Positions 1 to 36,322 are shown, counted from the first letter of the stretch. The stretch: 36,322 bases of DNA from Alphaproteobacteria bacterium (GCA_016777645.1 JADHRC010000003.1:1-36322), one strand, 5' to 3'. Translations and numbers: made by a program. Notes: generated from the letters alone by a model not told the origin.

Positions 1-45
1 TAGCCACATCATTAAAAACACTAAAATTAAAGACACTATGCTCAT
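1..45 (-). CDS. start of a DUF1467-like small membrane protein (partial)
   Basis: Only the first 15 codons lie in the window, reading MSIVSLILVFLMMWL from an ATG at position 45 on the minus strand. The gene starts 7 bases after the rnj stop codon, so it probably belongs to the same operon. DUF1467 proteins of Alphaproteobacteria are short two-helix membrane proteins that begin in a similar hydrophobic way and are often encoded just after rnj. The assignment therefore rests on a short hydrophobic N-terminus plus gene order, and the function of the family is unknown. Another small membrane protein is possible. Confidence 0.5.
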   Translation of the reverse strand, partial: MSIVSLILVFLMMWL

Positions 46-52
46 TCAAGAA

Positions 53-1711
53 TTACTCTACTTTATTAATATGGATGTCTACTATGGGTCTTTTAGAAAA
101 AGAATATTTGAATTCTCTTTTAACTAACTTTGAAATTTGATCTGAAAGACGATTATCTGAATCATTTAAAGAAAAATTATAATTATCTATAAACTCTTCT
201 ATTTTAATAGCTATATCAGCTATTAAGCTTGAAACATTATCATCATCCGATACCCCTCTTTGAGTTATCTGTGGAGATATTAAGAGATCTCCATTTTCGT
301 TCAAAACAATAGATATAGAAACATAACCATTCCATAAACCATGTCTTCTTATAGTAAATCTCTCATTATTAATAGGTATTACTTCGCCTGCGTCATATAC
401 ATGAGTAGTAAAATCAATTTTGGAAACCACACCCTGTGAACTTCCGTTAAGTCTTATGAATTGACCATTTTGGGGTTTTATGACAAGTGGAACTTGGCAA
501 TCACTAGCTAATACTGAATGAGCATCAATATGATCCCTAGTTCCATGTACTGGAATAGAAATTTTAGGCTTGATAAACGAATACATGTCTATTAATTCAT
601 CTCTTGAAGGATGCCCTGAGACATGAATGTTTTTTTCATCGTCAGTAACTATTTCTACGCCCTGTTCTAAAAATCTATTTTGAACTTTTGAAATAGCATT
701 CTCATTGCCTGGTATTTTCCGACTAGAAAATATTACTGTGTCCCCTTTCATTAGATTAATATGCTTATCAATACCTTTTGAAATTCTAGAAAGCGCTGAG
801 TTTGGTTCACCTTGAGAACCCGTGCAGATAATAAGAAGATTTGATTTTGGTATTAAGTTAATATCTTTTAATGATACAAAATCTGGCATTTTATTTATAA
901 AACCAACCTCTCTAGCAGCATCAATAGCCCTTAATAAAGCTCTCCCAATAATGACAACAGACCTATTTGTTTTTTTAGCTATATCAAGAAGCGACTTAAT
1001 ACGACTAATATTAGAAGAAAAACATGTAATAAGGACTATATTTTTCCTATTTTGAATCTCATCTAACAATCCATCATAGGCAAAAGATTCTGGTGGGGTT
1101 CTACCTTCAACTAATGCATTAGTGGAGTCACATACCATTGCCAAAACCCCATCACGACCAACTGATCTATAGTTTTCAAAATCCATTTTCTCGTCAAGGT
1201 TATTAGAATGTTGTAACTTCCAATCACCAGAGTGAAAAACTTTACCTGCTGTTGTTGAAATTAATATTGATATAGGGTTAGGAATAGAATGAGAAGTTTC
1301 TATTGCTTTAACTAAAAAATCACCAACTTTTATTTCTTCATTAACATTGAGAATATTAAGTTCAAGATGATTACCCTTTTTATTTTCATTTAATTTTCTT
1401 TTTAATAATGCGATCGTAAAATGAGTGCCCCAAATTGGACAATTAATATTATCAGCATAATAAGGAATAGCTCCAATATGGTCTTCATGACCATGAGTTA
1501 AAAAAATACCTAGAAACTTATCTCCTAAAGATTTAATAAATTCAAAATCAGGCAATAAAACATCTATCCCCAAATCTGTTTCATCTGGAAAAGAAATACC
1601 TAAATCAACCAGTATCCATCTATCATTAAAATGATATAAGTTTGCATTCATACCTATTTCTTCCGAGCCACCAACAGGTAAGAAAATTAAATCAGATTTT
1701 TTGAAATTCAT
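53..1711 (-). CDS. rnj: ribonuclease J
   Basis: This encodes a 552-residue metallo-beta-lactamase/beta-CASP ribonuclease of the RNase J family, which processes and degrades RNA with 5'-exonuclease and endonuclease activity. The metal-binding motif THGHEDH is at residues 72-78. Further family hallmarks include the beta-CASP segment around VCDSTNA, TGSQGEP, and HVSGHPSRDEL with the later PVHGTRDH. The length is normal for the family. The gene lies 19 bases downstream of coaX on the same strand, in the order birA-coaX-rnj that is typical of Alphaproteobacteria, where RNase J coexists with or partly replaces RNase E functions. Nothing appears truncated. Confidence 0.95.
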   Translation of the reverse strand: MNFKKSDLIFLPVGGSEEIGMNANLYHFNDRWILVDLGISFPDETDLGIDVLLPDFEFIKSLGDKFLGIFLTHGHEDHIGAIPYYADNINCPIWGTHFTIALLKRKLNENKKGNHLELNILNVNEEIKVGDFLVKAIETSHSIPNPISILISTTAGKVFHSGDWKLQHSNNLDEKMDFENYRSVGRDGVLAMVCDSTNALVEGRTPPESFAYDGLLDEIQNRKNIVLITCFSSNISRIKSLLDIAKKTNRSVVIIGRALLRAIDAAREVGFINKMPDFVSLKDINLIPKSNLLIICTGSQGEPNSALSRISKGIDKHINLMKGDTVIFSSRKIPGNENAISKVQNRFLEQGVEIVTDDEKNIHVSGHPSRDELIDMYSFIKPKISIPVHGTRDHIDAHSVLASDCQVPLVIKPQNGQFIRLNGSSQGVVSKIDFTTHVYDAGEVIPINNERFTIRRHGLWNGYVSISIVLNENGDLLISPQITQRGVSDDDNVSSLIADIAIKIEEFIDNYNFSLNDSDNRLSDQISKLVKREFKYSFSKRPIVDIHINKVE

Positions 1712-1730
1712 TAATACACCTAAAATTATT

Positions 1731-2525
1731 TTAAAAATTTTTATTTTTTAGGTATAAATAAACTAAACCAATTAAGGTTAAATCATCTCTAACTAAATCT
1801 ATGCAATTTAAAGATTTTTTAAATAAATGGCTTAGTCCGCCAGTTGCTATAACTTTAAAATTCGAATAAGTTTCTATCGATTTGATTTTAACTATTAAAC
1901 CTTCAATCATTGAAACATATCCCCAAAAAATACCTGATTCCATTGCGTTTATAGTGTTTTTTCCTATTATTGAATTCTTTTCAGATAACATTTTAAGAGA
2001 TACCCTAGGAAGGCTTGCAGCAGCCATATAAAGAGCTTCCAATGATAAGTTTACACCTGGAGCTATAATTCCTCCATTATAACTACCATCCTCACCAACC
2101 ACATCAAAAGTAGTAGCTGTTCCAAAATCTATAATTATAGCTGGTGATAGGTTTAATTTTTCAGCTGCGTATGAATTGACCAATCTATCAGCACCTGCTT
2201 CTTTTGGATTATCAATGTTTACTTTCAATCCTAAATCCAAATTACCCTCTCCTACAATAAGAGGTAAAATTTTAAAATATTTATTTATTAGATGCTTGAT
2301 ATTAAATAAAGTTTCTGGAACCACTGAGGCAATACAAATGCCTTTAATATCCTTAACTTTGAAATTTGATAGATTTAACATTTGCAAAAGCCACGGATAA
2401 TAAATATCAGCCGTTCTTTTTGAATCGTTATTTATCCTCCAACAACCTTTTTGCTCAATGTTATTGTTAAGAGAATAAAGAGCAAAAACTGTATTTGTAT
2501 TACCACAATCGATAACTAATATCAT
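1731..2525 (-). CDS. coaX: type III pantothenate kinase
   Basis: The 264-residue product is a type III pantothenate kinase, which phosphorylates pantothenate in the first committed step of coenzyme A synthesis. The N-terminal phosphate-binding motif DCGNTNT is at residues 6-12. It is followed by GADRLVNSYAA, the acidic DFGTATTFD motif and GGIIAPGVNLSLEAL, all typical of CoaX in the ASKHA fold. Length is normal. It starts 2 bases after the birA stop, so the two genes are almost certainly co-transcribed and perhaps translationally coupled. No canonical CoaA-type gene is visible in the window. Confidence 0.94.
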   Translation of the reverse strand: MILVIDCGNTNTVFALYSLNNNIEQKGCWRINNDSKRTADIYYPWLLQMLNLSNFKVKDIKGICIASVVPETLFNIKHLINKYFKILPLIVGEGNLDLGLKVNIDNPKEAGADRLVNSYAAEKLNLSPAIIIDFGTATTFDVVGEDGSYNGGIIAPGVNLSLEALYMAAASLPRVSLKMLSEKNSIIGKNTINAMESGIFWGYVSMIEGLIVKIKSIETYSNFKVIATGGLSHLFKKSLNCIDLVRDDLTLIGLVYLYLKNKNF

Positions 2526-2527
2526 AA

Positions 2528-3262
2528 TCAGCCTTTATTAACAAAATGGTAACTATCTATTGAATTATACTCAAGTATAGATGTTCCAGAATTGATCATT
2601 AAAAACCCATTATTGCCAAGTCCCAATAAAATACCCCTTAAAGATTTTGTATTCGAATTAAAGTTAATATTTATAACATCACCTCTATATTTTATATATT
2701 TATTAATTTTTTCTTTAAAATAAATAAACCCTTTATCGTTCCATATTTTATAGTTAAAAAAAACTTTTTTTAATATTACATAGGCAATTTGTTCAAGTGA
2801 AAGATTTAAATTAACATGATCATTCACTTTAGTTGTATGCCATTTTTGATCATCAGTAGGATTTTTTAAAATATTAAGACCTATACCAGCAACTATAAAC
2901 CTTTCAGAAGACTCTAATAAAATTCCTGAAATTTTTTTATTATCAACCAAAACATCATTAGGCCATTTTAATTCTATTATTTTACTTTTAATACCAAAGT
3001 CTATTAAGGATTGGATAATTGAATAACCAACTATTAATGATAACTGCTGCCAATGTTTTTTTTCTTTAATAGGTCTTATAATCGTGGATAAAAACAAATT
3101 TCCCTCTAAAGAATTCCACTTGTTATTATTTCTACCTCTACCTTTAGTTTGTTTATAAGATAAATAAGACGTTCCTTGATCAAGCCCATCATTAGCAGCC
3201 TGAAATGCTAGATCATTTGTACTAGAACATATAGATTGGATTTTTAGATTAATATTTACCAA
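2528..3262 (-). CDS. birA: biotin--[acetyl-CoA-carboxylase] ligase
   Basis: This 244-residue protein is a class I biotin protein ligase without the N-terminal DNA-binding domain of E. coli BirA, so it should only attach biotin to carrier proteins and not act as a repressor. The biotinyl-AMP-binding loop appears as KQTKGRGRNNNKW, and the catalytic core as ELKWPNDVLVDNKKISGILLE. A small C-terminal domain follows. The gene lies 99 bases after nqrF on the same strand and is tightly packed with coaX. In most Alphaproteobacteria the gene directly upstream of this birA-coaX-rnj block is nuoN, which makes the Nqr neighbour here notable. Confidence 0.93.
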   Translation of the reverse strand: MVNINLKIQSICSSTNDLAFQAANDGLDQGTSYLSYKQTKGRGRNNNKWNSLEGNLFLSTIIRPIKEKKHWQQLSLIVGYSIIQSLIDFGIKSKIIELKWPNDVLVDNKKISGILLESSERFIVAGIGLNILKNPTDDQKWHTTKVNDHVNLNLSLEQIAYVILKKVFFNYKIWNDKGFIYFKEKINKYIKYRGDVININFNSNTKSLRGILLGLGNNGFLMINSGTSILEYNSIDSYHFVNKG

Positions 3263-3361
3263 ATATAAACCAACATGTAATAAATAGTTTTTTTAAAATA
3301 TAAAATTTAAAGTAAAAATTATTTTTAAAAATAACTATATCTTTTTTGATAAAATTATTAA

Positions 3362-4582
3362 TTAACCACCAAAATCATCAAGCATGATATCTTCCCTATC
3401 AACACCTAAGTCAAGAAGCATATTAATAACTGACTGATTCATCATTGGAGGACCACACATATAAAACTCACAATCTTCAGGAGCTGGGTGATCTTTTAAA
3501 TACTGTTCATATAGAACATTATGAATAAATCCTGTGTGACCATCCCAATTATCTTCAGGCATTGCGTCAGACAAGGCTACATGCCAAGAGAAATTTGAGT
3601 TTTCTTTTGCAAGCCTATCAAAATCTTCAACATAAAACATTTCTTTCTTAGATCGTGCACCATACCAAAAAGTTATTTTTCTTTTTGTTTTAATTCTATT
3701 AAATTGATCAAATAAATGGCTTCTCATAGGAGCCATACCAGCTCCACCTCCTATAAAAACCATTTCTTTATCTGTTTCTCTAGCAAAAAACTCTCCAAAA
3801 GGTCCAGATATTACAACTTCATCACCAGGTTTTAAGTTAAAAATATAAGATGACATTTTTCCTGCGGGAATACCCGTTGAACCGGGAGGTGGTGAAGCAA
3901 TCCTAACGTTCAACATCACAATTCCTTTTTCATCAGGACAATTAGCCATCGAGTATGCCCTCTCTATGGGCTCATTGCTTTCAGCATTAAAGTCCCAGAT
4001 TTTAAATTTATCCCAGTCATCATGGTACTCTTTAGCAACATCAAAATCTTTATATGACAATGAATAACTTGGTGCTTCAATTTGAATGTATCCACCGGCT
4101 CTAAAATTTACATCTTCTCCCTCTGGTAACTCTAATATTAGCTCTTTAATGAAAGTCGCAACATTATCATTACTTCTAACTTTACATCTCCATTTTTTAA
4201 CCCCAAAGACCTCTTCAGGTACTTCGATCTCCATATCCTGTTTAACTGCAACTTGACACGACAATCTATCACCACAAGATGCTTCTCTTTTATTTATATG
4301 ACCCTGTTCGGTTGGAAGTATGGCTCCGCCACCAGAATGAACCTTAACTCTACATTGTGCGCATGTTCCGCCCCCACCACATGCGGATGGAACAAAAAGC
4401 TTTTCCGCAGCTAGCGTTTGCAATAACTTTCCCCCAGCAGGAACAGTTACTGTTTTTTCACCATTAATAGTTATATTAACGTCACCTGAAGAAACGAGTT
4501 TACTCCTTGCAAACACTATGATCGAAACCAAAGTCAAAACAATCATAGTAAATAGAGTAATACCAAGAACAAAAGTATCCAT
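3362..4582 (-). CDS. nqrF: Na+-translocating NADH:quinone reductase subunit F
   Basis: NqrF is the NADH-oxidising entry subunit of the sodium-pumping quinone reductase. The 406-residue protein starts with one membrane helix (about residues 4-25). A 2Fe-2S ferredoxin domain follows, with cysteines in [11 protein letters not shown] and the later CGDRLSC. Next come the FAD-binding part (RAYSMAN, then [14 protein letters not shown]) and the NADH-binding part ([18 protein letters not shown]). The conserved C-terminus DDFGG is intact. It is the last nqr gene, 11 bases after nqrE. All cofactor motifs are present, so the subunit should be active. Confidence 0.97.
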
Positions 4583-4593
4583 TTAAAAATTCC

Positions 4594-5202
4594 TCATAAT
4601 TTAACACCAGAAAAACACATAAAAGCCATCGCCATTAAACCAGCTGTAATAAAGGTAATACCTAACCCTTGAAGACCATCTGGAATATCACTATACTTAA
4701 GCTTTTCCCTTACTCCAGCCATAGTGGCTATAGCAAGAGCCCAACCAAAACCAGAAGCTATTCCGTAGGTTGTAGCTTCGGAAAAATTATAATCACGTTC
4801 AACCATAAATAATGAGCCACCCAGAATTGCGCAATTCACTGTAATTAAAGGAAGAAAAATTCCTAATGCGTTATATAAAGGAGGAAAATATTTGTCTAAT
4901 ACCATTTCTAAAATTTGGACTAAAGCAGCAATAACACCTATATATGAAATCAAACCCAGAAAGGTTAAATCAACATCAGGAAATCCAGCCCAGGCCAAGG
5001 CACCTGGCTTTAAAAGGTAAGTTAAAATAATGTTATTAGCAGGGACAGTTATAGATTGTACTATCATAACAGAAATACCAAGACCTATTGCAGTTGATAT
5101 TTTTTTAGATACAGCAATAAAAGTACACATTCCTAAAAAAAACGATAAAGCTAAATTTTCAACAAATATTGCTTTTACTGCTAATGAAATTAAAGCTTCC
5201 AT
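4594..5202 (-). CDS. nqrE: Na+-translocating NADH:quinone reductase subunit E
   Basis: NqrE is a 202-residue integral membrane subunit with six predicted hydrophobic helices. With NqrD it forms the inverted-repeat pair that holds an intramembrane 2Fe-2S centre in the sodium channel. The ligand cysteines of the family are visible: C26 in FFLGMCTF and a second in [11 protein letters not shown]. Length is typical. The start codon overlaps the nqrD stop by one base, which points to translational coupling. Its closest relative outside Nqr is RnfA, but the surrounding nqrA-F set settles the identity. Confidence 0.96.
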
Positions 5203-5855
5203 TAATGGGCCTCTAAAGATTGTATTTTAAATTCACGCGCTTCAACCTGGGATTTTTTCCATGTTCTAACTCCCCATATTAAAAAACCAATAATAAAAAA
5301 GGCTGATGGTGGTAATAATAACAAACCGTTGGGCACATACCATCCTCCATTGTTAACAGGGTCTAAAATTGTTATTCCAAACAAAGTCCCTGAACCAAAA
5401 AGTTCACGAACAACGCCCACACACATTAAAAGCAAACTGTAACCTAGACCATTACCCACACCATCTACAAAAGAGTCAAACGGCTTGTTTTTCATCGCAA
5501 AAGCTTCAGCTCTTCCCATAACTATACAGTTAGTTATAATTAAACCAACAAAAACAGAGAGAGTTTTTGATATTTCATAGGCAAAAGCTTTAATAATTTG
5601 GTCAACTAAAATAACTAATGATGCTATTATAACCATTTGAACAATAATTCTAATAGAATTTGGAATATAATTTCTTAAAAAAGAAATAAACAGGGAAGAA
5701 AAACCTGTAACAGCTATCACAGCAAGAGACATTACAAACGCTACATTAAGAGAAGAAGTGACAGCAAGAGCAGAACAAATACCTAAAACTTGTAAAGTTA
5801 TTGGATTATTGTCAACAAGAGGATCTACAAGTAATTGCTTTCTTGTTTGAGACAT
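5202..5855 (-). CDS. nqrD: Na+-translocating NADH:quinone reductase subunit D
   Basis: NqrD is a 217-residue, six-helix membrane subunit homologous to NqrE in inverted topology, and supplies the other two ligands of the shared intramembrane iron-sulfur centre. C27 in [11 protein letters not shown] and a cysteine in [15 protein letters not shown] match the expected pair. The conserved segment [12 protein letters not shown] is present. It overlaps both neighbours by one base. RnfE is the related protein in Rnf complexes, excluded here by the full nqr gene order. Confidence 0.96.
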
Positions 5856-6646
5856 TATGCAGCTCCATTTTTAAGATTATTAAGAAACTTTTTAAAACCA
5901 GTTTCACCCATCCAAAATTTAACTAAATTATCCACACCATTGGATGTAAGGGTCGCACCAGCTAAAGCATCAATATGATGATTTTCGTCTTTTTTTGTTT
6001 TTGCCACTTGGATCATCAGATCACCATTTGCGTTAGTTAGTTTTTTTCCATTCCACTGAGCTTTCCACTTTGGGTTATCTACTTCAGCTCCAAGTCCTGG
6101 AGTTTCTGCATGTTGGTAAAATTGAAGACCAAAAATATCATTACAATTTTTTTCAAGCGCAATAAAACCATATAATGTTGACCAAAGGCCATAACCATGG
6201 ATTGGAAGAATTACTTTGTCTAAGGAACCATCTGTATTTTTTAATAAATAAATAGTAGCAAAATTTGTTCTTCTTCCAATAGAAGCAGGATCATCTTTTA
6301 AAGGAGTACTAAGCAAAGGATCTTGCGCAGCTTTTTTGTCATCAAAAGATAAAGGATCAAATTTATCTGTAAATTTACCGGTATTAAGGTCTACCACAGC
6401 TGGCTGGAATGAAGAAAATGTCTTTTGGACATCTATTCCTTCATAATATACACCTGCAACCTGCAATATATTTTTTTGTTTATCTATAGCCTTATTAACC
6501 TCTTGAATTGACTTAAGGTTTACAGCAGCAAAAGACACAACCATAGAACATACAAAACAAAGAGTTGTCGCAACGATAACTGTTTTCGTAATACTATCGA
6601 CAGGCATTTGTTTAAATTTTTTAAAAAAATTGTTTGAATCAGACAT
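5855..6646 (-). CDS. nqrC: Na+-translocating NADH:quinone reductase subunit C
   Basis: NqrC is a 263-residue subunit anchored by one N-terminal helix (about residues 18-40), with a large periplasmic domain carrying covalently bound FMN. The flavinylation site recognised by ApbE is visible as [12 protein letters not shown], with the acceptor threonine at residue 232. [12 protein letters not shown] and [15 protein letters not shown] are other family signatures. The gene overlaps the end of nqrB by 8 bases and the start of nqrD by 1 base. The matching modifying enzyme, apbE, is encoded divergently from the same operon. Confidence 0.97.
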
Positions 6647-7847
6647 TAACCCTTGCCCTTCGTTTAATATTAGCCATTACAACAAAATGATCTATTAATG
6701 GAGCAAAAATATTACCAAATAATATTGCTAGCATCATACCTTCAGGAAATGCAGGGTTTAGAACTCTTATCATAACAACCATAAACCCAATCAAGGCTCC
6801 ATAGATATACCTTCCAAGATTGGTATGACTTGCTGACACTGGTTCTGTTACCATAAAAACCAGACCAAATGCATAACTACCAATCACAAGATGCCAGTAC
6901 CATGGCATGCTGAACATTGGGTTAGTTTCAGACCCAATCCAATTAAGGAAAGAAGAAAACATTATCATTCCAATAAGACATCCAACTATCATCCTGTAAT
7001 TAGCAATTTTTGTTAACAAAAGAAAACATAAACCAATAGCACATGCTAACGTTGAAGTTTCTCCTAAGGATCCTTGAATTGTTCCTAAAAAAGCATCCAT
7101 CCAGGTTATTCCATAATTACTTAAACTTTCGTAACCCTCAAGTGCAGCAATTCCAAGAGAAGTGGCACCAGAAAACCCGTCAACAGGTGTCCAAATAGAA
7201 TCACCAGACATGTAAGCGGGGTAAGCAAAATAAAGAAAGGCACGACCTGTTAGAGCAGGGTTAAGGAAATTTTTTCCAGTACCTCCAAAGACTTCTTTAC
7301 CTACAACAACACCAAATGCAATGCCTAAAGCTACTTGCCACAATGGTGTGGAGGCAGGTAAAGTTAATGCAAAAAGCATTGAAGACACTAAAAAACCCTC
7401 ATTTACTTCATGTCCCCTGATAGTTGCAAATGTAACTTCACATATACCACCAGCAACCAGAGTGGTGATATAAATAGGTAAAAAGTAAAGCAGGCCATGG
7501 GAAACGTTTGATATAATACTACTTGGATCTATCCCAATACCGATAAATTGTAGTAGAGAAATTCTCCAGCCTGATATTTCATTTAGGTTTAAAGAAGATA
7601 ATGCTGTATTAGTTTGAAGCCCTGTATTGTAAAGGGCCCACATTACACATGGTATTGTTGAAATAACCACGTAAGTCATAACCCTTTTCATATCAACAAA
7701 ACTACGAGCGTGAGGAGCTACTTTAGTTACGGTATTACTTGTAAAAAATATAGTTTCTATCATTTCAAAAATAGGGTAATATTTTTCGTACTTACCGCCT
7801 TTCTGAAAGTTTGGTTCAATAGAATTAAAATAATTCCTAAGCGACAT
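6639..7847 (-). CDS. nqrB: Na+-translocating NADH:quinone reductase subunit B
   Basis: NqrB is the 402-residue, multi-helix membrane core of the complex. It carries covalently bound FMN and riboflavin and contains the sodium pathway and quinone site. The FMN attachment motif appears as DGFSGATSLG, with the acceptor threonine at residue 229. GGTGKNFLNPALTGRAFL and FMVTEPVSASHTNLGR are strongly conserved family segments. Length is close to the usual value of about 410. It starts 3 bases after the nqrA stop and overlaps nqrC by 8 bases. Confidence 0.97.
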   Translation of the reverse strand: MSLRNYFNSIEPNFQKGGKYEKYYPIFEMIETIFFTSNTVTKVAPHARSFVDMKRVMTYVVISTIPCVMWALYNTGLQTNTALSSLNLNEISGWRISLLQFIGIGIDPSSIISNVSHGLLYFLPIYITTLVAGGICEVTFATIRGHEVNEGFLVSSMLFALTLPASTPLWQVALGIAFGVVVGKEVFGGTGKNFLNPALTGRAFLYFAYPAYMSGDSIWTPVDGFSGATSLGIAALEGYESLSNYGITWMDAFLGTIQGSLGETSTLACAIGLCFLLLTKIANYRMIVGCLIGMIMFSSFLNWIGSETNPMFSMPWYWHLVIGSYAFGLVFMVTEPVSASHTNLGRYIYGALIGFMVVMIRVLNPAFPEGMMLAILFGNIFAPLIDHFVVMANIKRRARVNV

Positions 7848-7850
7848 TAA

Positions 7851-9194
7851 TTAACCTTCTTTCTCTATTTTTATTAAGCTATCTCTGAGGGCTGTTCCAT
7901 ATTCATATTTGGCAGGACAGGCAAATGTACACAAAGCCAAATCTTCTTCATCTAATTCTAAAGCTCCCAAGGATTGAGCAACATCAGTATCCATTACTAA
8001 AAGGGCTCTTAATAATTGAGTTGGCAAGTAATCTTGGGGCATTAAAGTTTCAAAAACACCTGTTGGCACCATTGCCCTTCGACCACCATTAAGGTTTGAG
8101 GTAAGATTGAATAATTTAAAAAAACTAAATGCTGAAAAAAGAACTGGCATAACAGAAAATTTATTAGGCTGTGGTTTTATCCAACCAAAAAAATGTTTTT
8201 CTTTATCTTCTTTTATAATTGTTATTTGACGTGAATATTTTCCTAGAAAAGCAGTATCATCATAAGCGTGAAAACCAGACAATATAGAGCCAGAAATTAT
8301 TCTGCAATCTTCTGATTTATCATATTCACCCTCAAGTATATCATCCAATGATGCGCCTAAAACTGTATTAACTAATCTAGGCTCCTTTGCAAGAGGACCA
8401 GAGATTGCAATAGTTCTCTTTATGTCTAAATGACCTGTTAAGAAAAGTTTTCCAATTGCTATTACATCTTGATAACCAATTGACCAAACGATTTTTTCTG
8501 AATTAGGTGGATCCAAAAAATGTATATGTGTGCCAGCAAGACCAGCTGGGTGAGGACCTGAAAACTCATGATTTTGAAATCCATCAACTATAATTTCACT
8601 ATTTTCTTTGGTGCATAAAAACAGTTTGCCATCAGATAAAATAGAAATATTCTTTAAACCCTCTTTGAACGCCTTAATGTCATTTTTTATTATCAATTCT
8701 GCATCAGCAGATAAGGGCTCAGTATCCATAGCAGTAACAAAAATTGATGAAGGTTTACTTTGTGGTGAAGGAACTTTAGAATAAGGTCTAGTAAGAAAAG
8801 AAGTCCATAAACCACTTTCGAACAAACATCTTTTAATATATTCTATTTTGTTTTTTTCCTTTGCGTGTAAATCGACTATATTTATCCCTTTTTCATCAAT
8901 ATCTTCAATTTCTATGACAACGCTTAATAAAATTCTTTTGTGACCTCTGTTTATCTCTTTAACAAAACCTTTACAGGGAGAAACATAAAAAATTTCTGGA
9001 TAATCTTTATGACAAAATAGAGGGGTGCCTCTATTAACTTTATCACCCACATTTACTAGCATTTTAGGCTTTAAGCCATTATAATCTTTACCTAACAATG
9101 CCACAGTTTTAGGGGATTTTATGTCATGTACAACTTGCTTTGGAATTCCTAGAACAGGAATATTCAAACCTTTCTTTAGCTTAAATTTAGACAT
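7851..9194 (-). CDS. nqrA: Na+-translocating NADH:quinone reductase subunit A
   Basis: NqrA is the cytoplasmic, cofactor-poor subunit that sits near the quinone site. The 447-residue product begins with the typical KLKKGLNIPVLGIP and contains the family segment GPHPAGLAGTHIHFLDP. The C-terminal part has LALCTFACPAKYEYG, as in other NqrA proteins. It is the first gene of the operon, with a 223-base divergent promoter region separating it from apbE. Length and motifs are normal. The gene order A-B-C-D-E-F is the standard one. Confidence 0.96.
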   Translation of the reverse strand: MSKFKLKKGLNIPVLGIPKQVVHDIKSPKTVALLGKDYNGLKPKMLVNVGDKVNRGTPLFCHKDYPEIFYVSPCKGFVKEINRGHKRILLSVVIEIEDIDEKGINIVDLHAKEKNKIEYIKRCLFESGLWTSFLTRPYSKVPSPQSKPSSIFVTAMDTEPLSADAELIIKNDIKAFKEGLKNISILSDGKLFLCTKENSEIIVDGFQNHEFSGPHPAGLAGTHIHFLDPPNSEKIVWSIGYQDVIAIGKLFLTGHLDIKRTIAISGPLAKEPRLVNTVLGASLDDILEGEYDKSEDCRIISGSILSGFHAYDDTAFLGKYSRQITIIKEDKEKHFFGWIKPQPNKFSVMPVLFSAFSFFKLFNLTSNLNGGRRAMVPTGVFETLMPQDYLPTQLLRALLVMDTDVAQSLGALELDEEDLALCTFACPAKYEYGTALRDSLIKIEKEG

Positions 9195-9266
9195 TTAAAG
9201 TTATTTTTACCCTTTGTTAAATTAAATTAAGGTTTGATTGAGCTTAGCTAAAATGAATTCTTTTTT

Positions 9267-9294
9267 TGTATATAATATATATAAAAAAAAACAA
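9267..9294 (-). promoter_or_regulatory. candidate sigma70-type promoter for nqrA
   Basis: On the minus strand TTGTTT is followed after 16 bases by TATACA, about 70 bases before the nqrA start codon. The 223-base gap between nqrA and apbE is almost entirely A and T, so chance matches are easy and the call is tentative. The gap must contain promoters for both divergent units, but I could not single out a convincing one for apbE. Confidence 0.35.
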
Positions 9295-9417
9295 GCGTAT
9301 ATAAAGGTTTTTTTTATTTTTTTTTTATATTCCTATTAATTAATAAAAAAGTTAAAAAAAAGATTAATAGATAATCATAATTAGAATTATTAATGATTTT
9401 GAGAGAAAATTTAAAAC

Positions 9418-10437
9418 ATGAAAATTATACCTTCCCTAATTAGTTTTATTACATTTTTATTACTTTTATCTTGCTCAGAAGGTAAAAAGTATAATGCTGA
9501 AATAAAAGGTAATACTATGGGCACTTACTATATAATTAATATAGTAGATATACCTCCAAGACTTAACCTAGAATTTATAGAAAAAGAAATTAAAAAAACT
9601 CTTTTACAAGCAAACTCTATTTTATCTAATTGGGACGAAAAATCTGAGATTTCTCTTCTGAATAATAACCAGAGAATAGGTGCTTTTAAAATTTCAAACG
9701 AACTTAAAGAAGTTTTAAAAAATGCAAATATTATAAACCTTAAGAGTGAAGGTTATTTTGACATAACTCTTGATCCTTTAATAGAATTATGGGGATTTGG
9801 GTATAAAAAAGAAAAATTAGAAAAAATACCTGCTGATCACGAAATCAATAAAACACTATTGTTAATCAATCAAAAAAAATTTGTGAATATTGATGAAGAT
9901 AAAAATGAGATCTATAAAAAAAATAAATTTTTAAAATTAAATTTATCAGCAATTGGTAAGGGTTATGGGATAGACTTAATAGGAAGGAAGTTAGATGCCT
10001 TAGGCTTGAATAATTATTTAATTAATATCGGAGGAGATTTACTTACAAAAGGGTACAATAAAAAAAAACAAGATTGGATTATAGGTGTTGAAAATCCGAA
10101 ACTAGAAGAAAAAATGATTAAAGAAATTGTTAATGTTACTAATAAAGGAATTGCATCCTCAGGTGATTACAAAAATTTTTTTATGAGTAATGGAAAGAGA
10201 TATTCCCATATAATAAATCCCAAAACTGGGAAACCGATTTCTCACAGAACAAAATCAGTAACAGTTATATCGCATAATGCTACATATGCAGACGGATGGG
10301 CAACAGCCTTATTAGCAATGGGTAGAGAAAAAGGTCTAATATTAGCAGAAAAAGAAAAATTAGCCGTTCTATTTATAGATGAAATTGACAAAAAATTAAT
10401 TAAATTTAAAAGCTCAGAATTTAAAAAATTAAATTGA
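9418..10437 (+). CDS. apbE: FAD:protein FMN transferase (ApbE lipoprotein)
   Basis: ApbE transfers FMN from FAD onto threonines of NqrB and NqrC in the periplasm. The 339-residue protein starts with a lipoprotein signal peptide ending in the lipobox LLLLSC, so it is probably anchored at the outer face of the inner membrane. Family motifs are present: GTYYII near the N-terminus, LSAIGKGYGIDLI, NIGGDLLTKG, SHIINPKTGKP, and the metal-binding segment YADGWATALLAMG. It is transcribed divergently from nqrA and followed by nqrM, so all factors needed to mature Nqr are clustered. No thiamine-related gene is nearby, which fits the flavinylation role. Confidence 0.96.
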   Translation: MKIIPSLISFITFLLLLSCSEGKKYNAEIKGNTMGTYYIINIVDIPPRLNLEFIEKEIKKTLLQANSILSNWDEKSEISLLNNNQRIGAFKISNELKEVLKNANIINLKSEGYFDITLDPLIELWGFGYKKEKLEKIPADHEINKTLLLINQKKFVNIDEDKNEIYKKNKFLKLNLSAIGKGYGIDLIGRKLDALGLNNYLINIGGDLLTKGYNKKKQDWIIGVENPKLEEKMIKEIVNVTNKGIASSGDYKNFFMSNGKRYSHIINPKTGKPISHRTKSVTVISHNATYADGWATALLAMGREKGLILAEKEKLAVLFIDEIDKKLIKFKSSEFKKLN

Positions 10438-10479
10438 GAAAAATTTGTGTTTTTATTGTGTTTAGTATAATTAAATTAA

Positions 10480-10683
10480 ATGGAATTATTTTTTATTACA
10501 TTTGTGTTTTTAATTATAATCATAACCATTATGTCTTTAGGGGTTATGTTAATGGGAAAAAAAATTAAAGGAAGTTGTGGGGGGCTCAACGCAATATCAG
10601 GTTCTGATAAATGTTCTATATGTAATAAAGATATAGACCCCAATAATCCTCTTGTTAATCAATTAAGCTGCAAAAGAAATTAA
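10480..10683 (+). CDS. nqrM: Nqr maturation protein NqrM
   Basis: This 67-residue protein matches NqrM (formerly DUF539), which is needed to deliver iron to the NqrD/NqrE intramembrane centre. It has one N-terminal membrane helix (about residues 4-25), then a cysteine-rich tail with KGSCGGLNAISG and a CSIC motif. Such cysteines are the proposed iron ligands. It follows apbE by 42 bases on the same strand. It ends in convergent orientation 15 bases from a small minus-strand ORF. The family normally occurs only in genomes with Nqr, which fits. Confidence 0.92.
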   Translation: MELFFITFVFLIIIITIMSLGVMLMGKKIKGSCGGLNAISGSDKCSICNKDIDPNNPLVNQLSCKRN

Positions 10684-10698
10684 ATTTCCTTTAGACAA

Positions 10699-10878
10699 TT
10701 AATTTAATAAAATAATCATAAAAAATGAAATAGCTGAAATGGATCCATATATCCATGACTTAAGTACCCATTTGTGATTTTGTTTTTTCCAATTATCTCG
10801 AAAAGCTTTACCTGAAAAAATCATAATTATGATTAAAATCAAAGCTTCATAGGAATTGTAAGAATAAATATTTAACAT
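10699..10878 (-). CDS. 59-residue membrane microprotein, unknown function
   Basis: This ORF is just under the length cut-off of the supplied track. It reads from an ATG at 10878 to a TAA at 10699. It starts MLNIYSYNSYEALILIII, continues with a basic segment GKAFRDNWKKQNHKW, and then has a second hydrophobic stretch WIYGSISAISFFMIILL. That is a two-helix hairpin with a positively charged, tryptophan-rich loop. Codon use resembles the neighbours. It lies 31 bases downstream of the EamA transporter on the same strand, so it may be co-transcribed with it. I do not recognise the family with certainty. Its coherence as a membrane protein is the main evidence that it is real. Confidence 0.65.
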   Translation of the reverse strand: MLNIYSYNSYEALILIIIMIFSGKAFRDNWKKQNHKWVLKSWIYGSISAISFFMIILLN

Positions 10879-10909
10879 AAATATCTAATTATTATTATTT
10901 TTATCAAAG

Positions 10910-11800
10910 TCAATTTTCTTTTTTTTGAGTTTCAAAGATATAAATACCAATAAAAATTAAAACTAAAGAAATTAGATGATAGATTCTAAAAAATTCTCCT
11001 AAAAAAAATACAGCTAAAAGAGAACTAAATATTGGAACTAAATTTGTATACAAGCCAGATCTGGCGGGACCTATTTGCTCCACACCTTTCATGAAAAAAA
11101 TTTGAGCTAAAAATGATGGGAAAATTACTATTACAGCTAAGATTAAAATTCCCTTTGTACCAGGTAAAATCAAATTTTCACTATATACTTCATATACTAA
11201 ACCAGGAATTGACCCTAAAAAAGCTATGTAAGAAAAAAAGGTTAATAGAGGAAGAGCACCTATTGTAGGTTTTTTTCTCAATCCTACTGCATATACAGCG
11301 TAAAGGGTACAAGCAAAAACCATTACAACATCACCCTTATTAATTTGAAAAGTCATCAAAGTTTTAAAGTCACCAGAACTAACCACAACCAAAACGGCAA
11401 AAAAAGTAATAAATACGCCTAAAATTTGAATAAGATTTACTTTATCTTTTAACCAAAACCTTGCAATTATGATTATAAATGCAGGCATCGTTCCTTGAAC
11501 AAGTCCTAAATTGATAGCAATGGTATCATGAGCTGCAATATAGTAAGTAGAATTAAAACCCGTAAAACCAAATAATCCCATGATTGTTAACCATTTTAAT
11601 CTTTTGTTTAAAATGGACCATGCGTTGATCAATTCTTTTCTACAAATTATGGTCAGAATGATTGAAACAAAAAACCATCTCGTGCTTACAATCAGTAATG
11701 GTGATACTTCTCCAACAGCAGCTCTGCCAGCAATAGTATTAAATGCCCAAAAAAGCGAGGTGAGCATTAATAAAAAATGTGCATTAGTTAAAATTTTCAT
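10910..11800 (-). CDS. EamA/DMT-family transporter
   Basis: The 296-residue product has about ten hydrophobic helices arranged as two EamA repeats, the architecture of drug/metabolite transporters that export or import small metabolites across the inner membrane. The first repeat includes LFWAFNTIAGRAAVGEVSP and the second FACTLYAVYAVGLRKKP. The substrate cannot be read from sequence. The gene is divergent from the molybdenum hydroxylase operon across a 118-base gap, so a shared substrate is possible but unproven. The small ORF at 10699 follows on the same strand. Confidence 0.88.
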   Translation of the reverse strand: MKILTNAHFLLMLTSLFWAFNTIAGRAAVGEVSPLLIVSTRWFFVSIILTIICRKELINAWSILNKRLKWLTIMGLFGFTGFNSTYYIAAHDTIAINLGLVQGTMPAFIIIIARFWLKDKVNLIQILGVFITFFAVLVVVSSGDFKTLMTFQINKGDVVMVFACTLYAVYAVGLRKKPTIGALPLLTFFSYIAFLGSIPGLVYEVYSENLILPGTKGILILAVIVIFPSFLAQIFFMKGVEQIGPARSGLYTNLVPIFSSLLAVFFLGEFFRIYHLISLVLIFIGIYIFETQKKEN

Positions 11801-11918
11801 AAAATAAAATTAATTAGAGACCTTGATATAAATATTGAATAAGATAGGATAAATTGTTATTTAAAATGTATATGTAATTTTTTCTTTATATTCAAATTTA
11901 TAATTTTCGGGAGATGAT

Positions 11919-12788
11919 ATGTCAGAAACTCAATACATTGCTGCTAAAACGATAGACGAAGCAGTAAATGCTCATAGTAAAGCCAACGGGTCAGCTAGAT
12001 TTCTAGCTGGAGGCACGGACTTATTAGTACAAATCAAAAGTGGAATTAAAAAACCTAACTTAGTTATTGATGTTAAAAAAATCGTTGAGCTTAATAGCAT
12101 TGAAGAAATTTCTGAAAATGAGTTCATTATAGGAGCCTCTGTTTCTGGAGCTAATTTAAATAGAAACAAAAAATTTGCTTCTCTTTGGCCTGGTGTTCTT
12201 GAAGCCTTTAGATTAATTGGTTCAGAACAAATTCAAGGAAGAGCTTCATTAGGTGGTAATTTGTGTAATGGTTCACCAGCTGGTGATAGCGTGCCAGCTT
12301 TGATTGCTGCAGGTTGTAAAGCCATTATAGCAGGACCAGAAGGTAGAAAAGAATTGCCTATTGAAGAATTTCACACAGGTCCTGGAAAAACAATTTTAAA
12401 AAATGGTGAAATGTTAGTTAGTCTCAAATTCCCTAAAAGAGAAACTAATTCTTCTGATGCCTATTTAAGGATGACACCTAGAACAGAAATGGATATAGCT
12501 GTAGTTGGCTGCGGTGTTAATATCACAATGAATAATAACAAATGCACTTCAGCTAGAGTTTCCCTTGGGGCTGTAGCACCAACGCCTCTCCTTATAAAAA
12601 ATGCATCTGAAATTATGGTCGGAACTGATCTAAATTCAGAAATATTAGACAAAGTATCCAGGTTATGTATGGATGCATGCAACCCAATTAACGATAAAAG
12701 AGGCACAATTGAGTACAGAACAAAAGTAGCTGGAGTATTATTTAAAAGAGCCACATTAATTGCAATTGATAGAATTAAAGGAAATTAA
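11919..12788 (+). CDS. molybdenum hydroxylase FAD-binding (medium) subunit
   Basis: This 289-residue protein is the FAD subunit of a three-part xanthine dehydrogenase-family enzyme. It passes electrons from the 2Fe-2S subunit to an acceptor. FAD-binding motifs are visible as FLAGGTDLLVQIKSG near residue 30 and GRASLGGNLCNGSPAGDS near residue 105. The CoxM/HcrB-type C-terminal domain follows. A strong Shine-Dalgarno sequence (CGGGAG) precedes the ATG by a few bases. It is the first gene of the operon. Automatic labels such as CO dehydrogenase medium subunit are possible, but the large subunit argues against CO as substrate. Confidence 0.9.
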   Translation: MSETQYIAAKTIDEAVNAHSKANGSARFLAGGTDLLVQIKSGIKKPNLVIDVKKIVELNSIEEISENEFIIGASVSGANLNRNKKFASLWPGVLEAFRLIGSEQIQGRASLGGNLCNGSPAGDSVPALIAAGCKAIIAGPEGRKELPIEEFHTGPGKTILKNGEMLVSLKFPKRETNSSDAYLRMTPRTEMDIAVVGCGVNITMNNNKCTSARVSLGAVAPTPLLIKNASEIMVGTDLNSEILDKVSRLCMDACNPINDKRGTIEYRTKVAGVLFKRATLIAIDRIKGN

Positions 12789-12792
12789 AAAA

Positions 12793-13272
12793 ATGGGAAA
12801 AATTCAAGTTTCAACTAAAATTAATAATGAAACCGTGGAGTATTTGTGTGAACCACATGATACAATGCTTAACGTTTTAAGAAATGAATTAGAATTAACA
12901 GGATCCAAAGAAAGTTGTGGGTCTGGTGATTGCGGTTCATGTAGTATAATTCTTGATGGCGAACTCGTTTGTTCTTGTTTAATGCTTGCTGCTGAAGCAG
13001 AAGGAAGCCAAATAGAAACTATAGAGGGAATGTCTGAGGGTGGAAAGCTTCATGCATTACAACAAAAATTTTTAGAAAAAGCCGCATTGCAATGTGGCAT
13101 TTGTACACCTGGTTTCTTAATGGCCTCCAAAGCTCTTTTAGACCAAAACCCATCACCTACAGAAACAGAAGTAAGATTTTGGTTAGCAGGAAATTTATGT
13201 AGATGCACTGGTTATGATAAAATTGTTAAAGCCGTTTTAGAGGTGGCAGATGAAATGAAGGAGAGAGTATAA
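12793..13272 (+). CDS. molybdenum hydroxylase 2Fe-2S (small) subunit
   Basis: The small subunit carries two 2Fe-2S clusters that link the molybdenum site to the FAD subunit. The plant-type ferredoxin cysteines appear in CGSGDCGSCS and later in LVCSC. The second, helical domain has CGICTPGF and CRCTGY. I prefer the ATG at 12793 (159 residues, MGKIQVSTKI) over the track's start at 12760. It follows an AAAGGA ribosome-binding site, matches the family's length, and avoids overlap with the upstream gene. Its stop overlaps the start of the large subunit by one base. Confidence 0.93.
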   Translation: MGKIQVSTKINNETVEYLCEPHDTMLNVLRNELELTGSKESCGSGDCGSCSIILDGELVCSCLMLAAEAEGSQIETIEGMSEGGKLHALQQKFLEKAALQCGICTPGFLMASKALLDQNPSPTETEVRFWLAGNLCRCTGYDKIVKAVLEVADEMKERV

Positions 13273-15506
13273 TGAACGAATTAAGTAATAAATGGATCGG
13301 CAAAAATACTGTTAGACCAGATGGTGCAGAAAAAGTTACTGGACGTGCACAGTATTCTGCAGACACAACAATGCCTGGAATGATTTGGGGACATGTTTTA
13401 AGAAGCCCTCACCCACATGCTAAAATTAAATCAATCAATACTAAAAAAGCCGAGGCTCTAGAAGGTGTTAAGGCAGTAATTACTTCAAAAGATATCGTTG
13501 ATTTTCCTCTTGATAAACCCGTCATATTAGGAATACAAGATATGCGTTGGATGTGTAGAAATGTAATGGCTAGGGATAAAGTTCTTTTTCATGGACATCC
13601 ATTAGCTGCTGTTGCAGCAACAACAGAAGCTATTGCTCAAAAAGCATGTGATTTAATAGAAGTTGAGTATGAAGTTTTACCCTGGGCTATAGATATTGAT
13701 GATGCCATAAAGCCAGATGCTCCAATTTTACATGATCATATAAGGTTTAATGACAAACCCTCTAATATTGCTGGTACTTTAGAACACAAAAAAGGAAATA
13801 TAGAAGAAGGTTTTGCTCAGGCAGACGTAATTATAGAAAGAGAATTTAAAACGGAACCAGTACACCAGGGATATCTCGAAACACATTCCTGTTTAGTAAG
13901 TGTTGCTGCTGATGGAAGGGCAACAATATGGAGCTCTAGTCAAGGACAATTTATGGTTAGAGCAATGACTTCTTTTCTTACAGGCATTCCTCAAAGTAAT
14001 ATTAGGGCAATACCTGCTGAAATTGGTGGAGGTTTTGGAGGGAAGACAATCGTATATCTTGAACCTCTTGCTACTGTTTTATCTCAAAAAACAGGTAGAC
14101 CCGTTAAAATTGTTATGAACAGAGAAGATACTATGAGAGCCTCAGGACCTACATCTGGTTCAAAAAGTAAAATAAAAATTGGAGCCACAAAAGATGGCAA
14201 AATAGTTGCTGCTCAAGGAACATATTATCTGCAAGCAGGTGCTTTTCCCGGATCTCCTATCAGAGGAGCTGTTGGTTGCTCTTTAGCACCTTATGACATA
14301 CCAAATGCACATACATTTGGATATGACGTAGTTTCTAACAGATGTAAAGTAGCAGCATACAGAGCTCCTGGAGCACCTATTGGCGCTTACGGGGTTGAGT
14401 GTGTTTTGGATGAAATTGCAGAGGCATTAAAAATGTGTCCACTTCAATTCCGAAAATTAAATGCAGCTAAAGAAGGTACAGTTGCTGTTCATGGACCAAC
14501 ATATCCTAAAATGGGTTATTTAGAAACTTTGGAAGCTGCTATAAACCACCCACACTACAAAGCACCATTAGGAAAAAATCAAGGTAGAGGTGTAGCTAGT
14601 GGATTTTGGTTTAATGCTGGAGGTGAATCTAGTGCTCAATTAAATATTACGGAAGATGGTAATGTTGTTGTTACTACCGGTCATCCAGATATAGGTGGCT
14701 CAAGAGCTTCAATTGCGAATATCACCGCAGAACTTTTAGGAATTCATCATGATAGAGTATCTGTGCTAATAGGTGATACAGCAACTATTGGGTATAGTAA
14801 CCTTACCGGAGGAAGCAGAGTATTATTTGCCTCAGCTATGGTAGTTACAGAATCAGCAAAAATTGTAATCAAACAACTCAAACAAAGAGCTGCCAAAATT
14901 TGGGGTATAGATGAAGAAGCAATTGAGTGGGAAAACGGTGAAGCAAGACCAGCTGGTGATAATGCTGGTAAATTTGATCCTCTTACTCTCGCTGAACTAG
15001 CAGACAAGGCCACAGCTACTGGTGGCCCTATTGGAGCTGGATATCAGGTCAATACAGAAGGAGCTGAAGGTGGGTTTGCAACTCATATATGCGATGTAGA
15101 AGTTGATGTTGATCTTGGAATTGTTAGAGTTAAGAGATATACTTCAATTCAAGACGTTGGAAAGGCAATACACCCAGATTATGTTGAAGGTCAACTTCAA
15201 GGTGGATGCGCACAGGGTATTGGTTGGGCACTTAGTGAAGAATACATTTATAATAAAAATGGTCACTTAGATAATACTGGTTTTTTAGACTACAGAATGC
15301 CTGTATGTTCAGACTTACCAATGTTAGATACTGTTTTAATAGAAATACCTAATCCTAAACATCCTCAAGGTGTAAGAGGTGTGGGAGAAGTTCCTCTAGT
15401 TCCCCCATTAGCGGCCATTTCTAATGCGGTTTATCAAGCACTAGGTAAGAGATCGTATAGCTTGCCAATGTCACCTCCCAAAGTCTTAAAGATAATAGAG
15501 GGATAA
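13272..15506 (+). CDS. xanthine dehydrogenase-family molybdopterin-binding (large) subunit
   Basis: The 744-residue catalytic subunit binds molybdopterin cytosine dinucleotide and hydroxylates or oxidises an organic substrate. GGGFGGK near residue 252 and GVRGVGE near the C-terminus (catalytic glutamate about E706) are the standard molybdenum-site motifs. The loop equivalent to the CO dehydrogenase active site reads AYRAPGAP. It is neither the AYRCSFR of form I CoxL nor the AYRGAGR of form II, so CO oxidation is unlikely. An aldehyde, aromatic or N-heterocycle is more plausible. No XdhC or CoxD-F-like maturation gene lies beside it. A hairpin terminator follows the operon. Confidence 0.9.
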   Translation: MNELSNKWIGKNTVRPDGAEKVTGRAQYSADTTMPGMIWGHVLRSPHPHAKIKSINTKKAEALEGVKAVITSKDIVDFPLDKPVILGIQDMRWMCRNVMARDKVLFHGHPLAAVAATTEAIAQKACDLIEVEYEVLPWAIDIDDAIKPDAPILHDHIRFNDKPSNIAGTLEHKKGNIEEGFAQADVIIEREFKTEPVHQGYLETHSCLVSVAADGRATIWSSSQGQFMVRAMTSFLTGIPQSNIRAIPAEIGGGFGGKTIVYLEPLATVLSQKTGRPVKIVMNREDTMRASGPTSGSKSKIKIGATKDGKIVAAQGTYYLQAGAFPGSPIRGAVGCSLAPYDIPNAHTFGYDVVSNRCKVAAYRAPGAPIGAYGVECVLDEIAEALKMCPLQFRKLNAAKEGTVAVHGPTYPKMGYLETLEAAINHPHYKAPLGKNQGRGVASGFWFNAGGESSAQLNITEDGNVVVTTGHPDIGGSRASIANITAELLGIHHDRVSVLIGDTATIGYSNLTGGSRVLFASAMVVTESAKIVIKQLKQRAAKIWGIDEEAIEWENGEARPAGDNAGKFDPLTLAELADKATATGGPIGAGYQVNTEGAEGGFATHICDVEVDVDLGIVRVKRYTSIQDVGKAIHPDYVEGQLQGGCAQGIGWALSEEYIYNKNGHLDNTGFLDYRMPVCSDLPMLDTVLIEIPNPKHPQGVRGVGEVPLVPPLAAISNAVYQALGKRSYSLPMSPPKVLKIIEG

Positions 15507-15518
15507 TAAACTAGAGTA

Positions 15519-15561
15519 GTAGCTTTATTAATTGATTTTTATATTCAACAAATAAAGCTAC
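15519..15561 (+). terminator. hairpin after the molybdenum hydroxylase operon
   Basis: An 11-base perfect stem, GTAGCTTTATT pairing with AATAAAGCTAC, surrounds a 21-base loop and begins 12 bases after the large-subunit stop. The following tract is T-rich but interrupted (CTCCTTTAAAAATTTTT). The loop is long, so this may be a weak terminator or an mRNA-stabilising 3' structure. Confidence 0.5.
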
Positions 15562-15771
15562 ACTCCTTTAAAAATTTTTAGACATACACAAAACATTATA
15601 TATTTTAATTTAATCTATACATTATCGATTAATATTAAAATCATACGTGTATAAGTTCATCTTTTTATGAAAAAAAACTTAAAATCAATATATGTTAGAA
15701 TTTATTCGAATAGTAAAAATTTTGCAGATTGATATAAAATTATATGAGTATTAGAAAAGGGTTTTAAAGTC

Positions 15772-17142
15772 ATGAATATAGGTATCATTGGACTTGGCTC
15801 AATGGGCTTAAACTTGGCTAAAAATTTTATAACAAAAAATTATAAAGTTCATGCCTTTGAAAAAAATGAAAATATCATTCAAAATATAAAAAGTGAAAAC
15901 ATTGACGGCTTATCACTTAATCTTTCTTTAGAAAAAATGATATCTGAAATGTCCTCTCCAAGAATTATAATGCTTAGTCTGCCAGCCAATAATATTGATG
16001 AATGCATAAACGAATTAATTACTTATTTAAAACCTAACGATATAATTGCAGATTTAGGTAACTCTCTTTATCTGAAGTCTATAGAAAGGTATAACTCATT
16101 AAAAAATCAAGAAATAAGTTTTTTAGGTATTGGTGTTTCAGGTGGTCCTAGAGGAGCAAAAAATGGTCCCGCAATAATGGCTGGAGGTTGTGAAAAAGCA
16201 TGGAATAACGTAAAGCATATTTTTGAAGATATAGCTGCTAAAAATAATAATAAAAGTGCTTGTTGTTTTTTTGGAAGTCCAGGTGCAGGTCACTTTGTCA
16301 AACTAGTGCATAACGGCATTGAATACGCATTAATGGAGGGGTTAGCTGAGATAAGTAATATATTAAAGCTATCTTACGGAATGAATAATGAGGAACAAAC
16401 AGAAATATTCAATGATATATTATTAACTGAAACCTCATCTTTCCTTTTAAAAATTACTTCAGAAATATTGAATGCTAAAAATTACAAAAATAAATATTAT
16501 TTAGATGAAGTTGAAAGCAAGATAGAACAAAACGGCACTGGTATATGGACTATAAATGCCGCCTTAGAACTCGGTGTTAGTATACCATCTATATACGAAT
16601 CTGTATCGACTAGGTCTATATCAAACAATTTTACTAATGATAATATTGCTAATAAAAACCATTTGATAAAAAAACAAGTAATTTCAGTTTGCGAACTGGA
16701 ACAAGTAATATTTTTTAATTTTGCTTGCTCGCTTTATCAGGGGCTTAACTTAATAAAAGAATCAAATAAATGGGAGTTTTTTAATTTCAAAATAGAAGAT
16801 GTTTTTCAAGCTTGGAGTGCCGGTTGTATTTTACAAGGTGATTATCTTAACAAAATTTCTAAAATTTATAAAAAAAATGGAAATCTAAATTTCAATTTTT
16901 TATTTGATATAATTTCAGAAAAATGTTCTGGGAACTTACTTTCAATTAGAAATTTTAATATAAAATCAATAGAACTTGCTGTTCCCTGCCCTGTATTGTC
17001 GTCTAACATTGCTTATTATGATTTAATTTTTTCTAAACATAAGATTGGTGAAACAATACAATTACAGAGAAGTTTCTTTGGACTTCACCCTTTAAAAGAT
17101 AAAGAAGGACGTGAAATAAATCCATACTGGACTAAATTATGA
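15772..17142 (+). CDS. gnd: 6-phosphogluconate dehydrogenase (decarboxylating)
   Basis: The enzyme oxidises 6-phosphogluconate to ribulose 5-phosphate with NADP+ in the pentose phosphate pathway. The Rossmann motif GLGSMGLNLA is at the N-terminus. GVSGGPRGAKNGPAIMAGG and KLVHNGIEYALMEG hold the substrate-binding residues and the catalytic lysine and glutamate. The C-terminal motif FFGLHPLKDKEGREINPYW is close to the family tail. At 456 residues it is slightly short and quite divergent: WSAGCILQGDYL replaces the usual arginine-rich segment. An AAGGG ribosome-binding site precedes the ATG. It overlaps the gluconokinase gene by 4 bases. Confidence 0.92.
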   Translation: MNIGIIGLGSMGLNLAKNFITKNYKVHAFEKNENIIQNIKSENIDGLSLNLSLEKMISEMSSPRIIMLSLPANNIDECINELITYLKPNDIIADLGNSLYLKSIERYNSLKNQEISFLGIGVSGGPRGAKNGPAIMAGGCEKAWNNVKHIFEDIAAKNNNKSACCFFGSPGAGHFVKLVHNGIEYALMEGLAEISNILKLSYGMNNEEQTEIFNDILLTETSSFLLKITSEILNAKNYKNKYYLDEVESKIEQNGTGIWTINAALELGVSIPSIYESVSTRSISNNFTNDNIANKNHLIKKQVISVCELEQVIFFNFACSLYQGLNLIKESNKWEFFNFKIEDVFQAWSAGCILQGDYLNKISKIYKKNGNLNFNFLFDIISEKCSGNLLSIRNFNIKSIELAVPCPVLSSNIAYYDLIFSKHKIGETIQLQRSFFGLHPLKDKEGREINPYWTKL

Positions 17143-17639
17143 ACCCTAATTACCTAACTTACTTATTTATGGGCGTTGCTGGTTCCGGTAAAACTACGAT
17201 AGCTAAGAAGTTTTCAAAAAAAATTAATGCATTTGTAATAGAAGGTGATGATTTCCATAGTAGCGAAAATATAAACAAAATGAGCTCTGGTATTCCGTTA
17301 AATGATGAGGATCGTTATGAATGGCTAGTGAAAATAAAAGATGAAATTCAAAGCAGACAAAAAACTCAGAATGTTGTTGTTGCATGTTCTGCTCTAAAAA
17401 AAAAATATAGGCTTATACTCGAAGTTGATAATTATAAATTGGTATATTTAAAAATAAGTAAAGCGACAGCCCGGAAAAGAATTAGAAGTAGACTTAATCA
17501 TTTTATGCCAGATAGTTTAATAGATAGTCAATTTGCAATTTTAGAAGAACCAATCAATGGATTAACTTTAAATGAGAATTTAAGTCCTAATGAAATGATT
17601 AAAGAACTTACATCCCATTTTCAAAAAGAAATATTATGA
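17139..17639 (+). CDS. gntK: gluconokinase (GntK type)
   Basis: This 166-residue P-loop kinase phosphorylates gluconate to 6-phosphogluconate, the substrate of the preceding gnd product. The Walker A motif GVAGSGKT is at residues 12-19. The GntK signatures GDDFHSSENINKMSSG and PLNDEDRYEWL follow, then the conserved ACSALKKKYR. Length is typical. It overlaps both neighbours by 4 bases (ATGA), indicating translational coupling. Together the two enzymes form a short gluconate-to-pentose route. No gluconate transporter is visible in the window. Confidence 0.94.
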   Translation: MNPNYLTYLFMGVAGSGKTTIAKKFSKKINAFVIEGDDFHSSENINKMSSGIPLNDEDRYEWLVKIKDEIQSRQKTQNVVVACSALKKKYRLILEVDNYKLVYLKISKATARKRIRSRLNHFMPDSLIDSQFAILEEPINGLTLNENLSPNEMIKELTSHFQKEIL

Positions 17640-18928
17640 AGTCAAATAAAATAGTTATTGATTATAAAACTTTACCAGATAATTTTAAATTTGAAGATCA
17701 ATTTGAAAATATATATAACCAAATGGAGTTCTCAAATCAAAATATTCTTATAAATGGTAAAGCCGGAACCGGTAAGACTACTTTGCTTGAATATTTTCGA
17801 ATAAATTCAAAAAAAAATTTTGTGATACTTGCTTCTACTGGAATATCTGCAATTAATGCCAAAGGGAAAACCATTCATTCTTTTTTTTTATTCCCTCCAA
17901 GAATATTAATTAACGAAAAAATAAAAAAATTAAGAACTAAAATTATTCAAAAAGTTCAAACTATTTTAATTGATGAATGCTCTATGATTAGATCAGATGT
18001 TCTAGATGCAATAGACCAATCACTGAAACTTAATAGAAATAATGATAAGCCTTTTGGTGGTATACAAGTCATCCTTTTAGGAGACATTTATCAACTTCCG
18101 CCGGTAATTAGAGAAAATGAAAAAAATATTTTTGATAAATTTTATCCCAATGGACATTACTTTTTTAATGCAAATTGCTTTCATGAAAGTCAATTTAAAA
18201 CCTATGAACTTTCAAAAGTATACAGACAAAAAGACAAATTTTTTATAAATATCTTAAACAAAATAAGGATTGGAAGTATCGAAAGCTCTGATCTTGCTTT
18301 TCTAAACAAAAAAGTATTAGACAAAAGTTATAATAATCTTCCAGAAACAATAATATTATCACCAACTAATAGAAAAGTAGATTTAATTAACAGAATGAAC
18401 CTAGATAATATAAATAGCCAGATGTTTTCATACAAATCATTACAAACAGGTGATTTTAACGAAAAACCAGCTGATGAAACTCTTCAATTAAAAGTTGGCG
18501 CTCAGGTAATGCTTATAAAAAACGATGTTAAATCACCTAAAAGATGGGTTAACGGTTCAATTGGAATTGTTACTGATCTAACATCTGATAGCATTCACTT
18601 AAAAATAAAAAGTAAAATTTATAAAATTACTCAAGATACATGGGAGAAGTTTGATTATCTTATTAAAGATGATAAAGTGACTCATGAAGTAGTTGCAACA
18701 TTCACTCAATATCCTATTAAACTAGCCTGGGCTATAACAATTCATAAAAGCCAGGGGCAAACTTTTGATAAAGTGATTATCGACCTGGACACAGGATCAT
18801 TTGCCTATGGTCAAACTTATGTTGCTCTAAGTAGAGCTACGTCTCTAGAGGGGCTTTTTTTGACTAGACCCATTAAAGTATCAGACATAATTTTTGATAA
18901 TAAGTTAAGGCATTCTTTTATTAATTAA
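17636..18928 (+). CDS. PIF1-like SF1B DNA helicase
   Basis: The 430-residue protein is an ATP-dependent helicase resembling the PIF1/RRM3 and RecD2-like group. Walker A is GKAGTGKTT (residues 41-49). TGISAINAKGKTIHSFF follows as motif Ia, and Walker B is ILIDECSM around residues 110-117. LLGDIYQLPPV is motif III, and TYVALSRATSLEGL is motif VI near the C-terminus. No extra domains such as HRDC or nuclease are present. PIF1-type helicases unwind G-quadruplexes, R-loops and forked DNA. The start codon overlaps the gntK stop by 4 bases, an unexpected pairing. Its 3' end overlaps the convergent transporter gene by 24 bases. Confidence 0.9.
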   Translation: MKSNKIVIDYKTLPDNFKFEDQFENIYNQMEFSNQNILINGKAGTGKTTLLEYFRINSKKNFVILASTGISAINAKGKTIHSFFLFPPRILINEKIKKLRTKIIQKVQTILIDECSMIRSDVLDAIDQSLKLNRNNDKPFGGIQVILLGDIYQLPPVIRENEKNIFDKFYPNGHYFFNANCFHESQFKTYELSKVYRQKDKFFINILNKIRIGSIESSDLAFLNKKVLDKSYNNLPETIILSPTNRKVDLINRMNLDNINSQMFSYKSLQTGDFNEKPADETLQLKVGAQVMLIKNDVKSPKRWVNGSIGIVTDLTSDSIHLKIKSKIYKITQDTWEKFDYLIKDDKVTHEVVATFTQYPIKLAWAITIHKSQGQTFDKVIIDLDTGSFAYGQTYVALSRATSLEGLFLTRPIKVSDIIFDNKLRHSFIN

Positions 18929-19870
18929 TTTTAAATTTTTTCGTTCCCGAAAAGCAATCAAAATTCCAGAAATTGATATAAAAAACATACCAATTAAATT
19001 TATTAAGCTAGGCCAAACATCAAAAAAAATTTTCCCCCAAATAGTTGCAAATATGAGGTATGAATAGTCCATTGGAGCAAGCCAGCTACTCTCAGCGGTT
19101 TGGTAGGCTTTAGCTAGCAATATGTTCCCACTTACATTCAATATTGAGCAAGAAAAGCAAAAGGCAAAAATAATCAATGTTAACTCAGGCCAGCCTATAA
19201 AAACAAATGGTGAAGTTTCTCTAAAAAGAGTATTTTGAAAAAAAAGCTCAAAAAATATTACTCCCAGGGAAGCTGAAAAAAAAAACATTATTCCAACAGC
19301 GAACGTAAGAGACATAACAGATTCTTGTCTACAATATTTTCTTATTAATACAATATTGCATGCAAAGAAAAAACCGGCCATAATTGGTAAGATTTGCAAA
19401 AGCGTAAAATTTTCTGACCATGGTTCTAAAATTAATATAGCCCCGAAGCTTCCTAAAAAAAGAGCAAAGGTTCTCCAAACACCAATTCTTTCTCCGAGAA
19501 AAACAATAGCCAAACATGACACAAAAATTGGAAATGTATATAAACCTGCAGCCATTTGAGCAAAACTTAATTTAGGAGATGCTGCAAAAAAACAAAACAT
19601 GCATGTAGTCATCATAAGAGCTCGAAAGTATACTGGCTTCCATTTTATTGGCATAAGTATAGAAATTCCATTTGTAAGTCTTGCAATTAGAAATAGTAGT
19701 AGAATATTACCTATGGACCTTATAAATTGAAGTTGCCAGAAGCTAGTTTCACTTGACATGTATTTTATTAAACTATCTTGCAATGAAAGAATTATAACAC
19801 CAATTATCAACATTGTTAGCGATGAAATAGGGTTGTCCTTTGTCTGAGGATTTAAAAAATTAAATTTCAC
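18905..19870 (-). CDS. EamA/DMT-family transporter
   Basis: This 321-residue protein has about ten hydrophobic segments in two EamA repeats. The first begins LIIGVIILSLQDSLIKYMSSE and has the RSIGNILLLFLIARL segment. The second repeat runs from roughly residue 165. Such proteins move small metabolites, and the substrate here is unknown. It differs clearly from the other EamA protein in the window, so they are not recent duplicates. The gene starts 13 bases after the acyl-CoA synthetase stop on the same strand, which suggests co-transcription. Its last 24 bases overlap the convergent helicase gene. Confidence 0.88.
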   Translation of the reverse strand: MKFNFLNPQTKDNPISSLTMLIIGVIILSLQDSLIKYMSSETSFWQLQFIRSIGNILLLFLIARLTNGISILMPIKWKPVYFRALMMTTCMFCFFAASPKLSFAQMAAGLYTFPIFVSCLAIVFLGERIGVWRTFALFLGSFGAILILEPWSENFTLLQILPIMAGFFFACNIVLIRKYCRQESVMSLTFAVGIMFFFSASLGVIFFELFFQNTLFRETSPFVFIGWPELTLIIFAFCFSCSILNVSGNILLAKAYQTAESSWLAPMDYSYLIFATIWGKIFFDVWPSLINLIGMFFISISGILIAFRERKNLKLINKRMP

Positions 19871-19883
19871 AATTTAAGAACCA

Positions 19884-21662
19884 TTAAAGTCTTGGAAAAA
19901 AAGATTTCTTATATAATTCATCTATTTTGTCTTTGTAAAAAGAAATAATCACTTGCCTTTTCATCTTTAAAGTTGGCGTTAATTGATTGTTTTCAATAGA
20001 AAAAGGTTCATATGAAAGAAAAAATTTTCTAATTTTTTTAGTCTGAGATAGTTTTTTGTTAACATCATTAATAATATTTTGAAAATCATTTCTTAGATAA
20101 TCCTTTTTGTCTAATTTAGAATTTATTAAAGTTTCATTTGGAATAATTATAGCTATCAAGAAGGGTTTGTTTTGTCCATAAACCATCGCCTGCTCGATTT
20201 CGTCGTAAGATAATAACAAGTTTTCAATAGGAACTGGGGCAATATTCTCTCCCCCAGAGTTAACAATCATTTCATTTATTCTACCTGAAATTTTTAAGTA
20301 TCCATCTTTATCAATTTCTCCTAAATCGCCAGTGTGGAGCCAGCCATCAATTATTACACTATTTGTACTTTGAGTATCCTTCCAATAACCTTTCATAATA
20401 GATTTACCTCTAACAATGATTTCTTTTTTTTTAGATAGTTTAACCTCAAGCCCTTTTATAGCTAACCCAACTGTATCAATTTTTATACTATTGATTGGGT
20501 TACATGAAATTAGAGGAGAGCATTCAGTTTGCCCATAACCTTGTAGTATATTTATTCCTAGAGACTGAAAGAATAGACCAATATTTTTATTTAAGGCAGC
20601 ACCACCTGAAATAAATGCTTGGAGGTTACCACCAAATTTTTTTTGAAATTTTTTTCTTACAATATGTTCTAAAAAATAATCTTGAATTTTTTCTTTTAAA
20701 CTTAGATCAAAATTGTTAAATCTCTTAGATCCAAGTTCTATTGCTTTAAAAAAAATATTTTGAGTAATTTTATTTTTATTAAAAAGTTGACTATTTATTT
20801 TTTTATACAAAACTTCATAAAGCCTAGGAACAGCTGTCATTAAAGTAGGTTTTACAGTTAACAAATCGTTAACTATTTGATCACGATTTGTATTAAAATA
20901 AATTTCTGCGCCAATATAAATAGGCAAGAAAAAACCAGCAGTATGTTCATATGCATGAGAAAGTGGAATTATAGATAAAAATTTATGATTTTTAACTTTT
21001 ATTTCTTTTATAAACTCATTGGCACCTAAAATATTTGATAAAATTGATTCATGAGTAAGCATAACTCCCTTAGGCTTACTACTGGTACCTGACGTATATA
21101 TAATACAAGCAACATCGTCTTTTTTTATTTTATCTATATTTTGTATTATAAAAGCTTGTTTATAATTATTTCCTGATCCAATTTTTAACAATTCTTTAAA
21201 AGTATAAAATTTATTTTTAAATTTTAACTTTTCTGTGTCTTTTATTTCTTCTATCGATATTACATATCTTATATTTTCTAATTTTGGTAATATTTTTTCT
21301 ATATTTGATATAAGCTTAGAATTAATAAAAATTATTGAAGTGTCTGAGTGTGATAATAGATATAACAATTCTTCCTCGTTACTTGTAGTATAACCAGGAA
21401 CGGTTATGGCACCTAAAGAGATAGTAGCTAAATCTATAACACACCATTTGTAACTATTATCAGCTATGATGGATACTTTATCATTTTTTCTTACACCTAT
21501 TTGATGTAAGGCATAACTTAATCTTTGAACGAGCTCAGAAGTTTTTTTCCAGGAAAGATGCTCCCAATTACCATTTTTTTTATAACCAAATAAAGTTTTA
21601 TCTTGAAGAGATAAAGAATTTTTAAAAAAAATTTGTGGTAAGCTGTTCATTATAAAAACCAT
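19884..21662 (-). CDS. long-chain acyl-CoA synthetase (AMP-forming)
   Basis: The 592-residue product belongs to the FAA1/COG1022 group of adenylate-forming enzymes, which activate long-chain fatty acids with ATP and CoA. The phosphate-binding loop YTSGTSSKPKGVMLTH lies near residue 190. GYGQTECSP is the adenine-binding motif. GWLHTGDLGEIDKDGYLKI with GRINEMIVNSGGENIAP marks the hinge and the C-terminal lid. Two start codons are possible, at 21662 and at 21650 (MNSLPQIFF). Neither has a clear ribosome-binding site, and the second looks more like a natural N-terminus. The C-terminus is shorter than in eukaryotic homologues but complete for bacteria. Confidence 0.9.
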   Translation of the reverse strand: MVFIMNSLPQIFFKNSLSLQDKTLFGYKKNGNWEHLSWKKTSELVQRLSYALHQIGVRKNDKVSIIADNSYKWCVIDLATISLGAITVPGYTTSNEEELLYLLSHSDTSIIFINSKLISNIEKILPKLENIRYVISIEEIKDTEKLKFKNKFYTFKELLKIGSGNNYKQAFIIQNIDKIKKDDVACIIYTSGTSSKPKGVMLTHESILSNILGANEFIKEIKVKNHKFLSIIPLSHAYEHTAGFFLPIYIGAEIYFNTNRDQIVNDLLTVKPTLMTAVPRLYEVLYKKINSQLFNKNKITQNIFFKAIELGSKRFNNFDLSLKEKIQDYFLEHIVRKKFQKKFGGNLQAFISGGAALNKNIGLFFQSLGINILQGYGQTECSPLISCNPINSIKIDTVGLAIKGLEVKLSKKKEIIVRGKSIMKGYWKDTQSTNSVIIDGWLHTGDLGEIDKDGYLKISGRINEMIVNSGGENIAPVPIENLLLSYDEIEQAMVYGQNKPFLIAIIIPNETLINSKLDKKDYLRNDFQNIINDVNKKLSQTKKIRKFFLSYEPFSIENNQLTPTLKMKRQVIISFYKDKIDELYKKSFFPRL

Positions 21663-21771
21663 ATATATTCTTTATAAATATAAGGCATAATTAAATAATA
21701 TTTAATTTTTTTATTTACTTTATTATTTTATTTTTAAAATAGAAAAGTTATACATTGAACTATAATAGAGA

Positions 21772-22749
21772 GTGAAAACAATTATTTCTAAGATTTGTAT
21801 AGCTTTAATCTTTGTTTTTGTTTTAATATCGGGAATATTAATGTCAAAAAAATCGATTGAGTTTAAAAGTGATTTTGATCCAAAATTAATTGGGTTAGAT
21901 ATTGATGAATATCTAAAAAAATCAGAAGAACAAATTACTGATATTAAAGAAGATGTTATAAAAAAAGTTATTTGGGTTAATAGGCCAAATCAAAAAACCC
22001 CTATTTCAATAGTGTACTTACATGGATTTACTGCTACCTCAGAGGAACTTCGCCCTCTTCCAGATATGATTGCAAAAGATATAAAGGCAAATCTTTTTTT
22101 TACAAGATTGACAGGTCATGGAAGAAATTCAGAAGCTATGGAATTGTGTTCTATTAAAAATTGGATAAATGATTTACACGAAGCAATTGAAATTGGCGCA
22201 AGAATTGGAGAAAAAATAATAATACTATCTTCATCTACTGGTGGAACAATAAGTGTAACATCTGCACTAGATGAAAAACTTTCGAAAAACATTATGGGAT
22301 ACATATTTGTATCTCCTAATTTTGGAATAAATCATAGGCTTGCAAGCATTATTACGTGGCCATTTTCTGAATACTGGTTAAAATTAATACTTGGGAAGAC
22401 AATTAAACACTATCCTAGAAATGACCTTAACAAAAAATATTGGACAATGACATATCCCACGAATGCTCTAATTCCTATGGCAAAATTAGTTAATGAAGTT
22501 AATGATAGAGATTTTAGTGATATTGAAAAACCTGCACTCTTTTATTTTTCGTTGGAAGATAAAGTTGTTAATCCACTGAAAACAAAACAATTTATATCTG
22601 GTTGGGGTGGAAAAAATACCACTAAAATTATTAAACTTACAGGTAATGATGATAAATTTTCACACGTATTAGCTGGCTCTATAATTTCTCCTAATCAGAC
22701 TCAACATGCGCGAAAAACAATGGTTAATTGGATTAAAAATTTAAATTAA
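21772..22749 (+). CDS. membrane-anchored alpha/beta hydrolase
   Basis: This 325-residue alpha/beta-fold hydrolase starts at a GTG just after an AGAG ribosome-binding site. That start includes a hydrophobic N-terminal helix (about residues 4-24, IALIFVFVLISGILM), so the enzyme is probably anchored facing the periplasm. The oxyanion-hole segment is VYLHGFTATSEEL. The nucleophile elbow reads LSSSTGGT, with serine in place of the first glycine of GxSxG. SHVLAG near the C-terminus supplies the catalytic histidine. It is divergent from the acyl-CoA synthetase across 109 bases, so a lipid or ester substrate is plausible but not shown. Confidence 0.8.
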   Translation: MKTIISKICIALIFVFVLISGILMSKKSIEFKSDFDPKLIGLDIDEYLKKSEEQITDIKEDVIKKVIWVNRPNQKTPISIVYLHGFTATSEELRPLPDMIAKDIKANLFFTRLTGHGRNSEAMELCSIKNWINDLHEAIEIGARIGEKIIILSSSTGGTISVTSALDEKLSKNIMGYIFVSPNFGINHRLASIITWPFSEYWLKLILGKTIKHYPRNDLNKKYWTMTYPTNALIPMAKLVNEVNDRDFSDIEKPALFYFSLEDKVVNPLKTKQFISGWGGKNTTKIIKLTGNDDKFSHVLAGSIISPNQTQHARKTMVNWIKNLN

Positions 22750-22752
22750 ATC

Positions 22753-22992
22753 TTAATTAAACAATTTATTTGAAAATAGTATTAAAGAATAATGAAGGTT
22801 AATTAATAAATTTTCGTTTTTGTCTTTTATATAACCAAAAGTATATTCAAACTTAACTTTATTATTTGCAAACATACTTCCAATATTAATTACATTTTTA
22901 TCCTAAGATACTTGAGTTTTAATATTTTCCAATTTAGATGTATCAATTTTTTTTGAATATTTTTTATGATTAAGCACTAATATTTTTAAAAA
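22753..22992 (-). pseudogene. decayed fragment of a SnoaL/DUF4440-like gene
   Basis: One minus-strand frame stays open over 80 codons apart from a single in-frame TAG, and has no usable upstream start. After the TAG it reads through INIGSMFANNKVKFEYTFGY and KDKNENLLINLHYSL. This resembles the C-terminal beta-sheet of NTF2-fold (CaMKII-association/DUF4440-type) proteins, whose tail usually reads like YTFxYxxxDGxWLIxxHHSS. The start and N-terminal half are missing, so it looks like a relic. It sits immediately outside the outer tRNA-Glu repeat. The family call is by eye and tentative. Confidence 0.45.
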
Positions 22993-23068
22993 TTAAACTT
23001 TAATATTAATTTACAGATTTGATTAGGAAGGATTTATGTATTCAAAGTTAATGTTTCAAGAAATATAA

Positions 23069-23091
23069 TGGTGATCCCTACGAGATTCGAA
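23069..23091 (-). repeat. partial tRNA-Glu 3' end (outer att-like repeat)
   Basis: These 23 bases are identical to the 3' terminus of the tRNA-Glu gene at 30549, including the CCA end, the acceptor strand and most of the T arm, and are in the same orientation. Identity stops abruptly inside the T arm. The pattern fits an attachment-site remnant left at the far end of an element that integrated into the 3' end of tRNA-Glu. The rest of the tRNA is not present. Confidence 0.75.
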
Positions 23092-23434
23092 TCGGTAATT
23101 TACTGCATCTATGATTAACTCATCTTCGCTAATCAAAGCTCACCTTATCTTTGTATAATATAAGATAATATTAGTCAAGCTCAGATAGTCTAAGATGTGT
23201 CACCAAATTGTCACCAAAGTGACATTTATTCTCGTACGAGTAGATTTTGTCACCTTGTTTATATGTGGTGAAACGTCATAATCGGATATATATTTTAATT
23301 GCGATTTAAGAGACATACTGAAGCGAAAATGAAATCATATATACTTCTAATATTATCAACAGTGATAAGTTAAGTCGGTAATACATTTTTTCATTAATTA
23401 TCTTAAATTCAAAGCTGAATCAATTGTAGGAAAT
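23092..23434. other. non-coding left end of the tRNA-Glu-associated module
   Basis: No gene is apparent in this 343-base stretch between the outer tRNA repeat and the antiporter stop codon. It contains TGTCACC at 23198 and 23209, whose starts are 11 bases apart, an inverted GTGACA at 23219, and another TGTCACC at 23248. It also has the palindrome CTCGTACGAG at 23231. A very similar TGTCACC/TGTCGCC pair with 11-base spacing occurs at the opposite end of the same module, at 29222. These could be arm-type recombinase sites or remnants of an integrase-linked region. Confidence 0.5.
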
Positions 23435-24979
23435 TTATTGATTATGTTTCAGAAATGATTCAGTTACACCGATGCCAGCAGCATCATAGGCATCATAAAT
23501 TTCGTCTGCTCCAGAAGATTTTAATAAATCTGGGTTACCCTGAGATCTTGTGGGTACTATTATTCTTCCTTTAAAACCATATTTTCTAGCCTGTTTTACC
23601 GACCAATTTTGAGCATGAAATTCAGGCAATGCTAGAATAATAGTTGTTAATTTACCAAACCTTAATTTAGACCAAAAACCAGGGTCTTCTGCATCAGCAA
23701 ATGACACTCTTTTTCCCTGTTTAAGAAGATCTAAAGAAAGGTCAGTGTCTGCATCGAAACCAACCACTTTAATATCATTTTTAGATAAATTCTCAAATAT
23801 TGCATTGCCAATGCGCCCCATACCTACAATCATTACTTGAGCTTCACCACAAGTATGAGGTTGTTCATCTGGATGATGTTTTTCTCTTTCAAAATTTACT
23901 AGATATTTTTCTAATATTACATAAATTTCATGAATATATTTATTTAAAATAGACCCAATGATAAAACTTAAACTGACAGAACAAACTAAAACTGCAAATA
24001 AGTTATTATCAACAATTCCAATTTTAAGCCAGTGCGCTAATAAAATTAAAGAAAATTCAGAATATGTTAAAAGTGAAATTGAAATTAGGAAGGAGGAATA
24101 AGCTCTTAAATTCACAAAAATTAATAAGAAGAAAAGTACAACTAATTTTATAATTAGAAATATGATTATTAGTAATGACTCCGAGACAATTTCAAAACTT
24201 AAATTCAATTTCATTCCCAATGAAATAAAAAAAGCCAATAATAAAATCTCTCTTAAACTCCAAATTTTTTCAGCTAAATTTTGTGATCTTTTATAATTAG
24301 AAAGTAACATTCCTAAAATAAGGGCTCCTATTTCTCCAGTTAAACCTAACTTTTCAAAAAGATAACCTCCTAATAATAAAGCAATTAGTACTGAGGCTAA
24401 CAATTCTAATTCTTCACTTGTTTCTAATTTAATTAAAAACTTTTTTAAAACAGGGATAATCAAAGGGATAAAAAGTAGGTATAGTGTATTAAATGATAAA
24501 TTATTACTGCTAGTATACAGTAACAAAGTTAATGCTAAAATATCTTGAAATATGAGTATTAAGATAGAAATTCTACCATGAAATGAATTAATTTCTTGTC
24601 TATCTTCTAATGATTTAGATGCAATAATTGTACTTGAAAATGTTAAAGCTATACATAATAAAACCTTAACTTCTAAATTAACGTTTAAGTTTATTAAAAA
24701 GAAATAAACAAAACTTACTACTGCAGCATGAATAAAAAAAACCTTTAAAAAGGTGAAATTTAAAAAAGCAGAAGGTTTAACTTTGAGCCCAATAGAAAAA
24801 AGTAATAACTCAACACCAATTTTTGAAGGAAAATCTAGTAAACCATTTACATCTGCAAAATTAAAATATTTGAATAAAAAACCAGAGAAGATAAAACCAA
24901 TTAAAATTGGTAAAGATAAAAACTTAAAAATTTGACCACAAATTAATGCGCCACTCATCCAAAATAAAAATAATTCCAT
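23435..24979 (-). CDS. cation:proton antiporter with RCK-N domain (KefB/CPA2-like)
   Basis: The 514-residue protein combines a CPA2-type membrane domain (residues 1 to about 350, roughly 11-12 hydrophobic helices) with a cytoplasmic Rossmann domain. Membrane hallmarks include LPILIGFIFSGFLF, GVELLLFSIGLKV and LGLTGEIGALILGMLLS. The nucleotide-binding motif GMGRIG is at residues 386-391 and is followed by FDADTD, typical of TrkA-N/RCK domains that gate K+ or Na+/H+ exchange by NAD(H). It is related to KefB, KefC and YbaL, but the transported ion is not clear. It is encoded alone, divergent from the ATP-grasp cluster across 166 bases, inside the tRNA-Glu-bounded module. Confidence 0.85.
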   Translation of the reverse strand: MELFLFWMSGALICGQIFKFLSLPILIGFIFSGFLFKYFNFADVNGLLDFPSKIGVELLLFSIGLKVKPSAFLNFTFLKVFFIHAAVVSFVYFFLINLNVNLEVKVLLCIALTFSSTIIASKSLEDRQEINSFHGRISILILIFQDILALTLLLYTSSNNLSFNTLYLLFIPLIIPVLKKFLIKLETSEELELLASVLIALLLGGYLFEKLGLTGEIGALILGMLLSNYKRSQNLAEKIWSLREILLLAFFISLGMKLNLSFEIVSESLLIIIFLIIKLVVLFFLLIFVNLRAYSSFLISISLLTYSEFSLILLAHWLKIGIVDNNLFAVLVCSVSLSFIIGSILNKYIHEIYVILEKYLVNFEREKHHPDEQPHTCGEAQVMIVGMGRIGNAIFENLSKNDIKVVGFDADTDLSLDLLKQGKRVSFADAEDPGFWSKLRFGKLTTIILALPEFHAQNWSVKQARKYGFKGRIIVPTRSQGNPDLLKSSGADEIYDAYDAAGIGVTESFLKHNQ

Positions 24980-25145
24980 TTAAGTTTTATATAAAAATAA
25001 AAAAATAATTAAATTATAACAAAAAAATAGAAAGTTATTTTGTCATAAAGCTAAATTAGAGCTTAATTATTAGGCATTATTTTTAAAAATTAGAACGGAT
25101 TATGATGTAATATAAATTTTTGATTTATAATCATATTTTGTTGAA

Positions 25146-26597
25146 ATGTATTTATTAAAAACTATTCTCATGACCTACAAAATTAAAAATATTGATGAAG
25201 CTTTTATTAGTCATAATTCAGTTAGAACCAATTATAGAAAGTATTATAATTGGTTTAACAATCAAAATTATTCTAATTTAACAAAAAAAAAATCGGATGC
25301 TTTTAAATTTTTTAAAGATACTGGAATTACATTTAAGGTTTATTCTGAGAACAATGATAACGAAAATCTGATACCATTTGATATTATACCAAGAATAATA
25401 AATAGAAGAGAATGGGATAAAGTTGTTAAGGGTATAACTCAAAGAGTTATTGCGATTAACTTATTTCTTAATGATATATATTCAAATCAAGAAATTATTA
25501 ATTCAGGCATAATTCCCATTAGTTTATTAAAAAATAATTCTGCATTTTTTCCTGAAATGATGGGGCTTACTCCCCCCAATAAAATATTTAATCATATATC
25601 TGGAATTGACTTAATAAAAACTGAGAAAAATAATTTTTATGTTTTAGAAGATAATGTGAGAGTTCCATCTGGAGTTTCTTATATGATTGAAAATAGAGAT
25701 ATAATGATGAAATTGTTTCCTGATTTATTTTCCAAATACGCTGTAACTGATAATAGAGATTACCCTAATAAATTATCCAAAATTTTAAAAAAATGTTCAC
25801 CTTTGAAGCGAAAAAAAGAACCTAATATAGCTATTCTTACACCAGGCGTTCACAATTCTGCTTTTTTTGAGCATGCTTTCTTAGCTGATCAATTAGGTGC
25901 AGAATTGGTTGAGAGTAAAGATTTAAGAGTTCTTGATAAATTTTTAAAAATGAAAACCATTGGAGGATGGGAAAAAATTGATATTTTGTACAGAAGAGTG
26001 GATGACGGGTATTTAGATCCCCTAACATTCAAAGAAGATAGTTTTCTGGGTGTGCCTGGTTTAATGGAAGTCTATAGAAACAAGAATATCACAATTGCAA
26101 ATGCTCCAGGAACTGGGATTGCTGATGATAAAGCTATATATTCTTATATTCCAGAAATAATAAATTTTTACCTTGGTGAAAAAGCTATATTAAAAAATGT
26201 TAAAACTTTTAAATGCAGTAACCGAAATGATTTAAAATACGTATTAGATTTTATCGGTGATTTAGTTATAAAGGAAGTACATGGATCTGGGGGATACGGC
26301 ATGTTAATTGGTCCATTATCCAATAAAAGTGAAATTTCTGAATTTAAAAATAAAATTTTAAAAAACCCAAATAATTATATCGCACAACCAACACTATCTT
26401 TGTCTACTTGCCCAATCTTTACCAAAAAAGGGTTATCCCCGAGACATGTTGATTTGAGACCATTTGCTTTATTATCAAATGACGGTGTATCTGTAACGAA
26501 TGGCGGTCTTACAAGAGTGGCATTAAAAAAAGATTCTTTAGTAGTTAATTCCAGCCAAGGCGGTGGTACTAAAGATACTTGGGTATTAGGTGAATAG
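25146..26597 (+). CDS. circularly permuted ATP-grasp protein (COG2308-type amidoligase)
   Basis: This 483-residue protein belongs to the circularly permuted ATP-grasp family, predicted to form peptide-like bonds with ATP. Family signatures are NLFLNDIYSNQEIINSGIIP, FNHISGIDLIKT, VLEDNVRVPSGVSYMIENR and the C-terminal KEVHGSGGYGMLIG with RHVDLRPFAL. An internal ATG at 25170 (MTYKIKNIDEAF) is an alternative start; neither has a strong ribosome-binding site. Its stop TAG overlaps the GTG of the alpha-E gene by one base. The three following genes are its usual partners in bacteria. The substrate has not been established for this type of cluster. Confidence 0.9.
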   Translation: MYLLKTILMTYKIKNIDEAFISHNSVRTNYRKYYNWFNNQNYSNLTKKKSDAFKFFKDTGITFKVYSENNDNENLIPFDIIPRIINRREWDKVVKGITQRVIAINLFLNDIYSNQEIINSGIIPISLLKNNSAFFPEMMGLTPPNKIFNHISGIDLIKTEKNNFYVLEDNVRVPSGVSYMIENRDIMMKLFPDLFSKYAVTDNRDYPNKLSKILKKCSPLKRKKEPNIAILTPGVHNSAFFEHAFLADQLGAELVESKDLRVLDKFLKMKTIGGWEKIDILYRRVDDGYLDPLTFKEDSFLGVPGLMEVYRNKNITIANAPGTGIADDKAIYSYIPEIINFYLGEKAILKNVKTFKCSNRNDLKYVLDFIGDLVIKEVHGSGGYGMLIGPLSNKSEISEFKNKILKNPNNYIAQPTLSLSTCPIFTKKGLSPRHVDLRPFALLSNDGVSVTNGGLTRVALKKDSLVVNSSQGGGTKDTWVLGE

Positions 26598-27523
26598 TGT
26601 TAGGAAGTACTGCAGATTCTTTATTTTGGATGTTTAGATATATTGAAAGGGCTGAGAATACTCTTTGTTTAATAGAAAGTGGTTTTCAACTTCATCTCAT
26701 TTCTTCAAAAAATTTAAAAAACGAGTGGGATGCAATTCTTAAAACTAGTTCGATTAGGCAATTTTTTGTAAAAAATAATACACAACTTGATAGTCTGACA
26801 ATTATAAACTTTATGTTTAAAGATGAAAAAAACTCTAATAATATTTATCAGTTAATCTCAAAAGCAAGAGAAAACGCAAGAAGATCTAGAGTTGCTATCA
26901 CTCTTGAAGTTTGGGAGTCGGTCAATACTTGCTGGCTTTACTTAAATGAACAGACTAAAAAAAATGTGACTGAGAATAAAGTCCAAACTCTTATAAAAAA
27001 TATTAGAGAAAAAATTGCCCTTATTTATGGTTTTTTACAGAAAACTATGTTGAAAGACGAAATCATGAGTTTTTGTAGTTTAGGAACATATATCGAAAAG
27101 TTTAATAATACGGCAAGAATATTGAATACAAGACAATATTTACTTGTTGAAGAAAAGTTATATGGATTAGAAAATTACAATAATTTTCAATTAGAGATGA
27201 TTTTAAGATCTATTTCATCTTACAGATCCTTTATGTGGAAAAATCAAAATACAATAAACTCTAAAAAAGTATCAAATTTTCTAATATCGGACAAAGATAT
27301 GCCAAGGTCATTAATCTTTTCTATTCAAGAAACTCTAAGATGTATAAAAGTCATACAAAATAGGAATATTTATAAGAGTAAATGCTATAAAACAGCCCAA
27401 CAAATTCAAAAAAAAATAAAATCAAGAAAAATGTTTTCTAATAATTATTCATTTTTAAATGATCTAATAGAATTAAATATGAAATTAGCTAATCAAATAG
27501 AGGAAGAATTTAATTTTCACTAA
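26597..27523 (+). CDS. alpha-E domain protein (COG2307)
   Basis: The 308-residue, mostly helical protein starts at a GTG that overlaps the previous stop. The N-terminal LGSTADSLFWMFRYIERAENT is the hallmark of the alpha-E family. KARENARRSRVAITLEVWESVN and a late SRKMFSNNYSFLNDLIELN continue the pattern. These proteins are almost always encoded next to a circularly permuted ATP-grasp gene, and sometimes fused to it, and are thought to act with it in peptide or amide synthesis. No catalytic residues are known. Translational coupling with the ATP-grasp gene suggests fixed stoichiometry. Confidence 0.9.
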   Translation: MLGSTADSLFWMFRYIERAENTLCLIESGFQLHLISSKNLKNEWDAILKTSSIRQFFVKNNTQLDSLTIINFMFKDEKNSNNIYQLISKARENARRSRVAITLEVWESVNTCWLYLNEQTKKNVTENKVQTLIKNIREKIALIYGFLQKTMLKDEIMSFCSLGTYIEKFNNTARILNTRQYLLVEEKLYGLENYNNFQLEMILRSISSYRSFMWKNQNTINSKKVSNFLISDKDMPRSLIFSIQETLRCIKVIQNRNIYKSKCYKTAQQIQKKIKSRKMFSNNYSFLNDLIELNMKLANQIEEEFNFH

Positions 27524-27528
27524 AAATT

Positions 27529-28338
27529 ATGATTTTAAAAATTCAGCAAAAAATAAATTATGATATTAATGGTACAGTTAATTTTGGCTATAATAAGTTA
27601 ATACTAACTCCACAGAATGACTACAATCAAATAATTAAATTTTGGGATATTAGTATTGAAGGAGGTAAGAAAGAACTTAGTTCATCTGATCATTTTGGTA
27701 ACTTGGTAGATTTAGTAAGCATAGAAAGCAATTCCACAAAAATTAAATATGATATTGTTGGAGAGATTGAAACCAAAAATACAAGCGGAATTACTAAAAC
27801 TTCTAAACAGGACTTACCACTTTGGTGTTATACTTCTGATACTAAACTTACGAAGCCAGGCAATCATATATTAAACTTTTATAAAAAAAATCCTATAGAT
27901 TTCAGTAATATAATTAAAAGTCTTCATGCCCTATCTAATAAGATTAGATCAAGTATAAAATATAAAAGTGGAACAACTGATTATAAAACCAACGCTGAAG
28001 AGGCATTCATGAATAAAGTAGGCGTTTGTCAAGATCACACTCATATATTTTTATCTATCCTGCGATTAAACAACTTACCATGCAAGTATGTGAGTGGTTT
28101 TTTTCTACCAAAAAATAAAAATCAAAATCTTGCTATGCACGCCTGGGCTGAGGTTTTTGTTGAAGATTTAGGATGGATAGGTTTTGATATATCCAACGGT
28201 GTTTCCCCGGATGATAGTTACGTAGTTATAGCAAAAGGTTTTGATTATAATAACATTGCACCAGTTAGAGGTGTTATTAATGGTGTATTTGTTGAAAATC
28301 AAAATTTAGAATTAAGTATTGAAAAATTGGATCAATAA
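27529..28338 (+). CDS. transglutaminase-like cysteine peptidase
   Basis: This 269-residue protein has an N-terminal beta-rich domain (residues 1 to about 100) followed by a transglutaminase core. The catalytic triad is visible: C167 in GVCQDHTHIFLSILR, H204 in AMHAWAEVFV and D220 in WIGFDISNG. Members found with ATP-grasp and alpha-E genes are predicted to cleave or transfer peptide-type bonds, perhaps reversing the ligase. It begins 6 bases after the alpha-E stop and is followed 13 bases later by the Anbu gene. There is no signal peptide, so it should act in the cytoplasm. Confidence 0.9.
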   Translation: MILKIQQKINYDINGTVNFGYNKLILTPQNDYNQIIKFWDISIEGGKKELSSSDHFGNLVDLVSIESNSTKIKYDIVGEIETKNTSGITKTSKQDLPLWCYTSDTKLTKPGNHILNFYKKNPIDFSNIIKSLHALSNKIRSSIKYKSGTTDYKTNAEEAFMNKVGVCQDHTHIFLSILRLNNLPCKYVSGFFLPKNKNQNLAMHAWAEVFVEDLGWIGFDISNGVSPDDSYVVIAKGFDYNNIAPVRGVINGVFVENQNLELSIEKLDQ

Positions 28339-28350
28339 GTTGGACAAAAA

Positions 28351-29082
28351 ATGACTTACTGTGTTGGATTAAAATTAAATCGTGGCTTAGTGTTCATATC
28401 AGATACCTTAACTAATGCTGGTATTGACAATATAAATACTAATAAAAAAATGTTTAATTGGCACAAAAAGAATGAAAAATGCATTGTCTTACTTACATCT
28501 GGAAATCTAGCTACATCTCAAGCTACTATAAATCTAATAAATGAAGGTATTGAAGACTTTGAAAATAATGAAAATAACATTCTAAAAGCAAATTCAATGT
28601 TTCAAGTGGCAAGAATTATAGGAAAAATTTTAAGAAATATTGCAAGTGAATACGCATCTGATGGACAAGCTGGTGAAAATCCTTATTCATCTACGTTTAT
28701 ACTTGGCGGGCAATTTAAGGGACAAAGCCATAAGTTGTTTTTAATTTATCCAGAGGGTAATTTTATTGAAGCATCAGAAGATCAACCTTTTTTTCAAATT
28801 GGCGAGACTAAATATGGAAAACCTATTTTAGTACGAGCATTGGAACAAGATGCAACTTTTGGAGATTCCATAAAACTTTTATTGGTATCTTTTGATAGTA
28901 CTATGAAAGCTAATGTTTCTGTTGGAATGCCAATAGATATTTGCACTATTAAAAAAGACCAATATAGAGTTAACAAACAAATTAGAATAGAAAAGAATGA
29001 CCCATATTTTCAGGAAATTTCTAACGGTTGGGGGGAGTCTCTCAAAAAAAGTATTAAAGAACTTCCATCATTTAATTTTTAG
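28351..29082 (+). CDS. Anbu, proteasome-like Ntn hydrolase
   Basis: The 243-residue protein starts MTYCVGLKLNRGLVFISDTLTN, the characteristic Anbu (ancestral beta subunit, COG3484) N-terminus. Removal of Met1 would expose Thr2 as the N-terminal nucleophile. Other conserved parts are VLLTSGNLATSQATI and PYSSTFILGGQ. Known Anbu proteins form open helical or ring assemblies related to HslV and the proteasome beta subunit, and their natural substrate is unknown. Co-encoding with ATP-grasp, alpha-E and transglutaminase genes is a known conserved association and suggests that Anbu processes a product of that ligase system. It is the last gene of the operon, without an obvious terminator. Confidence 0.93.
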   Translation: MTYCVGLKLNRGLVFISDTLTNAGIDNINTNKKMFNWHKKNEKCIVLLTSGNLATSQATINLINEGIEDFENNENNILKANSMFQVARIIGKILRNIASEYASDGQAGENPYSSTFILGGQFKGQSHKLFLIYPEGNFIEASEDQPFFQIGETKYGKPILVRALEQDATFGDSIKLLLVSFDSTMKANVSVGMPIDICTIKKDQYRVNKQIRIEKNDPYFQEISNGWGESLKKSIKELPSFNF

Positions 29083-29221
29083 ACATTATCGTAATTTAAT
29101 TTTTACTTTTAATGTTTCATTCTAGAGTTTTGTCAACGACACTTTTACCTCCAATATTTATTGTTTGAGGATTAATTTCCATAAATTAATTAATTGTATA
29201 ATGCATATTCTCGTAGGAATT

Positions 29222-29239
29222 TGTCACCAAAATGTCGCC
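29222..29239 (+). repeat. TGTCACC/TGTCGCC pair beside the inner att-like repeat
   Basis: Two heptamers, TGTCACC and TGTCGCC, start 11 bases apart and lie 47 bases left of the inner tRNA-Glu repeat. The same arrangement, TGTCACC-N4-TGTCACC, occurs near the outer repeat at 23198. Shared spacing of one helical turn at both ends of one module suggests binding sites for a recombinase, although chance or a shared relic of coding sequence cannot be ruled out. Confidence 0.45.
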
Positions 29240-29285
29240 GTAGACAAATATAACTGAAAAAAATCAATAAAATCAATGGGTAAAA

Positions 29286-29329
29286 TGGTGATCCCTACGA
29301 GATTCGAACTCGTATTGCCGCCGTGAAAG
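29286..29329 (-). repeat. partial tRNA-Glu 3' end (inner att-like repeat)
   Basis: These 44 bases are identical to the 3' part of the tRNA-Glu gene at 30549, from the CCA end through the T arm and variable loop into the anticodon loop, in the same orientation. Identity ends right after the anticodon, and the following sequence is unrelated. The 5' half of the tRNA is absent, so this is not a functional tRNA. Ending in the anticodon region fits a common crossover position of tyrosine recombinases that use tRNA genes. Confidence 0.82.
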
Positions 29330-29392
29330 TCCGTAAAAATACGGTTTATACGACCCATGAATGGCGGAATAAAGCCATATAGGGGAAAGTGA

Positions 29393-29433
29393 TTCCATGT
29401 GTTCCCACATGGAACCTGGAACAAATCTGGAAC
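29393..29433. repeat. hairpin and TGGAAC repeats beside the inner att-like repeat
   Basis: TTCCATGTG and CACATGGAA form a perfect 9-base inverted repeat around a 4-base loop. The motif TGGAAC then occurs three times, starting at 29410, 29417 and 29428. The last two starts are 11 bases apart. The cluster lies 64 bases right of the inner tRNA repeat, inside the second module. It could be an arm-type recombinase site or a terminator for minus-strand transcription from the DehI-like gene, although a T tract is lacking. Confidence 0.45.
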
Positions 29434-29453
29434 AGATTGTATTCAAAATAATT

Positions 29454-30248
29454 CTAAGTTTTTTGTATTAAAGAATTTTGAAGCATAACCCCAACTACAA
29501 GCATTTTTGGAATAACAACTGTAACTAGGTTGTGGATAGGAATATTAATATCAACTTTATTATTAGGATTTGTTTTGATATTGATGTCATTCAGCAAAGG
29601 TTCAATCATAATTTCAGTTCTTTTATTTAAAAATGATATGTTATTTTTAAACAAGCTTTTATCTAAACCAGAAAACATTCCCCATATCAAAGACAAAAAA
29701 GAAGGCCACCTTGATAGTTCAACATATAGACCAGGCGGAAATGGAATATATTCATTAGTATTTATAAACATTTCTGATAGAGAATTGATAGATGCAAAGG
29801 TTTCTTTACTAATTAAGTGAGAAACATCATTTTGTGTTATTTTGCTTTCAAGCAAAATATTATCTTTTAAAAAAATATTTTGGTCATAAGCTTTTAGAAA
29901 AGATGACAAACCAATAAGGTTTTTTGAATTTCCAGTATTATATTTTTCAATAATTTTAATAATCTCTATTTTTTCTTCTTTTTTTATACCTATGGATTTA
30001 AGAATGTGATCTGGAATTTTAGGTAATTTCTGAATTTGAATGCTATCTATTATTTGAGGTTGCACTTTTTCAAGTTTACCAGACATATATAATGTTTTTG
30101 AAGAATCCCAAACCCATTCTAAGCTTCCATCAATAGTTGCAAGATACCGCCATATTGTATTAACCACTTTAAGATTTAATGATTTTCTTAAATCAGAGTA
30201 AATCAAGGCTATATTGCCCTGAGCATCTTCTTCTTTGATTTCATACAT
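29454..30248 (-). CDS. DehI-like (halocarboxylic acid dehydrogenase/dehalogenase family) protein
   Basis: The 264-residue protein resembles the DehI family of alpha-helical 2-haloacid dehalogenases, which displace halide from haloalkanoic acids. Family-like segments are IYSDLRKSLNLKVVNTIWRYLATI with a following WVWDSSKTLYMSGKL near the N-terminus, and YIPFPPGLYVELSRWPSFLSLIW in the C-terminal half. The two similar halves fit the pseudo-repeat of DehI. The catalytic aspartate of characterised DehI could not be placed with confidence, so enzyme activity is uncertain. It is the only gene between the inner repeat and tRNA-Glu, which suggests it was acquired as a small cargo module. Confidence 0.7.
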   Translation of the reverse strand: MYEIKEEDAQGNIALIYSDLRKSLNLKVVNTIWRYLATIDGSLEWVWDSSKTLYMSGKLEKVQPQIIDSIQIQKLPKIPDHILKSIGIKKEEKIEIIKIIEKYNTGNSKNLIGLSSFLKAYDQNIFLKDNILLESKITQNDVSHLISKETFASINSLSEMFINTNEYIPFPPGLYVELSRWPSFLSLIWGMFSGLDKSLFKNNISFLNKRTEIMIEPLLNDINIKTNPNNKVDINIPIHNLVTVVIPKMLVVGVMLQNSLIQKT

Positions 30249-30548
30249 TAATACAAATCCTAAATATTTCTTAAAACATTTTAAGTATCTAGACTTTTTC
30301 TATATCAGTAAAGAAAAGAGATACAAAAATAGCTTTTGATAGCTAAAGTGTTTCCCCCTAGTTATTGCCGTCATAAAATGCCCTAAAATTCTAATTCTAT
30401 GCCCTATAATTAGCGTAAAAAGGTATATTAAAAAAAGTAGTTTCTTTATAACCAAATAAACCTTTAACAAAGGCTAAAATAAAATAGCAAAAAAAGATGC
30501 AAAAATCTCTTGTAGGTAATTGATATATATATATATAGGAAAATTAAG
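30249..30548. other. non-coding stretch between the DehI-like gene and tRNA-Glu
   Basis: No convincing gene is present in these 300 bases. A 13-base direct repeat, ATGCCCTAWAATT, occurs at 30378 and 30399, so the copies start 21 bases apart (about two helical turns), with one mismatch. It could be an operator for the DehI-like gene, which starts about 130 bases to the left, or an arm-type recombinase site at the tRNA-proximal end of the module. A short TATATATATATA tract lies near 30524. Confidence 0.4.
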
Positions 30549-30623
30549 TGGTGATCCCTACGAGATTCGAACTCGTATTGCCGCCGTGAAAGGGCGGTGT
30601 CCTAACCATTAGACGAAGGGACC
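30549..30623 (-). tRNA. trnE: tRNA-Glu (UUC)
   Basis: On the minus strand the 75 bases fold as a standard tRNA. The 7-base acceptor GGTCCCT pairs with AGGGATC, the anticodon stem is CCGCC/GGCGG with loop CTTTCAC, and the T arm is ACGAG-TTCGAAT-CTCGT. The anticodon TTC reads Glu codons. The discriminator A and the CCA end are encoded in the DNA. It lies 36 bases downstream of recJ on the same strand. Its 3' end is repeated at 29286 and 23069, marking it as an integration target that has been regenerated intact. Confidence 0.97.
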
Positions 30624-30659
30624 ACTGGATTAAGTTATTAACTATAATTTTATTAAAAA

Positions 30660-32465
30660 TCAAGTAACATCTGAATAAATAATATCATCTAACATTAATT
30701 CCACAGAATTACTATTGTTCCATGTATCTATAGATAAGCTACCTAAGAAATTGAAAACTTTATTTTCGTAGTCATTAAACACTATATTTAAAGAACTATT
30801 TAGAAGATTAAATTTTTTAACTTTTAGTTTTTTTGATGATCCGTCATTTATATAAAAAGAAGCATGCTCATTATTAATACCAAACCTTCTGAACGATGAA
30901 ATCTTACCATTAGGTATAATAAATTTAGGTTCTTCCATTTCCGAGCCCCAAGGGCCTAATGTTTGAAGCCAATTTGCTAATTCATAAGTGCAAGCTGAAA
31001 TTGGTATAACCGAAGTAGCAATATAAGAAATTCTAGGAATACCAAAGTTCAAAATTTCATTTACTTTTTGATTTATATAATCATTAAAACTACCAATCTC
31101 TGATTTTTTAATTGTAAAGCCCGCAGCCATGTCATGCCCTCCACCAGAACTAATTAGCTTTTGATTAAAGGCTTCTAAAATTATTTTTCCAAGAGGCACT
31201 CCAAAAATAGACCTTCCTGATCCCTTTCCTATCCCACTTCTATTAAGAGATATTATACATACTGGTCTGTTGTATAATTCTTTCATTCTTCCTGCTACTA
31301 TTCCAGTAACACCTTCGTGAAAATCATCTCCACTTACAATAATAGCACTAGGAAGTTCCTTAGAAGTTTTTATAATTTTTTCTATTTTTCCTATAACTTT
31401 TTTTTCTAGTTCAGCAGTTAAAATTCTCCTTTTTTTATTCAAATCATCTAATTTAGTGGCAAGTTCAAAAGCCTTATATTCATTTTTTTCTTTTAATAGA
31501 CTTACACCTAAGTTACTGTTTCCTATCCTGCCCCCAGCATTAATTCTTGGTCCTAAAGAAAATCCTAATGATTGGGTGTTAGGCTTAGTATTTAATTTAC
31601 TAATATCCGATAAAGCCTTAAGTCCTGGGTTACCTCTTTGCGTCATTATTGATAAGCCCTGTTTAACAAAAGCTCTGTTTAAACCTTTTAGAGGGACCAC
31701 ATCGCATACGGTTCCAAGTGCAACAAGATCTAAAAATTGCATTAGGTTTGGTTCTCTTTTTTTTAAAAAAAAACCTTTGTTTCTTAATTCTCTGTTCAAT
31801 CCGATTAAAAAAATAAAAACCACACCAGCTGCGCATAAATCTTCAAAACCTTCTTTCGTGTCACTTCTTTTGGGGTTAATAATTGCATATGCAGGTGGTA
31901 AAGTTATATCAGGGATGTGGTGATCTATTACTATGAGATCAAGTTTTATATTAGACATTGCTTTTAATGGCTCGAAGGATGAAATACCACAGTCAACAGT
32001 AATAATTAACTCCGTCCCTTTTTTGTAAAGAGATTTTAATGCTTCCTCATTTGGTCCATACCCTTCTAAAAATCTATCTGGAATATGTATAAAAGTTTTA
32101 CAACCACACTGCTCAAGAAAACTAGAAATCATTGCTGCAGAAGTAGCCCCATCAACGTCATAATCGCCCAATATACCTACAGGTCTTGAATTTATTATTT
32201 CATCAGCTAATCTTTTTACTCCTTTTTCTAAATCTTTGAAAAGGAACGGTTCAGGTAATAAGTTTTTAAGTTTTGGTGAAAAAAAATTTTCAAAATCACT
32301 CAAATTAATCCCTTTAAACATTAAATAAGGAGATATGAATTCAGGTATTTGATATCTTTGATGTAAATAATCAGAAAATCTTTTAGTAAATTCATCCGAA
32401 TAAATTAGATTCCAATCCGCATTATTAAATGAAGGTTTTATATTAAACAGTTTTGTTCTAGGCAA
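30660..32465 (-). CDS. recJ: single-stranded-DNA-specific exonuclease RecJ
   Basis: RecJ is the 5'-3' exonuclease acting on single-stranded DNA in recombination and mismatch repair. The 601-residue product has motif DYDVDGATS (residues 101-109), TVDCGISS, and the DHH motif at residues 181-183. The DHHA1 domain shows GSGRSIFGVPLG and SSGGGHDMAAGF. A C-terminal OB-fold domain is present. Length is typical. It follows hom by 22 bases. In many Alphaproteobacteria glpX lies between hom and recJ, and it is missing here. Confidence 0.95.
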   Translation of the reverse strand: MPRTKLFNIKPSFNNADWNLIYSDEFTKRFSDYLHQRYQIPEFISPYLMFKGINLSDFENFFSPKLKNLLPEPFLFKDLEKGVKRLADEIINSRPVGILGDYDVDGATSAAMISSFLEQCGCKTFIHIPDRFLEGYGPNEEALKSLYKKGTELIITVDCGISSFEPLKAMSNIKLDLIVIDHHIPDITLPPAYAIINPKRSDTKEGFEDLCAAGVVFIFLIGLNRELRNKGFFLKKREPNLMQFLDLVALGTVCDVVPLKGLNRAFVKQGLSIMTQRGNPGLKALSDISKLNTKPNTQSLGFSLGPRINAGGRIGNSNLGVSLLKEKNEYKAFELATKLDDLNKKRRILTAELEKKVIGKIEKIIKTSKELPSAIIVSGDDFHEGVTGIVAGRMKELYNRPVCIISLNRSGIGKGSGRSIFGVPLGKIILEAFNQKLISSGGGHDMAAGFTIKKSEIGSFNDYINQKVNEILNFGIPRISYIATSVIPISACTYELANWLQTLGPWGSEMEEPKFIIPNGKISSFRRFGINNEHASFYINDGSSKKLKVKKFNLLNSSLNIVFNDYENKVFNFLGSLSIDTWNNSNSVELMLDDIIYSDVT

Positions 32466-32487
32466 TTTAAAGTCTATGTTACAAAAA

Positions 32488-33783
32488 TTAAGAATAAATA
32501 CTTAAGCAAACAGGTTCATTTATAACGCCATCTAAATCTTGAATTTCAATTAAAGCTTGATTTAAAATATTGTTATCGGCCTCATGCGTAATAATAATTA
32601 AATCAGCAGTTTTATCCCTTTGATTAGCCTTTTGAATGAAACTTTCAATAGATAAATTGTACAATTTAAATATAGAGGTTAAATCTGAGAGCACACCAGA
32701 TTTATCTACAACATTAAGTCTAAGATAAAACTTAAATTTTTCTTTGTAAATACTTGTATTAAAATTGTTTTCAATCTCTGATGAAGTTCTACCAAAAGGG
32801 TATAAATTGGTCTTGTTTGCACAATCAATTATATCAGCAAGAACAGCCGAAGCTGTAGGCTCGCCTCCGGCACCAGGGCCTGTAATCATAACTGATCCAG
32901 CTAAATTAGATTTAACCTGAACAGCATTTGTTACCCCAGAAACACTTGCAAGCCCATAATCCTTTGGTATGAGCCATGGCTCAACTGAGCAAAACAATTC
33001 ATCTATACCATCTCTATTTTTTAGTAACTGGGAATTACCCAATAATTTAATTTTAAAACCAAGTTGATCACAATTTGTTATGTCAGTTAAAGTAATATTT
33101 CTAATACCTTTAATAGAAAGATCTTTTATATTCGGCATTTTACCATAAGCAAGGCCAGATAATATAATAATTTTATGAGCAGCATCAATTCCGTCAATAT
33201 CAAATGAGGGATCCGCTTCTGCATATCCCTTTGCTTGCGCCTCTTCTAAAATCTCATGAAAATCTTTTTTTTCTTTTTCCATCTCATATAAGATGTAATT
33301 ACAAGTCCCGTTTAATATACCTGTAAGCTTGTTAATTTTATTTACAATTAAACCCTCTCTAATGAGTTTCAAAATAGGAATACCGCCGGCTACTGATGCC
33401 TCAAAAGAGAAAAATAAATTATTCTTTTCAGCTAAGACTGCTAATTCTTTTCCATATTTAGCTATCAACGCCTTATTAGCTGTTATTACACCCTTATTGT
33501 TTTCCAAGGCTTTATAACATAATTCCTTTGCAACCCCTTCATCACCTCCTATCAACTCAACGATAACATCAATTTCTGGAACAACAACCATATCTAGAGG
33601 GTTATCAAAAAATTTAATATTTTCTAAGTTAACTTTTCTAGACTTGTTTTTTGATTTTGCTGAGACCGCAATTATCTCAATATGGAAAAGATCTTTTTGA
33701 ACGTTCAAACCATTTAGTATCTGGTAAGCCACCTCTTGTCCAACGTTTCCTAATCCTGCAATTCCTATTTTAATTGAGTTCAT
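32488..33783 (-). CDS. hom: homoserine dehydrogenase
   Basis: This 431-residue enzyme reduces aspartate semialdehyde to homoserine on the route to threonine and methionine. The nucleotide-binding motif GLGNVG is at residues 10-15. NGTCNYIL and EAQAKGYAEADPSFDIDGIDAAHK are the catalytic-domain signatures. GPGAGGEPTASAVLADI closes the nucleotide-binding fold. A C-terminal ACT domain (from about residue 350, RLNVVDKSGVLSDL) suggests allosteric control by threonine. There is no aspartokinase fusion. It begins about 50 bases past the rpsI terminator and is co-directional with recJ. Confidence 0.96.
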   Translation of the reverse strand: MNSIKIGIAGLGNVGQEVAYQILNGLNVQKDLFHIEIIAVSAKSKNKSRKVNLENIKFFDNPLDMVVVPEIDVIVELIGGDEGVAKELCYKALENNKGVITANKALIAKYGKELAVLAEKNNLFFSFEASVAGGIPILKLIREGLIVNKINKLTGILNGTCNYILYEMEKEKKDFHEILEEAQAKGYAEADPSFDIDGIDAAHKIIILSGLAYGKMPNIKDLSIKGIRNITLTDITNCDQLGFKIKLLGNSQLLKNRDGIDELFCSVEPWLIPKDYGLASVSGVTNAVQVKSNLAGSVMITGPGAGGEPTASAVLADIIDCANKTNLYPFGRTSSEIENNFNTSIYKEKFKFYLRLNVVDKSGVLSDLTSIFKLYNLSIESFIQKANQRDKTADLIIITHEADNNILNQALIEIQDLDGVINEPVCLSIYS

Positions 33784-33833
33784 TATTTAATCCTTTTAAA
33801 ATGAATAAGATAGTTATAGGACAAAAAAATAAT

Positions 33834-33858
33834 AAAAAAAAGGCGTGCAAAGCACACC
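33834..33858 (-). terminator. Rho-independent terminator of rplM-rpsI
   Basis: On the minus strand GGTGTGC-TTT-GCACGCC forms a 7-base stem with one G-T pair and a 3-base loop, followed by a run of eight T residues. It lies about 26 bases after the rpsI stop codon and separates the ribosomal operon from hom. This is the clearest intrinsic terminator in the window. Confidence 0.85.
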
Positions 33859-33884
33859 CTTTAAAAATTTTAAATTTTTTATTA

Positions 33885-34370
33885 TTACCTTTTAGAAAAT
33901 TGAAAACTTTTTCTAGCCTTAGCCCTACCATATTTTTTACGCTCGACAACTCTTGAATCTCTAGTAAGCATGCCGGCAGCTTTAAGTGGCTTCCTTAAAT
34001 CAGGTTCAAAAAGGCTCAAAGCCCTGCTCAACCCATGCCTTACGGCCCCTGCTTGACCTGAAAGTCCACCACCTTTAACTGTTGCAACCACATCAAATTG
34101 ATCTTTTCTTTCAGCAATGTCAAAAACAAAATTTAATTGCATTTGTAATACCGGCCTAGCAAAATAATTAATCATATCTTTTCCATTGATTAAAATTTTA
34201 CCAGTTCCTCTTTTGACCCAAACTCGTGCGGTAGATTCTTTTCTTCTACCTGTAGCATATGACCTTCCAAGAGAATCAATTTTGGGTTCACTTTGAACAC
34301 TTTGCTCTTCAATTGCATTTAATTTAGATAAATCGCTTAAATTATTAATTTCTTTGTTTTCTTCAGTCAT
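33885..34370 (-). CDS. rpsI: 30S ribosomal protein S9
   Basis: The 161-residue product is ribosomal protein uS9 of the small subunit, whose C-terminal tail reaches the P-site tRNA. The core starts at about residue 37 with [19 protein letters not shown] and continues with [19 protein letters not shown]. The tail [25 protein letters not shown] ends in the essential Lys-Arg. Residues 1 to about 33 form an acidic extension absent from E. coli S9 but common in Alphaproteobacteria. It follows rplM by 12 bases, the standard pair. Confidence 0.97.
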
Positions 34371-34382
34371 TTTTTAAAACCC

Positions 34383-34847
34383 TTAACTATTTTTTCTATT
34401 CATAGACTTAACATCTAGAATTTTAGGTGATTGTGCTTCATGAGGATGAGTGTTTCCAGCATACACGTATAACTGCCTCATCACCTGACGTCCTAAAGGG
34501 CCACGAGGAACCATTCTTTCAACAGCCTTTTTAATCACCCTGTCAGGAAATCTTCCATCAAGAATTTTATCAGCTTTTCTTTCTTTCAAGCCACCAGGGT
34601 ATCCAGTATGCCAATAATAGGTCTTTTGAGACCTCTTATTGCCAGTCAAAACTACTTTCTCGCAATTTATAACAATAATATTGTCACCACAGGCCATATG
34701 GGGAGTAAAACCAACTTTATGCTTACCTCTAAGTCTATTAGCAATAATAACTGCTAAACGTCCCAATACTAAACCATCTGCATCAACAACAAACCAGTCT
34801 TTACTAATATCTTTTGGTTTAGCTGAAAAAGTACCTTTTAAAGCCAT
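34383..34847 (-). CDS. rplM: 50S ribosomal protein L13
   Basis: This is ribosomal protein uL13, an early-assembly protein of the large subunit. Typical segments are [23 protein letters not shown] near the N-terminus, then [30 protein letters not shown], and [28 protein letters not shown] toward the end. Length (154 residues) is normal for Alphaproteobacteria. It is the first gene of the rplM-rpsI unit and has its own candidate promoter about 50 bases upstream. Confidence 0.97.
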
Positions 34848-34895
34848 ATTAATTCCTTTGAGTAAAAAATAATAAAATAAAAAAAAACTGAATAA

Positions 34896-34924
34896 CTATT
34901 AACTATATAAAGAAAAATAGTCAA
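34896..34924 (-). promoter_or_regulatory. candidate promoter of rplM-rpsI
   Basis: On the minus strand TTGACT is followed after 17 bases by TAATAG, giving a predicted start about 40 bases before the rplM ATG. The -35 match is strong (5 of 6) and the -10 match is weak in an AT-rich background. Confidence 0.4.
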
Positions 34925-34975
34925 CATTATTATTAATTAAATTTATTATTAATTTCAAAGACTTATATTGTTGAG

Positions 34976-34984
34976 TGCTATAAT
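34976..34984 (+). promoter_or_regulatory. extended -10 promoter element for trpD
   Basis: The plus strand reads TGCTATAAT, a perfect extended -10 element (TGnTATAAT). It lies about 112 bases before the preferred trpD start. No convincing -35 element sits 17 bases upstream, which is usual for extended -10 promoters. No tryptophan-rich leader peptide is visible after it, so attenuation is not indicated. Confidence 0.5.
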
Positions 34985-35096
34985 ACCACATCATAGTAAG
35001 GCGTTAAGAAAATAATGGTATATTATAAAAAATATTGTAATCAAAATGAATATAAGATTAATTATGTATAAAATATATTTTAATTCGGATTGTTTT

Positions 35097-36119
35097 ATGA
35101 ACTCTAATGATAATTTCAAAAATATTTTAAAAATAGTTACAGATGGTAAAGAGCTTAGTTACGAAGAAAGTAAGGAAGCTTTTGAAATTATTATGTCTGG
35201 AAATGCAACTGATGCACAAATTTCATCTTTTTTAACAGCCATTAAAATGCAAGGAATTAATCCAAAGGTTATAGCATCAGGTGCTGAAATTTTACGTGCC
35301 AAATGCATAAACATCTCTTCATTAGAAAATACCATTGATGTTGTTGGAACAGGTGGAGATAATTTGGGTACATTAAATATATCCACGGCTGTATCATTTG
35401 TGATAGCTGGTGCAGGAGTTTCTATTGCAAAACATGGTAATTATGCCGCCAGCTCAAAATCTGGAGCAGCTAACGTTTTGAAAGCATTATCTGTAAATAT
35501 TGAATGTGATATAAGTACTGTACAACAATGCTTGGATAAAATTGGAATTTGCTTTTTATTAGCCCCTAAACACCATATAGCAATGAAATATGTAGGAAAA
35601 ATAAGACAAGAAATAGGAATAAGAACAATTTTTAATTTGCTTGGCCCTTTATCAAATCCTGCGTTCGTAAAAAAACAGTTACTTGGTGTATATGATAAAT
35701 CACTTATTTTACCCTTTGCAGAGTCTCTTAAAACTTTAGGATCAACAAACGCCTGGGTTGTTCATGGTAACGAAGGTTTAGATGAAGTCTCTATTACAGG
35801 CGAAACATATTGTGCCGAATTAAAAGACGGATTAATAAAAGAATTCTCAATTCATCCATCAGATATAGACTTACCATGCGCCAACATTAGTGAAATTATA
35901 GGTGGTGAACCAGAAGAAAATGCAAAGGAAATTTTAGCATTATTTGATGGCAAAAAAAATGCTTTCAGAAACGTAGTTTTATTAAATTCTGCATCAGCCT
36001 TAGTGGTATCAGGAAATGCAAAAAACTTAGAAGAAGGTGCTGTAATAGCTTCTAGATCATTAGACGAAGGTTATGCGATGACTAAGTTAAAACAATTAAT
36101 TGAATTAACAAACTTATAA
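35097..36119 (+). CDS. trpD: anthranilate phosphoribosyltransferase
   Basis: TrpD joins anthranilate to phosphoribosyl pyrophosphate in the second step of tryptophan synthesis. VVGTGGDNLGTLNIST is the PRPP-binding loop. KHGNYAASSKSGAANVLKAL and RTIFNLLGPLSNPA are further family motifs, and VVHGNEGLDEVS follows. I prefer the ATG at 35097 (340 residues, MNSNDNFKNIL) over the track's start at 35046. The 17 extra residues are not part of the family, and a GGA lies 8 bases before 35097. A trpC homologue begins 15 bases after the stop, so this is a trpDC unit. Confidence 0.95.
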   Translation: MNSNDNFKNILKIVTDGKELSYEESKEAFEIIMSGNATDAQISSFLTAIKMQGINPKVIASGAEILRAKCINISSLENTIDVVGTGGDNLGTLNISTAVSFVIAGAGVSIAKHGNYAASSKSGAANVLKALSVNIECDISTVQQCLDKIGICFLLAPKHHIAMKYVGKIRQEIGIRTIFNLLGPLSNPAFVKKQLLGVYDKSLILPFAESLKTLGSTNAWVVHGNEGLDEVSITGETYCAELKDGLIKEFSIHPSDIDLPCANISEIIGGEPEENAKEILALFDGKKNAFRNVVLLNSASALVVSGNAKNLEEGAVIASRSLDEGYAMTKLKQLIELTNL

Positions 36120-36134
36120 AGCACATTATTAATT

Positions 36135-36322
36135 ATGACTACAAAATTAGAAGAAATTATTAATTACAAAAAAGAAGAATTTTCTTACAGAAAATCATTA
36201 ATAAGTGAAAATGAACTGAATTTATTAATTGATAAACAAGACAAACCAAGAGGCTTTATAAAAAACCTTAATAATATTGAAAAGATTAATCTAATTGCCG
36301 AAATCAAAAAAGCTTCTCCTAG
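36135..36322 (+). CDS. trpC: indole-3-glycerol phosphate synthase (partial, runs off the window)
   Basis: The first 62 codons are present, starting MTTKLEEIINYKKEEFSYRK. The window ends within LIAEIKKASPS, the diagnostic N-terminal motif of indole-3-glycerol phosphate synthase, including the catalytic lysine of the KxSPS segment. The enzyme closes the indole ring in tryptophan synthesis. It starts 15 bases after the trpD stop, as expected for a trpDC operon. The rest of the gene is outside the window. Confidence 0.92.
   Translation, partial: MTTKLEEIINYKKEEFSYRKSLISENELNLLIDKQDKPRGFIKNLNNIEKINLIAEIKKASP

Follow-up and report, generated by a model that had tools for sequence, protein, structure and literature searches.

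Organization of the tRNA-Glu locus

The window analysed here is a stretch of 36,322 nucleotides from an alphaproteobacterial assembly (GCA_016777645.1 JADHRC010000003.1:1-36322). Between a chromosomal alpha/beta hydrolase gene and recJ, it contains an intact tRNA-Glu(UUC) gene and two adjacent elements, herein designated A and B (Table 1). Relatives sharing the tRNA-Glu/recJ locus were alphaproteobacteria of the SAR116 cluster. The 3′ end of the tRNA gene, which is also the right att core of element B, is copied exactly and in the same orientation at two other places, over 44 bp as far as the anticodon loop at the left end of B, and over 23 bp as far as the T loop at the left end of A. Outside the tRNA gene itself, the longest exact match in the window was 44 bp, compared with at most 12 bp (mean 9.7) in Markov-resampled windows. 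No further copy of the tRNA-Glu 3′ end was found in the remainder of the assembly, which comprises 1.34 Mb in 114 contigs and is approximately 64 % complete, so that statements on absence from it are limited. In the Rfam search, the tRNA alone was above the threshold. No integrase was detected between the repeats by Pfam, and a tblastn search with 14 phage integrases revealed no integrase fragment there.

Table 1. Features of the tRNA-Glu locus, with positions counted from the first nucleotide of the window
Feature	Position	Strand	Evidence or remark
Alpha/beta hydrolase, chromosomal left flank	21772–22749	+	Adjoins tRNA-Glu directly in empty-site genomes
Element A, integrase-less cassette, att core to att core	23069–29308	.	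98.0 % DNA identity to G035
23-bp left att core of A, exact copy of tRNA 3′ end	23069–23091	+	
P′ arm of A	23069–23329	+	94.3 % over 261 bp to phage L134 7738–7996, E 6e-114
Three TGTCACC arm-type repeats in P′ arm of A (23198, 23209, 23248)	23198–23254	+	
33-bp noncoding block, candidate packaging or other phage cis-signal	23295–23327	+	3 mismatches vs phages
Start of host cargo, truncated 5′ end of hotdog thioesterase (4HBT) gene	23322–23393	−	Right limit estimated from alignment
CPA2 monovalent cation:proton antiporter, TrkA-N domain (Kef-like)	23435–24979	−	PF00999, PF02254
Circularly permuted ATP-grasp, Anbu operon	25146–26597	+	PF14403, 1e-151
Alpha-E protein, Anbu operon	26597–27523	+	PF04168, 1e-64
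Transglutaminase-like protein, Anbu operon	27529–28338	+	PF01841
Anbu proteasome-like peptidase	28351–29082	+	PDB Anbu 5nyj, E 9e-70
P arm of A and right core	29207–29308	+	83.3 % over 102 bp to L134 7659–7760, E 1e-25
P-arm repeats of A	29222 and 29233	+	Second reads TGTCGCC (one mismatch)
Element B, 1.26 kb, integrase-less	29286–30548	.	93.6 % DNA identity to G068, same tRNA
Left att of B, 44-bp tRNA copy, includes right core of A	29286–29329	+	Decayed counterpart L121 5263–5306
264-aa cargo gene of B	29454–30248	−	No Pfam family
tRNA-Glu(UUC), intact, integration target	30549–30623	−	ARAGORN; Rfam tRNA, 64 bits
recJ, chromosomal right flank	30660–32465	−	TIGR00644

An earlier note, made from the sequence alone, had described the two repeats and the absence of an integrase between them. 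The lengths, positions and orientation of the repeats held exactly, as did the reach of the 44-bp copy to the anticodon loop, the lack of an integrase (Pfam and tblastn) and the location of recJ beside tRNA-Glu (TIGR00644). Partial tRNA copies scattered over many unrelated places, which the note had named as a refutation, were not present in the assembly of the window.

Approximately 300 bp of AT-rich DNA (22752–23057) separates the hydrolase gene from the left core of A; this stretch is absent in G030, and no match to it was found. It might represent an older scar.

Empty sites and the order of integration

The same locus was found empty or singly occupied in relatives. Judged by recJ (81 %), G030 is the nearest relative, and there tRNA-Glu and recJ come after the hydrolase gene with a gap of only 26 bp; in G028, which also has an empty site, the gap between hydrolase and tRNA-Glu is 35 bp. 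The site in G035 contains element A without element B, and that in G068 contains element B without element A. Because each element occurs alone in one of these genomes, A and B are independent units. In all likelihood, A integrated first and B later, between A and tRNA-Glu, and the locus most probably reflects two successive integrations at the 3′ end of this tRNA gene. The regeneration of the tRNA 3′ end, with a partial copy at the far end, meets one criterion of a tRNA-targeting tyrosine-recombinase element; that of carrying its own recombinase is failed by both A and B.

The entry of two elements in turn, the outer one first, had been proposed in the earlier note, and both the proposal and the order were supported. 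Two observations it had suggested looking for were made, namely, empty-site alleles (G030 and G028) and other cargo at tRNA-Glu in relatives. Synteny of the whole block in distant relatives would have refuted it; instead, A and B recur singly at the same tRNA. Its suggestion of two different recombinases remains plausible, that of A being attributed to a family of phages whose core measures 22–25 bp and the core of B being 44 bp. Of the two readings it had left open, stripped relic or passenger, the latter fits far better for A, because the same integrase-less A with the same junctions is present in two species. The identification of the ends of A as phage attP arms, described below, goes beyond what the note could see.

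Cargo and recent transfer of element A

Element A in the window (23069–29329) and its copy in G035 (L036 9670–15931), which comes from an independent assembly, were 98.0 % identical over 6264 bp. This high identity stopped exactly at the att core, and both flanks showed only 74–77 % DNA identity. Between the two copies, the cargo genes had dS values of 0.03–0.07, whereas recJ differed at 64 % of synonymous sites. The low divergence and att-exact ends of A, compared with its diverged flanks, indicate that A was acquired recently by two diverged SAR116 lineages in separate events. These results demonstrate the recent transfer of A between SAR116 species at the same tRNA. The dN/dS of approximately 0.1 indicates that the cargo genes have been kept under purifying selection.

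The cargo includes an antiporter gene and the complete set of the Anbu operon (ATP-grasp, Alpha-E, transglutaminase and Anbu). The operon has been described previously, and its function is uncertain (PMC5666114). PADLOC, used to look for a role of the cargo in defence, returned no match for Anbu. Neither A nor B contained a conjugation gene (Pfam) or recognizable replication genes, and the antiporter and ATP-grasp were not found on viral contigs. In G035, the ATP-grasp gene of A (L036 11759–13196) is split by a frameshift, representing either a true mutation or a single-cell amplification error.

Positions 254–6036 of A shared 91 % identity with a chromosomal segment of clade-A SAR116 genomes, in which the antiporter gene and the Anbu operon are flanked by a thioesterase gene on one side and an abhydrolase/M19 pair on the other, beside the same tRNA. 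The homology to clade-A chromosomes starts at position 254 of A, within the thioesterase gene, and the phage arm meets the host DNA at a common AGCGAA microhomology. From this junction, we infer that the cargo was captured from a SAR116 chromosome through an illegitimate recombination event of the kind known from specialised transduction.

Phage attP arms at the ends of element A

The sole contig matching A at both ends was L134, a temperate podovirus-like IMG/VR contig (Table 1). Relative to the core, arm repeats, which read TGTCACC in L134, are located at −65, −54, +128, +139 and +178 in both L134 and A, and the L134 integrase gene (PF00589/phrog_1) starts approximately 150 bp from the core. 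The P′-arm sequence of L134 past the core was detected in two of the 58 family genomes, in both cases at the left end of A.

A scan of viral contigs with the 22-bp core yielded 16 contigs of up to 35.8 kb, none with a called tRNA gene. An integrase-size ORF starts 154–209 bp to the left of the core in 14 of these, and the three ORFs tested were PF00589 integrases. The set also encodes a repressor-like protein, tail fibres, a head–tail adaptor and terminase. Scans of the viral contigs with a 40-bp tRNA sequence and with a 20-mer from the P arm of A gave no matches. Among the 58 family genomes, the search for a resident helper related to the L134 integrase gave only distant matches, and no related prophage was found. 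The core was present in 15 of these 58 genomes (19-bp pattern); across the class, it was present in one of 385 genomes (22-bp pattern), the one being that of the window itself. Such a clade-specific core points to SAR116 as the likely host of these phages. The ends of A are the two arms of the attP site of temperate phages integrating at tRNA-Glu, and the missing integrase of A can, with good probability, be traced through the arm repeats and the core to the L134 type, albeit without any experiment showing excision or integration.

Exchange of integrase arm specificity among phages

Among the related phages, the arm-repeat set carried by A is that of L134 only. Other phages have arm repeats at comparable positions with different sequences, including the TTACACCC group. 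Seven phages encode integrases that are 96–99 % identical outside the first 62 residues, these 62 residues being 88–100 % identical within an arm-repeat group and 38–50 % identical between groups. In lambda-type integrases, arm binding is the task of the N-terminal domain. Since this domain and the repeats change together, arm-site specificity is being exchanged as a module. The change of the N-terminal approximately 62 residues along with the arm repeats was observed over the attP regions of L133–L148.

A conserved 33-bp block downstream of attP

Downstream of attP, a 33-bp block is conserved in most core-bearing phages, once per contig, and it is retained in element A with three mismatches in the window and five in G035. 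The same block is present in otherwise unrelated phages (L134 7962–7994 and L268 4401–4433). In L268, which lacks an integrase of the L134 family, the block has 3/33 mismatches and is located approximately 330 bp upstream of the terminase small subunit gene (terS). The region upstream of terS is a usual position for a packaging site. In L134-type phages, the block does not adjoin the terminase, and its folding showed nothing unusual. An involvement of the block in the packaging of A is conceivable, inferred merely from its position in an unrelated phage, and should be regarded as no more than a hint.

Element B and other occupants of tRNA-Glu

In G068, which belongs to another genus, element B is located directly behind the same hydrolase gene and ahead of the same tRNA-Glu; its cargo showed 97 % protein identity, compared with 53–72 % for the neighbouring genes. 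The distal att copy of B in G068 is decayed and covers the same 44 positions. For the 264-aa cargo protein, there was only a weak DehI-like hint in a distant paralogue family, no PADLOC match was obtained, and the protein was not found on viral contigs. The search for a helper was negative: the right arm of B was detected in G068 only, apart from a short tRNA-side stretch in G061 and matches at chance level. B probably behaves as A does, plausibly through a different recombinase, for which no helper was found.

Other occupants of tRNA-Glu were also identified. A third integrase-less element, in G001, carries a 226-aa methyltransferase-like gene; its left end is 66.5 % identical to phage L138 over 224 bp, and TTGGCACCAAA repeats are present at both ends. 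A fourth integrase-less element, in G061, carries genes for 619-aa and 213-aa proteins (L122 8770–11288) that gave no Pfam, PHROG or PADLOC match, and its left end is weakly similar to phage L133 (67 % over 131 bp). G061 also contains a scar resembling a B-type att, and its scars are nested. In G024 and G012, phage-arm-like sequence lies next to tRNA-Glu without cargo. The tRNA-Glu gene has long been in use as a landing site.

Mechanism and alternative explanations

For element A, site-exact repeated integration, the absence of an integrase and the presence of phage-derived arms at native repeat spacing have been shown. We consider A likely to be a non-autonomous cassette that was integrated by a phage integrase supplied from elsewhere, with the action in trans and the origin by capture being inferred. 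According to this model, phage attP arms would have been joined to SAR116 chromosomal DNA at the AGCGAA microhomology, akin to specialised transduction, and excised A would be a circle of complete attP (P arm, core and P′ arm) plus 5.8 kb of host DNA. A phage in the same cell would supply the integrase, which would bind the arm repeats of A and would insert A at tRNA-Glu, or excise it, leaving the tRNA intact. B would enter tRNA-Glu later in the same manner, through another recombinase. Packaging, transformation or a gene transfer agent could each have served as the vehicle of A between cells, none being established. Several points weigh against this model or limit it. The matching arm set is present on one phage contig only, there is one genome pair per element and the assemblies are drafts, one P-arm repeat of A has a mismatch, no prophage or integrase of the L134 family was found in the 58 family genomes, and the cargo is absent from viral contigs. 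A single founding event per lineage, without later movement, fits equally well.

The closest competitor is a remnant resembling cis-mobilizable elements (CIMEs), in which a phage inserted to form a tandem with A, both were moved as a single composite and the phage was lost later, the integrase having acted in cis. Tandem accretion and cis-mobilization are established for pairs of ICEs and CIMEs (PMC5704250), and accreted sites are seen here, with B behind A and nested scars in G061. However, a composite of phage and A was found in no genome, and the combined length, with 32.8 kb or more of phage plus 6.2 kb, may be too much for one capsid. This explanation is unlikely, although not excluded, and we infer that the integrase most likely acted on A in trans rather than in cis from a lost tandem prophage. 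That A and B are stripped relics, prophages or islands whose integrases were lost at the site, would agree with the lack of an integrase in both and with the phage-arm-like scars at tRNA-Glu in other genomes. Nevertheless, the same A in two species would require identical deletions, the DNA between its arms is SAR116 chromosome (91 % to clade-A loci) rather than phage, and the cargo is under purifying selection; we regard this explanation as very improbable. Equally remote is the movement of the block by homologous recombination between relatives, the tRNA copies being old scars. This is a general possibility among SAR116 genomes that no result here supports, and against it, the identity of A ends sharply at the att core with flanks of 74–77 % DNA identity, the neighbours of B in G068 share only 53–72 % protein identity, and an empty-site recipient type shares just 23–44 bp.

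A bolder reading than the trans-integrated cassette, and one we consider unlikely, is that A is a minimal satellite whose only phage components are cis-signals, namely, the attP arms and a packaging site, enclosing bacterial genes, that it is mobilized and packaged wholly by a SAR116 temperate phage, and that phages swap the arm-binding domain and repeats partly under the pressure of such parasites. If so, each cassette would be keyed to one integrase variant.

Comparison with known mobile elements

A probably works like a CIME or a phage satellite with a phage integrase as its recombinase, yet it misses a defining feature of each. CIMEs have retained att sites but no integration genes, and their ancestors are ICEs or IMEs (PMC5704250). 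A resembles them in being att-flanked, without integration genes and accreted in tandem at a gene 3′ end, thus meeting the criterion of attL/attR with lost integration and transfer genes; it fails that of ICE or IME derivation, since it is not an ICE remnant but a piece of host chromosomal DNA enclosed by phage attP arms. Known satellites are described as needing self-encoded integrases and excision factors (PMC10803314). PICIs, PICMIs and other phage satellites are similar to A in small size (6,110 bp for PICMI115), att repeats, marine host and apparent phage dependence (PMC10803314), and the criterion of site-specific integration with direct repeats is met; that of an own integrase, with excision, replication or AlpA-type genes, is failed, as A and B have neither integrase nor excision factors and the Pfam content of A is limited to the antiporter and the Anbu operon. 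Recombinase-less hitchers include CALINs and MITEs, whose ends, like those of A, are recognized by an enzyme encoded elsewhere (PMC11389934); in contrast, the enzyme inferred for A is a temperate phage integrase and its ends are attP arms. Specialised transducing phages of the lambda dgal type join phage att illegitimately to host DNA. Unlike these, A lacks nearly all of the phage and has host DNA between both arms. Tycheposons, named in PMC11389934, likewise carry cargo and occupy tRNA genes in abundant marine bacteria; they characteristically have a tyrosine recombinase, which neither A nor B carries. In the literature searched, we found no matching report of integrase-less phage satellites or of SAR116 prophages at tRNA genes, although this is not proof of novelty.

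Integrase-less islands are usually taken for dead relics, whereas A integrated site-exactly in two species. Bacterial genes thus appear to cross species by means of a phage enzyme in SAR116, a common marine bacterium, and the traceable enzyme of A makes mobilization in trans directly testable. Cassettes of the A type are a possible route for the patchy spread of the Anbu operon. The analysis also brought to light the modular swap of integrase arm specificity among close phages.

Other arrangements of the cargo genes in relatives

Some further arrangements were observed in relatives. G035 lacks the antiporter/Anbu block at its usual clade-A place (L036 7690–7789 vs L037 8061–14004) and has element A instead, and in G027 a mere deletion scar of the block is left (L123 9226–9637). 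In clade B (L057, L058 and L059), a diverged Anbu operon with 62–79 % protein identity is located directly behind the hydrolase gene, without the antiporter. A broken copy of the 264-aa gene of B is present in G067 (L127 3508–3815), approximately 1.3 kb from a gene for a 405-aa integrase and away from tRNA-Glu. In G033, the Anbu operon is directly followed by a second tRNA-Glu-like gene, whose 5′ half has diverged (L124 14281–16478), and then by a GmrSD/HEC-05-like defence gene.
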